DNA from: an uncultured Flavobacteriaceae bacterium
GTDB taxonomy: Bacteria > Bacteroidota > Bacteroidia > Flavobacteriales > Flavobacteriaceae
Direction: 5' to 3'
Assembly: GCA_937923515.1 (NCBI GenBank)
Contig: CALDUF010000029.1
Coordinates: 1 to 64,000, forward strand
DNA: 64,000 nt
Shown: positions 1-64,000 of the stretch, piece after piece
Layout of the letters: each line of letters opens with the position of its first letter
Numbering within the stretch: the first letter of the stretch is position 1
The notes under the pieces: generated by a model
Told to the model about the DNA's origin: nothing
Databases searched by the model: none
The model's input: the letters and a program-made list of their open reading frames with translations, nothing else
Translations under genes and position numbers: made by a program

Positions 1-1700
1 AATCTAGAAAGTTTATCTGCATTATTTTTTTCCTTAGCAATATAACCTGCATACTTTACCTGAATTTCTGTTTGCTCAATTACCTCTCTGTCCAAATTAT
101 TATTTTGAATATAAGCTTCAACAGATGCTACTTTTCTAACATCATCCATCTCAATATTAGGTCTAGAAAATATTTTAAATAGCTTTCCTGATTGCTTTAC
201 TGGTGATGATTTTTTAGTGTCTAAAATTGGATTTATCTCTTCGGGCTTTACACTTTGTGTTTCAAAAAAGTTGACGAATTTTTCAGCAGCTTCATGTTTC
301 TCCTCCATACGTTTTAAACGCTTTTCTGAAGCTAAACCTAGTTCGAATCCTTTTGGGGTTAATCTTTTATCTGCATTATCTTGACGTAATAATGTTCTGT
401 ATTCTGCTCTAGAAGTAAACATTCTATAAGGCTCTTCTGTGCCTTTAGTAATCAAATCGTCTACTAAAACACCAATATATGCTTCATCTCGTTTCAATAT
501 AAAAGGCTCTTTTTCTTGCACTTTTAAACTTGCATTTATGCCAGCCATTAATCCTTGAGATGCTGCTTCTTCATATCCGGTGGTACCGTTAAATTGACCA
601 GCAAAAAATAGTCCATCAACAAGCTTAGTTTCTAAAGTATGCTTTAATTGTGTTGGTGGAAAGTAATCATACTCTATAGCATAACCTGGTCTAAAAAACT
701 TAACGTTTTCAAAACCGACTACAGAACGTAATGCTTTAAACTGAACATCTTCTGGTAGCGATGTTGAGAAGCCGTTAACATAAACCTCGACGGTATTCCA
801 TCCTTCAGGTTCAATAAATAATTGGTGCCTATCTTTATCTGCAAATCGGTTAATCTTATCTTCGATTGAAGGACAATATCGAGGACCTAGACTTTTAATT
901 CTTCCATTAAACATTGGCGATCTAGCAAATCCCTCACGTAAAAGATCATGCACCTCATTACTGGTATACGTCATGTAACAAGAGCGTTGTTGCTGTAACG
1001 GTTTTGTAGCATCTAAATAGGAAAATTTTTCTGGATTCGCATCACCAGGTTGTTCGGTCATTTTAGCATAATCTAAAGATCGTCCATCTACTCGTGGTGG
1101 CGTTCCTGTTTTCATTCTTCCAGAGTCGAAACCTAAATTAACCAGCTGCTCTGTAATTCCTGTAGCTGCTTTTTCTCCTGCTCTACCTCCACCAAAATTT
1201 TTATCACCTATATGAATTAACCCATTTAAAAAAGTACCATTAGTGAGCACTACAGTTTTTGATTTTATTTCTATACCTAAAGATGTTTTTACGCCTACAA
1301 CCTTGTTACCTTCAATCAATAAACCTGAAACCATTTCTTGATAGAAGTCTAGGTTTTCAGTTTGCTCTAAAAGCAATCTCCAGTCTTCAGCAAAACGCAT
1401 TCTGTCGCTCTGAACACGTGGACTCCACATGGCAGGTCCTTTTGATTTATTCAACATTTTAAATTGAATAGCAGATGTATCTGACACGATACCACTGTAT
1501 CCACCAAGCGCATCTATTTCACGAACTATTTGACCTTTAGCAATACCACCCATAGCAGGATTACAAGACATTTGCGCAATGTTCTGTAGGTTCATGGTAA
1601 CCAACAAGGTTTTACTACCCATATTGGCAGCAGCGGCGGCAGCTTCGCTACCAGCGTGTCCAGCACCTACAACAATAACATCATAAAGGTCGTTAAACAT
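1..1700 (-). CDS. mnmG: tRNA uridine-5-carboxymethylaminomethyl(34) synthesis enzyme MnmG (GidA), C-terminus truncated by window edge
   Basis: Reverse-strand translation from ATG at 1700 reads MFNDLYDVIVVGAGHAGSEAAAAAANMGSKTLLVTMNLQNIAQMSCNPAMGGIAKGQIVREIDALGG..., the typical GidA FAD-binding N-terminus; open to the window edge. Confidence 0.97.
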   Translation of the reverse strand, partial: MFNDLYDVIVVGAGHAGSEAAAAAANMGSKTLLVTMNLQNIAQMSCNPAMGGIAKGQIVREIDALGGYSGIVSDTSAIQFKMLNKSKGPAMWSPRVQSDRMRFAEDWRLLLEQTENLDFYQEMVSGLLIEGNKVVGVKTSLGIEIKSKTVVLTNGTFLNGLIHIGDKNFGGGRAGEKAATGITEQLVNLGFDSGRMKTGTPPRVDGRSLDYAKMTEQPGDANPEKFSYLDATKPLQQQRSCYMTYTSNEVHDLLREGFARSPMFNGRIKSLGPRYCPSIEDKINRFADKDRHQLFIEPEGWNTVEVYVNGFSTSLPEDVQFKALRSVVGFENVKFFRPGYAIEYDYFPPTQLKHTLETKLVDGLFFAGQFNGTTGYEEAASQGLMAGINASLKVQEKEPFILKRDEAYIGVLVDDLITKGTEEPYRMFTSRAEYRTLLRQDNADKRLTPKGFELGLASEKRLKRMEEKHEAAEKFVNFFETQSVKPEEINPILDTKKSSPVKQSGKLFKIFSRPNIEMDDVRKVASVEAYIQNNNLDREVIEQTEIQVKYAGYIAKEKNNADKLSR

Positions 1701-1797
1701 AACTAGATTAATTTAATTTATTAAACGCAATCAATTTAAGTACTTGAATTATCATTAGCTTACAAAACAGGTGTTGTTTAAAAGCTACACATAACAT

Positions 1798-1813
1798 TGT
1801 TCCACGTGGAACA
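1798..1813. promoter_or_regulatory. parS-like centromere site (perfect 16-bp palindrome TGTTCCACGTGGAACA)
   Basis: Exact palindrome read directly; matches the general bacterial parS pattern (TGTTNCACGTGNAACA); lies between mnmG and ybeY. Confidence 0.8.
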
Positions 1814-1851
1814 TATACTAAATTTCGGTTTGCAAATATACGTTGAAATCT

Positions 1852-2268
1852 TTAATTCTTAAGTAGTAGCTGTAAGTAGTGGTTTTCTTTTTCACGCATT
1901 ACTTTTGCATCCTCTTGTGTTTTGTCTTTATAGCCACAGTAATGTAATATACCATGTATGATAACACGATGTAATTCTTCATCAAAAGTAGCTTCGAAAT
2001 TTTTAGCATTGTCCTTCACTCTTTCTACTGAAATGAAAATATCACCTTGTATTATTTTTCCTATAGAATAATCAAAACTAATAATATCTGTAAGCGTGTC
2101 GTGATTCAAGAATTCTACATTCAACTTATGCAAATAAGCGTCGTTGCAAAACACATAGTTGATTTCTTCTAATTTATATTCTTCAGAAAAAATTGTATCT
2201 GTAATCCATTTTGAGATTTGTTCCTCAGAATCTAATTCAAAATCGGTTTCATAATTGAAATTAATCAT
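1852..2268 (-). CDS. ybeY: rRNA maturation endoribonuclease YbeY
   Basis: 138 aa with HGILHYCGYKD zinc-binding motif. Confidence 0.95.
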   Translation of the reverse strand: MINFNYETDFELDSEEQISKWITDTIFSEEYKLEEINYVFCNDAYLHKLNVEFLNHDTLTDIISFDYSIGKIIQGDIFISVERVKDNAKNFEATFDEELHRVIIHGILHYCGYKDKTQEDAKVMREKENHYLQLLLKN

Positions 2269-5200
2269 TTGTAGTTTTAAAATATTCCTGCACTTTCTTT
2301 TTATAAACTTGCTGCAAAGGTAAAGCTTGTCGGTTTAAAATTTCTGTAGTTTTGAAATATTGCTTCGCTGTAGGAATTTGATTGTTCGTGTTATTACCAA
2401 AACGGTTTTGGTTGGTTTCAGATTCGCGCTTATTTTCTTCGCCTTGTTGAAATGTCGCTTTGTCTAACTTCAATAATTGATGTTTTAAGTTAGTCATTTT
2501 TTGAAGCGTTTCATTGGTAAAACCTTTGTTTAATAAATCTAATTCAATTTCTTCCATTGCTCTTGATAATTTTCCACCAATACCACCTTTGCCTTCTTTT
2601 TGCAAACGTTTATCTAAAGCTTCACGAAGCTGTTGTTGCTTTTGGTATATGTCATAAAGTAAGCCTTCGTTGTCAAAATAATCGCCTTCGCCCTCACCAC
2701 CATTTTGTTGACCATCTTTAGAGCCTTTTCCCTCTTTTCCACCTTCACCCTTTTTACCCTTTTCACCAGATTTACCATCTTTTTTACCTTTATCACCTTT
2801 TTTACCTTGCTCGCCTTCTTCTCCAGGTTTTTCTCCTTTTCCTTTTTCTTCACCCTCACCTTCTTTTGGCTTGCCCTTTTCGCCTTGCTTCATACCTTGT
2901 TGCATCATTTTATTGAGTTGTTCTTGACTCATAATAATGTCTGGCAACTGCATATCGCCTTGACCGCCTTGTCCCATAGACATACTCATGCTTTCTTGCA
3001 GATTATCTAAAACATCACTAAGCATATCTGCTAAATTATTGGTAGCCGTGACAGCAAATTGCTGACTAGAAACACCTTGGTATAATTGATTTTCAGCTAA
3101 ACGTTCTAAGGCCTTTTCAATATTAAAATACACCTCTGAAATTTCTTTGTTTACGTTTGCGGACATTTTTGGTTGGCGTAAGGATAGCGCAAACAAACTA
3201 TCATCAATATGCTCAAAATGTTCTTTTAGATAACTTTGCTTTTTTAAATAGGATGCATATTTATTATGATTAACATCAATGGATTTAAACTGCTCCATCA
3301 AAGCTTCTTCATCAAAAGAAAACAACACCAAATTATCTAGAATTTGACGTAACATTTCGGCATCTTCCTCCATTTGATCTCCACTCATACTTTGCATAGA
3401 ACTTTGCATGCTACCTGCCATTTGTTTCATTTTTTGAGCAGCCTTTTTCTGGCTTTGTTGCGCATTTTTAAGGTTTTGCTTTTGTTGTTCACTAGATTTT
3501 TGTTGTTCGCCCTGTTCTTGTGGTTCACCATTTTGCTCTTGTTCCTGTTCTTTTTGTTCTAGGGCTTCAGTAGCTTTTTGTTGTGCTTCATTTACTTCTT
3601 GCTCATCCAACTTGTCTTGTGGTATAGCAATGGGCTTCTTTAAATCTTTACTCTCTTTTTTAAGCGCCTCTATGGCCTCTTGAAATTTTTTGAAGGCTTC
3701 GTTAAGGGCATCCTGTTTGTCTTTGGTATTCTCTTCTTCTGGGACTTTTGCAAGCTGTTCTTGTTCTTTTGCTAATTGCTTTAAATCTTCAGCAAGTGCC
3801 TCAAGCTTTTTTTCAATATAAAATCGTTTGGTAAGCTCTAATAGTTGTTCTAAACTGCGCTTTTTGTTCTTATTTTGTTTTTCAACCTCATCTAACTTTT
3901 TAATAAGTTCTTCATTACTAATTTTTTCTTGCAACTTTTTTAATTCCTCTAAAAGTTTTTCGTCTTTCTTTAACTGCGCTTCATTTTCTTCTAAGCGTTT
4001 CTTCAAATCTTCTTTAAATGCATCTTCTTTTTTGTTTTCTTTTTGAAACGCCTCAAGATTTTCCTTTAGCTTTTTATTGAAGCTCTTCACCATCTCATCT
4101 TGCTGCTTCTGACGTTTAAAAAACGAGTTTAACTTCTTCTTGTCATTAAAATTCAAATTCTTTTTTTCACGACCTGTTTTGGTAAGTTCCTCCAATCGTT
4201 TTTCTTGAGCTTCAAACTTTTTGAGTGATTTATTTAAATCTTTAATCGTTTCACTTTGTTGCTCTAGTTGCTTATTTTGCTCTTCGTCAATAGTGCGCTT
4301 ACGGTAGCTAAAAACAGGGCTCTTTTTACTTTTAAAACGGTTTACAGCATCGTTGTCAAACACTTGAAAATACAATTGGTATGGCACACCAGCTTCAATA
4401 TATAAATTATCAGGGAAAGCCGTGATAAAGTCTTGCACGTTAGATTTTGTTATGGCTAGTGATTTAGTTTTCTTAGAACTCTCATTTTCAGAAGGATAAT
4501 ACACCAATTGCAATTTGTTTACACCATAATCATCACTTACCTGACCGTAAAAATACAACGTTTGTAAATCCAAACTATCAACCTTCATTTGCACATTTAA
4601 CTCTGGAAATTCATCCTTTACAACATCAATAGAAAATGATAAATTCTCGTAATCTTTTAAGTTGGTATTACTCGTACTGAGTGTGTAGTCGTAATTTCTA
4701 TAAAGTGCTTTAGAGGTTTTAAAAACATTATCGGCTACAGCAATAAAAGGCACCGTGTCTATAGCATATAGGAACACGTTATCGGTAGATTTTGTTTTAA
4801 GTTGCCATGTTACTTTAGTACCTTCTGGCACAACAGCATTACCAGTACTATTTAAGGTTTCGTCTCGCTTTTTAGTATGATTTGGATAATCTAAAACCAT
4901 TTGAAAACTTAATAATGCTGGCACTTTTATAATGTTAATCTCATAGGGTTTAGAGTTCACATCATTTGCAGATAAACGAAATTGAACAGGTTCTTGAAGT
5001 TGAGGAAACACATATTGAAAAGCACCTACACCCGTTTGCTGTAAAAAATACGTCTCGTTATTATAAACAATCTGCGCATTTTCAGGTATCACATCACCTG
5101 CAGTTTTTACCAAAAGTTTAAAATCTTTTCCTTCAATACCATTTAAATTATTATTCACCACAAAAAACTGAAACGGTGCTGGCGGCTCATACGCCGTTTT

Positions 5201-5755
5201 ATAATCCACTACACGTTTATAACTATCGCTAAACCAGTTAAAATTACCTGTAACATAAACCAGCATCAAAATAATAATAGGAATTACAGCATATTTTAAA
5301 TACGAAAGGTTGTGTTTAAAATTAACCGCCAATTTGAATGGAATAGGATTGAGTTCTACTGATTTTTGATCGATACTTGCCAGTAACAATTCCGACTGTT
5401 CATTGCTATTTTTAAGCTGAATAACATTCAGCAATTTATCGTCAACCTCTGGAAAATGCGTACCAATAATTCTGGCGGCTTCTTGATAATTAATACCCTT
5501 TTTTAACTTGAATAATTTTGCTAAAGGTATGACTACAAATTTGATGAGTAAACCCAATTCTACAGCAATAAACACCCAAAACAAAATGGTTCTAGCCGTT
5601 GTGTTTAGCCATAAAAAATGCTCAATTAAAAGTGTACACAAAAAATATAGCAGGCCAATAGCAAAAAATAAAATAGCACCTTTAAGCAATTCATTAGTAT
5701 GGTATCGCCTAATAAAACGCTCTAATTTATCCTGTATGTTTTTAAAATTATTCAT
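2261..5755 (-). CDS. DUF4175-like large membrane-anchored coiled-coil protein
   Basis: 1164 aa; N-terminal TM segments, long K/E/Q-rich coiled coil, G-K-E low-complexity tract near the C-terminus. Confidence 0.7.
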   Translation of the reverse strand: MNNFKNIQDKLERFIRRYHTNELLKGAILFFAIGLLYFLCTLLIEHFLWLNTTARTILFWVFIAVELGLLIKFVVIPLAKLFKLKKGINYQEAARIIGTHFPEVDDKLLNVIQLKNSNEQSELLLASIDQKSVELNPIPFKLAVNFKHNLSYLKYAVIPIIILMLVYVTGNFNWFSDSYKRVVDYKTAYEPPAPFQFFVVNNNLNGIEGKDFKLLVKTAGDVIPENAQIVYNNETYFLQQTGVGAFQYVFPQLQEPVQFRLSANDVNSKPYEINIIKVPALLSFQMVLDYPNHTKKRDETLNSTGNAVVPEGTKVTWQLKTKSTDNVFLYAIDTVPFIAVADNVFKTSKALYRNYDYTLSTSNTNLKDYENLSFSIDVVKDEFPELNVQMKVDSLDLQTLYFYGQVSDDYGVNKLQLVYYPSENESSKKTKSLAITKSNVQDFITAFPDNLYIEAGVPYQLYFQVFDNDAVNRFKSKKSPVFSYRKRTIDEEQNKQLEQQSETIKDLNKSLKKFEAQEKRLEELTKTGREKKNLNFNDKKKLNSFFKRQKQQDEMVKSFNKKLKENLEAFQKENKKEDAFKEDLKKRLEENEAQLKKDEKLLEELKKLQEKISNEELIKKLDEVEKQNKNKKRSLEQLLELTKRFYIEKKLEALAEDLKQLAKEQEQLAKVPEEENTKDKQDALNEAFKKFQEAIEALKKESKDLKKPIAIPQDKLDEQEVNEAQQKATEALEQKEQEQEQNGEPQEQGEQQKSSEQQKQNLKNAQQSQKKAAQKMKQMAGSMQSSMQSMSGDQMEEDAEMLRQILDNLVLFSFDEEALMEQFKSIDVNHNKYASYLKKQSYLKEHFEHIDDSLFALSLRQPKMSANVNKEISEVYFNIEKALERLAENQLYQGVSSQQFAVTATNNLADMLSDVLDNLQESMSMSMGQGGQGDMQLPDIIMSQEQLNKMMQQGMKQGEKGKPKEGEGEEKGKGEKPGEEGEQGKKGDKGKKDGKSGEKGKKGEGGKEGKGSKDGQQNGGEGEGDYFDNEGLLYDIYQKQQQLREALDKRLQKEGKGGIGGKLSRAMEEIELDLLNKGFTNETLQKMTNLKHQLLKLDKATFQQGEENKRESETNQNRFGNNTNNQIPTAKQYFKTTEILNRQALPLQQVYKKKVQEYFKTTND

Positions 5756-6095
5756 TGATTTGGGCAGATATCCGCCTTCACGGACTTAAATAAAAAGAAA
5801 TTAATATACTAAACTACAATTTTATTTTCTACTTCAATTCAAACCACTAGTTAAAAAAGTCCTAATACAACTGTTATTGTACCTTAGCATTTTAAACAGG
5901 ATAAAAAAAACTATACACCTCTATTTAAAGTAATTTGAAACTTTAATATGCCAAACTGCAATTTAGATGCAGTAAATCCTTGAAAATAATACAAAAAATA
6001 AACGCTTCCCTTATTTAAGTTCTACATACTATTCTTTGCTCTTTATCAAGTACTCTTCTATCTTTGCCAACATTATATTGTAATACATCATAAAT

Positions 6096-7643
6096 ATGAC
6101 CAAAAACGTTCGTGTGCGTTTTGCACCAAGTCCAACAGGACCTTTACACATTGGCGGTGTTCGTACCGCTTTATTCAACTATTTGTTTGCTAAAAAACAC
6201 AACGGTGCTTTTATTTTACGTATTGAAGATACCGACCAAAACAGGTATGTTGAAGGTGCAGAACAATATATTATTGATGCATTACATTGGTGTGGTATGC
6301 CTCCTGATGAAAGTCCTGTAAATGGCGGAGCATTTGGGCCATATCGTCAAAGCGAGCGTAAAGATTTATACAAACAATATGCCGATGAATTAATTGCTTC
6401 TGGCAATGCTTATTATGCATTTGATACTTCTGATGAGTTAGATTTTCATAGAAAAGACCACGAGGCTAAAGGCAAAACCTTTATCTACAATTGGCATAAC
6501 CGTTTAAAGTTAAAAAACGCTTTATCGCTTTCAGCTGATGAGGTTCAAGCAAAATTAGATGCTGGAGATGATTACGTGATACGGTTTAAATCGCCTCAAG
6601 ACGAAACATTGCATCTTAAAGACCGCATTCGAGGCGACATTAAAATTGATACCAATATTTTAGATGATAAGGTATTATTTAAAAGCGATGGTATGCCTAC
6701 TTACCATTTGGCAAATATTGTAGATGACCATTTAATGGAAATCTCGCATGTAATTCGTGGTGAAGAGTGGTTGCCTTCTTTAGCGTTGCACTGCCAATTG
6801 TATACCGCTTTTGGTTGGGAAGCACCAGAATTTGCCCATTTGCCATTAATTTTAAAACCTACAGGCAAGGGCAAATTAAGCAAACGCGATGGTGATAAAT
6901 TAGGCTTTCCTGTGTTTCCTTTAGAATGGACAGACCCCAAAACAGGTGATGTATCTAGAGGTTATAAAGAAGATGGCTATTTTCCAGAAGCCATGGTAAA
7001 TTTTCTAGCCTTTTTGGGTTGGAATCCTGGTACAGAACAAGAAATATTTAGTTTAGAAGCGTTAGTTACTAACTTTGATTTAGAGCGCGTAAACAAATCT
7101 GGTGCACGTTTTGATCCTGACAAAACCAAGTGGTTTAACCACCATTATATGCAAGAGCAAAACAATAATGTATTGGCTGAAGCTTTTAAACCTATTGTTG
7201 ATAAAAAACTAGGCGTTATTGCTAGTGAAACAAAGCAAACTCCTATTGATATAGATGTGAATTACATAGAAATGGTAGTGGCTTTGATAAAAGAACGCGC
7301 CACATTCATCTCAGATTTTTGGGACTTAAGCCACTTTTTCTTTACCGCCCCAACAGCTTATGATGAAAAAGCATCTAAAAAAGCCTTTAAAGACGGCACT
7401 AAAGACATTCTAGAACACGTCCTTTCAATTGTAAAAAGTATTGACGATTTTTCTGTAGAAAACCTTCAAACGGAAATAAAAGGTTGGATTACAAGTAATG
7501 AGATTGGTTTTGGAAAAGTAATGATGCCACTGCGTTTAGCGTTGGTTGGTGCTTTACAAGGTCCTGATGTGTTTGACATTATGTATATGATTGGGAAGCA
7601 TGAGAGTGTACAACGTTTAGATAAAGCTATTAGTTTATTGTAA
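6096..7643 (+). CDS. gltX: Glutamyl-tRNA synthetase
   Basis: RVRFAPSPTGPLHIGGVRTALFNYLFAKK and KLSKRDG (KMSKS-like) motifs. Confidence 0.97.
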   Translation: MTKNVRVRFAPSPTGPLHIGGVRTALFNYLFAKKHNGAFILRIEDTDQNRYVEGAEQYIIDALHWCGMPPDESPVNGGAFGPYRQSERKDLYKQYADELIASGNAYYAFDTSDELDFHRKDHEAKGKTFIYNWHNRLKLKNALSLSADEVQAKLDAGDDYVIRFKSPQDETLHLKDRIRGDIKIDTNILDDKVLFKSDGMPTYHLANIVDDHLMEISHVIRGEEWLPSLALHCQLYTAFGWEAPEFAHLPLILKPTGKGKLSKRDGDKLGFPVFPLEWTDPKTGDVSRGYKEDGYFPEAMVNFLAFLGWNPGTEQEIFSLEALVTNFDLERVNKSGARFDPDKTKWFNHHYMQEQNNNVLAEAFKPIVDKKLGVIASETKQTPIDIDVNYIEMVVALIKERATFISDFWDLSHFFFTAPTAYDEKASKKAFKDGTKDILEHVLSIVKSIDDFSVENLQTEIKGWITSNEIGFGKVMMPLRLALVGALQGPDVFDIMYMIGKHESVQRLDKAISLL

Positions 7644-7728
7644 CAACTTGATTATCATAATTTTAAATTTATAAACTAAGCTGATTACTCAAAACTAATA
7701 GCGCTTTACAATTAAAAATATTGATAAA

Positions 7729-8238
7729 ATGAATATCGTAGAGCAATCAAAAAACTATGCTGTTAAAGCACATAGGCGTGTAAATCATAAGTATGACATT
7801 TATGATTATGATTTTCATCTCAATATGGTTTATGAGGTAGCTCAAAAATTTATTCACTTAGTGAGCAAAAATGAGCAAGAAAATGTTCTATCTGCATGCT
7901 GGGTACACGATATTATTGAAGATGCTAGAGAAACTTACAATGATGTAAAAAAAGAAACAAACCAAACAATTGCTGAACTTGCCTATGCTCTAACTAATGA
8001 GAAAGGTAGAAATAGAGCAGAAAGAGCAAACGAAAAATACTATAAAGGCATAAGAGAAACTAAAAATGCTTCGTTTATTAAGTTTTGTGATAGAATTGCT
8101 AACGTAACTTACTCAAAAAACAATGGCTCAACAATGTTTCAAAAATACAAAGCGGAAAATAAAAATTTTGTAACAAAAATCTATACACCAGAGTGCGAAG
8201 AAATTTCCGTGTATTTAAATAGCATGTTTGATAATTAA
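7729..8238 (+). CDS. Small HD-domain phosphohydrolase, RelA/SpoT-hydrolase (MESH1)-like
   Basis: 169 aa; HDIIED and KFCDRIANV motifs resembling the HD hydrolase domain of SpoT. Confidence 0.6.
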   Translation: MNIVEQSKNYAVKAHRRVNHKYDIYDYDFHLNMVYEVAQKFIHLVSKNEQENVLSACWVHDIIEDARETYNDVKKETNQTIAELAYALTNEKGRNRAERANEKYYKGIRETKNASFIKFCDRIANVTYSKNNGSTMFQKYKAENKNFVTKIYTPECEEISVYLNSMFDN

Positions 8239-8249
8239 TACGATACAAA

Positions 8250-8933
8250 CTAAAACGAAACCACCGCACCTAAAACTAACATGCTTTGATTGCCTTTAAA
8301 ACGTGCATCACCTCCTGTTGTATCCAAATTTTGGTTTTCTAACTTTTTTAGGGTGTTGGTAAAACCATAAATGTACTGCGCTCTCAATTTAAAATGCTTA
8401 AATCCTAAAGAGGCTCCTGCAACACCATTAAAATTAAATTGAGAAATGTTAGTAATAGCTTCAGCAGTTAAATTAACATAGTTATTTATAAAATAGTCTT
8501 CTTGGTCTTTATTCTTAAATTCTAATTTGCTATTGTATTGTAGCATTGGGCCAACATCAATCGTAAAGTGTTTTTTTACAACTTTTATATTAAGTAACAT
8601 CGCTACTTGTGCTGCAAACATTTTGTAATTTACAAACGCGCTTTCTGTACTTACTAAAGCAGGCCTTCCTAAAATATCAATATCACTTTCAGAGAGTTGC
8701 ATCCCAAAACTTACATCATACCAACGCAACGGAATTGCTACTGTAGCAGATATGCCGCCCAAAAAACCATCTCCTTGTGAGGTTACAAAATTATCAGTGG
8801 CAATATCAAATTTTGTAACACCTCCAAAAAATGAAAATCCATTTCTTATGGGGTAATTTCCTCTTTGCGCATAAGTTATTGTAACAAAACATAGTGTAAA
8901 GGCTACTAATACTAGAGCACTATTTATTTTCAT
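8250..8933 (-). CDS. Outer-membrane beta-barrel protein (PorT-like)
   Basis: Signal peptide; alternating amphipathic strands; ends LVLGAVVSF. Confidence 0.55.
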   Translation of the reverse strand: MKINSALVLVAFTLCFVTITYAQRGNYPIRNGFSFFGGVTKFDIATDNFVTSQGDGFLGGISATVAIPLRWYDVSFGMQLSESDIDILGRPALVSTESAFVNYKMFAAQVAMLLNIKVVKKHFTIDVGPMLQYNSKLEFKNKDQEDYFINNYVNLTAEAITNISQFNFNGVAGASLGFKHFKLRAQYIYGFTNTLKKLENQNLDTTGGDARFKGNQSMLVLGAVVSF

Positions 8934-9007
8934 GATATTTAAGTTTGGTGCTCAAATATAATGTAAATTAGTATTCCTATATTTTTTAACTTTTAAAAAC
9001 ACAAATT

Positions 9008-9937
9008 ATGAACTTCTTTTACATCCCATTTATAGTATTAGGATTAATTATTTTAATCTCCTCTTTCTTTATTGTAAAGCAACAAACTGCGGCAATTATA
9101 GAGCGTTTTGGTAGATTTCAAAGTATTCGACACTCTGGTTTACAATTAAAAATTCCGTTGGTTGATAGAATTGCTGGTAAACTAAGTTTAAAAATTCAAC
9201 AATTAGATGTTATTATAGAAACCAAAACATTAGATGATGTATTTGTGCGCCTAAAGGTTTCTGTACAATATAAAGTAATTCGCGAAAAAGTATACGATGC
9301 GTTTTACAAGTTAGATTATCCGCACGATCAAATTACCTCATACGTATTTGATGTGGTACGTGCCGAAGTACCAAAAATGAAGTTGGATGATGTGTTTGTG
9401 CGAAAAGATGACATTGCAATTGCTGTAAAGTCTGAGTTAAACGATGCCATGATGGAGTATGGATACGACATTATTAAAACCTTAGTAACTGATATTGATC
9501 CAGATGCGCAAGTTAAAGAAGCCATGAACCGTATTAACGCTTCTGAACGAGAAAAAATAGCGGCTCAATTTGAAGGTGATGCTGCGCGTATTTTAATAGT
9601 TGAAAAGGCAAAAGCTGAAGCGGAAAGTAAGCGTTTACAAGGTCAAGGTATCGCAGACCAACGTCGAGAAATTGCTCGTGGTTTAGAAGAATCTGTAGAA
9701 GTTTTAAACCGTGTTGGCATTAATAGTCAAGAAGCTTCTGCGCTTATTGTAGTGACACAACATTATGATACGTTACAATCTTTAGGTGAAGAAACTAATA
9801 GTAATTTAATTCTTTTACCCAATGCACCACAAGCGGGAAGCAACATGCTAAATGATATGGTAGCAAGTTTTGCAGCGAGTAACCAAATAGGTGAGGCTAT
9901 GAAAAATGCTAAAAAGAACCCTCCAAAGGATAAATAA
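9008..9937 (+). CDS. SPFH/Band 7 family protein (stomatin/QmcA-like)
   Basis: N-terminal TM, FGRFQSIRHSGLQLKIPLVDRI, and INASEREKIAAQFEGDAARILIVEKAKAEAESKRLQGQGIADQRREIARG. Confidence 0.92.
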   Translation: MNFFYIPFIVLGLIILISSFFIVKQQTAAIIERFGRFQSIRHSGLQLKIPLVDRIAGKLSLKIQQLDVIIETKTLDDVFVRLKVSVQYKVIREKVYDAFYKLDYPHDQITSYVFDVVRAEVPKMKLDDVFVRKDDIAIAVKSELNDAMMEYGYDIIKTLVTDIDPDAQVKEAMNRINASEREKIAAQFEGDAARILIVEKAKAEAESKRLQGQGIADQRREIARGLEESVEVLNRVGINSQEASALIVVTQHYDTLQSLGEETNSNLILLPNAPQAGSNMLNDMVASFAASNQIGEAMKNAKKNPPKDK

Positions 9938-9962
9938 AAGAGGATAAAATTTAAACATAAAG

Positions 9963-10006
9963 GAGGTTGCCTGAACATATTGAGCTTTTCAGACAGCCTC
10001 TTTTTT
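9963..10006 (+). terminator. Rho-independent terminator downstream of the SPFH gene
   Basis: 13-bp stem GAGGTTGCCTGAA (9963-9975) / TTCAGACAGCCTC (9988-10000) with G-U wobbles, followed by TTTTTT. Confidence 0.8.
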
Positions 10007-10511
10007 ATGATTTTTTAAATTGAATTTTTTTCTCCTGCTCTTCTTCCTCGCCTTTAGGCGCTGCATTTACATTACCAGGAAAACTTAAAGACGTACTTGT
10101 AAATGTGGAGCCAAAATTAACATTTGCGTAGTATACTTGACTCACAGCATCTTTAACTTGATGCTCTGTTAATTCTTTTAACGGGTGAATAAATACCGAC
10201 CACAACACACCGTCAGACACCGCATATTTAACATCTAAAGCTGTATGAAAGTTAGCAACAAGCGCCGCTCTAATTAAGTCTTCATTTAAACTGTTTGAAT
10301 CTGCAATTGGCGATATAATACGCATTCTATTATGATTGGTATCTGTAATACACATCATTGGCACTTCTTTTATAAAAAATTGCCATCCGCCAGACCTACC
10401 ATTTATAGAATCGCTTACCGAAGTGTAAATTTCTTCTAATTTATCGTTACTCATATCTTGAGAAAAACTTAAAAAAGGGACTAGTAATACTAAAAGGAAT
10501 AGGCGTTTCAT
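10005..10511 (-). CDS. Secreted hypothetical protein
   Basis: 168 aa with N-terminal signal peptide (MKRLFLLVLLVPFLSFSQ). Confidence 0.5.
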   Translation of the reverse strand: MKRLFLLVLLVPFLSFSQDMSNDKLEEIYTSVSDSINGRSGGWQFFIKEVPMMCITDTNHNRMRIISPIADSNSLNEDLIRAALVANFHTALDVKYAVSDGVLWSVFIHPLKELTEHQVKDAVSQVYYANVNFGSTFTSTSLSFPGNVNAAPKGEEEEQEKKIQFKKS

Positions 10512-10574
10512 ATCTATATATTTGATAACTTAAGTCGAAAACAAAAGCTAATACTTAATTTAAAATTAGGATTT

Positions 10575-11756
10575 TTAATTAAAAGGATGACGTTCTTGCC
10601 AATCTTTTGATGGATTCATAAACCGAAACACTTGCTTTAAAATAACATTTAAAACAGTATTTGTATGCTTTAGATACATTTCCATAGCCCGTGGTTTAGC
10701 ACCTACAGAGCTCTTAATTTCCATAGCGGTTCTAGCATACACAATGGTATCAAAATTGTGTTCAATCCCAAATTTAGCCATATCGTACAACATATTTAAG
10801 TAGAGCTGGTTGGGGTATTGGTGTTTACAATCATAACCTAAAAAATATGTTTCTAAATGTTTATTATTAAGAATTAGGGTAAAAAAACCAATAAGTTCAT
10901 TATTTAGATAATACCCAAATACCTTGAAAGCTTCACCTAAATTATCTTTAAGTGCATAAAAATGATTTTCAGGCAATATAAACGTATTAAACTTCGCATT
11001 ATTTGATACATTTAGGTAAAGCTCATAAAGCTGCTTAGATTGCCTTTTAACAGCTTCTAAATCCATTTCTTTAGGTACTATCCCATTTAGCTTTTTCTTA
11101 GCACGTTTATAGCGTGTTCTATATTTTTTGTTCATTGAAGCTACGTAATCTTCATTACTACTCCAAGTGTCCCTAACAGACATTATCATATTTGGTTGTA
11201 CCGTGGCTTTATGCAATTTTTCCTTTTGAAAAAACGTAGTGTCTAGAAAAACATCTTCTGTAAAAAAATCTTTAACAAGAATTAGCCGTATTGTTTTATT
11301 ATGGGTTGTTTTAAAAATAGATTTTAATGCTGTAACACCTTTAAAAACTTCAGAATAAAAGTTGGTTTTAGAAATTTTATCTGCATCAAAATACAACCCG
11401 TGTTGCCCTGTATGCGTTAGGTTACCTACTACTAAAATATTACCCTTAAGTACTTTTGAAATGGCATTTTTTAAAACCGATTTGATGCAAGATGTCTTTG
11501 TGTTTCTAAACATATCTTTTAAATACATTTGCACACGCTGCACTAAGGCTACACCTACTAAATCATTGTCTTTAAAAACACCAATGTAAAACACATTGAT
11601 GTTTACTGGCGATGCATGTTCTAAAGCGTTTAAGTATGCTGAATTTAAAAATATGTCGTGCGCTACTAGAGCATCCCATGCTTTGGGAACTTCTACTATA
11701 CTCTTGTAAATGCTATATTGTATCAATAGAAAAAAGAAAAGACTGAAAATAAACAT
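10575..11756 (-). CDS. GNAT/FemAB-like acyltransferase
   Basis: 393 aa; MNKKYRTRYKRAKKKL and VFGYYLNNELIGFFTLILNNKHLETYFLGYD resemble FemAB/GNAT-like proteins. Confidence 0.55.
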   Translation of the reverse strand: MFIFSLFFFLLIQYSIYKSIVEVPKAWDALVAHDIFLNSAYLNALEHASPVNINVFYIGVFKDNDLVGVALVQRVQMYLKDMFRNTKTSCIKSVLKNAISKVLKGNILVVGNLTHTGQHGLYFDADKISKTNFYSEVFKGVTALKSIFKTTHNKTIRLILVKDFFTEDVFLDTTFFQKEKLHKATVQPNMIMSVRDTWSSNEDYVASMNKKYRTRYKRAKKKLNGIVPKEMDLEAVKRQSKQLYELYLNVSNNAKFNTFILPENHFYALKDNLGEAFKVFGYYLNNELIGFFTLILNNKHLETYFLGYDCKHQYPNQLYLNMLYDMAKFGIEHNFDTIVYARTAMEIKSSVGAKPRAMEMYLKHTNTVLNVILKQVFRFMNPSKDWQERHPFN

Positions 11757-11790
11757 CCTCAGTCTTTAACTATGTTAAAAGTTTACAAAA

Positions 11791-12267
11791 TTATACCCAA
11801 CCACTAATAATTGCGCCCATTACAGCGAGCACTATTACCCAGTAGCCTGCGTTAATAAGTGTGAGTTTAAATGGTTTACGTTCAAAAAAATTAATTATAC
11901 CAATTATTGGAAAAACAAACATTACTCCAGCCATACCACCATGAATAGCACCATGACCAAAACTCCTATATTTACCTGCCCATTCTGCTAAAAATGCTTT
12001 AGCAGTATCGCCTTCTAAATGGCCTTCAGTCATTCCATACACACCCATTTCGTGAATTACCAAAAACTGCGTAAAAAACGAAAGAATAATTGCCAACACT
12101 AAGGAAACTCCAAAAATAACTGCCATATTTCCAGACTTTAAGTGCTCTTCTGTGACACCAGAAGCTTTCATCCAAGCATTTTGAAAAAGCATTGGACCAT
12201 ACCACAAAAAACCCAAAATCATAGGTACTAATGCGGCAACAAGAATTGCAATAATGTTAAATTCCAT
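11791..12267 (-). CDS. DUF1761-like membrane protein
   Basis: 158 aa; FLWYGPMLFQNAWMKASG motif plus several TM helices. Confidence 0.65.
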   Translation of the reverse strand: MEFNIIAILVAALVPMILGFLWYGPMLFQNAWMKASGVTEEHLKSGNMAVIFGVSLVLAIILSFFTQFLVIHEMGVYGMTEGHLEGDTAKAFLAEWAGKYRSFGHGAIHGGMAGVMFVFPIIGIINFFERKPFKLTLINAGYWVIVLAVMGAIISGWV

Positions 12268-12326
12268 AATATTAAAAAATTATAGTTGGTAGTTAAATAT
12301 AGCTAAAAATAAAATGACAGCCGTTT

Positions 12327-13871
12327 TTAAGGATGCAATGCAAATATACTTTGTGATGTTTGATATTTAAACCCTTTAATTTCTATAAGATCTAACATGC
12401 TGTGAAATAATACATCGGTGGGTAAGTGTTTATTGCGGTTGCTTTGTAAAGCTTTGATTTTATCTGGATATTTTTCTTTAAATTTTTCTGAATACCAAAC
12501 AATCATAGCTGGGTTTTTTGTAGACTGAGTGTTTTGACCATGCATCCATTTACCATCTTCTCCAAGAGATTCTCCATGATCTGATAGATAAATGAGACAC
12601 GAGGGTGCTTTCTCTTTTTCTAAAGTTTTTATGATTTCGTCTAAAAAAAAATCTAAATATACAATGGTATTATCATACGAGTTTATCATTTGTGCCTTAG
12701 TAACCGAAGGTATGTGTTTTGAATTAATAGTAGGCTTAAATTTTCTGTGTTTATCGGTATATCGGTTTTCATACCACCAATGACTTCCTATCATATGAAG
12801 CGTAAAGAGACCATTACCTTTAAGTGTAGAAAATTTAGTTTTAAAGGGCACTAGTAATTCTTCATCTAACGCCTTATTAAAACTTAATACAGATCGTAAA
12901 CTATCTATTAATATTACATTTTCGTTTGTTTTTACAATGGTAGAATAACTGCTCTCTAACTCCTGGTTGCCCACCCAAAGTGTATTGTATTTACATTGTT
13001 TAAACACATCAAAAACAGATACTATAGTATCAAGCGTTTTATCTTCTACGCTTGCATCTGTTATTATTCTAGGTAAACTAGATGATGTATAGGTGTGTGG
13101 CGTGTAAACATTAGCATAACTTACAGTGTTTTTTCTTTGAGCTAATAAAGGGTTTGTTGCTCTATGGTAACCGTTTAGTTGTAAATGGTCTGCTCTAACA
13201 GTTTCACCTAAAACTAGCACAATTTTAAGGCTATCTACTTCACTTGTAATAGCGCCAAAGTTTCTATTAAGATGATAGGGCTCTTTTTTTAAATAGTCTT
13301 TTACACCATAAATAACATTGTAGGGCAACCTACTTTTTAAGGTATTTCCTCTTTTGTTTTCAATTATAAAAAAACTAACAATAGACACTACTGAAATAAC
13401 AACAAATGGTGCATTAATTTTTATAGGTTGAATTTTTGTGTAGAACCTATGTAGTAAAACAATAACAAAAACACAGATACCAATACATGCAAAAACAGGT
13501 ATTGATAGCATTTCCTTCACCATAGAAGGTTTTGTTTCTAATACAATTTCTACTAGAGCATGGGTAATCGAAATGTCTTGAGTATAAGTCCAATAAGCAA
13601 ACAGAGAGAGGATAAAAAAACAGGGAATAAATAAGAGCCTAAACAGCCATTTATGTAATGTAGCTAAATAAATGTAACCAGATAAAGAAAACTGCAATAA
13701 TACAATGTGAATGCCATAAAGTAACCTGTCTTTATACCCAGATAGCGGAATATGTACATAGGATGACAGCGTAATAAAAGCAACAAAAACAACATTTAGC
13801 AACACATAAAACAGTATTTGTTTTTTATGTGTTTTATAAAAAGTTGATATTTTATTTTTTAAACTTTCCAT
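12327..13871 (-). CDS. Phosphoethanolamine-transferase/sulfatase-fold membrane protein
   Basis: N-terminal TM helices; VLGETVRADHLQLNGYHRATNP, HMIGSHWWYENRY and YLSDHGESLGEDGKWMHG motifs. Confidence 0.85.
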   Translation of the reverse strand: MESLKNKISTFYKTHKKQILFYVLLNVVFVAFITLSSYVHIPLSGYKDRLLYGIHIVLLQFSLSGYIYLATLHKWLFRLLFIPCFFILSLFAYWTYTQDISITHALVEIVLETKPSMVKEMLSIPVFACIGICVFVIVLLHRFYTKIQPIKINAPFVVISVVSIVSFFIIENKRGNTLKSRLPYNVIYGVKDYLKKEPYHLNRNFGAITSEVDSLKIVLVLGETVRADHLQLNGYHRATNPLLAQRKNTVSYANVYTPHTYTSSSLPRIITDASVEDKTLDTIVSVFDVFKQCKYNTLWVGNQELESSYSTIVKTNENVILIDSLRSVLSFNKALDEELLVPFKTKFSTLKGNGLFTLHMIGSHWWYENRYTDKHRKFKPTINSKHIPSVTKAQMINSYDNTIVYLDFFLDEIIKTLEKEKAPSCLIYLSDHGESLGEDGKWMHGQNTQSTKNPAMIVWYSEKFKEKYPDKIKALQSNRNKHLPTDVLFHSMLDLIEIKGFKYQTSQSIFALHP

Positions 13872-14844
13872 TTAATATTGGCACATATTTATTTATCAAT
13901 ATTAATATTGGATATAACATTGCTATTTGAACACATGTTAGTAAAAGCTTGGTTGGTTCGCTAAATTTAAACATAGTAATTCCCACTACCATTAAACCTA
14001 ATTTAATTACGGTTAGCGCCCTTAATTGAAGCGCTAATAATGGTATAGTGTTTCTACCCAAAAACGATAAAAATTTATGGAACTTTATTTGCTTAACCAA
14101 AAGCGTGAAGCATAAAACACCTGAAAATGCACTTATTATAAATAGAAATAAATTTCCGTATTCAGACCTGTACATGTCTATTTTAGAATTAAGCATTCCT
14201 GCGGTGACGCTAACTATAAAAGCAAAAATCAACACAATATAAACTTTAGTATTCTTTTTTATATGATGTATTTTGTTCTTAAAATAAAATCCTAAGCCAT
14301 AAAATAATAGAGATACACAAGCAACATCTATACTCCAAGGCAAATGAAAATTAGAGTACATAGGATACGTAAATCCAAATATGATACATAGCAACCAAAA
14401 AGAAATTCTTAATACCTTATGTTGTATTTTTTGAACTATAGAGAAGAGCAGGAAACTTAAAAATATACACGGTAAAAACCACATTGGTATGCCCCAATCC
14501 ATATACGTTATATCACCTTGAGCATAAAACACACCAACTAAACCGTTTAAAGGATCTAAGTTTAAGGTAGCGCTATTACCGTAGTGCCTTCCTAATACCA
14601 CCCAAAATGTATAAAGTAATAAACTCCATATAAAATAGGGTGCCAAAATACTTTTAGCCCTGTGAAGTATTGCTTTTTGATGGATAGTTTTTGGATGAAA
14701 CATACCCGCTATAACAAAAAATAGCGGAATATGATATGAGTAAATGTAGTGCTCCAAAAAAGGAAAATTATGACCATAAATCACAGAAAAAATACCAATT
14801 CCTCTTAGTTGATCTACCCATTCATATCTCACCTTTTCTTCCAA
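13852..14844 (-). CDS. Acyltransferase 3 family membrane protein
   Basis: RYEWVDQLRGIGIFSVIYGH N-terminus and YSYHIPLFFVIAGMFH; polytopic. Confidence 0.85.
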   Translation of the reverse strand: MEEKVRYEWVDQLRGIGIFSVIYGHNFPFLEHYIYSYHIPLFFVIAGMFHPKTIHQKAILHRAKSILAPYFIWSLLLYTFWVVLGRHYGNSATLNLDPLNGLVGVFYAQGDITYMDWGIPMWFLPCIFLSFLLFSIVQKIQHKVLRISFWLLCIIFGFTYPMYSNFHLPWSIDVACVSLLFYGLGFYFKNKIHHIKKNTKVYIVLIFAFIVSVTAGMLNSKIDMYRSEYGNLFLFIISAFSGVLCFTLLVKQIKFHKFLSFLGRNTIPLLALQLRALTVIKLGLMVVGITMFKFSEPTKLLLTCVQIAMLYPILILINKYVPILNGKFKK

Positions 14845-14846
14845 AA

Positions 14847-16835
14847 TTATAGCTTATTTGCCTCTAGTTTTAAAAGCTCGTTTTTATCTTCGATAGCTTT
14901 AGAAACAAACTCAGTAATTGCCTGATTTTTATCTAAACCTTGTTTTAACAAAACTTGTAATATTAAGGTAACTGCTATTCGTGTTCCTACTTTTTTTGCA
15001 GCTGTATTAAACAATGGTTCTACCTCATCGTAGGATACATTTTTAGCTAATTCTAAAATTTCGGCACGTACCTTTTGTTGTTTTGCTTCTGGTAAATTTG
15101 TGTACTTTTTACCAAGCTGTTTTATAACATCAATTGCTTTGCGTTTTGGTTGATTATTTTGCGGTTTTGCCTGTTGGTTTTGTTTTGGTTTTTGTTTTGC
15201 CCAAGTATCTCGTAACCCTACAGTTTTATTAAAAACCAATGCGTTTGATGTAGAAACATCATCTACATTAAAATACCCTAGTCGTTGAAATTGGTAACGC
15301 TCACCAATTTTAGCTTCTTTTAAACTCGGTTCTACAAAAGCTTGAAGAGTGTTTAACGATTTCGGATTTAAAAATGCCATAAAATCTTTATCCTGATGAC
15401 TATCAGGTGCCTCATCCATAAACAACCTATCGTATTCTCTAACCTCTGCTTTAATAGCATGCGCAATAGATACCCAATGTAAGGTGCCTTTTACTTTTCT
15501 GTCGGTATCTTCAGAATATGTACAGTGTATTTCTGTAACTTCTCCATTACTATCTTTTACAACACTTTCAGCTTTTATAATGTAAGCATTTTTTAACCTC
15601 ACCTCACCACCTAACTTCAATCTAAAAAACTTATTACTAGCTTCTTCTTTAAAGTCTTCTTTTTCAATATATAATGCTTTTGAAAATGGTATTTTTCTAA
15701 AACCAGCGCTTTCGTCTTCTTGGTTATTCTCTGCATCTAACCATTCTACCTTATCATCAGGATAATTGGTAATAACTAGTTTTACAGGATTTAAAACCGC
15801 CATAACGCGGGGTGCTATCTTGTTGAGATCTTCACGAATACAAAACTCTAAGAGTGATACATCAATCACATTATCGCGCTTCGCAACGCCAACGGTTTCT
15901 ACAAATTTACGTAAGGCTGTTGGCGTGTAACCTCTACGGCGTAAACCCGATATGGTAGGCATTCTTGGATCGTCCCACCCGTTTACTATACCATCTTCAA
16001 CTAATTTAAGCAATTTGCGCTTACTCATTATCGTATAGCTTAAGTTTAAGCGAGCAAACTCACGCTGTTTTGGTCTAAGCTTGTTTGGGTCTACAACTTG
16101 GTCTAAAAACCAATCATATAGTTCTCTGTGGGGTTTAAACTCTAAAGAACAAAGCGAATGTGAAATTTGCTCGATATAATCGCTTTCGCCATGCGTCCAA
16201 TCATACATTGGGTATATGCACCAATTGTTACCTGTTCTATGATGTTCTTTTTTTAAAACGCGGTACATAATTGGGTCGCGCATTAACATGTTTACATGTT
16301 GCATATCAATTTTAGCGCGTAATATGTGTTCACCTTCATCAAATTCTCCGTTTTTCATGCGGTCAAATAAATCAAGGTTTTCTTCAATACTTCTATTTCT
16401 ATAAGGGCCATCAACACCAGGTTCTGTTGGCGTACCTTTTTGTTCCGCCATGGCTTCGCTTGATTGCGAATCTACGTAAGCCTTACCTTCTTTTATGAGC
16501 ATTATTGCCCAATCGTAAAGTATTTGAAAGTAATCTGAAGAATACAATACTTTATCCCATTTGTAACCTAACCAAGCTATATCTTGCTTAATAGCATCTA
16601 CATACTCTTGTTCTTCCTTGGCAGGATTGGTATCGTCAAATCTCAGGTTAACTGGCGCGTTATAATATTCACCTAAACCAAAACTAATACCTATAGCTTT
16701 AGTGTGCCCAATATGCAAATAGCCGTTGGGTTCTGGTGGGAATCTAAAGCGCAAATCGTTTTTAGACATTCCATTAGCCAAATCGGCTTCTATAATTTGC
16801 TCTATAAAGTTGCGTGATTTTTTTTCTTCAGACAT
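14847..16835 (-). CDS. glnS: Glutaminyl-tRNA synthetase
   Basis: RFPPEPNGYLHIGHTKAI, FDDTNPAKEEQEYVDAI, TIMSKRKL motifs. Confidence 0.95.
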   Translation of the reverse strand: MSEEKKSRNFIEQIIEADLANGMSKNDLRFRFPPEPNGYLHIGHTKAIGISFGLGEYYNAPVNLRFDDTNPAKEEQEYVDAIKQDIAWLGYKWDKVLYSSDYFQILYDWAIMLIKEGKAYVDSQSSEAMAEQKGTPTEPGVDGPYRNRSIEENLDLFDRMKNGEFDEGEHILRAKIDMQHVNMLMRDPIMYRVLKKEHHRTGNNWCIYPMYDWTHGESDYIEQISHSLCSLEFKPHRELYDWFLDQVVDPNKLRPKQREFARLNLSYTIMSKRKLLKLVEDGIVNGWDDPRMPTISGLRRRGYTPTALRKFVETVGVAKRDNVIDVSLLEFCIREDLNKIAPRVMAVLNPVKLVITNYPDDKVEWLDAENNQEDESAGFRKIPFSKALYIEKEDFKEEASNKFFRLKLGGEVRLKNAYIIKAESVVKDSNGEVTEIHCTYSEDTDRKVKGTLHWVSIAHAIKAEVREYDRLFMDEAPDSHQDKDFMAFLNPKSLNTLQAFVEPSLKEAKIGERYQFQRLGYFNVDDVSTSNALVFNKTVGLRDTWAKQKPKQNQQAKPQNNQPKRKAIDVIKQLGKKYTNLPEAKQQKVRAEILELAKNVSYDEVEPLFNTAAKKVGTRIAVTLILQVLLKQGLDKNQAITEFVSKAIEDKNELLKLEANKL

Positions 16836-16931
16836 AAAAATGTAACAATTACAGTAATTAGTTAGAAACTGTTGCTTTTAAATAAAAATATAAGCAAAAT
16901 TAGGTAATTTTACCGACTTAAAATCTGTTCA

Positions 16932-17294
16932 ATGGGAATTATAAAAGTAGAAAATATAAGGGTATTTGCATACCATGGGTGTTTAACTGAAGAAACCAAA
17001 ATTGGAAGTGATTATAGAGTAGATTTAGAGGTGAAGGCTGATTTGCAAAAATCTGCTAAAACAGATGCGCTCAAAGATACTGTAGATTATGTGTTTTTAA
17101 ACAGAGTGATTAAAAATGAAATGGCAATACCTTCTAAACTTCTAGAAACCGTTGCTAAACGTATACTAGATTGTATATTTAAAGAAAATACTTTAGTTAA
17201 AAAAGCGACGATAAGTATTAGTAAATTAAACCCTCCAATTGGTGGTGATGTTGAAGCTGTGACTATAAAAATGACACATAAGTTTAAAAAGTGA
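16932..17294 (+). CDS. folB: Dihydroneopterin aldolase
   Basis: 120 aa; VENIRVFAYHGCLTEETKIGSDYRVDLEV. Confidence 0.92.
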   Translation: MGIIKVENIRVFAYHGCLTEETKIGSDYRVDLEVKADLQKSAKTDALKDTVDYVFLNRVIKNEMAIPSKLLETVAKRILDCIFKENTLVKKATISISKLNPPIGGDVEAVTIKMTHKFKK

Positions 17295-17415
17295 TTTTTT
17301 ATGAGTAAAACTCTTAAATTTTTTTACATTTGCAGGACAGCTAGCCTTTTAAATTGAGTGTAATAATTCTAAAGGGTTTTTTAAATAATAAATCTATATT
17401 AGTTTATTATTAATT

Positions 17416-17487
17416 GGCGTCGTGGCCGAGTGGCTTAGGCACAGGTCTGCAAAACCTGCTACAGCGGTTCGATTCCGCTCGACGCCT
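17416..17487 (+). tRNA. tRNA-Cys (anticodon GCA)
   Basis: GGCGTCG...CGACGCC acceptor stem, CTGCAAA anticodon loop, GGTTCGATTCC T-arm, discriminator T; no encoded CCA. Confidence 0.96.
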
Positions 17488-17491
17488 CAAC

Positions 17492-17530
17492 AAAAAAAGA
17501 GATACTTTGTAAAGTATCTCTTTTTTATTT
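17492..17530 (+). terminator. Rho-independent terminator after tRNA-Cys (possibly bidirectional)
   Basis: AGAGATACTTT-GT-AAAGTATCTCT hairpin flanked by an A-run and a T-run. Confidence 0.85.
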
Positions 17531-17537
17531 TTGTGTA

Positions 17538-18233
17538 TTAGTTTGTGTGTTTTTCTTTTATTGGATTAATTTTATCAAACTGTTCTCTTATAAGCTCCTT
17601 TTCTTCAGGAAAAAACCCTTGTGCCAATAATAAAATACCAAAGCTTAGAATAACTAGTGCAATTACTTTTTTGGTTTTAAATATTAATCTTGGTGTGAGT
17701 TTATTTTTAAGCTTTTTGGCAACCGCTATTTTTACCAAATCGGTTAGTAAATATGAGATTAGTATGGTTGCTAAAAATATAAGCACTCCATTTTTAGATT
17801 CTGTAAGTGTATTTGCTAAAACAATAAAAGCTACCCAACCAATTAAAACGCCTATGTTTATAAAGTTGAGTAAAAACCCCTTTAGGAATAGTTTACCATA
17901 CCCTTTTTTTATTTCAACCTTATGGTATTCTCTTACTATATCTCTAAACGATTTTGAGGTTTTTATAAATGAAATTAAGCCATAAGCAACTAGCAAAACA
18001 CCTCCAAAAATTAAAAAATTAGGATCATCTTCTATTTTTTCTACTAACTTATTAGTGCTAAAAAATGCAACAACTATAAATAAAACATCTGCTAAAATTA
18101 CACCACAATCAAAAATTAAGGCGCTTTTAAATCCTTTAGTGGCACTAGTTTCAAGTAGCACAAAAAAAACAGGCCCAATAGTAAAGGCCAAAATAATTCC
18201 AAAGGGAATAGCAGTAATTATATCGTCGAACAT
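17538..18233 (-). CDS. LysE family transporter
   Basis: 231 aa polytopic; FGIILAFTIGPVFFVLLETSATKGFKSALIFDCGVILAD. Confidence 0.85.
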   Translation of the reverse strand: MFDDIITAIPFGIILAFTIGPVFFVLLETSATKGFKSALIFDCGVILADVLFIVVAFFSTNKLVEKIEDDPNFLIFGGVLLVAYGLISFIKTSKSFRDIVREYHKVEIKKGYGKLFLKGFLLNFINIGVLIGWVAFIVLANTLTESKNGVLIFLATILISYLLTDLVKIAVAKKLKNKLTPRLIFKTKKVIALVILSFGILLLAQGFFPEEKELIREQFDKINPIKEKHTN

Positions 18234-18280
18234 CTAACAGAAAAATCTCTTTACAAAGTAAAGAAATAAAAGACTAAATA

Positions 18281-18311
18281 AAAAAAGAGTGCTTTTTAAC
18301 AAAGCACTCTT
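18281..18311 (-). terminator. Rho-independent terminator for the 18337-19776 gene
   Basis: Stem AGAGTGCTTT / AAAGCACTCT; poly-T on the minus strand. Confidence 0.8.
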
Positions 18312-18336
18312 ATCAACAAACTAAACTTAGCAATTA

Positions 18337-19776
18337 TTATTGCTTAATTAACTTAATACTTTGTAAGCCAGATAAACTCTTAACTTGCGCAAAGTATAAG
18401 CCAGATTTTAAACTAGAGCCATCAATTGTAGCTTCTTTGCTATTAGGAGAAAGTGATAATATTTCTTTTCCTAAAATATCAATTACTCTTACGCTTTCAA
18501 TTTGAGTTTCGCCTCTTAGACTCCAACTATCTTGAGTAGGATTAGGGAATGCTTTAAATGATATTTTTGAAAAATCATCATTACTCAACACCACATTATT
18601 ATGAAGATATACGTTATCTAAATATGCAGTTCCAATAAGTCCCGCAGTGGTAATTAAAAACTCAGTAATATTAGCTCTTTCAAAAGGTGCGTTATCGTCA
18701 TTTGGATCATTATCAAATAAAGACTCTATTTCTACGTCGTAAGACACCCAAGTTTGGTTTTGTGTACCATCTCCAGGTAAAGCAATTGTACCTTCAATTG
18801 CATTAGTTTCTCCAGCACTTTCTGCATGGTTAGAAAGTTTAGGGTTAAACACTTGTCCATCAACAAACCCGTCGGCTACCCAAAAATCCATGTGTATGTG
18901 CGTCATTCCGCTTGCATCTACTACAGAACCTAAACTAGAACCCATAAATGTACCCAAGGTTAATGCTAAAACATTATTGCCTGCTATTTCTTCTTCTACA
19001 AAATTTGTAGGATCATCCCATGGCACATTATTTAAACCTATTGCGGTACCGTAAGCATCACCATAAATTGAAATAACATCAGCTGCAGCTCTACTTGGTG
19101 GCGTTGGTGGTGCTGAAGATGGAGGAACAGCACAAGGGGCACAATCAGGACCACCACAGTCTACACCTGTTTCGTTACCATTCATCATACCATCCGAACA
19201 CGTAGGGCCAGAAGCAACAGCAGCAACTGCTCTAATATTATCAAGATAAACAACAGCATCTACTGGAGGATTAAACCATGAACCAGGAGGCGTTGTAGCA
19301 TCCCAATTTGGAAAAACAGCTATTAATGGATAAACACCATTAGCATTCTCTGAGGTGTTATCTCTAGGGGTTGTAAAAGACACTATGGTTTCAACCCATA
19401 CAGAACCACCAGGATGTTGCACATCAACTGCAGATGGCGGAGCACCATCTATTCCGCTATCTACTTTTACAAGAATATCTATAGGAGTATCAGAATAGAT
19501 ATCCATAGTAATAGTCTTGTCTGTTGTTAAATCTACATTGGTTGTAAAGTTAACGTTTGCACCTTGCCAAGGATCACCAGCGCCAGCAACAACTTCTAGT
19601 CTTGCTACTTGTCCTCTAGAGCCTCCTGCTTCAGGATCAGCAACTACTGAGGATGAAGCTAATCCACTAAAGCCACCGTCTAGTGCAGAACCTGATTCAA
19701 AATCTTCAATTAGCACTTGTTGTCCGTATCCTAGAGATACAGCTAAAAAGGCTAATACTAATGTAATTTTTTTCAT
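18337..19776 (-). CDS. Secreted glycan-binding-type protein with T9SS type A C-terminal sorting domain
   Basis: Signal peptide; Cys motif CSDGMMNGNETGVDCGGPDCAPC; C-terminus KAFPNPTQDSW...GLYFAQVKSLSGLQSIKLIKQ; one domain resembles part of 35352-36785. Confidence 0.75.
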   Translation of the reverse strand: MKKITLVLAFLAVSLGYGQQVLIEDFESGSALDGGFSGLASSSVVADPEAGGSRGQVARLEVVAGAGDPWQGANVNFTTNVDLTTDKTITMDIYSDTPIDILVKVDSGIDGAPPSAVDVQHPGGSVWVETIVSFTTPRDNTSENANGVYPLIAVFPNWDATTPPGSWFNPPVDAVVYLDNIRAVAAVASGPTCSDGMMNGNETGVDCGGPDCAPCAVPPSSAPPTPPSRAAADVISIYGDAYGTAIGLNNVPWDDPTNFVEEEIAGNNVLALTLGTFMGSSLGSVVDASGMTHIHMDFWVADGFVDGQVFNPKLSNHAESAGETNAIEGTIALPGDGTQNQTWVSYDVEIESLFDNDPNDDNAPFERANITEFLITTAGLIGTAYLDNVYLHNNVVLSNDDFSKISFKAFPNPTQDSWSLRGETQIESVRVIDILGKEILSLSPNSKEATIDGSSLKSGLYFAQVKSLSGLQSIKLIKQ

Positions 19777-19892
19777 TGTTAAATAGTTTTAGTTGTTATG
19801 GGTAATTATAATTGCTCATAATTTTTTTAACCCCTAATTAATACATTCGTAAATTTAACACCAAAATATTGCCTTATCTTTAAAAAACACCG

Positions 19893-19909
19893 CTACAAAA
19901 AACATACAT
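19893..19909 (-). promoter_or_regulatory. 17-bp element shared with the susC promoter region
   Basis: CTACAAAAAACATACAT, identical to 46740-46756; lies 117-133 nt upstream of the 19776 ATG. Confidence 0.5.
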
Positions 19910-20029
19910 CGTAAAGAATTTAAGACCTTTATCAATTTAAACGTTTTAACAGAAATAATACACACTTAAACGATTGTTAATGGCATAAATAGCTTTATGA
20001 AGTGGAATTTAAAAACCGTGTTTTTTATT

Positions 20030-20070
20030 ATGTATGGGTAATGTTGTGGTAGAAAAACCACCACAACATT
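20030..20070. promoter_or_regulatory. Candidate PUL operator: two tandem 11-bp repeats plus an inverted copy
   Basis: ATGTATGGGTA (20030-20040), ATGTTGTGGTA (20041-20051), inverted ACCACAACAT (20060-20069); the same pair occurs at 46859-46880. Confidence 0.55.
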
Positions 20071-20138
20071 AGTGTTAAGGTATTTTAAATAAAAAGAATT
20101 AGATTAAACAGGTAATAATGCACTTAAAACACTAGGTA

Positions 20139-23100
20139 TCATCCTTTTTTATAGACACTTACAGTAGCATCATTGTTTGTTACCAACCAAAACTCTAAGT
20201 TGTTTACCTTTAATGCTTGTATATCACGAGCGTCAGAAGGGATGTAAAACCCGCTTTTATTGGCTGAAATTGGTTTTAGGTTGTTGATATCGCCAGAACC
20301 TTTTAATAGAAGGCCATATCCAGCATCGTATCTTACTGTTTCCACCTCAACACCATAATGATTACCTAGTAAAAGTACATCCTTAAATCCATCGTTATCA
20401 AAGTCTGAAACTATAGAAGATTTTACGGGACTTATTTGTGCCTCTATTGGTAAAGGTTTTTTAATTAGTTTACCATTATCGTTTATTAAAATAATGCTTT
20501 CGAAGTTGCTAATTTCATAAACAATAGCCTTTTCAAGTTTATTCTCTGGTAAAATATCTAATAGTTTGGATGAAGCAAAACTATGATAGTCTTTAAATTT
20601 TTCGGCAACATACGGCATTTGTTGACTTGTACACTCTCGTCCTCTTACCGGCACGTAATCGTCTTTATAAAACTTTGCGAGCACAATATCATTAACGCCA
20701 TTATTATCAAAATCGTTGGCGTAAACTTTAAAAGGATGTGCTTCTGATGCTTTAAATTTATTATTCTTACCTAGGTTTCCTATAATATAGTCGTCATCAC
20801 CATCGTTATCAATGTCGCTTGCAGTAATTGACCACCATAAGCCTCTAGAATTACTTAATCCATAAGCCTCAGTTTTGTTAACATAGACACCATCATTATT
20901 TTGAAGTATGGTAATATTCATCCATTCACCAACAACAATCATGTCGTTATCACCATCGTTATCAATATCTGAAAATACAGCATCTGTTACCATGCCTATG
21001 CCTTTTAAAGCTGATGCGGATTGGGTGTTTAATTTTTGAAAAACGCCATTGGTATTGATTAAAAAATAACTGTCTCCTGGATAAGGATATTTACCAGAAA
21101 TAAGTCTGGTACCAACAAATAAATCTAAATCGCCATCGCCATCAATATCTGAAGCTTTTACGCATTGTGTACTTTCATAACTTTTGGGCAATGCATTTAT
21201 AGATTTAGTATAGTTGCCTTTGCCATCATTTATGTACAACCTATCGTTAAGCAAGCTATTACCTTGTTTATACTCGTTACCACCACTGGTAACGTATAAA
21301 TCTTTGTCGCCATCATTATCTGCATCAAAAAAAAGTGCTTCTAGATCTTCTGAAGCTTTATCTCTTTCCCAAGGTTGGGATGTACTTGGTATAAACTTTC
21401 CAGACTGTTGCTGTATATATAAAATACCCGATTGTTTTGCAGCACCGCCTAAAAAGACATCATCTAACCCATCATTATTAACATCAGCTACTGCTGAAAA
21501 TGGTCCGTTTGTGGACAACCTGTGTGGTAGTAAGATTTCTTCAGCAAAATCATCATAATTATTTTCTTCATGCTTGTAATTTATTCCTAGTGAAGCGGCA
21601 TTAACTTGTGCAAATACCTTAGAAGCTATAACGTTTTTAGCTTTAACCGCTTTTGCAGATGAATAGTTTGCCTTTATAGTTTGGTTTGCAGCAATATCAG
21701 CATAAGAGTTCATCTTACCATCTGGCCAGATAACTTCTACTTTGTCAACCTTAGTCTGCGTTCCTAAACCAAAAAATAAACCAGGTTCTACAGAAGATAG
21801 AAACCCTCTGGTTAGGCTGTTTTCAACAAGTTGTACCTTATCACCATAATAAATTTTCGCTTTGGCACCTATACCAAATTTGTTTAGTTTATCACCATTA
21901 AGCTTCACCTTTAAAAAATTACCAGAGGCATTATTTTTATACACAAAAGCCTTGGCATCCATATTATTGGTTACAATATCCAGATCGCCATCATTATCTA
22001 AATCGCCATACGCCATTCCGTTAGAAAAACTTGGCGTATCAAAACCCCATTCTTTTGCAACTTTATCAAATTTTAAATTGCCATTATTTTTAAAAATATA
22101 ATTGCTTATCGGTTTACTAGGTGTGTTCTTACTATATTCAAATAACTCATCTACAGTAGTATTAGCATCTATTCCTCTTATAAAATTGTTATAATCGTTA
22201 TTTTCTACATCCTTTTTAATGCCATTTGTTACTAAAATGTCTTTAAAGCCATCATTATCCATATCAGCAATTAAACTTGCCCATGTCCAATCCGTATTTG
22301 AAAGACCAGATACGTTTGCAATATCAGAAAAACCATAACCTGTATTTACTTGCAAAGTGTTGGTCATGTATTGATAACTTTTGGTTTTTTCTACCAAGTT
22401 GTGAAAGGTTTCAGAGCTCATAGAAGCCATATTCATTTTAGAACGGTAATGATCATCTGGCGTCATATCTGTAGTGAAAAGATCTACTAAACCATCATTA
22501 TTAATATCGCCAGCGTCTGAACCCATACTATACTGAGACATGTGTTTAATATAATCTGTAGTGACATTATTAAAGGTACCATTGCCGTTGTTGTAGTATA
22601 AAATATCTGGCTCATTATAATCATTAGACACGTACATATCAACAAACCCATCATTATTAAAATCTGAAGTGGTAATGCTTAAACCATAAGCTAATTCTTT
22701 AGAAATATTTGCATTATCAGACACATCAACAAATCGTCCTCCTTCATTTCTATACAATCTGTCTCTATAATATTTATAGGTGCTTTGCGGTATTTTATTT
22801 GTTAAAAACAACTTGTGATCTGGTGGTTGATTTAATTGATACATATCTAAATCGCCATCGTTATCCATATCGAAAAAAGCTGCTTGCGTAGAGAACCCAA
22901 CATCAGCTAACCCATATTTAACTGCCGATTCTGTAAAGGTTAAATCTTGATTGTTTATGTATAGTAAGTTTTTTCTATCCTCAAGTTTTAAAGAGTTGCC
23001 ATTTCTGCTTACGTAAATATCTAAATAACCATCACCGTTAACATCGGCCATAGTAACGCCCCAAGTCCACCCTGAATGAATAGCCGTTTTAGATGTTTTA

Positions 23101-23429
23101 GTAATATCTTCAAAATTAAAATTTCCTTTATTGAGGTATAATTTATCTGAAACTTGATTGCCTCCAAAAAATATATCTGCAAGACCATCATTATTTATAT
23201 CTCCAATGGCAACGCCCGCACCAATATAAATATGCCTAAAATAATAATGGTTTAAGTACGTAGACTCAGTAATTTTGTTGTTAAAGTCTATACCTGTTTG
23301 TTCAGAAGGTAGTAATTCAAAACCTGCAACTAAATTTCCGGTTTCTAAAGGCCTAACAGGTGTATTGCAAGACATTATTGTGAAAATGATTAGTGCAAAT
23401 ATTAATAGAAAGCGATTGTCCTTTTTCAT
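20139..23429 (-). CDS. VCBS/FG-GAP repeat lipoprotein with ASPIC/UnbV-like domain (CRTAC1-like)
   Basis: Lipoprotein signal (IFTIMSCNTP), many DxNxDGxxD repeats (e.g. GDINNDGLADIFFGG), and GIGAKAKIYYGDKVQLVENSLTRGFLSSVEPGLFFGLG. Confidence 0.85.
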   Translation of the reverse strand: MKKDNRFLLIFALIIFTIMSCNTPVRPLETGNLVAGFELLPSEQTGIDFNNKITESTYLNHYYFRHIYIGAGVAIGDINNDGLADIFFGGNQVSDKLYLNKGNFNFEDITKTSKTAIHSGWTWGVTMADVNGDGYLDIYVSRNGNSLKLEDRKNLLYINNQDLTFTESAVKYGLADVGFSTQAAFFDMDNDGDLDMYQLNQPPDHKLFLTNKIPQSTYKYYRDRLYRNEGGRFVDVSDNANISKELAYGLSITTSDFNNDGFVDMYVSNDYNEPDILYYNNGNGTFNNVTTDYIKHMSQYSMGSDAGDINNDGLVDLFTTDMTPDDHYRSKMNMASMSSETFHNLVEKTKSYQYMTNTLQVNTGYGFSDIANVSGLSNTDWTWASLIADMDNDGFKDILVTNGIKKDVENNDYNNFIRGIDANTTVDELFEYSKNTPSKPISNYIFKNNGNLKFDKVAKEWGFDTPSFSNGMAYGDLDNDGDLDIVTNNMDAKAFVYKNNASGNFLKVKLNGDKLNKFGIGAKAKIYYGDKVQLVENSLTRGFLSSVEPGLFFGLGTQTKVDKVEVIWPDGKMNSYADIAANQTIKANYSSAKAVKAKNVIASKVFAQVNAASLGINYKHEENNYDDFAEEILLPHRLSTNGPFSAVADVNNDGLDDVFLGGAAKQSGILYIQQQSGKFIPSTSQPWERDKASEDLEALFFDADNDGDKDLYVTSGGNEYKQGNSLLNDRLYINDGKGNYTKSINALPKSYESTQCVKASDIDGDGDLDLFVGTRLISGKYPYPGDSYFLINTNGVFQKLNTQSASALKGIGMVTDAVFSDIDNDGDNDMIVVGEWMNITILQNNDGVYVNKTEAYGLSNSRGLWWSITASDIDNDGDDDYIIGNLGKNNKFKASEAHPFKVYANDFDNNGVNDIVLAKFYKDDYVPVRGRECTSQQMPYVAEKFKDYHSFASSKLLDILPENKLEKAIVYEISNFESIILINDNGKLIKKPLPIEAQISPVKSSIVSDFDNDGFKDVLLLGNHYGVEVETVRYDAGYGLLLKGSGDINNLKPISANKSGFYIPSDARDIQALKVNNLEFWLVTNNDATVSVYKKG

Positions 23430-23511
23430 AGTTGTAATTTATGAAATATTCCTCTAAAATTAAATAATTGTGCTGTGCTCTTTAAAATGATTTATGTTGT
23501 GTACAACATTT

Positions 23512-23550
23512 AAAAAGGGTATTTAAAAGTAAAATTTTTAAACACCCTTT
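23512..23550 (-). terminator. Rho-independent terminator ending the PUL operon
   Basis: AAAGGGT...ACCCTTT hairpin with extended AT stem; T-run on the minus strand, directly after the GH17 gene. Confidence 0.7.
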
Positions 23551-23569
23551 GCTATATAACTAAGCCGAT

Positions 23570-24496
23570 TTAGTTGAAAATTTTAATTCTATTCAAGCTC
23601 ACACGTTCTCTATAAAACTTGGGTTTTTCATTCTTATCCCAGATACCCCAATATGCGCCAACATTACCTTCAGCTCCAACTTTCCAAGATTCATCAAAAG
23701 AAGAGAAATAAAAAATATCGATGCCCTCTTCTTGAGACCATAATTGTGTGTTTATAAAATATTTCATCGCATTTTCTTTAGAAGGAAATGCACCGTTTAA
23801 TCCTTCGCCTTCACTTGGCCAGCCCGTTTCTGAAATAATAACCTTTTTACCTTTGGCAGCTTTTACTGCTTGGTTGTACATATCCTTCATATAAATTAAA
23901 GCATACTCTATACTACAGCCTTCCCAATAGGGGTAACAATTCGCCAAAATAACATCGCAAGCTTCTGTAATTTTAGGCCTCTGTACAAACTCATAATATG
24001 CATCTACATAACCCACTGGTATATCTGTTATTGCGTTTTTAACATCATAGATAAAATGTAATAATTCATCTTCGCTTAAATCGCCTCTGTACATAACTTC
24101 ATTACCTACTGCAGCGATGTCTAAAACACCATCATAAGCTAGTTTTTTTAAGCCTGCAATTTCTTTTTTATTAATTTCGGCATTGTCTCCCAACCAAGCA
24201 CCTACCACTGTTTTCATGCCAAGTTCTTTAGCTATTTTAGGAATTAGCTCGTTGCCATCTGTACAGGAAAAAGAACGCACCCAGTTTGTATATGGCTTGA
24301 TGACTTTAAGGCGTTTTCTTATTTGTTTTTCAGAGAGTTGATCTCCTGGTTCCTGATAGTCTTGATAGGGGCTAAAACCTATACCATGCATGCCATTTTT
24401 AAGCACCCTTTTAAAAACATTTTCTAATCCCTTTGCTGTTTTATTATCTAGGTTTGCACCCGATAACGACAGTATTTTATCTGATCTATACGACAT
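23570..24496 (-). CDS. GH17 family beta-1,3-glucanase-like protein, no signal peptide (predicted cytosolic)
   Basis: 308 aa; acid/base motif AAVGNEVM and nucleophile motif ISETGWPSEGEG; N-terminus MSYRSDKILSLSGANLD lacks an export signal. Confidence 0.85.
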   Translation of the reverse strand: MSYRSDKILSLSGANLDNKTAKGLENVFKRVLKNGMHGIGFSPYQDYQEPGDQLSEKQIRKRLKVIKPYTNWVRSFSCTDGNELIPKIAKELGMKTVVGAWLGDNAEINKKEIAGLKKLAYDGVLDIAAVGNEVMYRGDLSEDELLHFIYDVKNAITDIPVGYVDAYYEFVQRPKITEACDVILANCYPYWEGCSIEYALIYMKDMYNQAVKAAKGKKVIISETGWPSEGEGLNGAFPSKENAMKYFINTQLWSQEEGIDIFYFSSFDESWKVGAEGNVGAYWGIWDKNEKPKFYRERVSLNRIKIFN

Positions 24497-24498
24497 AA

Positions 24499-26844
24499 TT
24501 ATACGTATTTAAGTTTTTCATGTTTATCCCAAATTCCCCAACGTTGGCCTACATCACCCTCGTGGTGTACTTTCCATGATTCGTCAAAAGATGAGAAATA
24601 AAACATCTGAATATTATTATCATTTGCCCAAGTATTCGCTTTTATGTAATAAGCTATTGCATTTTCTGTAGATGGTATAGCATCTAATTTAGTTTCACCT
24701 TTATTAGGCCAACCCGTTTCAGTAATAATTACTGGTTTTCCATCTGCGATATTAGTGGTTAATTCATGCATTTTTTTAAGATACATCTCTGCGTGTTTCA
24801 CGTTATAACCTTCCCAAAATGGATAACAGTTTATTAGAATAACATCACAGGCTTCAACAAGTGCGGGTCTATCAATAAATTGATAATAGGCATCTACGTA
24901 ACCTACAGGAATATTTGGTATGGCTTTTTTAACGCGTTTGATGTAACTTAAAATCTCTCTCTCAGTTAATTCATTCCTCAAAAGTGTTTCGTTACCTACA
25001 ACAGCTATATTTACAACACCAGTGTTAGCTAATTTAATTAGTGCTGCGAGCTCTTTTTCATTGTTTTCCTTATCCTTACCAATCCAAGCACCCACCATAG
25101 TTTTAATTCCTGATGCATGTGCTACTTTAGGTATATGTTCATTACCATCTGTACATGAAAACGAACGTACCCACTTTGCAAACGGACGAATTATTTGCAT
25201 GCGTTCGTTAATTTGTGCTTCTGATAGTTGATCCCCTATATTCTGTCCTTCTTTGTAAGGACTAAAACATAAACCATGCATGCCATTGTTTAGGGTGTCT
25301 CTAAACGCGTTTTTTAATTCTTGTATTGATAGAGAAGATAAATCAACATCAAACGTCTCATCCAAATCTGCTTGTGTTAACGCTAAAAGTCTGTCTTTTT
25401 GGTTGTAATACACTGGTGTTTTCGATGAAGCATCAGAGTTTTTTCTATCATCAAGTTCTGCGCGAATTTCGTTGGCACGTGCTTCTGATACTGAATAATT
25501 CCACATCACTACAATAGCGATAACAGTTCCAATAATAGGAACAGCAGAGAAAAATAACCTTAGCCCTGTAATAGCGTCTTCAGTTTGTACTGCACCAGGT
25601 GTTGAATCAAAACCAACATAGGTAAGTATAAGGCCGCTAAGCCCTCCTGCTATGGCAAAACCAAATTTTACCATCCACCAGTAAATGGCTCCAAAAATAC
25701 CTTCTCTTCGTTTTCCTGTATTTAACTCATCTAAATCAATAACGTCGGCTGTCATAGACATCATTAACACAAATAAACTACCTATACCAAAAGAGAAAAA
25801 CGGCAATGCAAAAATAAACATGTAGGGTTTGCCAGGAACAAACAAAAACCAGAGCATTACATAACCAATTATTGAAATGCCTTGCGAGATAAGAAAAGCA
25901 TTCTTTTTCTCCATTTTTTTAGACATCCACGCTACCGTAGGAATTACTGCAAATGTTGTTATTAAAGCACCTAAACTTCCAAATAATGTAGGCCAAATTC
26001 CTGCTGCACCAGCATCGCCACTAAATAAATAGTATACTACGATGAAAAATGAAAACGCTGCAACTGTATTAAACGCATTAAAAATAAAAAATGTTGCTAT
26101 ACATAATTTTCTAAACGGCGGCGATTTAAAGGCTTCAACAAAACCGTCAAAAATCTCCATAATACTACCGCCAATATTGCCAATGGTAAGTGGTGCATAA
26201 TCTTCATTTAAAGTAGATTTGCTTTTAATAAATATAGCAGGTATCATAGCCAATATCATGCAACCTATACCCACCCAAATAGCTAAAGATCGTGTAGCGA
26301 CATCGGCCGATTCAAACCAACCTTTATCATACATAATTACCCAAAACCATGGTGCAATAACCCATGCCCACTGCCCAATCCATTGGGCTATTGCCATAAT
26401 GTTTGTGCGTTCGTGAAAATCTTCACTCATTTCATAACCCATGGCTACATAGGGTACGCTAAAAATGGTTAGGCCTAAATAAAATGCAAAAGACCATAAC
26501 ATGAAATACGTAAAGTTATAATCTACACCGCTATCGCGATACAGTTGCCACATAATTACAAACGTAACACCCATAATTAGCGCACCAATAAACACATATT
26601 GCCGGCGGCGTCCCCATCTAGATTTTGTATTGTCTGAAATAAACCCCATTATTGGGTCTGTAAAAGAATCGAATATTCGTGGTAGAAAGTAAATTAAACT
26701 CCATTGCCAACCCTCAAAACCAAGATCTTTTACCAATACCACCATGAATATGCCCAATGCAGCGGGAAACATTTGGTTTGCTAGCATCCCTAATCCAAAT
26801 GCAACTTTTTGACCAAATGGTACTTTACTTGTGGTGGTAGACAT
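24499..26844 (-). CDS. MFS (GPH-type) sugar transporter fused to C-terminal GH17 domain
   Basis: Residues ~1-470 polytopic (GLGMLANQMFPAALGIFMVVLVKDLGFEGW..., DPIMGFISDNTKSRWGRRRQYVFIGA); residues ~490-781 closely match the adjacent GH17 protein, with VVGNETLL and ITETGWPNKGE. Confidence 0.9.
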   Translation of the reverse strand: MSTTTSKVPFGQKVAFGLGMLANQMFPAALGIFMVVLVKDLGFEGWQWSLIYFLPRIFDSFTDPIMGFISDNTKSRWGRRRQYVFIGALIMGVTFVIMWQLYRDSGVDYNFTYFMLWSFAFYLGLTIFSVPYVAMGYEMSEDFHERTNIMAIAQWIGQWAWVIAPWFWVIMYDKGWFESADVATRSLAIWVGIGCMILAMIPAIFIKSKSTLNEDYAPLTIGNIGGSIMEIFDGFVEAFKSPPFRKLCIATFFIFNAFNTVAAFSFFIVVYYLFSGDAGAAGIWPTLFGSLGALITTFAVIPTVAWMSKKMEKKNAFLISQGISIIGYVMLWFLFVPGKPYMFIFALPFFSFGIGSLFVLMMSMTADVIDLDELNTGKRREGIFGAIYWWMVKFGFAIAGGLSGLILTYVGFDSTPGAVQTEDAITGLRLFFSAVPIIGTVIAIVVMWNYSVSEARANEIRAELDDRKNSDASSKTPVYYNQKDRLLALTQADLDETFDVDLSSLSIQELKNAFRDTLNNGMHGLCFSPYKEGQNIGDQLSEAQINERMQIIRPFAKWVRSFSCTDGNEHIPKVAHASGIKTMVGAWIGKDKENNEKELAALIKLANTGVVNIAVVGNETLLRNELTEREILSYIKRVKKAIPNIPVGYVDAYYQFIDRPALVEACDVILINCYPFWEGYNVKHAEMYLKKMHELTTNIADGKPVIITETGWPNKGETKLDAIPSTENAIAYYIKANTWANDNNIQMFYFSSFDESWKVHHEGDVGQRWGIWDKHEKLKYV

Positions 26845-26864
26845 GATGTTGAGTTATTAGTTGG

Positions 26865-28367
26865 TTAATATGTATCCTTCTGAATTACAATAGTTTGAAT
26901 TGCTTTCGCATCTATTGAAAATTCTGTTTGTTTTTTACGTAACGATAGGTTTATGGTTTTTGGGGTTTTTGTTTCATTGAAAAGCACGATAACAGTTGAC
27001 CCATCTGGATTAACAGCTGCAGTTGCCATAATTTCGGTATCTGTAGTATCAAGTTTTATAACCATGGCTTGTGGTCTTATATATTTACTAAAATGTACCA
27101 TGGTATAATATAAAGGCGTGAAGTAAACCTCATCTGTTTCTGGGTTAACTATTACCGGCGCAATACACCAGTTTTTAAACCAATTAGGACCTCCTTTTGT
27201 ATCTAATACCATATTCCAATCTACCCATCCATCAACCCAATTATTTAAACAGCCAATGATATCTCTTGCGTAACGATTTACTGGTGCATATTTTGGATGT
27301 AAATGTTTGTCTTTTTCTGGTGCCCAGTCCCAGCCCCAATCTGTGGCTTCTTTTTTCCAATACCACGCATCGTCTTCCCAAACAGGCACTTGAGAATCTA
27401 CGCAAGCCTCCGTTTGAATTAAATACTTATTTGGTGCTTTATGATGCGCATATTGCAATTCTTCAGGAAATATTTCAAATGTGCTGGCGTACCAATGTAT
27501 GGCTGTACCATCAAAATATCTAGTACTAGCCTCATCTCTATATTGCGCATCTATCCATTGTTTTAGGTGTTCTCTATTTTGATCGTATCCTAAAATTTTT
27601 AAATGCCCTTTACCATCTGCTTCTAATTTTGGCCCTAAGTAATTCTGAACAAAATTGGTCATTTCTTCGGGTGTGTAATGCATACTTTCCCAATTGTTAC
27701 CATTTCCTAAAGGTTCGTTTTCAACAGTAAAACCCCAAATATCTATACCTTCTGCTTTGTAAGCTTCAGCATATTTAGAGAAAAATAGCGCCCAAGTTTC
27801 ATAATATTCAGGTAATAATTTGCCGCCAACCCAGTTGTTATTGTCTTTCATCCAAGGTGCGGCTGTCCACGGTGAAGCAAAAATTTTAAACCCATCTGTA
27901 GAGGCCGCCATGGCATCTTTAATAAATGGTATTACATCGTTTTTGTCTTCATCAATAGTAAAATGTTCTAAAGTTGTATCGCCAGCAACAGGCGTATAAG
28001 AATAATTACTTAATGAAAAATCGCAAGAATTCATGTGTGTTCTTGTTAAAGAATAATTGGCGCCTTCTTTACCAAAATAAGCATCGATAATAGCGTTACG
28101 GTTTTTTTTGCTCATACTATTTAATAGGTGCGCAGAGGCTTCTGTAAATGCACCTCCAAAACCAGTTATGGTTTGCAATGTGTGCTCAGGATATAACTTT
28201 AAAGTAACTTTTGATGTTGGCTTTTGAAATGTTGTGACTTTAGACAGTTTATTTCCTGCCAGCGACGTTTCAAAAACTTCAATATCTAAGGTTTTATTTT
28301 CAGTACTACAGCTCATCACGAGAAATGCTACTACAAATGCTATGTTTATATGTTTAAAATTATTCAT
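26865..28367 (-). CDS. GH30 family lipoprotein (beta-1,6-glucanase/glucosidase-like)
   Basis: Lipobox VMSCSTENK; LQTITGFGGAFTEASAHLL, SLTRTHMNSCDFSLSNYSY, GFTVENEPLGNGNNWESMHYTPEEM and YLIQTEACVD. Confidence 0.92.
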   Translation of the reverse strand: MNNFKHINIAFVVAFLVMSCSTENKTLDIEVFETSLAGNKLSKVTTFQKPTSKVTLKLYPEHTLQTITGFGGAFTEASAHLLNSMSKKNRNAIIDAYFGKEGANYSLTRTHMNSCDFSLSNYSYTPVAGDTTLEHFTIDEDKNDVIPFIKDAMAASTDGFKIFASPWTAAPWMKDNNNWVGGKLLPEYYETWALFFSKYAEAYKAEGIDIWGFTVENEPLGNGNNWESMHYTPEEMTNFVQNYLGPKLEADGKGHLKILGYDQNREHLKQWIDAQYRDEASTRYFDGTAIHWYASTFEIFPEELQYAHHKAPNKYLIQTEACVDSQVPVWEDDAWYWKKEATDWGWDWAPEKDKHLHPKYAPVNRYARDIIGCLNNWVDGWVDWNMVLDTKGGPNWFKNWCIAPVIVNPETDEVYFTPLYYTMVHFSKYIRPQAMVIKLDTTDTEIMATAAVNPDGSTVIVLFNETKTPKTINLSLRKKQTEFSIDAKAIQTIVIQKDTY

Positions 28368-28382
28368 TTAATAACCCTTTTT

Positions 28383-29663
28383 TTAATGTTGATTTGCGCG
28401 CCACTGCTCTGCAGTAGGAGGCACCTCAACAGTTGCCATCATCGCTTTTTTATTACCACCAAAGGTTTTAGTAATGGGGTTTCCAAAGCGTTTTAACCCA
28501 TTAAATGTGCCCTTATCTACCTCATCCCAAAGCACATATTTTGCTTTTCCATCTACAGTAAATAATCCAAAATGCTTTTCAGAATCTCCTGAATCTTCGC
28601 CGCCTTTCCATGGTTCATCAAATCCTTCAAAGTAAAAACACGCCATGTTAGCTGAATTAGTCCAATCTCTTACGTGGTTATAATACAGTGCTTCTTTGTA
28701 TTCGTCACAAGCTTTAGAGCCTTTAGTGCCGTAATATCCGGATGAAAAACTTGCCCATCCCGTTTCGCCTACATGAATGGGTTTATTTACACCCAAAGTT
28801 TCCATATACGCCTTTACGCTTTCTAGTTGCGCCATAGCGTAATTTTTAGCCCTTAGCATAGAAATTTCAATTTTTTCTATATCTGATTTGCCTTCTAAAC
28901 CGTCTTGATTTAACCAAAACTCTGGTTGGTAATGTGTATCGTGCATAGGGTAGGTGTGCACCGAGAGAAAATCTACCGCCTTAATGAGCTTATTTAAATC
29001 TTCTACGTGGTATTCTGTACCACCGCCGCCCCAAGACGCAAAATTATCTGAACTTGTTATCCATAAGTTTTTAGGCAGTTTACCTGTATTCTTTAAATCT
29101 TGTAAATGGGTAACCCATTTTAAAATAATCCATGGCTCAACATAATAGCTTGTGGCCCATTTTACCATAGCTTCGTTACCTACAGCCAATACTTTTACAA
29201 TATCTGGATATTGGTTTGCTAGTGCTACTGCTTTATCTATTTGCGCTGTGTTAGCTTTACTTTCTTCATTGTGAATAGGTGCTTGTTCTGTCCATGCATT
29301 TTTACAATCTATCCAAGCGCCAAGCATCACGTACATTTCAAAATTTGAATCTTCTTGTTTTAGTTCGCTAATTGCTTTTAGAAGATTTTCTGCTTGAGGC
29401 AAATGCACTTTGTAAGTGCGTACTATTCTAATACCCAAAACATGCAATAATCGCATATCTTCTTTCAATTCATCTAAGGTTGGTTCTATACTATGATCTG
29501 TATACCTATAACCACCATAAGACATGGCCAAATACTTAGGGTTTCCTAAAATATCTTTTGCTGTAAGTTGTGCTGTTGTGTCTTCTTTATTTTCAGATTT
29601 TTTTTTAGAAGTATTACATGCACACATCACAAACGCCAACAGTATAATGAGGTAATTTTTCAT
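28383..29663 (-). CDS. GH17-like glycosidase, lipoprotein
   Basis: Lipobox FVMCACNTS; LAVGNEAMVKWA and IHVGETGWASFSSG motifs. Confidence 0.75.
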   Translation of the reverse strand: MKNYLIILLAFVMCACNTSKKKSENKEDTTAQLTAKDILGNPKYLAMSYGGYRYTDHSIEPTLDELKEDMRLLHVLGIRIVRTYKVHLPQAENLLKAISELKQEDSNFEMYVMLGAWIDCKNAWTEQAPIHNEESKANTAQIDKAVALANQYPDIVKVLAVGNEAMVKWATSYYVEPWIILKWVTHLQDLKNTGKLPKNLWITSSDNFASWGGGGTEYHVEDLNKLIKAVDFLSVHTYPMHDTHYQPEFWLNQDGLEGKSDIEKIEISMLRAKNYAMAQLESVKAYMETLGVNKPIHVGETGWASFSSGYYGTKGSKACDEYKEALYYNHVRDWTNSANMACFYFEGFDEPWKGGEDSGDSEKHFGLFTVDGKAKYVLWDEVDKGTFNGLKRFGNPITKTFGGNKKAMMATVEVPPTAEQWRANQH

Positions 29664-29665
29664 AA

Positions 29666-30883
29666 TTAATAATTTACAACGCCAGCGCTCACAGGAGGCA
29701 CAAGCACATCCAAAAGCAAATCTTTTTCACTACCATTATAGGTTTTTGTAATTGCTATACCATCTCTAGTTAGCCCATTAAAAGCACCTTTATCTACCAA
29801 ATCCCAAATGGCGTATTTAGCTTCACCTTTCAAATTAATTAATCCAAAGTGGTTTTCAGACCCTAATGGATTTCCTGCATCTTTCCACTGCTCATCAAAT
29901 GCTTCAAAATAAAAACAAGACACGTGTTCTTTATTGGTCCACGCTCTCATTAATTGAAAATACCTGCCTGATTTATATTCATCAGCAGCCTTAGAACCAT
30001 TAGCACCGTAATGCTCGTTAGATATTGATGCCCAACCTGTTTCGCCAATATGTACCGGCTTATTAATACCTAAATGCCGCATGTAGTTGGTTACAGCATC
30101 AAACTGTTTTTGAGAAAATAACACAGCCCGCTGCATTGCAGATTCTACTTTTACTGTATCTGGTAATTCTAGTTCCTCTTGAGAAACTAACCAGAAAGCA
30201 GGATTATAGTGAGAGTTATGCATAGGGTAGGTATGCATTGAAATATAATCTACTGCTCTGATTAGGTTATTTAAATCTTCGGTATGGTAAACAGGATCGC
30301 CACCACCCCAAGAGGAAAAATCGTCTGAACTGGTTATCCATAAATTTTTGTCGAGTTCGCCATTACGTTTTAAATCTTGTAAATGGTTTACCCATTTTAA
30401 AATAACATTTGGACGCACATAATAACGTGTTGCCCATTGCACCATAGCTTCGTTACCAACAGCTATAATTTTAATAATATCTGGATATTGTTTTGCTAAA
30501 GCTACAGCTCTAGCTATTTCTCCTGCATTACGCTCACTCTCTACCTCGTGGTTTGGCTCAAACGCTGTCCATGCATTTTTACAATCTATCCAAGCGCCTA
30601 ACATTACATACATTTCAAAATTTGCATCTTCGGCTTTTAATTCAGAAATAGCTTTTAATAAATTAGGAGCCTGTTGTAATTGTACATTATAGGTTCTCAC
30701 AATTTTAACACCCATAGCTGCTAAAATTTTCATATCCTGTTTAAGTTGTGGTATTGTAGGTTGAATATCACGCGTTTTAGCACGATAACCACCGTAAGAG
30801 ATTGCCAAATAATTTGGGTTTCCTAAGATATCGGCAGCTGTTATCTGCTTTTTTGTATGTGCTATGTTGTGAGATATTTTCAT
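29666..30883 (-). CDS. GH17-like glycosidase paralog without signal peptide
   Basis: Long collinear similarity to 28383-29663; IAVGNEAMVQWA and VHIGETGWASISNEHYG; N-terminus MKISHNIAHTKKQITAADILG has no export signal. Confidence 0.75.
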   Translation of the reverse strand: MKISHNIAHTKKQITAADILGNPNYLAISYGGYRAKTRDIQPTIPQLKQDMKILAAMGVKIVRTYNVQLQQAPNLLKAISELKAEDANFEMYVMLGAWIDCKNAWTAFEPNHEVESERNAGEIARAVALAKQYPDIIKIIAVGNEAMVQWATRYYVRPNVILKWVNHLQDLKRNGELDKNLWITSSDDFSSWGGGDPVYHTEDLNNLIRAVDYISMHTYPMHNSHYNPAFWLVSQEELELPDTVKVESAMQRAVLFSQKQFDAVTNYMRHLGINKPVHIGETGWASISNEHYGANGSKAADEYKSGRYFQLMRAWTNKEHVSCFYFEAFDEQWKDAGNPLGSENHFGLINLKGEAKYAIWDLVDKGAFNGLTRDGIAITKTYNGSEKDLLLDVLVPPVSAGVVNY

Positions 30884-30935
30884 TATAAAATGCTACAACT
30901 ATTTTTAATGCTGTGATAAAAATTCTATTCGTATT

Positions 30936-33900
30936 CTAATTTTTTATTGAAACAATTATTGAATGTATTTCGCCTTTTCTTTCAAAAATTGATTTCGATA
31001 TATTGCTGTTTAAGTGCATCGTATTTAGCTTTTCAGTTTTATTAGTATTAAAAATAACATCTACACATGCCTTATCAGATAACTGATAAATAATTGGGGT
31101 TTGGCAATAGGTAAAACACAATGTATTCGCAGCTAATTGAATGTTTTGAGTATCGCCATTTACATTTAAAAATGTAAATGTTGATGGCGTTTTTAAAAAT
31201 TCTTTGGTTTGTAATAAGCTTGGTTTAAAACTTAATTTACCAGCCTCTACAAATACGCCTAACTCCCCAAAACGGCTTAAGATATCTTCTTTAACTTGCC
31301 CTGTCATTCCTGGTTGTTGTGCGCCTTTTGTGGCTGGTGTATGCGAATACGGATCGGTTGAAAAAGCACCGTACAATTCTGGCGATTTATGCACACCAAT
31401 ACCTGCATTTATTTCGTAATAATGATCTAATAATCTGCCAATAATTTCGGGGGGTTCGTTTGTGTTTATAGCTAATAAGCAATTTTCTTGAACTGCCAAT
31501 AATAACTTAGATACCATGTGCCAATAAATAGACCCTAAACCTTCGTAACCGAAAAACGTACCTGATCGCCCTGTAAAGGATTTGTGATCAAAAATGTCTT
31601 CAAATATTTGAAGTAAAACATCAGTTTCGCTTTCAACTAATGCTTGGTAAGATGGGTTTAAATTTAAAAGTGCTTCTTTTAAACTATTGGCGTTATTAAA
31701 ATTGCTATTAAAATGATAACCGCCTTTAATATCTTTCTCAATAATCGCTCGGTTACCATCAGTAACTAATTGTTTTAATAGTGAAGATTTATGTACGCTT
31801 TCAAAAGGAATAGTGTTCTTTTTATCAAACCTTGGTAAATTTTTATTTGGATATAAAATATAACTGTACTGGTCTTCTCTAAACAATGCACTTTCTTTTA
31901 AACCATCTAATAAATGAAGTGCTTGGGTAGGTGAGAGGTATCCTGAACTTAAAGCCGCTACCTGACCTTCTAACATTTCAGACAAATAAGCAATAGACAC
32001 CTCATCATTAGTTTCAACCGTCATTAAATTGTACGCGTGGTACATGTTATCGTTGCGCTTATTCGCATCAATACTATGCTCTAAATATGACTTTGTAACC
32101 TCAATAAAACTTGAGATGTCGTTTAAAAATACTGTAGCTTTTTTACCCGAAAAACCATGGTTGTATATGGTGTTTCTATAATTGCTACTTGCACTTCCTA
32201 AACCATCAAGAACCGTTTTTCTATCCGTATCAGAAACAGCGCCAGATAGTATTTTTGCGTTGGCCTGCAGTGTTTGCTCTACTTGGTTAAAAAAGGTTAC
32301 CATTTCTTCTGAAATTTCAACGGCATCAATTTGAGATTTAGCTACTAATTTTTCAAAGAAATTTAAAAACCTATAGATGTAATACAATGTTACCATAGAC
32401 ACGCCATTGCCAACCAAAGCGTTGTTTGCGTCGTTCCATTCTGGACGCTGCGTATTTAACCAAATACCACCTTCTGGAATAAAATTTGAGATTTTAGACA
32501 GTACTGTTGCTAGTAGTTTTTCAATAAAATTAACTTTATAAATGCTGTTATTTTGGTCTCTTAACAATGCACCATCGGCACCTATTGCATCTCTACGCTC
32601 ATTAATTATGGCATCTAGTTTATGATCAAAATCAATAGTGTCCTTTGGGTTTTTTAGAGTATCTGCATAACTTTTAATTTTATAAGGCACGTTTGCATAC
32701 ACAAATACATTTTGGGTAAAGCGTTTCTCTAAAGTATTAGGGTAGTGGTTCTCTATAATTTCTAGGAATTTCAACAAATAAATAATTTGATGATCGCCCC
32801 AATACCCAATGTAAGACCAAGGGTCGTTTTCTTCAATAACCTCCCAATCAAAACCACTTTTAGTAACACGATATGGGTTGTAGCCTTCAAAAGTTGTAGC
32901 GTTTAAAAACTTATGAATCATCCCTTCTAAAAACTCAGGATAGGATAGTGATAAGGCTTCCCAGTTTTGAAAAATATCACGCCAGTTGCCTTCGTAATCT
33001 AAAATTTTAGAACCATCTATTTCGCTTCTAGTGTTTATAGAAAACTTATTCCAAGGTCTGCTAGGGTCTCCATGCCTTCTGCTAAATTTTAGAGGCAAAT
33101 ACTCAAAACACAAGCGTTTAAAATTAGTGTTATTGCTTGTTGTAGCTAGCGCGTAAATATTCTTTATATCGCATACATCGGGCAACGCATTAAGTATGGT
33201 TTTAGCTTCATGATACGCTTCTTTATTTGCTTTTGAAATGTATGTTATAAAGTCTGCCTTTTCAACAGTGTAGCCATCATCAAAAATACCGCCTCGCATA
33301 ATGTTAAACAGTGTATTTGAAAAATGCCTCATGTTAATTAAAGGATCTTCGCTTAACTGTAAACCATCAGATGCTGTTACTAAATTTATAAGTTGCTCTG
33401 TGCCTTTATCTATATTATCTTGAACAAGACATTTAAGATTACTTCTATTTTTTATGACTTCTGAAATGTGAACAATATCAGAAATAGACTGATTAACATT
33501 GGCTACAAACATCCAATTTTTGGAAGCATTTCCAGATAATTTAATTGTTGAAGACACAAAATAGGCGCCTTTTTCGGCTTTTATATCTACTTCTTCAGTA
33601 ATACCTTCTCCGTTTCTAAAACGGTCTAATTGTAATGAAGAAATAAGGCGGGTAGGGTTTTCTAATCCTGTAGACCAAACAATATTTGCTTTTAATGCTT
33701 CACTTGGTTCTGCTTTATCTACAATTACAGCACTAAGTGCATAAATGCCTAAACCAGCATCTTGCTGTAACTCGCTCTTTTTATATGCATCTACAAGGTT
33801 ACTTCTACTGGTTTGTAAATCTGAAGTTACACCTGCTGGTAATATATTTTGTAAACCATCTAAAACGGACACCTCAACAGTGTCTACTGACGTATTTATT

Positions 33901-34382
33901 AATGTAGATTTTTTTACAAAACCAAATTGATTGCTAGAATTCCATTGGTATCTAAAGGTTAACCCTAAATCTAGATTATGCGCTTCAAATACTACCTTAT
34001 TACCATATCTATTTTTATACAGATTGGTTTGCGTGTTGTAAATACCTATTTGTCGTATAGAAAATGGTTCCCAAAGGTGTGTGCTTCCATTTTTATGAAC
34101 TCTAAAAATGGCTTTACTTCCGGTAGTTTCGGCCATTTCGGTAATTTTATCGTCAGTGTAATATGGAAATAAAGCATACTCTGCATTTTTACGACCCGCT
34201 GTTAAACCACCATTACTAGAAATAAACATCCAGTGGTTAGAATCGCTTACAATACTCATAAAAAACGGACGCATTTTATCGCTATTGGCAATTTTATAAT
34301 ACGTTTCGTTTTCAAAAGTGATTAACTCTCCTTTTATCTCTTTAGTTTCGTTTGAAACGTGCTGTTCTTGAGTAATAATCAT
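30936..34382 (-). CDS. Candidate GH149/GH94-like beta-1,3-oligoglucan phosphorylase
   Basis: 1148 aa, no signal peptide; EGNWRDIFQNWEALSLSYPEFLEGMI, WSYIGYWGDHQIIYLLKFLE and RPEWNDANNALVGNG (GH94-like catalytic-Asp context); located in a beta-glucan PUL. Confidence 0.6.
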   Translation of the reverse strand: MIITQEQHVSNETKEIKGELITFENETYYKIANSDKMRPFFMSIVSDSNHWMFISSNGGLTAGRKNAEYALFPYYTDDKITEMAETTGSKAIFRVHKNGSTHLWEPFSIRQIGIYNTQTNLYKNRYGNKVVFEAHNLDLGLTFRYQWNSSNQFGFVKKSTLINTSVDTVEVSVLDGLQNILPAGVTSDLQTSRSNLVDAYKKSELQQDAGLGIYALSAVIVDKAEPSEALKANIVWSTGLENPTRLISSLQLDRFRNGEGITEEVDIKAEKGAYFVSSTIKLSGNASKNWMFVANVNQSISDIVHISEVIKNRSNLKCLVQDNIDKGTEQLINLVTASDGLQLSEDPLINMRHFSNTLFNIMRGGIFDDGYTVEKADFITYISKANKEAYHEAKTILNALPDVCDIKNIYALATTSNNTNFKRLCFEYLPLKFSRRHGDPSRPWNKFSINTRSEIDGSKILDYEGNWRDIFQNWEALSLSYPEFLEGMIHKFLNATTFEGYNPYRVTKSGFDWEVIEENDPWSYIGYWGDHQIIYLLKFLEIIENHYPNTLEKRFTQNVFVYANVPYKIKSYADTLKNPKDTIDFDHKLDAIINERRDAIGADGALLRDQNNSIYKVNFIEKLLATVLSKISNFIPEGGIWLNTQRPEWNDANNALVGNGVSMVTLYYIYRFLNFFEKLVAKSQIDAVEISEEMVTFFNQVEQTLQANAKILSGAVSDTDRKTVLDGLGSASSNYRNTIYNHGFSGKKATVFLNDISSFIEVTKSYLEHSIDANKRNDNMYHAYNLMTVETNDEVSIAYLSEMLEGQVAALSSGYLSPTQALHLLDGLKESALFREDQYSYILYPNKNLPRFDKKNTIPFESVHKSSLLKQLVTDGNRAIIEKDIKGGYHFNSNFNNANSLKEALLNLNPSYQALVESETDVLLQIFEDIFDHKSFTGRSGTFFGYEGLGSIYWHMVSKLLLAVQENCLLAINTNEPPEIIGRLLDHYYEINAGIGVHKSPELYGAFSTDPYSHTPATKGAQQPGMTGQVKEDILSRFGELGVFVEAGKLSFKPSLLQTKEFLKTPSTFTFLNVNGDTQNIQLAANTLCFTYCQTPIIYQLSDKACVDVIFNTNKTEKLNTMHLNSNISKSIFERKGEIHSIIVSIKN

Positions 34383-34463
34383 AGTTCGGTAATAAAATCT
34401 ATATAAAAATTTAAAGGATGAATGTCTTAGTTTTAAAAGATGAATCCTTTAATTATGTTTCAT

Positions 34464-35333
34464 TTAATCTGCGGCGTAAACTCTAACATAGTCTACTTCC
34501 ATAGTTTGCGGATAGGGAATATTTGGGTCTGCGTTACCCACAAAACTTCCTCCAACAGCTACGTTTAAAAGAATGAAGAACTCACGGTCGTTAAATACCC
34601 AGTTTGCCCTGTTAATACCTTCTTCTTCTAAATCGTCAGGCGTAATTTGATTGTACAGTACATCATCTACATAATAATTGATGTAGTCTGGACCCCATTC
34701 TACTCCAAAAACATGAAAATCGGTATCAAATCGATCATTCATCAACTCGTACTGTTTTGTAATTGAATTTCCTCCAGAATATCCAGGACCGTGTACACTA
34801 CCATGAGTAATAGTAGGCTCTTGCCCTCTATATTCCATAATATCTATTTCGCCAATATTTGGCCATATTTCAAGACCATTGTTATCGTCTCCTAACATCC
34901 AAAATGCAGGCCATATCCCTTGTCCCCAAGGTAACTTGATACGCGCCTCAAAACGTCCAAATTTTTGTTGAAAACCGCCTCTTGTTAGAATTCTACCAGA
35001 GGTATAACTAGAACCCTCAAAAGTTTCTAAACGCGCACTTATTTTTAATACACCGTCTTCAACAGTTACGTTTTCAGGTCTGTCTGTATAGTACTGTTGC
35101 TCATTATTACCCCATCCTGGAATGCCTTGCGCTGAACCATCACCAATATCAAAAGACCATAAACTGGTGTTTAACGCTGTACCATCAAACTCTTCAGATA
35201 GTGTAAGTGTGTTAAAATTTGTAACCGTTTGTGCTTCGTCTGGATCACAACCTGTAATTATGCATAACAGGCCTATATAAAATGCTTTATATAAGATGAA
35301 TGCTTTATTTATATTGAAAATTTTATGTGTCAT
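34464..35333 (-). CDS. GH16 family laminarinase-like lipoprotein
   Basis: LSEEFDGTALNTSLWSFDIGDG, GEIDIMEYRGQEP active site; lipobox CIITGCDPD. Confidence 0.95.
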   Translation of the reverse strand: MTHKIFNINKAFILYKAFYIGLLCIITGCDPDEAQTVTNFNTLTLSEEFDGTALNTSLWSFDIGDGSAQGIPGWGNNEQQYYTDRPENVTVEDGVLKISARLETFEGSSYTSGRILTRGGFQQKFGRFEARIKLPWGQGIWPAFWMLGDDNNGLEIWPNIGEIDIMEYRGQEPTITHGSVHGPGYSGGNSITKQYELMNDRFDTDFHVFGVEWGPDYINYYVDDVLYNQITPDDLEEEGINRANWVFNDREFFILLNVAVGGSFVGNADPNIPYPQTMEVDYVRVYAAD

Positions 35334-35351
35334 TATACGTGCCGTTTTTTA

Positions 35352-36785
35352 TTAATTTTCTGAGTAGAAATAAATGTTATCTAGAGATACATTAGCTAGT
35401 GTGCCTGATGAAAATATGATAGCGCCTAAGGCATCTTTAGTATTAAGACCAGCAAAACTTGATAACGGAATATCAAATTCTACCCACTCATTACTTGCTA
35501 AATCGTTACCCGAAACATTAAAGCCTCCTGCTGTTTGACTTCCCGTAGCAAAATTGTTAAATACTTCTATTCTAAAAGTATCTGATGGATTTACCTGTTG
35601 GTTTACTCTAATATCGATATGCAGGTGTGTCATTTCACTAGCATCAATAGGTTGTATGCCACTACCTTCTCTACCGTAAAATTCTATTGCTACAAAATTT
35701 AGCAGGGTATAATCTATAATATTATTGCCATTTTCGTTTACAGCACCACCAAGTGTAGTTTGGCCATCTGGTGTGTAAAACCCGTTAAAATTATCTACTG
35801 GTACGTTGGCAAAAATGTCGCTGAAAATTGAAATAACGTTGAGGTTAACCGCTTGAACAATTAAAGAACCAGCCGCTTGAACACCTGCTACAGAAGCAGT
35901 AATTACGGCTGTATTATCAATCTCGCCGGTGTCTGGATCTATTTCTCCCGAGCCTTCTACAGTTACCAAACCTTGATTGGTTACTGATGCTACGAATGGA
36001 TTTGAGGTTTCAAAATCAAAATACGCAGGCGTTGCAGTAACCGTTACATCTTGTCCATTTGCTAAATTAAAGGTTTGTGTTAATCCAATAATAGATACAG
36101 AACTATCCACATTTGTTTGCGCAGTTTGATCTAGCCCACCTAAAATTGCTGGCCTTGGTTGCCCAAGTGTTCCTAAATTTTCAAATCTTAACTCATCAAT
36201 CCAAAAGGTATAACCCACACCATTTGTACTTTCTGTTCCTGCAGAAAAAAGAAACATCCCCTTTTCTTGTGTTAATTTTGAAGGGTCTGGAATAGGTATA
36301 ATATACTTTCTCCATTTGGTAGAAAGTTCTATATTATTTAACGAAACAGCGTATGTATTATCAATAAAATCTGTACCAAAACCTACTGTACCAACAACTG
36401 CTGTTGTGGAGCCCTTAGCCCAAAATGTTAAAGCATCATAGCTTGTTAAGTCTCTACCATCGCCTCTATCTCTAAATATGCCACCTATAAAACCTCCATC
36501 TGGATCTGTAGGTGTAGGTACATCAATTCGTATGGAAGAATTGCCCTCGAACGCTACATTATCGTCTGTTCCAAAACCTTCAGTATTGGCTCCAAAAGCT
36601 GGGTCGAAGGATTCGAAAAACTGATCTGTAAGTCCTACTGGGGCATCCGTAAAGATATCTGGATTGTTTGGAAACGTAGCAAATTCTATATCATCAGAAA
36701 AGCCTCTTTCGCAACTTATCATACCAACACATAGTAACCCTAAAACAGGATATAGTACGTGGTATTTAAAATTTAATTTTTTCAT
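35352..36785 (-). CDS. Surface glycan-binding-type lipoprotein with Ig-like domain
   Basis: Lipobox VGMISCERG; Big_2-like stretch and C-terminal VISIFSDIFANVPVDNFNG...MTHLHIDIRV related to a domain in 18337-19776. Confidence 0.65.
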   Translation of the reverse strand: MKKLNFKYHVLYPVLGLLCVGMISCERGFSDDIEFATFPNNPDIFTDAPVGLTDQFFESFDPAFGANTEGFGTDDNVAFEGNSSIRIDVPTPTDPDGGFIGGIFRDRGDGRDLTSYDALTFWAKGSTTAVVGTVGFGTDFIDNTYAVSLNNIELSTKWRKYIIPIPDPSKLTQEKGMFLFSAGTESTNGVGYTFWIDELRFENLGTLGQPRPAILGGLDQTAQTNVDSSVSIIGLTQTFNLANGQDVTVTATPAYFDFETSNPFVASVTNQGLVTVEGSGEIDPDTGEIDNTAVITASVAGVQAAGSLIVQAVNLNVISIFSDIFANVPVDNFNGFYTPDGQTTLGGAVNENGNNIIDYTLLNFVAIEFYGREGSGIQPIDASEMTHLHIDIRVNQQVNPSDTFRIEVFNNFATGSQTAGGFNVSGNDLASNEWVEFDIPLSSFAGLNTKDALGAIIFSSGTLANVSLDNIYFYSEN

Positions 36786-36798
36786 AATTACAATGCTT

Positions 36799-39700
36799 TT
36801 ATTTTCCTATGTTAATGTGGATGTATGTTCTTATTTCCCATTCTGATCCGTTAGGGAACCCTACAGGACTAATTGTTGGTTCTGTAGCAAATTCAGGCGT
36901 TTGGTTTGGTGCGTAACGAGGTGAATTTTGGTCTAAAGAACGCCACATCCCTCTAATACCTATTTGTGTGTTTGGTAAAATAAACCAATCTGGTTTTCCT
37001 AAGGTTGTAGATACATCTAGCATTAGCTGTAATGGAAATGTTAAGTTAAAATCACGATGATAATCAAAAGGGCCCCAATCGTTCACTTTAATATGAGACA
37101 TTAGCTTAAGCTTGTTGTACAACATTCTTATATCGCCACCAAAGCGTGTAATCGTTCTATCAGAATCACCATTTGCTTGTCCGTTTCCGTAGTAAAAATT
37201 ACCAATAATGCCTAAGTCTGGATTTAGCTTAGAAACTATACGTGTATGTGCTTCCCATAAATCTTGTGCTGGAGCAGATTCTCCAAAAGCAAAAAACTGA
37301 CGATTCGCTAAAAACCCAATATGCGCATCTTGCGTTGTTGGTAAATGCCTGTACACAAACCCTGCACTCATTGCAAATTTTGCGTCTTCGGCTCTATCAT
37401 TATCCCACTCGTACATCCACGATCCTGGAGTAGGGTCGTAAGTAAATAGTATTTCACCCGCTGTAGCTTCTCTATTGCCACCTCTTACGGCAAACGGATC
37501 GTCAATAACGTTTCTTAAACGCCCAGGTCCTGGAACACCATTTGGCATAGGATCTACCAAAGGTTTTTGATACATAAAATTAGGAGCAATTTGTAAATCT
37601 CCAGCTAATAGCGTTAATCCAGTTAAAAAATTAGTCATGTTTCCACTACCGGAATCTCTAAGTTTCCAGCCTGTAAAAGTTCTTGTTTGATCTGCGCCAC
37701 CATTGGCAACTAAGCCCATGTAAGACCCTTGTGCGTACCAATTAAATCGTCCTTTTTGATAGGTGATTTTGGCTTTAGCACCCCAATTATCCTTACTGTT
37801 TATTTTATCTACCAAAACAATATCGGTATTGTCATCATAGATTTGAAAAGAACTGCCGTTTAACGGATTTCCACCCCAAATACCTCCTAAAGTAAGACCG
37901 AAATTTCCAAAATCTCTTTCTAAAGCTAATGTTGCTCTTTCGGTTGGCCATGGCGGTATAACACCACTACGTAACTGATTTTGGTCTAGAACACGTCGCC
38001 CCGTGTTATCAAACTCCAAATCTGTATTAAGATCGCGATGGTAAATACCTGTAACATCCCATTTAAATATATTCTTAGAATATTTGAATAACATGGTTGG
38101 GTTTGCTCCCCACCATAATTGCGGCCCAAATGCAGCTTTTAAACCTTCTAAATCGCCTTTAGCATCGATTTCCATTCCTAAAATTTCACCGTTGTAGATG
38201 TCTAAATTAGGCCCATAATTAGCTTCTGGATATAGATTAAAAATATCACCTTCGTATGCCCAATGGTAATGCCCTGTTCTGTAGAATCCTCTAACATCTG
38301 CAGCTTTACCTTTCCATTCAAATTCAGCATTATAAACACGCACACGATTATTATCGGTAATAACCACTTCTTCGCCTTCGCCATTAAGTACCGTCATGCG
38401 GCGGCCTACGTTTTCATAAAAGATTTCGTTAATAGGATTTTCGGCTACATTGCCTAGAATATTGAAATTTACGTTAGCACTCATATTTGGTGCGGGGTTA
38501 GCACCTACACCTACAAAATAAGATTGCATGTGATCGAAACCAAGTTGGTTTGGAAACGTTTGCGTATCGTTAGGGTCTGCGTTATCAGGCGTTGTAATTA
38601 AACTGCCTCCCGTATTAAAGGTTGTAAATTCTGCTCTTAATTGGCTAAGGTGAATTTTCTCGTTACCACCTAAGGCCGCTTTATCACCTCTAGCTCTCAA
38701 CACAGCATCCATAAGGTTTACGTTTTTAAAATAATTGTTTAAAAACGCTGTATCCATACCATCGGCGTAAACATCTAAATTATGTACTTCTTTAAGCGCA
38801 TAATATGCTGCACGAGGGTATAGTGTATATAAACCTCTTGCATTTGTTGGCCCTTTTGCACAAACACCAAACCACTCTTCATTCATATTATTTTGACCTG
38901 GTTTATGATCTAAATAATAGCCACCATTTTCCCAAGATGCGTTATTATCGTGTACCTCTAAATTTTTAGTTTGACCAAACTTCCACCAGCCATCACTAAA
39001 CTGAAACGTAAAACCACCTATAGCGTTATCATTACCATCTAAACCTGCAACATTGCTATAAATATCTTTCCAGTTATTTACCATATAAAATGCTTGTGAT
39101 TTTTGGTCTTCTTGATTTTCAATAGCATTAAAAGCATCGGCACCAAACTCTGTAAATAATACAGGTTTATTAAGCTTTTCTTTTACGGTATCGAATAAAT
39201 CTGTAAAGTTTACCCCGCGGTATGCATTTACGCCGTAAATATCTACGTCTTTACACTCTTCGGCTATTATATCAATAAATAATACATCACCATTACAAAT
39301 AGCTACTGGGTGCGAACCATCAATAGCTTTCATTTGTGCAGCAGCATCATTCATTAACTTATACATTGGTCTACCTCGCTTTTCTCCAACTTCTCTTTTC
39401 TTATCTTCTTCATCGGGAAAGTCTTCAGTTTCTGCACCGGCCCAAAACAGGCCGTAATTATTTTCATTTCCTAATAAATAAAGTAATAGTCCTGGTGTGT
39501 TTTTATATTCTTTGGCTAGTGCGGTAGCTTCAGCCAATAATAACTCTTGTGTAGATTTTCCTCTGTAATCTGTTACAGCTACCCAAGCACCGTCTATGGT
39601 TAGTCCATACCTACCAAAAGAGTGATTAAGCATGGTGTAGATACCATAATTTTCATAGATGTATTGAATCCATTTTGGCTGAACACCAGTATACATTCTT

Positions 39701-39966
39701 ACCGCGTTTACGCCCATATTTTGGAGTAAACCCATTTCAGCATCTAGCGCAGCTCTGATAATATCATCAGACTGATTCCATAAACTGTATGAATAATTAG
39801 TACCAATAGGAAAATAATCCCAATTCATACCATTCACAATGAAATCTTCGCCATTAACGACTAATTTCATGCCCTCTTCGTTATTTACAACACTTACTTT
39901 TTGCTCTTGCGCATAAAAGGAGGTAGTGAATGAGAAAAAGAGTAATACTAAAACAATGTTCTTCAT
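36799..39966 (-). CDS. TIM-barrel (GH2/clan A-like) glycosidase fused to C-terminal putative outer-membrane beta-barrel
   Basis: Signal peptide; GMNWDYFPIGTNYSYSLW, LLGNENNYGLFW and PVLFTEFGADAFN (two candidate catalytic Glu); residues ~430-1055 show alternating aromatic-rich strands ending WEIRTYIHINIGK. Confidence 0.75.
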   Translation of the reverse strand: MKNIVLVLLFFSFTTSFYAQEQKVSVVNNEEGMKLVVNGEDFIVNGMNWDYFPIGTNYSYSLWNQSDDIIRAALDAEMGLLQNMGVNAVRMYTGVQPKWIQYIYENYGIYTMLNHSFGRYGLTIDGAWVAVTDYRGKSTQELLLAEATALAKEYKNTPGLLLYLLGNENNYGLFWAGAETEDFPDEEDKKREVGEKRGRPMYKLMNDAAAQMKAIDGSHPVAICNGDVLFIDIIAEECKDVDIYGVNAYRGVNFTDLFDTVKEKLNKPVLFTEFGADAFNAIENQEDQKSQAFYMVNNWKDIYSNVAGLDGNDNAIGGFTFQFSDGWWKFGQTKNLEVHDNNASWENGGYYLDHKPGQNNMNEEWFGVCAKGPTNARGLYTLYPRAAYYALKEVHNLDVYADGMDTAFLNNYFKNVNLMDAVLRARGDKAALGGNEKIHLSQLRAEFTTFNTGGSLITTPDNADPNDTQTFPNQLGFDHMQSYFVGVGANPAPNMSANVNFNILGNVAENPINEIFYENVGRRMTVLNGEGEEVVITDNNRVRVYNAEFEWKGKAADVRGFYRTGHYHWAYEGDIFNLYPEANYGPNLDIYNGEILGMEIDAKGDLEGLKAAFGPQLWWGANPTMLFKYSKNIFKWDVTGIYHRDLNTDLEFDNTGRRVLDQNQLRSGVIPPWPTERATLALERDFGNFGLTLGGIWGGNPLNGSSFQIYDDNTDIVLVDKINSKDNWGAKAKITYQKGRFNWYAQGSYMGLVANGGADQTRTFTGWKLRDSGSGNMTNFLTGLTLLAGDLQIAPNFMYQKPLVDPMPNGVPGPGRLRNVIDDPFAVRGGNREATAGEILFTYDPTPGSWMYEWDNDRAEDAKFAMSAGFVYRHLPTTQDAHIGFLANRQFFAFGESAPAQDLWEAHTRIVSKLNPDLGIIGNFYYGNGQANGDSDRTITRFGGDIRMLYNKLKLMSHIKVNDWGPFDYHRDFNLTFPLQLMLDVSTTLGKPDWFILPNTQIGIRGMWRSLDQNSPRYAPNQTPEFATEPTISPVGFPNGSEWEIRTYIHINIGK

Positions 39967-40015
39967 AATCTTGTATAGTTAAATTATTGCCGAATGACGA
40001 CTTAGATATTTAAGA

Positions 40016-40056
40016 TGTATTGCATAGCTTAGAATGTAGTTAAGCTACACAATACA
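40016..40056 (-). other. Intercistronic stem-loop within the PUL operon
   Basis: Arms TGTATTG+TAGCTTA (40016-40031) and TAAGCTA+CAATACA (40041-40056), 2x2 internal loop, 9-nt loop; no U-tract. Confidence 0.5.
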
Positions 40057-40086
40057 ATCTTTATGAAATCTTTAGATTTATGATTG

Positions 40087-40561
40087 TTATCTTACAAATT
40101 TGAATGACCAATAGCCACCGCCAGCTATTTCAATATCAATTTCCATAGTATCACCATTTAAAAGTACCATATAGGTAATTTCGTCTGGTGCATCGGCAGG
40201 GTTTGCTAATTCTGATCCGTTAATCACTTTAGCCAAACCTAAGAAAGCGCCTCTACCGTTTAAGGTTAGCGTACCAGCAGCTTCATTATAACTATAGGTT
40301 GCTGTTGCACTTCCATCGTGTGGGAATACAGGCGCACCACAAGACTCTGGATCTGATCCTTGCCATCCTTCTAACCATGTTGCACTTCCTAATACATTTT
40401 CAAAAGAGCCGTCTGCATTAAATACATACTCGTCATCAAATAAACAATCTCTATCTGTTACTGCTTCACTAGGGCTAGACCACCATGATACATCATTAAG
40501 TCCAGGACCCACACCTAAAGCACCAGCTTCTGGCGCTATTTTCCAACGACCAACTATTGGG
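40087..40561 (-). repeat. Tandem module copy 3
   Basis: Protein repeat starting PIVGRWKIAPEAGALGVGPGLNDVSWWSSPSEAVTDRDCLFDDEY. Confidence 0.8.
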
Positions 40562-41973
40562 TTTGCTGGTGGTACGTCTTTTACAAGTTTGAAAGACCAA
40601 TAGCCACCACCTGCAATTTCAATATCTATTTCCATAGTATTGCCATCAATAGTAGCCATATACGTTATAGCATCTGGAGCATCAGCAGGGTTTGCCAATT
40701 CTGCGCCATTTATCACTTTAGCTAATCCTAAGAATGCACCTCTACCGTTTAAAGTTACCGTGCCAGCAGCTTCATCATAACTATAGGTTGCTGTTGCACT
40801 TCCATCGTGTGGAAATACTGGTGAACCACAAGCTTCAGGGTCTGTTCCTTGCCATGCTTCTAACCATGTTGCGCTTCCTAAAGCGTTTTCAAAAGTACCA
40901 TCGGCATTAAATACGTATTCATCATCAAACAAACAATCTCTATCTGTTACTGCCTCGCTTGGGCTAGACCACCATGATACATCGTTAAGTCCTGGACCAA
41001 CTCCTAAAGCACCAGCTTCTGGCGCTAACTTCCAACGCCCAACAATTGCATTTGATACTACTTCTTTATTAAATTTAAAAGACCAATGGCCCCCTCCAGC
41101 AATTTCTATATCAACTTCCATAGTATTGCCTTCAATTGTAGCTATGTAAGTTACACTGTCTGGAGCATCAGCAGGATTTTCTAATTCTGCTCCGTTAATT
41201 ACTTTAGCTAAACCTAAAAACGCACCTCTACCAGTAAGTGTTACTGTACCGGCAACTTCATCAAAATTATAAGTTGCAGAACCGCTACCATCATGAGGGA
41301 AAACTGGTGCTCCACATTCTTCTGCAGCTGCACCTTGCCATGGTTCTATCCACGTTTGGTCTCCTAGTACATTTTGGAATGTACCATCTGCTCTAAAAAT
41401 ATAAGCATCGTCAAACAAACATGCTCTTGTAGCTACATCTGCTTCGCTATTTGACCACCATGATACATCATTAAGCGCTGGACCAACGCCTAAAGCACCA
41501 GCCTCTGGCGCTAATCGCCATGTACCAACAATTGGAGAATCCATTCCACCAACGTTACCAGGATTATTTACCACAGGACTAAATACTACAGTGTGTTCTT
41601 TTGAAATTACAACATCCTCTCTTCCTGCTAAAGATGCTGTTACCGTAATTACATATGTTGCTGTTTCTTCTGGGTATTCGTAAGTAACCATAGGACCGCT
41701 TGTCATTTGAATAACGTCAGTTGGATCTCCATTTCCATCGGGTAAATCTACACCGTTTGGATCTCCAAAATTTACAGTATATACGATACGGCCATCGCCA
41801 GGTACTGTTGTAGGAACAATTCCTGTTCTTGTACCTTCCGCGTTTAGTTCTGCAATATTAAAATCTAGTCCTGCAATAATGTTTAATTGGTCATCTTCTT
41901 CACAAGACAGTGTTATGCCCAATAGTAGCAATACTGCTAAAATTTTGTAAGCTTCTCTTTTTAATACATTCAT
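40087..41973 (-). CDS. SusE-position lipoprotein: PKD-like N-terminus plus three near-identical ~155-aa modules
   Basis: Lipobox ITLSCEED; three copies of IVGxWxxAPEAGALGVGPxLNDVSWWS...FPHDGS...GRGAFLGLAKVINGxEL. Confidence 0.85.
   Translation of the reverse strand: MNVLKREAYKILAVLLLLGITLSCEEDDQLNIIAGLDFNIAELNAEGTRTGIVPTTVPGDGRIVYTVNFGDPNGVDLPDGNGDPTDVIQMTSGPMVTYEYPEETATYVITVTASLAGREDVVISKEHTVVFSPVVNNPGNVGGMDSPIVGTWRLAPEAGALGVGPALNDVSWWSNSEADVATRACLFDDAYIFRADGTFQNVLGDQTWIEPWQGAAAEECGAPVFPHDGSGSATYNFDEVAGTVTLTGRGAFLGLAKVINGAELENPADAPDSVTYIATIEGNTMEVDIEIAGGGHWSFKFNKEVVSNAIVGRWKLAPEAGALGVGPGLNDVSWWSSPSEAVTDRDCLFDDEYVFNADGTFENALGSATWLEAWQGTDPEACGSPVFPHDGSATATYSYDEAAGTVTLNGRGAFLGLAKVINGAELANPADAPDAITYMATIDGNTMEIDIEIAGGGYWSFKLVKDVPPANPIVGRWKIAPEAGALGVGPGLNDVSWWSSPSEAVTDRDCLFDDEYVFNADGSFENVLGSATWLEGWQGSDPESCGAPVFPHDGSATATYSYNEAAGTLTLNGRGAFLGLAKVINGSELANPADAPDEITYMVLLNGDTMEIDIEIAGGGYWSFKFVR
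40562..41052 (-). repeat. Tandem module copy 2
   Basis: Protein repeat starting IVGRWKLAPEAGALGVGPGLNDVSWWSSPSEAVTDRDCLFDDEY, almost identical to copy 3. Confidence 0.8.
41053..41537 (-). repeat. Tandem module copy 1 (more diverged)
   Basis: Protein repeat starting PIVGTWRLAPEAGALGVGPALNDVSWWSNSEADVATRACLFDDAY. Confidence 0.8.
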
Positions 41974-42008
41974 CTCTTTAATTTTTTATTTTATGTTTTA
42001 GTTTAGTT

Positions 42009-43565
42009 TTAGTATCCTGGGTTTTGCCCCCAAGTATCTTCTGCAAGCGCCAACCTAAGTTCTATTTGAGGAATAGGGAACACTTCGTTTTTATTTTCAG
42101 TATAATTTACTGGCTCAAAATCCATTGGTTTATTAGCGTTGTAGGCATCAAAAGCAGCTTTAGCTCTTCCTGTTCGAACTAAATCGAAAAAACGATGGCC
42201 TTCTCCTGCTAATTCTTTTCTACGCTCTTGATAAATAACATCAAGTAATGCACCTTCTGAAGCTACATAATCTCTACTATTATCACCAAAGGCTCTTGCT
42301 CTTACAGCATTAAGATAGGTTTCTGCATTGGCACCTCCTGTTTGAGCTTCGGCTTCGGCAGCCATTAATAATACATCGGCATACCGTATGGCTCTATAGT
42401 TATTTTTATGCACTAATTCTGCTGTATTTGCATTGCCTGCTTTATCAGCTTTTCGTGGCATATACTTATGATTGTAAAACCCAGTATCTTCTCTAGGTGC
42501 TGAATAATTTCCGCCAGAATCTCTTAATGCTCTTAAATCGAAAATAGTAACATCTCTTCGTGCATCGTTCTCATCGTATAAATCATATAACATTTGAGAC
42601 GGTAATAAAAAGCCCCAACCCGAAGCATACACTGGATCATCGAATGGAGAACGTGGCCCATTAAATTGTACAAAGTAAGAACCCTCGCTACAATGTATGC
42701 AACCCCAACCGGCGCCTTCAACATTTGTGTATTGAATTTCGAATACGGATTCTGATCCGTTTTCTCCAGCAGTAGTAAACATATTTACATAGTTTTCTCC
42801 AGTAGTTAAATCGTATTGATTACTTGCGATTACTTGATTTAAAACCGTAGCAGCATCTCCAAATTCGCCATCATATAAATACGCTTTACCCAATAATGCT
42901 TGTGCAGCACCTTTGGTAATTTCATAAGGCTGATCTTGTGTTACTGGTAAATTGGGTATGGCTTCTTTTAAATCTTCTTGAATCAAATCATAAGCAACGG
43001 CAATACTAGATACTCGTTGCATGCTTAGTTCGTCTCCTGCTAAAACTTGGGCATCTTCAATTCTAGGAACACCATTTCGCTCAGCTACTTTTAATGGAAT
43101 ATTTCCAAAAAACTTTACCAATTCAAACGTATAAAAAGCCCTTAGAAAATAGCCTTGTGCTAAAATTTCGTCTTTTCCAGCAAAATCCAATTTATCTTTA
43201 TTTTCTAGTAAGTAATTTACGCGATTCATACCCGCATACATTAATTGCCAAATGCTTCTTAATTGCTCTTGGTCTGCTGGTGTTTGAATCATGTAGTTTA
43301 CATTTTGTACAACTGGCTGATCGAAATTAAAAGCATCACCTCCTGATCCATAGTCGTCAGAGGCTGATACTGCTATCAGGTTATTCCAAAACGTACCTTG
43401 TAATAAATCGTATGCGCCAATTAACGCCGCTTCATATTCTTCTTCAGAATTAAAGAAGTTATCGGCATTAGGGCCTATAGGCTCAACTTCGGTAAACTCA
43501 TCACAAGCGGCCAAAGTAATCAGTACTGTTAGCAGTACGTACTTTAATTTTTTTATCTTTTTCAT
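42009..43565 (-). CDS. susD: RagB/SusD family nutrient uptake lipoprotein
   Basis: AACDEFTEVEPIGPNADNFFNSEEEYEAALIGAYDLLQ and C-terminal YLNAVRARAFGD...ERRKELAGEGHRFFDLVRTG...FPIPQIELRL. Confidence 0.96.
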   Translation of the reverse strand: MKKIKKLKYVLLTVLITLAACDEFTEVEPIGPNADNFFNSEEEYEAALIGAYDLLQGTFWNNLIAVSASDDYGSGGDAFNFDQPVVQNVNYMIQTPADQEQLRSIWQLMYAGMNRVNYLLENKDKLDFAGKDEILAQGYFLRAFYTFELVKFFGNIPLKVAERNGVPRIEDAQVLAGDELSMQRVSSIAVAYDLIQEDLKEAIPNLPVTQDQPYEITKGAAQALLGKAYLYDGEFGDAATVLNQVIASNQYDLTTGENYVNMFTTAGENGSESVFEIQYTNVEGAGWGCIHCSEGSYFVQFNGPRSPFDDPVYASGWGFLLPSQMLYDLYDENDARRDVTIFDLRALRDSGGNYSAPREDTGFYNHKYMPRKADKAGNANTAELVHKNNYRAIRYADVLLMAAEAEAQTGGANAETYLNAVRARAFGDNSRDYVASEGALLDVIYQERRKELAGEGHRFFDLVRTGRAKAAFDAYNANKPMDFEPVNYTENKNEVFPIPQIELRLALAEDTWGQNPGY

Positions 43566-43568
43566 TGC

Positions 43569-46500
43569 TTAAAAATTTAAATTAACACCTAATAAGTATG
43601 TGGCTGCAACAGGATAAAATCCTTTATCGATACCTCCGCCAATAGGCGCGCCGTTTGTTGCTGACGGATCGTAGCCATTATAATCTGTAAGGGTAAATAC
43701 ATTGTTACCCGTTACGTAAATTCTAAGTTTATCAATACCTGTTTCTTTTAGTGCATTTGGATTTACAGTATATCCTAACTGAATGTTTTGTAATCGTAAA
43801 AATGATGCATCTTCTACGACAAAATCTGAAAACAGGTCTGTATTTATATTTGCTCCTGCTACTGCTCTTGGCACGAAATTGCTAGTACCACTACCTTGCC
43901 AACGCTCTAACACATAAGTGCCTCTATTTGCAAATAAATCTTTACGTTCATAATCTCTTACCATATCATTACCAACAGATGCAAATGCGTTTGCACTAAA
44001 ATCGATGTTTTTATAAGCGAACCCTATATTAAAACCAAAGGTAAAATCTGGAATGGCATCGCCAATATTAGTTCTATCATCGTCTGTAATTTGTCCATCG
44101 CCATTGGTATCTACAAATCTTAAGTCGCCTGGAGCAATATCACCCACAGTGCTGTATATACCAGTTGGAGACGCAGCGTTTAAAACATCTATTTCTTGTT
44201 GTGTTTGGTAAAGGCCATTTGTTTGGTAGCCATGAAAATACCCTAGTGGTAAACCCACTACCATTCTTGAAATATCATTTTGACTGATACCTACCCCAAA
44301 TTCACCACCTGGTGGTACGTCTCTGCCATTTAATGAGGTTACTTCGTTTTCAAGATAGGTCATATTAAAGCTCATATTGAATTCGAAATCGTCTGAAAAA
44401 TTATCATTATACGCTATTAAAAATTCAACACCTTTATTTTCGACTGTTCCCGCATTAATAAAAGGAGAGGCTGCTCCTGGTGCACCTACACCTAATACAC
44501 CAGGTGCTTGGGGTTGTATTAAAAGGTCTTTGGTTTGTTTTCTAAATACATCGGCAGTTATGTTAAGTTTATTATTAAACAACCTTGCATCTATACCAAT
44601 GTTACCTGTTTCTTGTTCTTCCCATTTCAGGTTTGGATTTCCAATTGTACCAGCACCAACACCATTTAATAAATCGTCTTCAATTGTTGTATTTCCTGAA
44701 TCTATAGTTGCTTCACCGTTTAGTCTTGTAAGAAATGCAAAGTCACTTATTCTATCATTACCAATAATACCATAACTCGCTCTAAATTTGAGGGAATTAA
44801 CCCATCCTCCTGTATTAAAGAAATCTTCCTCAGAAATATTCCATCCTATGGAACCAGAAGGGAAATAACCAACATTATTATTATTTAATGTTGAAAATCT
44901 AGAAGAGACATCTCTACGAATTACACCAGATAGTAAGTACTTATCTTTATAGTTATATTGTAATCTGGCAAACGTGGAAGATAAACGAGAATCAAACTGA
45001 TCGCCTCCTAACGCTTTTGAGGCATCATTAATTCTATCAGAAAGCACGCCTTCAACTCTATCTCCTAGCCATCCATCAACAAATGCATCTGAAACTGAGT
45101 TACTCCCATTGCGTAACTGTTGACCGCTTTCACCATAAAATTGACCTCTAGTTCTAAATGTAGACATACCTAATAATGCAGTAATATTATGTACTTCATT
45201 AAATGTATTGGTGTAATTAATAAAATTATCCCAAGTGTAGTCTGTAAACAAATCACTAAAATCTTGAACTTCATTTATAGCTCTGTTGTTTGATTTTCCA
45301 TTACCAAAATCTACTACGGGAAAAAACACATCGTTTAAAACATTGGCGTAATTAATTTGAAATTTAGAGCTCACTGTAAAGTGTTCTAAAAATGTATAAT
45401 CTAAGCCTAATGTTCCACTATATCTATCAATTCTCGTCATATTATGCGTGTTGGCAATTTGCGCCAAAGGATTAATAATTTCAATCTGAGAAATATCATT
45501 AGCTAAAGAAAAATCGCCGTTTTCATCTCGCAATGGTAAATTAGGGTTTATATTCACCGCACTATATAACACAGAACCAATACTACCTTCAGGTAAATTT
45601 TGTTTTGTTGAATTTGTTAATAAGGCGGTTGCCGATAATTTCAAGTTATCCAAAATATCATATTGATAGCCCAAACGTGCTGTAAACCTCTCAAAATTAT
45701 TTTTACTTGCACCAACAATACCATCTTGGTCTAAATAAGACATCCCAAATGTGTAGGCTGATTTTTTTGTACCACCACTTCCGCTAAAGTTTACATTTGA
45801 AATTGCTGCTGTTTGAAACACTTCATCCTGCCAATCGGTACCTTCTTGAGGAAATACGAAAAAACGTGTTTCGTCAGCCGCATCATTTACATAAATACCG
45901 AAGTTTAACGGATCTAATAAATCTATTTTTTTACTCGTAGTTTGAAAACCTGTGTAAGCATCGACTTGAAACTTTAATTCAGAATTTTTTCTGCCTGTTT
46001 TAGTAGTAATCAAAATAACACCGTTGGCACCACGAACACCATAAATACCTGCTGTAGCATCCTTTAGTACGTTTATACTTTTGATATCATTTGGATTAAT
46101 TACAGAAAGGTCTACAATAACATTGCCATCTACAAGAATTAAAGGGCTGTTGTCGCCATTAGTAGTTATACCACGAATTCTAATATTAGCGCCTGCACCA
46201 GGAGAACCTGATGTTGATGTTACGTTAACACCCGCAATTTGCCCTTGTAATGCCTGCTCTACGCGTTGCGGATTTAGTTTTTCAATAGCTTCAGAAGTTA
46301 CTACAGAAACAGCACCTGTTACTTCTTTTTTTCTTTGAACACCATACCCCACAACAACAACCTCATCAAGTGTTGCCAAATCTTCCTCTAATTGAACAGA
46401 AATTGCGTTGGCATTGGTTACCACAACATCTTTAGTAATATACCCTATAAAACTAAACGTTAGCGTTGTGCCTAATTTAATATCTGTTAACGAAAAATTG

Positions 46501-46667
46501 CCATCAAAATCTGTAACAGTACCTTTTGATGTGTTTTTCACAATAACATTAACACCTGGAATAGGTAAGCCTGAATTGTCCAGTACAGTGCCCTTAATAT
46601 CTAAATTTTGTGCGCCAATGTAGCCGACAAAAAAAAGCATTAACCATTTAATTAATGTGTGTCTCAT
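43569..46667 (-). CDS. susC: SusC/RagA family TonB-linked outer membrane protein
   Basis: Carboxypeptidase-D-like N-terminus DIKGTVLDNSGLPIPGVNVIVKNTSKGTVTDFDGNFSL, EEVVVVGYGVQRKKEVTGAVSVV, and plug motifs IRIRGITTNGDNSPLILVDG. Confidence 0.97.
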   Translation of the reverse strand: MRHTLIKWLMLFFVGYIGAQNLDIKGTVLDNSGLPIPGVNVIVKNTSKGTVTDFDGNFSLTDIKLGTTLTFSFIGYITKDVVVTNANAISVQLEEDLATLDEVVVVGYGVQRKKEVTGAVSVVTSEAIEKLNPQRVEQALQGQIAGVNVTSTSGSPGAGANIRIRGITTNGDNSPLILVDGNVIVDLSVINPNDIKSINVLKDATAGIYGVRGANGVILITTKTGRKNSELKFQVDAYTGFQTTSKKIDLLDPLNFGIYVNDAADETRFFVFPQEGTDWQDEVFQTAAISNVNFSGSGGTKKSAYTFGMSYLDQDGIVGASKNNFERFTARLGYQYDILDNLKLSATALLTNSTKQNLPEGSIGSVLYSAVNINPNLPLRDENGDFSLANDISQIEIINPLAQIANTHNMTRIDRYSGTLGLDYTFLEHFTVSSKFQINYANVLNDVFFPVVDFGNGKSNNRAINEVQDFSDLFTDYTWDNFINYTNTFNEVHNITALLGMSTFRTRGQFYGESGQQLRNGSNSVSDAFVDGWLGDRVEGVLSDRINDASKALGGDQFDSRLSSTFARLQYNYKDKYLLSGVIRRDVSSRFSTLNNNNVGYFPSGSIGWNISEEDFFNTGGWVNSLKFRASYGIIGNDRISDFAFLTRLNGEATIDSGNTTIEDDLLNGVGAGTIGNPNLKWEEQETGNIGIDARLFNNKLNITADVFRKQTKDLLIQPQAPGVLGVGAPGAASPFINAGTVENKGVEFLIAYNDNFSDDFEFNMSFNMTYLENEVTSLNGRDVPPGGEFGVGISQNDISRMVVGLPLGYFHGYQTNGLYQTQQEIDVLNAASPTGIYSTVGDIAPGDLRFVDTNGDGQITDDDRTNIGDAIPDFTFGFNIGFAYKNIDFSANAFASVGNDMVRDYERKDLFANRGTYVLERWQGSGTSNFVPRAVAGANINTDLFSDFVVEDASFLRLQNIQLGYTVNPNALKETGIDKLRIYVTGNNVFTLTDYNGYDPSATNGAPIGGGIDKGFYPVAATYLLGVNLNF

Positions 46668-46739
46668 ATTTTAGTTAGTTTAGAGTTTTAGTCTTTATAA
46701 AACTACTGGAATTGTTTTAGGAATTCTCATTTTTTGCCT

Positions 46740-46756
46740 CTACAAAAAACATACAT
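46740..46756 (-). promoter_or_regulatory. 17-bp element shared with the 19776 promoter region
   Basis: CTACAAAAAACATACAT, identical at 19893-19909; lies 73-89 nt upstream of the susC ATG. Confidence 0.5.
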
Positions 46757-46858
46757 GTTAAAAAAAGAGTTGGTTTTTTAACGAATAACTAAAAAAGGCT
46801 TGGTTTTAAAGGTTTTATGATATTTTGGTAAAAATCTATTTTATAGAAAAACCTTTAA

Positions 46859-46880
46859 ATGTTGTGGTAATGTATAGGTA
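46859..46880. promoter_or_regulatory. Candidate PUL operator: tandem 11-bp repeats
   Basis: ATGTTGTGGTA (46859-46869) directly followed by ATGTATAGGTA (46870-46880). Confidence 0.55.
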
Positions 46881-46902
46881 AAACAAAAGGGTGTTGTGTT
46901 TT

Positions 46903-49716
46903 TTAGATCTCTAAAATATAGTCTGTAAGGCTAGATTCGTGGGGTAAATCCATTTTCTTTCTTAACCTGTAGCGTTTTACTTCTACACTTCTAGGAGAGA
47001 TATTTAAAAGTGGAGCAATTTCTTTTGAAGATAGATTAAGGCGCAAATACGCGCATAACCTAAGATCGTTTGATGTTAGTGCTGGATGTAAACTTTTTAT
47101 CTTCTTTAAAAAATCTTTATCTGCATTATTAAATGCTTCTTGAAATAAATTCCAATCATCATTATTGTTTAAATTTCTGTCTATAATTTTTATAACCTTC
47201 TTTAAATTTTTAGTATCGTTAGTTGCTTCTAATTCACTTTTTAAACTACTTAAAAATTCATTTTTCTTAATAAGATTCATCGTAGAAATTCCAAGCTCTC
47301 TATTTTTGTTTTCAATATCTTCTCGCAACTTATCGTTTCTAAAGCGCATTAATTGTTGTTTATTTTCTAACTCTTTAAGTTCAAACTCACGCGTTGTTTT
47401 TTGTAATAATTGGTCTTGTTGTTTTTTGTAATACCGCTTGTAAACATAATGCATAAACAATGAAAATAATACAACGCCTAATATATATAGTGCAATGGCA
47501 AGATTAGATAAAAACCAAGGTCTCTCTATATTGAACTCGTATGACGCGCTGTTTAGTGTTAACTGATTGCCCACTCTACCACGCACTAAAAAGGTATAAG
47601 AGCCAGACGGGAGGTTTTCAAAAAGCACGCTACCATTTGAGGTCCAATCGCTCCAATCGTCATGCCTTCCATTAAGTTTGTATTGGTATTCCGGTTGTTG
47701 TGTTTTTAAAAACTCAGTGATACTGTATGAAAATATAATATTGTTTTCGTTGTTCTCAAATTCTGGAGTTTCATTAAGTTTAACTAGCCTAGTGGTGCTA
47801 TTGTCTTTTAATTTTCTAACAGAAACTTGATCTATATTTATTTCGTGATCTTCTTTTTCTGCTTTCTCTAAGTCTAGTATAATATATCCAGATTTAGATC
47901 CTAATAAAAATTGTTGCCCTTTAATGTGAGTAACACTTTCAAAACCAATAACGTCTTTTCTAATATTAGCAGGAAACGGTACGGTATCAATCTTCATTTC
48001 ACCACTTAGTTTTGCTGCAGTTAAATAATTAATACCACTTGAAGAAAACCCCCATAATGTAGCTGTTTTGGGTTCTGATACTAATTTTGCTGAAGTAAAT
48101 TGTTTTAGGTCTAGCAACTGGCTTCTTAAGCTATCCTTATCAAACGTGTTTGTTTTTGTATTATACTTAAAAACACCTTGGTTGTTAGCATACAATATAG
48201 CATCCTCGTGCTTTACAAGATTAGATTTTTGACTCTTTTTTAAAGTGCTATCTATTTTAAAGTCTATAACCTTGGTATATTCTGTATCTAACTGTAGTCT
48301 GTATACACCTTTATATTCGTGACTTATGGCCAATTCATAATCACTTAAAAATTCAAAATACCTACTTGATATATCAAAACCCTTTATTTTATTTCGTAAT
48401 TGCCAAATTGAACCAACCTTATGCAATACATAAAGCCCACTATAATTACCTTGTAATAATACATCTTTAAAACCTTTAATTCGTTTTACTTGCCATGTGC
48501 CTTGAATGTTAGCAACCTTTATTGCTTTTTCCTCTTCAATTATAAATGTTCCTGAATTATGGCCACAAAACAAGGTACCGTCTAGCACTTGCAAAAACCA
48601 AACTTGCCCCTGCGTACCTTCAATAAATTTATAACTTTCTTCGCCTCCAACAGGCTTATAAAACAGCCCTTGATTGGTGCCTAAATATAACATGTTATTG
48701 TATACTACAGAAGTATACAAACTACCTATCATACCTGTTTTGTCATGGTAAATGTTGTAGGGTGATATCATGTTTATACAGTTGATACCATTGTCTAACC
48801 CCAACCATAAATTATTATCAATATCCTCGTGTATTGACAGTACGGTATTATTACTTAATCCGTTGGTTTGTGCTATATGAAAATCTAGTTCTCCAAGCTC
48901 ATTTAAATGAATAATACCTTTAGAAATTGTGCCTAAAGCAAAACTGTTATCCTTTAACCTTTTTGCACTAAAAACACTCACTTTATTTAATAGCGCATTA
49001 GCGGAAATGTTCCATGGTGTTATATTTTGATCATTAAACACGTAAAATCCATTATCTTGCGTAAGCATTAACAAATTGTCGTTTTGCTTAAAAATATTAA
49101 CGATCAAGTTGTCTTTAAACACTTGTTTATCTGAAACCAAAATGGCTTTACCTGCTTTGATTTTATAGAGCCCTTTATTTAAAATTTGAAAATAAAAATC
49201 GCCCTCAACCTTAAAAAGCTTGGGTATTTTTTCATTAAAATCAATTGTGGTATAAGCTTTAGAAGATGTGTTGTAAATGTGTATTCTATCTAGTGATTGA
49301 AATAAAATAATATTTTCAAAATGTAGAATATTCCAAAATTCTTCGTCTTCAAGAAATGCTACATGTAACGCTTTGGATAGTGATGTATAATTTAAAACGC
49401 CAAAATCATCTTTTTCCCAATACCCAAAATCGTGATAACTACCTGTATAAATAAGATCGTCAATAAAGGTTACAGCACGAATTATTGTTTCGTTTGGGGA
49501 AGGATACAAGGTCCATTTTGCACCATTATATTCTAACAACCCCTTATTATTCGCCACATATATATAGCGATTATTTGCTTGCGTTATTGACCAATTTTGT
49601 GATTCGCCTCCGTAATCTGGAGGCGAGAATATATTAATTGGCGGACGCTCTTGGGCAGAAAGACAAAGACAGGATAAAATTACCTGAATAAAAAAAATGT
49701 GCTTAATATATTTCAA
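46903..49716 (-). CDS. Membrane-spanning one-component regulator: periplasmic beta-propeller + Y_Y_Y domain, TM, coiled coil, LuxR-type HTH
   Basis: Signal peptide; Y_Y_Y-like YQYKLNGRHDDWSDWTSNGSVLFENLPSGSYTFLVRG; TM ALYILGVVLFSLFMHYVY; HTH LRLNLSSKEIAPLLNISPRSVEVKRYRLRKKM; no kinase motifs seen. Confidence 0.88.
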   Translation of the reverse strand: MKYIKHIFFIQVILSCLCLSAQERPPINIFSPPDYGGESQNWSITQANNRYIYVANNKGLLEYNGAKWTLYPSPNETIIRAVTFIDDLIYTGSYHDFGYWEKDDFGVLNYTSLSKALHVAFLEDEEFWNILHFENIILFQSLDRIHIYNTSSKAYTTIDFNEKIPKLFKVEGDFYFQILNKGLYKIKAGKAILVSDKQVFKDNLIVNIFKQNDNLLMLTQDNGFYVFNDQNITPWNISANALLNKVSVFSAKRLKDNSFALGTISKGIIHLNELGELDFHIAQTNGLSNNTVLSIHEDIDNNLWLGLDNGINCINMISPYNIYHDKTGMIGSLYTSVVYNNMLYLGTNQGLFYKPVGGEESYKFIEGTQGQVWFLQVLDGTLFCGHNSGTFIIEEEKAIKVANIQGTWQVKRIKGFKDVLLQGNYSGLYVLHKVGSIWQLRNKIKGFDISSRYFEFLSDYELAISHEYKGVYRLQLDTEYTKVIDFKIDSTLKKSQKSNLVKHEDAILYANNQGVFKYNTKTNTFDKDSLRSQLLDLKQFTSAKLVSEPKTATLWGFSSSGINYLTAAKLSGEMKIDTVPFPANIRKDVIGFESVTHIKGQQFLLGSKSGYIILDLEKAEKEDHEINIDQVSVRKLKDNSTTRLVKLNETPEFENNENNIIFSYSITEFLKTQQPEYQYKLNGRHDDWSDWTSNGSVLFENLPSGSYTFLVRGRVGNQLTLNSASYEFNIERPWFLSNLAIALYILGVVLFSLFMHYVYKRYYKKQQDQLLQKTTREFELKELENKQQLMRFRNDKLREDIENKNRELGISTMNLIKKNEFLSSLKSELEATNDTKNLKKVIKIIDRNLNNNDDWNLFQEAFNNADKDFLKKIKSLHPALTSNDLRLCAYLRLNLSSKEIAPLLNISPRSVEVKRYRLRKKMDLPHESSLTDYILEI

Positions 49717-49820
49717 CAGTTAAGGTCTTGTATGGGTAGAAAGTTAATGAAAATAAGGGATATGCACAACACTGTATAGTTACGTGTAGTGCAAAAAACC
49801 ATAACTGCTTTGTACTGTAC

Positions 49821-49848
49821 AAAAAATAGCCACTAGGTTTAGTGGCTA
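49821..49848 (-). terminator. Rho-independent terminator upstream of the 49874-50551 stop
   Basis: 9-bp stem TAGCCACTA / TAGTGGCTA with poly-T on the minus strand. Confidence 0.8.
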
Positions 49849-49873
49849 TAATAATTTATATTTAGATCTACTA

Positions 49874-50551
49874 TTAGTCTTCTACTCGTTTTATTCTACC
49901 ACCAAGCACTCTGCTTTCATTAACTTGGTTTGGTGTTCCATATATATAAATATCGCCACCAGCACGCACTTTAGCCGTTACCGTTTTATTTGCATAAACG
50001 TGGGCTTCACCTGCGGCTCTAATGGATACCTCAGTATGATCCGTTTTAAGTGTTTCACCCCTATAATCACCTCCTGTGTAAATAGAAACATCTTGTTGCG
50101 TTGCATTACCAGACGCAAAAATATCGCCACCAGTTACTGCTCTAATATTTAGATATTTTACATTAACCTTAACTTTTATTTCTGCACCTTCTTGCGCATT
50201 CAAATCTATTTCAAACTGTTCTATTTCGTCATCTGAATAAATTTTTGCGCCTTCGTTCGCATCAATCACATCAATATTAGTGTAATATAACTTCACTTTT
50301 GTATTGCTTCCATCAAAAGCTTCTTCTAATTTCATTTTAATTTTTAACGTGCCATTTTTGTTATTCACTACAACATCAGCTTTATTTTTACCAGAAATTA
50401 CAACCTTATCCGTTTCAGACTTAATCAATTCTACTTCAATTAAATCATACACTTTAAGTTCACTAAATTCTCCAACAGTTTTTTCTATTGAATTTTGTGC
50501 TACAGTACTAAGTGTGTTGCATACTATTAAAAAAGCTATTATATATTTCAT
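49874..50551 (-). CDS. DUF2807-type (head GIN domain) secreted protein
   Basis: 225 aa; signal peptide; repetitive beta-helix pattern FSELKVYDLIEVELIKSETDKVVISGKN...IRAAGEAHVYANKTVTAKVRAGGDIYIYG. Confidence 0.8.
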   Translation of the reverse strand: MKYIIAFLIVCNTLSTVAQNSIEKTVGEFSELKVYDLIEVELIKSETDKVVISGKNKADVVVNNKNGTLKIKMKLEEAFDGSNTKVKLYYTNIDVIDANEGAKIYSDDEIEQFEIDLNAQEGAEIKVKVNVKYLNIRAVTGGDIFASGNATQQDVSIYTGGDYRGETLKTDHTEVSIRAAGEAHVYANKTVTAKVRAGGDIYIYGTPNQVNESRVLGGRIKRVED

Positions 50552-50639
50552 TTGAAAAAAATTAATGGTATTGTTATTACGAAACTATCAATAATTAATC
50601 AGTTGTTTATAGCTTTAGCAAAACTTTATCATTTTAAAT

Positions 50640-50936
50640 TTATGCTACTTTTACAGCTGTTCCTGTAATGGAAACCATAATGTAATTTCCTGTAGTAAGT
50701 TCTATATCTACTTTAATGCCTACCACAGCGTTTGCTTTTAACTTATTAGCGTTTACTGAAAGTTTTTGAAAGGCTTCTTCTTTTATATGTTCGATATTTT
50801 GCTCTAGGGCTGTGTAATATTTTGACATACTAAAACCCATTGATGTTGCTTTTTTACTCATAGCAACTCCTGAAACTACAGATAAATAATCTTTTATAGC
50901 GTGTCCTTCAATAGTATTTGTTGTTGTTAAAATCAT
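50640..50936 (-). CDS. YbjQ/DUF74 family protein
   Basis: 98 aa; ILTTTNTIEGHAIKDYLSVVSGVAM and KANAVVGIKVDIEL. Confidence 0.85.
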   Translation of the reverse strand: MILTTTNTIEGHAIKDYLSVVSGVAMSKKATSMGFSMSKYYTALEQNIEHIKEEAFQKLSVNANKLKANAVVGIKVDIELTTGNYIMVSITGTAVKVA

Positions 50937-51057
50937 AGTGTCGTGATTGTATTAATATTTAAATATACAGCAAACTGTTTTTATATAATTGATTTTATAG
51001 ATATTTTAAATTAACTTCGTTTCGAATGAATTTCAAACTAAAAAAACATATAAAATA

Positions 51058-52713
51058 ATGCTGTCTAAATTCTACAATATTAAAAACTTAAAAGGTGATT
51101 TTACGGGTGGTTTAGTTGCAGGGGTTGTGGCACTTCCATTAGCTTTAGCTTTTGGTGTACAATCTGGTATGGGTGCAACGGCAGGATTATACGGCGCAAT
51201 TGCTGTTGGTGTTTTTGCAGCGTTATTTGGTGGTACACAAACACAGGCAAGTGGGCCAACAGGACCTATGACGGTGGTATCAGCAACCTTAGTAGCTGTT
51301 GCTATAGAAATGACAGGAAGTATTGAAAACGCTATGCCTATTATTTTACTCAGTTTTTTATTGGGTGGCTTGTTTCAAGTTATTTTTGGGTTTTTAAATA
51401 TTGCGAGTTATGTAAAATACTTTCCGTATCCGGTGGTTTCTGGGTTTATGAGTGGTGTAGGACTTATTATTGTGATACTACAATTATTCCCGTTTGCTGG
51501 TTTGGGTTCTTCAAAATCTACTATAGCGGTTATTCAAAACTTTTCTCAACTATTTACTGATGCTAATTTGTACGCACTAATGTTAGGTGGTATTACTATT
51601 CTTATATACTTTGTATTTCCTAAAATTACCAAAGCTATTCCTAGTGCTTTGGTAGCTTTAATTGCTACTACTTTAATTGCTTATTTTTTTAAAATAGATG
51701 TGCCTTTAATTGGTGAAATACCTTCTGGTTTGCCGTCGTTTCAATTGGGTGGTATTCTTGAGGTTGATGCTAGTGCTTACGGTACTATTATAGAATACGC
51801 TGTGGTTTTGGCTGTACTTGGTAGTATAGATTCGTTATTAACCTCAGTTATTGCTGATAATATGACCAAAACCAAACACAATAGTAATAGAGAATTAATT
51901 GGCCAAGGTATTGGTAATATAATAGCTGCTGCTATTGGTGGTATTCCTGGTGCTGGTGCCACAAAAGGTACGGTTGTAAATATAAATGCAGGTGGCACCT
52001 CAAAACTATCAGGTGTATTGCATGGGCTTTTTTTACTGGCTGTTTTATTAGGTTTAGGGCAATTAGCAGGACATATTCCGCTTTGTGTATTAGCTGGTTT
52101 GTTAATTCCTATTGGATTTAAAATTGTAGATTTTAAAGGCTTAAAACATTTGCTTAAAGTGCCGCGTGCCGATGCGGTTGTATTAATTTTAGTATTACTC
52201 ATTACCACCTTTGGAAGTTTAATACAAGCTGTAGGTATTGGTGTAGCGCTGGCGTGTTTGTTATTTATGAAAAAATCTGGAGATATTAGCGAACAAGGTT
52301 TAGAAGTAGGTGCGGTAGCTGATATTGATGGTAATAAACCTTGGCAAGACGAAAAGGAATTTTACGAAGCCTACAAAGATAAAGTGATTATTAAACACTT
52401 ATACGGGTCGTTATTTTTTGGGTTTACCTCTTATTTTAAAGATCAAATTTCTGCATTACCAGATGAGGTTAAGGCCGTAATATTTAGAATGGACCGTGTG
52501 CCTTATATGGACCAATCTGGTTTATATGCTTTAGAAGATATTGTTTTTGATTTACGCGAAGAAGGTATTGAGGTGCTTTTAGTTGGACTTAAAGCACAAC
52601 CTAAAGATATGCTAGAAGCTGTTGATATTATTCCAGATTTGATACCAGAAGACGATATTTTTGAAGATATTGATGCTGCTTTTGATTATTTGAAAGGGAA
52701 GTTGAAGGGGTAA
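51058..52713 (+). CDS. SulP family inorganic anion transporter with STAS domain
   Basis: GDFTGGLVAGVVALPLALAFGVQSGMGATAGLYGAI, polytopic; C-terminal STAS-like VIFRMDRVPYMDQSGLYALEDIV. Confidence 0.95.
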   Translation: MLSKFYNIKNLKGDFTGGLVAGVVALPLALAFGVQSGMGATAGLYGAIAVGVFAALFGGTQTQASGPTGPMTVVSATLVAVAIEMTGSIENAMPIILLSFLLGGLFQVIFGFLNIASYVKYFPYPVVSGFMSGVGLIIVILQLFPFAGLGSSKSTIAVIQNFSQLFTDANLYALMLGGITILIYFVFPKITKAIPSALVALIATTLIAYFFKIDVPLIGEIPSGLPSFQLGGILEVDASAYGTIIEYAVVLAVLGSIDSLLTSVIADNMTKTKHNSNRELIGQGIGNIIAAAIGGIPGAGATKGTVVNINAGGTSKLSGVLHGLFLLAVLLGLGQLAGHIPLCVLAGLLIPIGFKIVDFKGLKHLLKVPRADAVVLILVLLITTFGSLIQAVGIGVALACLLFMKKSGDISEQGLEVGAVADIDGNKPWQDEKEFYEAYKDKVIIKHLYGSLFFGFTSYFKDQISALPDEVKAVIFRMDRVPYMDQSGLYALEDIVFDLREEGIEVLLVGLKAQPKDMLEAVDIIPDLIPEDDIFEDIDAAFDYLKGKLKG

Positions 52714-52814
52714 TTTATTGCTTGTGATTATATCTTGAAACTGTAAAATTTACTTGAATTTGTACTAATTTTCTATAAACTCATAATAGGCTGTTTACAC
52801 TGAAGTTAATAATA

Positions 52815-54038
52815 ATGAAAAAAAAACTATTAGTAATTTTAATCGCTATTTTAAGCACACATTGTTATTCACAAATTTCTTTCGAAAAAGGTTACTACAT
52901 TGATAATAGTAATCAAAAAATTGACTGTTTAATCAAGAACCTTGATTGGGGAAGTAATCCCACTAAATTTGAATTTAAATTAACTGATAAGGGTCAATCA
53001 AAAATAGAGACGATAGAATCAATTAAAGAATTTGGTATTTATAATATTTCAAAGTATATAAAAAAACAAGTAAGTATTGACAGATCTAGTGAAAATATCA
53101 ATAAGTTAAGTGAAAATAAAGATCCATATCTAAAAAAAGAACAACTATTTTTAAAAGTTTTAATCGAGGGTAAAGCCAACCTGTATGAGTATAAGGATAA
53201 AAATTTAAGAAGATACTTTTATAATAAGGAAAGCTCAAATATTGAACAATTAATTTTTAAAAGCTATAAAACATTTGAAAATGAAATACGTGAAAATAAT
53301 AAATTTAGACAACAATTATGGAATAACTTAAGATGTTCAAATCATAACATGACTAGAGTTATAAGCCTAAATTATAATAAAAATGATTTAGCTAATTTCT
53401 TTATTGAATACAATCAGTGCAACAACCAAGAAGTTATAAATTATACTAAAAAACAAAAAAGAGATCTATTCAATTTAAATTTGCGTCCTCGTTTTAACAA
53501 TTCAACGTTAGCCGTAAAATCTCCTTCTTCTATTTTATCAAGTATTGAATCTGAAGTTAAGTTGGGGTTCGGATTTGGATTGGAAGCTGAGTTTATTTTG
53601 CCTTTTAACAAAAATAAATGGGCAATTGTAGTGGAGCCAACTTACCAAAGTTATAGGTATAAAAAAATTACCAATTCTATTAATTTTGAAGGAGGAGTTT
53701 TAATAACAGACGTTAATTATAATTCTATTGAAATTCCTTTTGGATTAAGACATTATTTTTTTCTAAATGAGAAATCAAAAATTTTTATTAACGCTAGCTA
53801 CGTTATTGATTTACCTTCAAAATCTTCGATAGATTATAAAAGATCTGATAATGTTACAGTAAATTCATTAAAAATCACCTCAAATTCAAATTTAGCTTTT
53901 GGAATAGGTTACAAAATTTACGATAAGTATAGCTTAGAAATGAGATATCAAAATACTAGAAATATATTAACTAGAGAACCTGCTTGGTATTCTGAATATA
54001 ATACACTATCACTAATAATTGGATATTCGTTCTATTAA
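52815..54038 (+). CDS. Outer-membrane beta-barrel protein (PorT-like C-terminus), hypothetical
   Basis: Signal peptide (ILSTHCYSQ); C-terminal strands GLEAEFILPFNKNKWAIVVEPTYQSYRYKK...NTLSLIIGYSFY. Confidence 0.55.
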   Translation: MKKKLLVILIAILSTHCYSQISFEKGYYIDNSNQKIDCLIKNLDWGSNPTKFEFKLTDKGQSKIETIESIKEFGIYNISKYIKKQVSIDRSSENINKLSENKDPYLKKEQLFLKVLIEGKANLYEYKDKNLRRYFYNKESSNIEQLIFKSYKTFENEIRENNKFRQQLWNNLRCSNHNMTRVISLNYNKNDLANFFIEYNQCNNQEVINYTKKQKRDLFNLNLRPRFNNSTLAVKSPSSILSSIESEVKLGFGFGLEAEFILPFNKNKWAIVVEPTYQSYRYKKITNSINFEGGVLITDVNYNSIEIPFGLRHYFFLNEKSKIFINASYVIDLPSKSSIDYKRSDNVTVNSLKITSNSNLAFGIGYKIYDKYSLEMRYQNTRNILTREPAWYSEYNTLSLIIGYSFY

Positions 54039-54074
54039 TAAAAACACTTCAACGAATTCTTCAAAATAACTAAG

Positions 54075-56270
54075 CTACTCTACCTTACCAATCATATTAA
54101 AATCCAAATGCTTCTTCACTAAATCGGTATTTTTTACTTTTACAACCACCTCATCACCAAGTTGATATATAATGCCATTTTTTCTGCCAACCATTGCATA
54201 TAAATCTTGATCAAATGCGTAATGGTCGTCTTTCATATCACGCACACTCACCATTCCTTCACATTTATTTTCAATGATTTCTACATAAATTCCCCAGTCG
54301 GTTACGCCTGAAATAACACCTACAAATTCTTCATCTTTATGGTCTTCCATAAAACGAATTTGCATGTATTTAATTGAATCGCGTTCTGCCTTAGTAGCAA
54401 GGTTTTCCATAGTACTAGAGTGTTGGCATTTTTCTTCATAATCAGCTTCGTTGGCTGATTTTCCACCATCTAAATACCGCTGTAACAAACGGTGTGCCAT
54501 CACATCTGGGTAACGACGAATAGGTGAAGTAAAGTGACTATAGTAATCAAATGCTAGTCCGTAATGCCCAATATTGTGTGTGGTATATTCAGCTTTACTC
54601 ATACTGCGTATCGCTAAAGTATCTACTAAATTTTGCTCTTTTTTTCCAACAACGTCTTTTAGTAAATTATTTAACGATGCTGTAGTAGATTTTCTATCTT
54701 TAAAATTAAGTTTGTATCCAAAACGGCCTACAATATTTTGTAAAGAGGCTAGCTTACTCTCATCTGGTTCGTCGTGCACACGATATACAAAGGTTTTCTT
54801 CGGACTTTGTTTTCCTATAAATTCAGATACTTTTCTGTTGGCTAATAACATGAATTCTTCAATCAGTTTATTAGCATCTTTACTGGTTTTAAAGAATACA
54901 CCAGCAGGATTATTGTCTTCGTCTAAATTGAATTTTACTTCTACTTTATCAAAAGAAATTGCACCATCACGCATGCGTTTACCTCTCATAATTTTAGCAA
55001 GTTCATCCATTTTTAAAATAGCTTCTGCTAATTTCTGATCGGTTTGATATGTTTTTCCTGTTAAAGATACTTCTGCAGGAATTGTATTTGTTTTTGATTC
55101 TATTACAGCCTGCGCTTCTTCATAAGCATAACGGGCATCGCTATAAGTTACGGTTCTACCAAACCATTCGTTTTTTATTTCAGCTTTATCATTTATTTGA
55201 AACACTGCTGAAAAGGTGTATTTCTCTTCATGCGGACGTAAAGAGCAGGCATTATTTGATAATACTTCAGGAAGCATAGGCACCACACGATCTACCAAAT
55301 ACACCGATGTTGCGCGTTCGTAAGCTTCATCGTCTAAAACAGTACCTTCTTGTAAATAATGCGATACATCGGCTATATGAATACCTATTTCGTACAATCC
55401 GTTATCTAAAACTTCAAACGATAAGGCATCATCAAAATCTTTGGCATCTTTAGGATCTATGGTAAAGGTTAAATCTTTACGCATATCTCTACGCTTTGCA
55501 ATTTCTGCTTCAGTTATAGAGGTATCTAATTCGTTTGCAAAAGCCTCAACATCGTGAGGAAATTCGTTAGGTAAACCATATTCTGCTAAAATGGCATGAA
55601 TCTCGGTATTATGATCTCCTGGTTTCCCTAGAATTTGAATGACTTTACCATAAGGAGAATCGGCCTTTTCTGGCCAATCCTCTAGCGATACTAATACTTT
55701 ATCACCATCTTCTGCTTTTAAGGTTTTATTGATAGGTACAAAAATATCTTTGTACATTTTATTACTATCTGGCACTACAAATGCAAAATTCTTATTATTC
55801 TGCATTTGAATGACACCAACATATTCAGATTTAGCGCGTTTAATAATATTGGTGATTTCCCCTTCTACTTTTCCACGTTTTTTGCGCTTAAACACATAAA
55901 ATTCTACTTCATCACCATTTAAGGCTTTATTGATATTGTTTGATGCGATAAACACATCTTCTTCAAAATCGTCGCATATAATATAACCGTTTCCTTTGGC
56001 TGCTAAATCTAAAATTCCAATATGGTATTCGGCATTTACAATAGCTTTAAACTTACCACGATCTACTTCTTGTATCTCCTCTTTTACGGCAAGTTTTGCT
56101 AAAGTTTTTATTATTTGATTGCGGCTACTGGCATCGTTTACACCAAGTTTGGCAGCTATTTGCTTGTAGTTAAAGGCTTGGTTTCTATCTTTTTTTAATA
56201 TACTTAAGATTGTATTTGTAAGGTTGGAAATACCACTCTTTTTGGATTTCCCTTTTCTTTTTTTACTCAT
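54075..56270 (-). CDS. rnr: Ribonuclease R
   Basis: 731 aa; RNB motifs DLTFTIDPKDAKDFDDALSFE, HYGLAFDYYSHFTSPIRRYPDVMAHRLL; C-terminal S1 domain. Confidence 0.96.
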   Translation of the reverse strand: MSKKRKGKSKKSGISNLTNTILSILKKDRNQAFNYKQIAAKLGVNDASSRNQIIKTLAKLAVKEEIQEVDRGKFKAIVNAEYHIGILDLAAKGNGYIICDDFEEDVFIASNNINKALNGDEVEFYVFKRKKRGKVEGEITNIIKRAKSEYVGVIQMQNNKNFAFVVPDSNKMYKDIFVPINKTLKAEDGDKVLVSLEDWPEKADSPYGKVIQILGKPGDHNTEIHAILAEYGLPNEFPHDVEAFANELDTSITEAEIAKRRDMRKDLTFTIDPKDAKDFDDALSFEVLDNGLYEIGIHIADVSHYLQEGTVLDDEAYERATSVYLVDRVVPMLPEVLSNNACSLRPHEEKYTFSAVFQINDKAEIKNEWFGRTVTYSDARYAYEEAQAVIESKTNTIPAEVSLTGKTYQTDQKLAEAILKMDELAKIMRGKRMRDGAISFDKVEVKFNLDEDNNPAGVFFKTSKDANKLIEEFMLLANRKVSEFIGKQSPKKTFVYRVHDEPDESKLASLQNIVGRFGYKLNFKDRKSTTASLNNLLKDVVGKKEQNLVDTLAIRSMSKAEYTTHNIGHYGLAFDYYSHFTSPIRRYPDVMAHRLLQRYLDGGKSANEADYEEKCQHSSTMENLATKAERDSIKYMQIRFMEDHKDEEFVGVISGVTDWGIYVEIIENKCEGMVSVRDMKDDHYAFDQDLYAMVGRKNGIIYQLGDEVVVKVKNTDLVKKHLDFNMIGKVE

Positions 56271-56412
56271 GTAATTTTGTAATCATTTTCAATTCCTAAG
56301 GTATAGGAAATTTTATTATTAAATAGCATTGTACAGGTGAAGAAATTGCTATTTGTTTTTACAAAGTTAGGGTTTTAATATTAAATGGTATAAAACTACT
56401 TTTAAATCATAG

Positions 56413-56642
56413 TTATCCACAATATATATTATATATCTATTTTCTTTTTAAAATTTAAAAAAATAAATGATGGTTATTATAGTGTGTTAATACCTAGTAT
56501 AACTTTTTTAGGTTTTGTTTTGATATGTATGTTATAGAATGTTGTTGATACGTAATTAACAGCTTAAATAAACGTAACTTGTTAACCTATAATAGAATTC
56601 TAATTATTATTAACAACTGTTTACAGCTTATGTTAACAGCTA
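56413..56642. other. Candidate oriC: DnaA box plus short direct repeats in AT-rich divergent intergenic DNA
   Basis: TTATCCACA (56413-56421); TTAACAGCTTA (56556-56566), TTTACAGCTTA (56620-56630), TTAACAGCTA (56633-56642). Confidence 0.4.
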
Positions 56643-56886
56643 TTTTTTAATAAGTATAGAAGTTAATACCGCTTAAAACTATACATTAAACTACTAATAA
56701 CTTAACTAAAAATTTACACTAACTAATTTGCATGTTAATTAAAGGTTACGGGTTGCAATTTTTAAACGATTTTCCTAATTATTTTTATAAAAAACCATCA
56801 AGAGATATTAACAAGTCATTAAAAGTTTAGTGAACAGGATTTGCTTTTAGTAACTTTGTATTGTAAAACTACTTATTTAATATATC

Positions 56887-57321
56887 ATGACAATAGCTAT
56901 AGGAAACGATCACGCAGGAACAGATTATAAGTTCGCTATAAAAACATATTTAGAAAGTAAAGGACACACTGTAAATAATTATGGTACCGATGTGCATGAT
57001 AGTGTAGACTATCCAGATTTTGTACATCCTGTGGCTAAAGCTATTGTAGCTAAAACTGCCGATTTTGGTATTTTAATATGCGGAAGTGCTAACGGTGTTG
57101 CCATGACTGCCAATAAATATAAAGCGGTACGTGCCGGATTATGTTGGACCAAAGAAATTGTAGAACTTACGCGCCAGCACAACAACGCTAATATATTATG
57201 TATTCCAGCACGATATACTGCTATTCCACAAGCTATACAAATGGTAGAAACGTTTTTAAATACTGATTTTGAAGGTGGAAGACACCAAAATCGTATCGAT
57301 AAAATTCCGTTATCTTGTTAA
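56887..57321 (+). CDS. rpiB: Ribose 5-phosphate isomerase B
   Basis: 144 aa; IAIGNDHAGTDYKFAIKTYLESKGHTVNNYGT, DFGILICGSANGVAMTANK. Confidence 0.95.
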   Translation: MTIAIGNDHAGTDYKFAIKTYLESKGHTVNNYGTDVHDSVDYPDFVHPVAKAIVAKTADFGILICGSANGVAMTANKYKAVRAGLCWTKEIVELTRQHNNANILCIPARYTAIPQAIQMVETFLNTDFEGGRHQNRIDKIPLSC

Positions 57322-57324
57322 TAG

Positions 57325-58245
57325 ATGTCTCATTCTCATAATCACAACTATACGCACCATCACCATGGCGACTTAAAAGGGCGTAATCTTTTAATTTCTA
57401 TTTTATTAAACATTGGTATAACCGTAGCCCAAGTTATTGGCGGTTTAATATCTGGTAGTTTGGCACTTTTAAGTGATGCACTACATAATTTTAGCGATGT
57501 ACTTTCGCTAATTGTTAGTTATGTTGCTAATAGATTATCGAAACGAAAAGCATCTAATAAAAAAACGTTTGGTTATAAACGCGCTGAAATTTTAGCGGCT
57601 TTTATTAATGCAAGTACATTAATAGTAGTTGCTATTTTATTAATTATTGAAGCTGTGGAGCGTTTTCAACATCCGCAAGAGATAGCATCAAATTTAGTGA
57701 TTTGGTTATCTATAATTGCTATTTTAGGTAATGGCTTTAGTGTAATATTACTTAAAAAAGATGCTGAAGCTAATATGAATATGAAAAGTGCTTATTTGCA
57801 TTTATTTACTGATATGATGGCGAGTGTTGCTGTATTGGTTGGCGGCTTATTAATGCAGTATTTTAAGATGTATTGGGTAGACAGTGTACTAACTTTTGCT
57901 ATAGCACTCTATTTAATTTGGATGGGTTGGGATTTACTAAAAAATTCTACTAAAGTTTTAATGTTATTTACGCCTGATAGTATTCCTATACAACGTATTG
58001 TAGATGAAATAAATGCGTTTGAGTTGGTAAAAAATACGCATCATGTGCACGTGTGGCAGCTTAATGAAGATGAAATACATTTAGAGGCGCATATTGATTT
58101 TTATAAGGATATTACTTTATCTAAATTTGATGAAATTTTAAAAGCTATTGAAACTTTGGTGTTGGATAAATATGATATTAATCATGTAAATATTCAACCT
58201 GAATATGGTAAAGATGATGCAAAGGAAGTGATTGTACAGGATTGA
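57325..58245 (+). CDS. Cation diffusion facilitator (CzcD/ZitB-like)
   Basis: His-rich N-terminus HSHNHNYTHHHHGD; SLALLSDALHNFSDVLSLIVSY; HLFTDMMASVAVLVGG. Confidence 0.95.
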   Translation: MSHSHNHNYTHHHHGDLKGRNLLISILLNIGITVAQVIGGLISGSLALLSDALHNFSDVLSLIVSYVANRLSKRKASNKKTFGYKRAEILAAFINASTLIVVAILLIIEAVERFQHPQEIASNLVIWLSIIAILGNGFSVILLKKDAEANMNMKSAYLHLFTDMMASVAVLVGGLLMQYFKMYWVDSVLTFAIALYLIWMGWDLLKNSTKVLMLFTPDSIPIQRIVDEINAFELVKNTHHVHVWQLNEDEIHLEAHIDFYKDITLSKFDEILKAIETLVLDKYDINHVNIQPEYGKDDAKEVIVQD

Positions 58246-58267
58246 GAAATAGCCTAAGCAGATAATT

Positions 58268-58353
58268 GCGCTAGGGATTGCAGTGGTAGCTTTTGGTCCC
58301 GCCTTAGCGGGAGCCAAAACTTTTAACGGAAAGCCCGACCCTTGCGGTAGCGC
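58268..58353. repeat. Structured intergenic repeat-like element
   Basis: Outer arms GCGCTA (58268-58273)/TAGCGC (58348-58353) enclosing inner stem TTTTGGTCCCGC/GCGGGAGCCAAAA (58291-58319); GC-rich against an AT-rich genome. Confidence 0.55.
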
Positions 58354-58376
58354 CCAAAAAATACATATTATTAAGT

Positions 58377-58826
58377 TTGAACGTACAAATAAAAACATTT
58401 GAAGCGCTTTCTATTACAGAATTATACAATTTACTTCAATTACGAAGTGAAGTGTTTGTGGTGGAACAAGATTGTGTATACCAAGATATGGATGGTAATG
58501 ATAAAAATGCTCTACATGTTTTGGGCTTTAAGGACGACACTATTGTAGCTTATACACGAATTTTTAAACCTGGCGATTATTTTACTGAGGCCAGCATTGG
58601 TAGGGTAGTTGTAAACAAAAAGTATAGGGCTTTTAAGTATGGTTATGCTATTATGAAGGCTTCTATAAGTGGTGTTGAAACACATTTTAATGCGCACGTT
58701 ATAAAAATTTCTGCGCAAGAACATTTAAAGCAATTTTATTCTAATTTAGGTTTTAAACAAAAAGGCTATTCTTATTTAGAGGATGGTATTCCACATATTG
58801 CAATGTATAGAAATGCTAGCGTTTAA
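58377..58826 (+). CDS. GNAT family N-acetyltransferase (ElaA-like)
   Basis: ELYNLLQLRSEVFVVEQDCVYQDMDGND and ASIGRVVVNKKYRAFKYGYAIMK; TTG start. Confidence 0.88.
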   Translation: MNVQIKTFEALSITELYNLLQLRSEVFVVEQDCVYQDMDGNDKNALHVLGFKDDTIVAYTRIFKPGDYFTEASIGRVVVNKKYRAFKYGYAIMKASISGVETHFNAHVIKISAQEHLKQFYSNLGFKQKGYSYLEDGIPHIAMYRNASV

Positions 58827-60186
58827 GCGCAAAATAGCCTCGTAAAACAGATCTATCGTTTAGTATAATTTCGTACCAATAGCTATCGGTTGGTAAAAAC
58901 CTTCCGTTAAAAGTCCCATCCCAACTTTGTTGTGTTGAGGATAAAAATTTTAGTAGTTTTCCGTGTCTGTTATATATGCTTATAGTGTTTATTAGATTGT
59001 TGGTGTCCACTATTTTCCAAACGTCGTTTGTACCATCATTATTTGGCGTAAAATACTTAGGTATAAAATAAGGTGTTTCTGAAATAACAACGTTAAAACT
59101 ACTCTCGTTACTAAAACAAGCCGTTTCATTATAAATGTAAATGGTTTGCGTTGTGGTTATAAGTGCTCCCGGTGATAAACGGGTACCATTACCTTGAGAA
59201 GCTGTAAAATAATCACCTTGAGTTATAGGCGGTAGGGTATAGGATGTGCCTATAAAATTTTCTAAAATATCTACAGGAACATTAGCATTACAAGCGTTTA
59301 TAGATGTTACATAATTATTAAAATTTGCAGGTTGCCAAAAGCTTTTATCGTCGTTAATAGCATCTACAACTACACAATTTAGATTGGAATTTCCACTAAA
59401 ATTCATCGTAGTAATATTGGCGTTATTACCATTATTTACATTGAGGTAGCATAATTGGTTATTACTGCAGTTAAGTTCAATTAATTGTGGTTGAAGTGAG
59501 GTGTCTAATTGAGTTAAATTGTTGTTTACGCAATTTAAAACGTTAATGTTTGGATTGTTTGTGAGGTTTAAATTTGAAATACCATTACCGTCACAAATTA
59601 ATTGGGTTAACGCTGTGTTGTTAAGTACATTTAAATTACTAATTGTATTGTTACTGCAAATTAATGTGCTTAGTGTTGGGTTTGCTGTTGTATTTAATGT
59701 TGAAAGTTGATTGTTTGCGCAGGTTAAAACATTAAGCGCTGTATTGTTGGAAATAGTTAAAGCCGTTATATTATTACTGTCGCAACGTAAGGATATTAAA
59801 TTTAAATTTTGACTTACATCTACACTTGATAAGTTATTATTAAAACACCACAGTATTTGTAAGTTGATATTATTACTTACATCAATAGTTTGTAGTTGGT
59901 TGTCTTGAATAAATAGCTGTGTTAAGGCACTAAAATCCTGAATTCCTGTAAGATTTTGAATGTTCCTATTGTCTAGCGTTAGGCTTGTTACACCAGATAT
60001 ATTTGCAGTGGGAACAACATCGTTTAAAGGTAACGTATCTAAACCAAGATCTATTAAAGCTTGTTCAAAATTATCATCAGGTACAAATGTGTTTTGCGAA
60101 AATACTATGGCGTTTACTGCTAATAATAGAAAACACAGTGTAGTACATTTAGAAAAAATTGCCATTTTATTTGTTGCTATCTCCAA
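58816..60186 (-). CDS. Cys-rich leucine-rich-repeat protein with T9SS type B (gliding-motility-associated) C-terminal domain
   Basis: ~21-aa LRRs such as LICSNNTISNLNVLNNTALTQL; C-terminus IPKYFTPNNDGTNDVWKI...DSYWYEIILNDRSVLRGYFALKR. Confidence 0.88.
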   Translation of the reverse strand: MEIATNKMAIFSKCTTLCFLLLAVNAIVFSQNTFVPDDNFEQALIDLGLDTLPLNDVVPTANISGVTSLTLDNRNIQNLTGIQDFSALTQLFIQDNQLQTIDVSNNINLQILWCFNNNLSSVDVSQNLNLISLRCDSNNITALTISNNTALNVLTCANNQLSTLNTTANPTLSTLICSNNTISNLNVLNNTALTQLICDGNGISNLNLTNNPNINVLNCVNNNLTQLDTSLQPQLIELNCSNNQLCYLNVNNGNNANITTMNFSGNSNLNCVVVDAINDDKSFWQPANFNNYVTSINACNANVPVDILENFIGTSYTLPPITQGDYFTASQGNGTRLSPGALITTTQTIYIYNETACFSNESSFNVVISETPYFIPKYFTPNNDGTNDVWKIVDTNNLINTISIYNRHGKLLKFLSSTQQSWDGTFNGRFLPTDSYWYEIILNDRSVLRGYFALKR

Positions 60187-61030
60187 CGTAAGTAATTACA
60201 ATTTCTACACGTCTATCAAGTTCTGGAGCGCCACCTAAAGGAAATCTTCTACGCATACCAACAAAGCGCATTCGCCTTTTATCTACGCCTTTTTTTGCAA
60301 AATAGTCGTACACGTATTGTGCTCGTGCAACTGATAAATTACGTTTTTTAGTACGTTTATCTACGGCATCTCGTGTGTATTTAGTGCAACACACATGGCC
60401 CTGAATGGTAAAGTATATGTCTTCTCTTTCTACAAGAGCTTTTGCAATATCTTCTAGTGTTTTTTTTGATTTTGAAACTACTGTACTGTAGCCAGTTTTA
60501 AACAAAATATTTTTGAAGATGATTTTATCGCCAACATTTAAATCGCCCTTTATTTGTTCAGATGTTGAAAGGGTTTTTTCTATCTCTTCTTTTTTTGGTG
60601 CAACCGTTACTTCTGGCATTGCTGTTTTTTCTGTAACAATAATTTCTACCTTACGGTTTAAACCCCGTATTTTTAAAATGTCTTTTTCGCTTATTATTTT
60701 TAGTAAAACCTCACCTTTACCATCTACGTTTCTAATAAGTGTTTCACTTATGTCGTTATTGGCAAAAATGTGTTTAATGGCGTCTGCACGTTGTTGCGAT
60801 AGTATTAAGTTATAGGAGTCTGCACCAACATCATCACAAAAACCATAAATTACGATAGATTCTATATCAACATTTTGAAGTTTAGAAATAAAGAGTAATA
60901 ACCGGTTTTCTTCGGTTTTTGGCACTACAAATTCATCGGTATTAAAATACACGTCGTGTGTGTGTTGTGTTTGAGAAAACACAGCAGACGCTTGAAGGCA
61001 TAACAATATGATTACTAGTAGTCTATACAT
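60167..61030 (-). CDS. OmpA family protein
   Basis: GFCDDVGADSYNLILSQQRADAIKHIF and C-terminal IQGHVCCTKYTRDAVDKRTKKRNLSVARAQYVYDYFAKKGVDKRRMRFVGMG-like motif. Confidence 0.85.
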   Translation of the reverse strand: MYRLLVIILLCLQASAVFSQTQHTHDVYFNTDEFVVPKTEENRLLLFISKLQNVDIESIVIYGFCDDVGADSYNLILSQQRADAIKHIFANNDISETLIRNVDGKGEVLLKIISEKDILKIRGLNRKVEIIVTEKTAMPEVTVAPKKEEIEKTLSTSEQIKGDLNVGDKIIFKNILFKTGYSTVVSKSKKTLEDIAKALVEREDIYFTIQGHVCCTKYTRDAVDKRTKKRNLSVARAQYVYDYFAKKGVDKRRMRFVGMRRRFPLGGAPELDRRVEIVITYVGDSNK

Positions 61031-61075
61031 GCTTGGGGAAGCGATTATAAGTTAAAGATAGTATTTTTTAGAAAA

Positions 61076-62710
61076 TTACCTTAAATAATCCATGTATGTA
61101 GCAGTATCACCGAGGATTTGCGTACTTTTTTGTATATGAGGATCATTTAATTTATAATATTCATATAAACCTTCACGATACGCATAGCGTTTTACGATAT
61201 CTTCTGTTAATAATTTTAAGATGAACGCCTTATGCTCGTCAATGGCTTTGTCTTTTGATGTATTTAAGCTAGATAATAACGTATTATAATCGGTTGTAAT
61301 TGCACTATTTAAATTTTCCTTAACCGAGGCTTCGTAGGCTTTATTTAGCATCTTTTCTGTATTTGTTGTAAAGGAAAAGTTGTTTTGTTTTAGATAGCTT
61401 TTAAAGCTTTTAAAATCGGCATCCGTTAATTTAAAGTTCTCTATGTTTAAAGACGGGTTTTTGTAATAGTATGCAGTAGCAAAATCAAAAATTAAATCGC
61501 TACTTACTATCGCCTTAGTAATTGTTGTGTTTTTTATTTTATTTATGGTAACGTCAGGAAAAATGCCCCCACCATCAAATACTTTACGTCCGTTTTTGGT
61601 TTTAAACTCATTATAATTTTCTTGTTTTACACGCACTGCTTCGCCGTTTTCGTTTCTATTCCAATAATCTAACGATTGGATACATCTCCCAGAAGGGGTG
61701 TAATACCTTGAGATGGTAATTTTTACTTGCGTACCGTAAGTTAATCGTTTTGGACGTTGTACTAAGCCTTTACCAAAACTACGCGCACCTACAACAACGG
61801 CTCTATCTAAATCTTGTAGTGTTCCAGATACAATTTCGCTAGCGGAAGCACTAGAACCATCTATTAAAACCACTAAAGGAATTTTAGTATCTAAAGCCTC
61901 TCTACTTGTAAAATATTGCTTGTTATATTTTTTTACCTTTGATTTTGTGGTAACTACCAATTGCCCTTTAGGAACAAATAAGTTTACCACGTTAACCGCT
62001 TCATTTAGTAAACCACCGGGGTTTCCTCGTAAATCTAAAATAATACGATTAGCCCCTTGCGCTTTTAAATCTCTAATAGCATAACTGGTCTCAGCAGATG
62101 CTTTACGGTTAAACTTGCTTAATACTACATACCCTGTTTTATCATTAACCATAGAGTAGTGCGGCACTGCTTTTATTTCAACTTCGGCACGTTCAATGGT
62201 GGCGGTTTTTGTTTCGTTATTTCTTTTAAATGTTACTTTAACCGTGCTTCCAGAAGCGCCTTTAAGTAAATTACCAGAATCATCTTTATAATCAGATACC
62301 AAAACATCGCCTACTTTAATAATTTCATCACCAGCTTTTAAGCCTGCTTTATCTGCAGGATAATCTTTATAAGGCTCTACAATTACTAATTTATCTTTTA
62401 AAGTTTTAACACGTGCACCTATACCTGTATAATCGCCAGTATTGTTAATTCTAGCTGCTTCTACATCCTGTTCGTTCATAAACCGTGTGTAAGGGTCTAA
62501 ATCGTCTAGCATACTTTTAATGGCAGTATCCATTAAATCTGCAGGATTGGTTTCATCAACATAATTCATATTGATTTCCTTATACAGCGTAGTGAAAATT
62601 TCAATTTGTTTCGCTATTTCAAAAAAATCGTTTTTAAATGCTGTTGTGCTTAAAAACACAGCAAACAATAGTATCAGGATAATTATTTTCTTTTTTAGCA
62701 CTGTCTTCAT
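61076..62710 (-). CDS. S41 family C-terminal processing peptidase
   Basis: PDZ segment followed by ILDLRGNPGGLLNEAVNVVNLF, IDGSSASASEIVSGTLQDLDRAVVVGARSFGKGLVQ. Confidence 0.95.
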   Translation of the reverse strand: MKTVLKKKIIILILLFAVFLSTTAFKNDFFEIAKQIEIFTTLYKEINMNYVDETNPADLMDTAIKSMLDDLDPYTRFMNEQDVEAARINNTGDYTGIGARVKTLKDKLVIVEPYKDYPADKAGLKAGDEIIKVGDVLVSDYKDDSGNLLKGASGSTVKVTFKRNNETKTATIERAEVEIKAVPHYSMVNDKTGYVVLSKFNRKASAETSYAIRDLKAQGANRIILDLRGNPGGLLNEAVNVVNLFVPKGQLVVTTKSKVKKYNKQYFTSREALDTKIPLVVLIDGSSASASEIVSGTLQDLDRAVVVGARSFGKGLVQRPKRLTYGTQVKITISRYYTPSGRCIQSLDYWNRNENGEAVRVKQENYNEFKTKNGRKVFDGGGIFPDVTINKIKNTTITKAIVSSDLIFDFATAYYYKNPSLNIENFKLTDADFKSFKSYLKQNNFSFTTNTEKMLNKAYEASVKENLNSAITTDYNTLLSSLNTSKDKAIDEHKAFILKLLTEDIVKRYAYREGLYEYYKLNDPHIQKSTQILGDTATYMDYLR

Positions 62711-62716
62711 AATTAT

Positions 62717-63094
62717 TTAGTCTTTATTAACCTTGTTTAAAAACTTTTCAAATAAACGTTTCGTGGTGGCGTCTATTTGCTTAAATGTAGGTTTTTCTTT
62801 TCCAATGTACAAAATCATAAACGCGTGTGGTATTGTTAAATTGTTAAAATAAGTAGCTTTATTTAGCCGGTAAGCTTCTCTTAGCAGGCGCTTTATATAA
62901 TTTCTATCTACAGCAGTTTTAAAATGCCGTTTACTTACTGAAACTCCAGTTTTTAATATTACTTCATCATCAAAAGTGGTGCCTAAGTAAACTAGCCGAA
63001 GTGGAAAGGCAGAAACCGATTGCCCTTCAGTAAACAACTGGTCTATTAGTTTTTTGCTTTTAAGCTTTTCTTTTTGTGGGTAGGTGTGTTTCAA
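62717..63094 (-). CDS. rnpA: Ribonuclease P protein component
   Basis: 125 aa; KSKKLIDQLFTEGQSVSAFPLRLVY and VSVSKRHFKTAVDRNYIKRLLREAYR. Confidence 0.93.
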   Translation of the reverse strand: MKHTYPQKEKLKSKKLIDQLFTEGQSVSAFPLRLVYLGTTFDDEVILKTGVSVSKRHFKTAVDRNYIKRLLREAYRLNKATYFNNLTIPHAFMILYIGKEKPTFKQIDATTKRLFEKFLNKVNKD

Positions 63095-63178
63095 GTATAG
63101 CTAATTGTGAGGATAAAGGTAGTGAAATGTTACAATTATTATTTAGCTAGAACACCTTTAGCACGATATACAACTATT

Positions 63179-63213
63179 AAAAAAACCCCTGCTTATTTTA
63201 ATAAGCAAGGGTT
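63179..63213 (-). terminator. Rho-independent terminator for the GH31 gene
   Basis: AACCCCTGCTTATT / AATAAGCAAGGGTT hairpin with T-run on the minus strand. Confidence 0.75.
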
Positions 63214-63236
63214 GTGGTATTATAATTTAAAGTTTT

Positions 63237-64000
63237 CTATCCTACAATATGTAGTTCGGTAAATTCTTTTTTCAAGATTAGTGTGTTGTCACCATCAAAA
63301 TTTAAATCTTTTGAAGGAATAACTTCATTATCAATTTGCACCTCTTTAATGCTAAAAGGTAGCCCGTGTAAGTTTAACTTAAATGTTTTATAAGTGGTCA
63401 TAAACTTACCTGTTTTGTGCTGTTGTATAATAAGCTCGTTTGGCTTACCAAGCAATCTAAAGTTACGTAAACTGTAGCGTCCTTTAATATAATCGTAGCC
63501 ATCAGTAGCATCTTCATACACCATAGACTCTTCTTTACCTTCAGTATAATACACATCAAGCGTTAACTCATCAATAGTTTTTTCGCCCACGTATTGTTGA
63601 ATAGGGTATTTAGGTATCATTGCGCCCTCTTTTACAAAAATTGGCATACTATCTAAATCTGCATCAACCCAAACTTCTTGACCACCTTCTACAACCTCGT
63701 CTGTCCAGAAGTTATACCATTTGCCTCTAGGAATATACATGCGTCTTCCTTTTTGGTTTGGCCCATTTACAGGACATACTAATATTTTTTCACCAAAAAT
63801 AAACTCATCGTTTCTGTAATGCGTTTGTGGATCTTGTTGATCGTAAAGCACTAACGATTTTAAGATAGGAATACCCTCTTCAGCATATCTCCAAAACGCC
63901 GTATACAAATAAGGTAATAGTTGGTATCTTATTTCGATAAACTTACGTACTACATTTGTAATGGTATCATCAAAAGCCCAAGGTTCTTGATCACCATGAT
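63237..64000 (-). CDS. GH31 family alpha-glucosidase-like protein, partial (N-terminus beyond window)
   Basis: Reading through the listed start gives ...RKFIEIRYQLLPYLYTAFWRYAEEGIPILKSLVLYDQQDPQTHYRNDEFIFGEKILVCPV, typical of GH31; the frame stays open to the window edge. Confidence 0.88.
   Translation of the reverse strand, partial: HGDQEPWAFDDTITNVVRKFIEIRYQLLPYLYTAFWRYAEEGIPILKSLVLYDQQDPQTHYRNDEFIFGEKILVCPVNGPNQKGRRMYIPRGKWYNFWTDEVVEGGQEVWVDADLDSMPIFVKEGAMIPKYPIQQYVGEKTIDELTLDVYYTEGKEESMVYEDATDGYDYIKGRYSLRNFRLLGKPNELIIQQHKTGKFMTTYKTFKLNLHGLPFSIKEVQIDNEVIPSKDLNFDGDNTLILKKEFTELHIVG

Follow-up and report, generated by a model that had tools for sequence, protein, structure and literature searches.

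SusR is one of the PUL regulators that were discovered earliest, and a 2019 paper still called its mechanism undefined (PMC6874557). In Bacteroides, the operators of SusR-like regulators were predicted by comparative genomics as two direct-repeat sites, 67 or 77 bp apart, and those of HTCS regulators are direct repeats at an average distance of 21 bp, which is two helical turns (both PMC3878776). The AraC and LacI operators of E. coli likewise consist of two sites, for which looping is proven and whose spacing matters in vivo, with a periodicity of close to 11 bp (PMC1762422). We found no earlier description of the operator presented here in the open-access literature, and the predicted Bacteroides SusR motif is the closest known description.

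The window studied here, a 64,000-nucleotide stretch of DNA from an uncultured Flavobacteriaceae bacterium, holds a laminarin-type PUL with a SusR-like regulator, SusC, SusD, GH16, several GH17, GH30, an MFS transporter and GH149, the last being a 1,3-beta-glucan phosphorylase. Its module shares with the Bacteroides operators the regulator family and the location of the sites near PUL operons, and two conserved sites with a long spacer lie upstream of the regulated operons. It differs in orientation, in unit structure and in having several spacing classes: the Bacteroides sites are described as direct, whereas here the two stand in opposite orientation and are each built from 11-bp units in tandem, and in place of 67 or 77 bp the classes run from 103 to 147 bp (152/163 in f41, a different family of the same class), with site starts 101-175 bp apart over all loci. 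Likeness to the HTCS operators lies in PUL control through direct repeats and in the 21-bp distance, found here between the pair and a third unit. The SusR-like regulator also has an HTCS-related sensor region, but HTCS proteins have an AraC-type HTH, and a distant second array is not known for them. The regulators AraC and LacI are soluble and belong to other protein families; looping, proven there, we infer here from the spacing.

Comparison lends strong support to the view that the SusR-like regulator has an operator of two sites here. The repeats noticed in the window are probably its distal half, from which the adjacent membrane-anchored regulator would activate transcription through helical-phase-dependent looping.

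Two promoters with the same anatomy

The preliminary description of this DNA had reported two abutting tandem pairs, and both are present where it placed them: ATGTATGGGTA and ATGTTGTGGTA are contiguous at 20030-20051, and ATGTTGTGGTA and ATGTATAGGTA at 46859-46880 (forward strand). The genes downstream of the two sites, 18337-19776 and susC (43569-46667), are on the - strand, and in gene direction the 11-bp unit is TACCNNNACAT; the sequence TACCTAT may resemble NarL heptamers. The sequence ATGTNNNGGTA occurs 8 times within the window (1.99 expected). The exact tandem ATGTNNNGGTAATGTNNNGGTA is found in 2 places of the 2.71-Mb assembly, both in the laminarin-type PUL of the window, and its reversed control pattern has 0 matches in the whole assembly. 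When 3 mismatches are allowed, a scan of the whole assembly gives 40 tandem matches vs 44 for the control, which is no enrichment, and the information therefore lies in near-exact matches alone. The many unrelated genomic occurrences that the preliminary description had named as grounds for abandoning the site are absent from the genome.

That description had recognised a probable operator site, but only its distal half, and had missed an inverted second element about 125 bp downstream and the phased spacing between the two. This proximal element, RTGTATNTTTTTTGTWGNGGT, looks like the same tandem pair inverted. Read on the opposite strand, it is alike at 16 of 21 positions to the tandem pair with its units swapped (shuffle p 3e-4), and one of its units is without the ACC core. 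With up to 2 mismatches it occurs in its own genome at 2 places only, 46736-46756 and 19889-19909, and these elements and the two tandem pairs belong to the same two promoters (Table 1). One drives susC and the other the T9SS gene, and no other promoter in the window bears the module. The TAnnTTT box that follows resembles the flavobacterial sigma-A -7 box, TAnnTTTG (PMC9723704).

Table 1. Positions in the window of the two module-bearing promoters and associated genes
Feature	Position	Strand	Description
SusR-like regulator	46903..49716	-	sensor region, Y_Y_Y, hydrophobic segment, coiled region, GerE-type HTH
Third, weaker unit	46891..46901	-	AAACACAACAC, 21 bp upstream of pair, beside regulator stop codon
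Distal array, susC promoter	46859..46880	-	two 11-bp units, TACCTATACAT and TACCACAACAT
Proximal element, susC promoter	46736..46756	-	ATGTATGTTTTTTGTAGAGGC, readable as inverted unit pair
Predicted -7 box, susC promoter	46698..46705	-	TAGTTTTA, TAnnTTT class, 51 bp past proximal start
susC	43569..46667	-	first gene downstream of module
Hairpin from inverted copy of one unit	20039..20071	-	local to the window's T9SS-gene promoter, outside conserved module
Distal array, T9SS-gene promoter	20030..20051	-	TACCACAACAT and TACCCATACAT, unit order swapped
Proximal element, T9SS-gene promoter	19889..19909	-	ATGTATGTTTTTTGTAGCGGT
Predicted -7 box, T9SS-gene promoter	19850..19857	-	TAAATTTA, 52 bp past proximal start
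T9SS-sorted protein	18337..19776	-	domain related to laminarin-binding CBM X584

The regulator encoded at 46903-49716 has the C-terminal HTH, the membrane/sensor N-terminus and the gene position beside susC/susD of a SusR-like protein. Its sensor region is related to the HTCS sensors 3v9f and 4a2l, and the 200 residues at its C-terminus give a match to the BT3442 family model, far below the cut-off of that model. The second SusR-like gene of the same genome (C25:456-2060) has no adjacent susC, and no module was found with it.

Conservation and phased spacing of the module

Regulator orthologues were gathered from 397 genomes of the same family, and the stretch past the regulator stop codon was compared. 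Two blocks stand out there: the distal array, from the stop codon on, and the proximal element, with the TAnnTTT box 51 bp past its start. The proximal element is present at 113 of 130 regulator loci, 112 of which also have the upstream tandem 11-bp pair, and a pair with no more than 1 mismatch is present in 96 of the 105 actual sequences vs 0.14% of first-order Markov resamplings. A second, named set of 80 named genomes plus the window, partly overlapping with the family collection, includes Hyunsoonleella, Algibacter, Formosa, Tenacibaculum, Polaribacter, Winogradskyella, Gelidibacter, Lutibacter and others; both elements are found in 76 of its 81 loci, with the -7 box 50-52 bp past the proximal start in 70 of those 76. 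Column profiles of 147 loci bring out three features unused in selection: the -7 box, a run of T ahead of the proximal element and, 21 bp upstream of the pair, a third half-site. Conservation in orthologous loci, the lack of which was to have counted against the site, is therefore strong at the PUL promoters concerned. A combined two-element search pattern proved too strict, recovering 4 of 8 genomes.

The distal array mostly begins at the regulator stop codon, with the third unit often 21 bp upstream, and a protein bound at this place might also influence the transcription that runs out of the regulator gene. In both families, the main one and f41, the array is mostly at the stop or within about 22 bp of it (46881-46905; L223-L302, L326-L374). 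In relatives the module also stands upstream of a second PUL operon and of the T9SS-protein gene, and in Gaetbulibacter two module-bearing operons are on a different contig from the regulator, which points to action in trans.

The start-to-start spacing of distal and proximal sites falls into classes about 11 bp apart, at about 103, 114, 125, 136 and 147 bp (101-105, 114-115, 124-127, 135-138 and 146-147 in the named set; 113-116, 121-128, 134-140 and 145-151 in the family collection). In the named set the class means step by 10.9 bp and the Rayleigh peak is at 11.05 bp (bootstrap 10.7-11.5), a peak that jittered controls reach in 0 of 5000 trials (p about 2e-4); six Lutibacter-type loci at 171-175 bp, which fit the classes poorly, were omitted from this estimate and from the 70-locus tree. 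Since LacR loops in vivo fit 10.95-11.60 bp per turn (PMC1762422), a step of about 11 bp is as contact across a loop would give. On the regulator trees, the spacing class has changed at least 7 times in 30 loci and at least 13 times in 70 loci. The step equals the unit length, and the quantisation could in part reflect gain and loss of units; this explanation is weakened because the close relatives L053/L059 and L046/L047 differ by single 11-bp spacer gaps that fall outside the array. In Algibacter lectus (L231) the array is 164 bp from the stop codon, yet 127 bp from the proximal element.

Spacing by whole helical turns has two exceptions, the loci at 171-175 bp and the window's own T9SS-gene promoter. 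The latter, at 142 bp, misses the susC grid by roughly half a turn, so looping is unsupported at that one promoter, and another promoter at 142 bp is likewise off the grid. At susC promoters, the spacing data lend good support to a helical-phase-dependent contact.

Association with the regulator and competing explanations

The proximal motif is found in 123 of the 250 regulator-bearing genomes vs 9 of the 147 that lack the regulator (counts taken by hand from listings), and its reversed pattern gives about 11 chance matches over all 397 genomes. Regulator loci without the module are L171, L183, L184, L186 and L193. A paralogue group (L201, L203, L204) with the HTH sequence IKSVETKRYRLRKKL (VETKRYRL) has distal units TACCACGACAT and a proximal element ATGTTCGTTTTTTATCG, with an identical CGA change in both halves. 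In f41 the HTH is RGVEIRRYRLRKKL, the distal block YACTACATCATTACCTCTCA is at the regulator stop, and a proximal near-inverse, TGATGTANTAATGTAGAGKT, precedes susC-like genes; the distance between the two blocks is 152-154 or 161-165 bp in 30 of 31 rows (two rows being duplicates). The blocks of f41 differ and the layout is the same, so sequence changes while geometry is kept. Among distant class members outside f41 the module was not recognised by eye, and single-position covariation between the halves in the main family was not significant. The proposal that the repeats are an operator for the LuxR-type regulator of the PUL is supported by this co-occurrence and by the joint change of both halves with the HTH in paralogues.

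We infer binding by the regulator, looping, activation rather than repression, and a laminarin signal as the ligand. Every 11-bp unit, TACCNNNACAT, would be contacted by one GerE-type HTH. The distal array would be made up of two or three direct-repeat units, and the proximal site of an inverted pair with a T-tract, immediately ahead of the promoter. Regulators on both sites would touch, looping out roughly 100-150 bp, and would activate transcription from the TAnnTTT promoter once the periplasmic sensor binds laminarin products. Judged from sequence comparison, marine bacteria very probably use the module to turn on laminarin-use genes. Many marine bacteria of this large group feed on a major pool of algal carbon, and the module would give their laminarin regulon an operator that is precise and can be tested. 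From it follow predictions of regulon members, promoter position and the effects of spacer mutations, and it offers a sequence signature by which laminarin-responsive operons can be found outside the main PUL, Gaetbulibacter being an example. With chances that we consider evenly balanced, membrane-anchored SusR-like regulators may switch on PULs across Bacteroidia by tethering and by looping between two inverted arrays of 11-bp units, with whole turns held by selection and specificity diverging while geometry is kept.

Conservation and co-occurrence alone need no loop, and a SusR-like operator could also work with its distal array and proximal element bound separately and acting independently, the array for example concentrating the regulator near the membrane or limiting read-through from the regulator gene. 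The usual start of the array at the stop codon agrees with this, as do the window's T9SS-gene promoter and the other promoter at 142 bp, both off the grid. We nevertheless consider it unlikely, as the whole-turn spacing classes with their many independent changes, and the 152/163 step in the other family, f41, imply that the halves sense each other's rotational position. That the operator serves a different protein, such as another PUL regulator or a global factor, and is a chance neighbour of the SusR-like gene seems quite improbable, as genomes that lack the regulator have the motif no more often than background and both halves change with the HTH, in paralogues and in f41.

The inverted copy beside the T9SS-gene array, described earlier as an 11-bp perfect hairpin, is real, but its perfect arms are 12 bp (20039-20050/20060-20071). 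As - strand RNA it forms 14 pairs with -19.6 kcal/mol (z -5.1), a strong stem about 70 nt past the stop of the gene ending at 20139, and it could be argued that this RNA is the key feature, as a terminator or 3'-end stabiliser of a long PUL transcript ending at 20139. We hold this to be very improbable: neither a U-tract nor a terminator match was found at 20039-20071, as the earlier view of it as an unlikely simple terminator had it, the susC site has no hairpin, and relatives keep the tandem units with no counterpart of the inverted copy found beside the array in their homologous loci. On the same grounds an intrinsic terminator was rejected as a general explanation, and the idea that the inverted copy is part of the operator is not supported. 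The most fitting view of the hairpin is that of a local addition next to the operator, which may act on the 3' end of the long transcript of the PUL or may be harmless.

Further observations on the PUL and on related elements

Residues 34-181 of the protein encoded at 18337-19776 match CBM X584 (8qx6) with a sequence-profile E of 1.6e-14; a fold search agrees, and the structure model is only moderate (pLDDT 67). The product is probably a secreted laminarin-binding protein, and it carries a Cys-rich linker with the consensus TCSDGIQNGDETGVDCGG.

In four genomes that have no regulator, a near-identical element, GTGTATAGTTTTTGTAGYGGT, is common to all (G063:C24:166901, G074:C53:122421, G087:C1:2300186 and G285:C29:278976), and is perhaps the operator of a related regulator. 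At the end of the PUL, 20139-23429 encodes a large FG-GAP/UnbV_ASPIC protein. Within the PUL, 24499-26844 is a single frame with an MFS sugar transporter in residues 16-453 and, towards the C-terminus, a GH17 match in residues 705-780, a transporter-hydrolase fusion of a kind unusual in a laminarin PUL.

Follow-up and report, generated by a model that had tools for sequence, protein, structure and literature searches.

Bacteroidota are major consumers of laminarin, the uptake of which is generally assumed to proceed via SusC/D, and the genes of SusC/D are used to define and to count laminarin loci. Enzymes that share a single chain with an outer-membrane barrel are known among the autotransporters (type Va EstA, type Vd PlpD), where barrels of 12 or 16 strands serve display or secretion. 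GH158 endo-beta-1,3-glucanases (BuGH158, PDB 6pal; GH158(Pro), PDB 9oro/9p26) are proteins of about 400 residues with a C-terminal Ig-like domain. From Formosa, the laminarin-debranching FbGH30 and the MFS-GH17 fusion FbGH17B have already been described (PMC6246565). In laminarin PULs of Muricauda, according to PMC13188888 (2026), a gene listed as “GH2 beta-glycosidase” lies upstream of the block formed by GH17, GH30 and MFS, together with GH16 and GH149, and a beta-1,6-glucosidase role is suggested for it; no porin, SusD or TonB protein is mentioned in the searched text. GH2 is also listed in laminarin PULs of Croceitalea and Croceivirga (PMC11345257). Laminarin-type PUL-like loci without expressed susCD were reported from the Arctic spring (PMC10811738), and in North Sea bloom bacteria “GH0” genes occur beside GH149 and GH16_3, some of them among the most expressed (PMC10108472). 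Whether the loci or the “GH0” genes of these last two studies include the gene described here is not established.

Here, we describe a gene for a glycosidase fused to a predicted outer-membrane barrel (P0001, 36799..39966) in the window, i.e. the whole analysed stretch of 64,000 nucleotides from an uncultured Flavobacteriaceae bacterium. This gene and all features of the window given below lie on the minus strand. Its reading frame of 1055 residues, supported also by the family alignments A1 and A2, is uninterrupted from the ATG start to a single stop at 36799-36801. A sequence-only reading had proposed such a fusion at exactly this position, and all motifs that it quoted (LLGNENNYG, LFTEFGAD, FNWYAQGSYMGLVANGG, LQIAPNFMYQKPL, GIIGNFYYGNGQ and WEIRTYIHINIGK) are found in the protein. 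The chain begins with a Sec-type signal peptide without lipobox (residues 1-20, 39907..39966, MKNIVLVLLFFSFTTSFYAQ) in which Q20 is invariant; a lipobox pattern occurs in just 2 of 82 relatives. The combination of enzyme and membrane barrel in one chain is well supported by prediction.

In comparison with the systems mentioned above, the fusion protein, with its predicted barrel, shares with the SusC/SusD importers an outer-membrane barrel encoded in a Bacteroidota glycan locus, but it has neither plug nor CarbopepD domain, is predicted to form 24 instead of 22 strands and brings its own enzyme. With MFS-GH17 it has in common the linkage of a transporter to a laminarin enzyme, even within the same locus; MFS-GH17 is, however, a helical transporter of the inner membrane, of which the fusion protein would be the outer-membrane counterpart. 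EstA and PlpD likewise carry an N-terminal enzyme and a C-terminal outer-membrane barrel in one chain but lack the 24 strands with conserved lumen. To the GH158 enzymes there is a likeness in the clan GH-A TIM barrel, the aligned glutamate pair and the beta-1,3-glucan context, whereas the sequence similarity is only remote (12-15% in Foldseek alignments) and an outer-membrane barrel replaces the Ig-like domain. The “GH2” of the Muricauda and Croceitalea PULs (PMC13188888, PMC11345257) is evidently the same gene, treated in the accessible parts of both sources as an ordinary glycosidase without mention of a barrel. For Muricauda this is inferred from synteny: one of our loci (L063) lies on the very contig SGIU01000001.1 listed in PMC13188888, and the neighbours match. 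An enzyme and an outer-membrane barrel in one chain are known in principle, but in the literature searched we found no account of one that comes from a glycan locus and resembles this protein in size, operon and distribution. No description of the barrel was found there either, subscription papers and preprints being outside the search.

The N-terminal half is assigned to a clan GH-A TIM-barrel domain (residues ~24-395, 38782..39897) on the basis of profile comparison with PDB sequences, AF2 modelling and Foldseek. The best profile match is GH158 (9oro, E 2.1e-10), with GH2 enzymes close behind, and the GNE and TEFG motifs of 9oro line up with E168 in the GNEN motif (39463..39465, candidate acid/base) and E273 in the FTEFG motif (39148..39150, candidate nucleophile). 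Foldseek with the AF2 model of this half returned GH158 (E 2.9e-14) and GH157 with laminaribiose (E 2.3e-12), and further down the list the yeast beta-1,3-glucanosyltransferase Gas2. Both glutamates are invariant in the alignments A1, A2 and A3 of 14, 58 and 15 sequences, the last of which takes in barrel-less cousins at about 27% identity. The TIM barrel with two candidate catalytic glutamates, as initially proposed, is therefore supported by profile match, model, fold comparison and conservation alike. GH-like binding proteins exist, and the enzymatic activity of the fusion protein is unmeasured, so that a catalytically idle sensor or binding protein, whose TIM barrel merely binds glucan and whose membrane barrel is structural, can be conceived. 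We nevertheless regard this as very improbable, since both catalytic residues and the motifs around them are invariant down to the barrel-less cousins.

The domain agrees with GH158 as far as profile similarity, clan GH-A fold and the positions of acid/base and nucleophile at strands 4 and 7 are concerned. The C-terminal Ig-like domain of this family is absent, however, and helices and barrel stand in its place in the AF2 model and the Foldseek comparison; with this domain missing and without a CAZy model an assignment to GH158 is not claimed. Pfam hardly recognises this half, Glyco_hydro_cc staying below cutoff for the window protein; the GH2 TIM-barrel model gave no report here but reached or exceeded the cutoff in three relatives. 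GH2 membership was rejected on domain layout, because in the AF2 model the TIM barrel begins right after the signal peptide and the sugar-binding and Ig-like domains that precede it in GH2 are absent. Judged from similarity and models, the enzyme half is of a type that cuts beta-1,3-glucan, its activity being inferred. A barrel-less cousin of the enzyme, mostly lipoprotein-like and 336-347 residues long, was found in three sister loci of the same taxonomic family (L138:8758-9768 on the plus strand, also L139 and L140). There it is flanked by GH17 and GH30 in a laminarin cluster that is otherwise similar, which ties the enzyme family to beta-1,3-glucan and makes the cousin a natural contrast for what the barrel adds. 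Besides the fusion gene, its genomes contain a second, weakly matching family (26-30%) of about 603 residues with a related GH-A domain and a C-terminal extension (L021:1336-3144 from the window's own genome, G000:C2, and L022-L025).

Two linker helices (residues 406-414 and 418-437, 38656..38751, from AF2 models) connect the enzyme with the C-terminal domain (residues 438-1055, 36802..38655). The full-length AF2 model is of moderate confidence (pLDDT 74.9, pTM 0.53) and a separate model of residues 400-1055 reached a pTM of 0.70. Both agree in two helices followed by 24 long antiparallel strands, from 438-454 through 1041-1054 and spanning about 617 residues, which supplies the strand count that the sequence-only reading had suggested as a check. 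Strands were counted from the DSSP string, leaving out a few short extra strands inside loops. Their connections strictly alternate between long ones of 7-37 residues and mostly short ones of 2-6 residues (two of 11 and 20), from which, by the usual rule for outer-membrane barrels, both barrel ends are placed in the periplasm. The hydrophobic/polar alternation in the predicted strands exceeds that of shuffles of each strand (summed z = 4.7), and when hydrophobicity is used to tell the two faces apart, conservation is higher on the inward than on the outward one in 20 of 24 strands (0.84 vs 0.73, permutation p = 0.001). The prediction thus has what is expected of an outer-membrane barrel: long antiparallel strands that are amphipathic and even in number, short turns on the periplasmic side and long loops outside.

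Sequence comparison with PDB and Pfam, whether of the entire protein or of its barrel half, was of no help for the barrel; no Pfam family is reported in the C-terminal half and hence no plug domain PF07715, which the SusC of the window possesses. When the barrel model was compared by Foldseek, practically all of the top 50 matches were outer-membrane barrels (BtuB3, OccAB3, MOMP, FepA, LptD, ZnuD, sucrose porin, Mtr complex, AlgE and FimD). Their TM-scores are low (about 0.2-0.4), as has to be expected if the strand number differs from that of most matches, so that the comparison indicates the class but no specific relative. These matches are also at odds with soluble beta-sandwich repeats, which would have refuted the initial proposal of a C-terminal membrane barrel. 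A large soluble beta-structure could be argued from the missing Pfam and PDB sequence matches, the final residue being Lys instead of an aromatic one and the moderate AF2 confidence, but in view of the Foldseek matches, the alternating long and short loops and the amphipathic strands we hold it to be scarcely tenable. With two models, Foldseek and the conservation statistics in its favour, the C-terminal half is by prediction well supported as an outer-membrane beta-barrel, which would make a very large pore; that it is closed and inserted in the membrane is inferred, with Foldseek in support.

Three long loops of this barrel are 96-99% conserved, namely GHYHWAYEGDIFNLYPEANYGPNLDIYNG (residues 565-593, 38188..38274, mean conservation 0.96), predicted to be extracellular or lumenal, LWWGANP (residues 617-623, 38098..38118, 0.99) and GPFDYHRDFNL (residues 965-975, 37042..37074, 0.99). 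This is more than a mere anchor should need, and the nearly equal overall conservation of barrel (0.77) and enzyme (0.80) also argues against a pure anchor. Both observations bear on the main rival explanation, an autotransporter-like protein whose barrel acts as translocator and anchor and whose glycosidase is threaded through it, so that a second endo-laminarinase is displayed at the surface. The layout of type V is indeed that of an enzyme at the N-terminus, followed by a helix of some 20 residues and by a barrel at the C-terminus, the helix 418-437 leads straight into strand 1 in the AF2 models, and surface enzymes beside uptake proteins are normal in PULs. The type Va translocator with its 12 strands and about 280 residues is not matched, however, by 24 modelled strands in about 617 residues; the high conservation of lumen and long loops is unexpected for an anchor, and a simple lipoprotein would suffice for display, as the barrel-less cousin shows. 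We therefore consider surface display possible but rather unlikely. The sequence-only reading had left open a surface- or periplasm-facing enzyme. With both barrel ends in the periplasm the latter remains as default, and the former would need threading through the barrel. The side of the enzyme is nevertheless only inferred, since no coordinates or PAE stand behind the domain placement in the AF2 model, and for the same reason a position of the linker helix inside the barrel, as in autotransporters, is not excluded.

The fusion gene belongs to a laminarin utilisation locus at about 18.3-49.7 kb of the window, all on the minus strand. It begins with a Reg_prop/Y_Y_Y/LuxR-HTH regulator of the locus (46903..49716, Pfam), followed by the TonB-dependent transporter SusC (43569..46667, PF07715, PF00593, PF13715), SusD (42009..43565, PF07980) and the upstream neighbour of the fusion gene, a lipoprotein of 628 residues (40087..41973). 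This one is built with three repeats of ~150 residues that are nearly identical, matches no Pfam family convincingly and is likely to bind glycans at the surface. On its downstream side the fusion gene is directly followed by a co-operonic lipoprotein of 477 residues (35352..36785), a putative surface glycan-binding protein, and a GH16 lipoprotein (34464..35333, PF00722, 8.3e-25), a putative surface endo-laminarinase. The next product (30936..34382), without Pfam model, we take from family knowledge and locus context to be a GH149-type beta-1,3-glucan phosphorylase. Then follow a GH17 without visible signal peptide (29666..30883, PF00332), a GH17 lipoprotein (28383..29663, PF00332), a GH30 lipoprotein of the debranching beta-1,6-glucosidase type (26865..28367, PF02055), the inner-membrane importer MFS-GH17 (24499..26844, Pfam MFS_2 and GH17), a further GH17 without visible signal peptide (23570..24496, PF00332), an FG-GAP/UnbV-ASPIC repeat lipoprotein of 1096 residues (20139..23429) and a type IX sorting-domain protein. 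GH16, GH17, GH30 and GH149 thus occur together with glycan uptake genes, as required of a laminarin locus. Two fusions of a membrane protein with an enzyme, enzyme-barrel and MFS-GH17, are found in it.

Acidic residues after the lipid cysteine are a sign of surface lipoproteins. Such residues are found in GH16 and the 477-residue lipoprotein, like in SusD, and lysine-rich ones in GH17, which suggests the surface for the former two and the periplasm for GH17. Enzyme-barrel partnerships occur also in exopolysaccharide export, and AlgE is among the Foldseek matches of the barrel; a system of AlgE or PgaA type, in which a beta-glucan or another polysaccharide made by the cell leaves through the barrel and is trimmed by the enzyme during its exit, has to be considered for this reason. 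It is very improbable in our opinion, as the content of the locus is catabolic (GH16, GH17, GH30, GH149, MFS), the locus in the window showed no sign of a polysaccharide synthase, and laminarin induces a Formosa cluster that corresponds to it for the most part (PMC6246565, compared in PMC13188888), which is not shown for the fusion gene itself.

Among the 82 loci compared, the 477-residue lipoprotein directly follows the fusion gene in 78 of the 79 that have a following ORF, and GH16 comes next after it in 74 of 75 (median gap 9 bases). The fusion gene hence heads a near-universal operon of fusion gene, lipoprotein and GH16 in laminarin loci, 57 of the 82 having also a GH149 homologue. A regulator is located directly upstream in 43 of 77 relatives, with a gap of typically about 300 bases, and homologues of the three-repeat lipoprotein occupy this position in 14 of 77. 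The gap between regulator and fusion gene measures 158-643 bases in 45 of 46 loci and is the likely place of promoter and regulator site. SusC and SusD are less regular companions, present in 21 and 20 of the 53 loci longer than 22 kb, and in 32 of these 53 no SusC is found within about 10 kb of the fusion gene. In 17 genomes whose locus lacks SusC, SusC-like genes are numerous at other places, but a full-length one at least 44% identical to the laminarin SusC of the window exists in just 3 of 17; independence from SusC at genome level is not shown. In Bacteroides finegoldii the locus comprises regulator, fusion gene, lipoprotein, GH16, a fimbrillin-family protein, a hypothetical protein and BglX, with no SusC/D annotated. 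This operon (L026:9937-22903) lies on a contig filed as plasmid, which is suggested to be chromosomal because it carries genes for valyl-tRNA ligase and rpsA.

Scanning 85,462 species genomes with a sequence pattern confirmed at least 528 relatives. Full-length relatives of 57-77% identity occur in many genera, and the family extends to B. finegoldii and Persicobacter (56-61% identity). The barrel profile matches 30 of 297 Bacteroidota genomes (21 of 141 genera). All 28 near-full-length matches are fused, in open frames of 1028-1084 residues, the three other rows being either short fragments or a frame interrupted by a stop, and a barrel without enzyme was never found among the 297 genomes sampled. 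The architecture search refines the initial proposal insofar as the fusion is no local oddity but a widespread, architecture-locked family. A local accident or assembly chimera was rejected, as the same fusion with conserved flanks exists in hundreds of genomes. We conclude that the fusion is real, widespread and evidently under-annotated.

We lean, without great certainty, towards a beta-1,3-glucan enzyme-porin, i.e. a barrel that passes laminarin oligosaccharides and an enzyme that cuts or transfers them at its periplasmic mouth. What favours a channel over a passive anchor is that lumen and loops are conserved, that the fusion is fixed and that loci without SusC exist. Once exported by Sec, the protein would insert its C-terminal barrel of 24 strands into the outer membrane, while surface GH16 and the surface lipoprotein encoded by the next two genes would capture and cut laminarin. 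Fragments might then pass through the lumen of the barrel, along conserved loops rich in aromatic and charged residues, and the GH158-like domain at the periplasmic mouth could hydrolyse or transglycosylate the emerging glucan, a processing that would keep transport inward. The degradation would be completed in the periplasm by GH30 and GH17, at the inner membrane by the MFS-GH17 importer and in the cytoplasm by the GH149 phosphorylase. In loci with SusC/D the enzyme-porin may work beside this pump, and where the pump is missing it might be the principal way in across the outer membrane. Prediction and conservation support the fusion, the catalytic pair of clan GH-A, the outer-membrane barrel, the operon and the laminarin context. 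The product-channelling role already considered in the sequence-only reading remains an inference, as do substrate, reaction and side of the enzyme; pore, substrate and reaction are not shown, and no experiment exists on any family member. Against the enzyme-porin it can also be said that SusC and SusD are present in the locus of the window itself. Only tentatively, and with doubts that outweigh our confidence, can this reading be extended to a widespread enzyme-gated outer-membrane channel which takes beta-1,3-glucan fragments into Bacteroidota without the TonB-dependent SusC/D pump and whose enzyme, cutting or transferring the emerging substrate, pulls it through.

Laminarin accounts for more than 10% of annually fixed carbon dioxide (PMC11345257). 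If the enzyme-porin reading is true, an entry route has been missed: about a tenth of the Bacteroidota species sampled (30 of 297) would have an enzyme-porin that is annotated as GH2 and in many cases has no SusC beside it. It would also offer a clean test case for catalysis coupled to transport in one outer-membrane chain, and the enzyme-porin may be an overlooked route by which cells take up one of the main storage sugars of the ocean.
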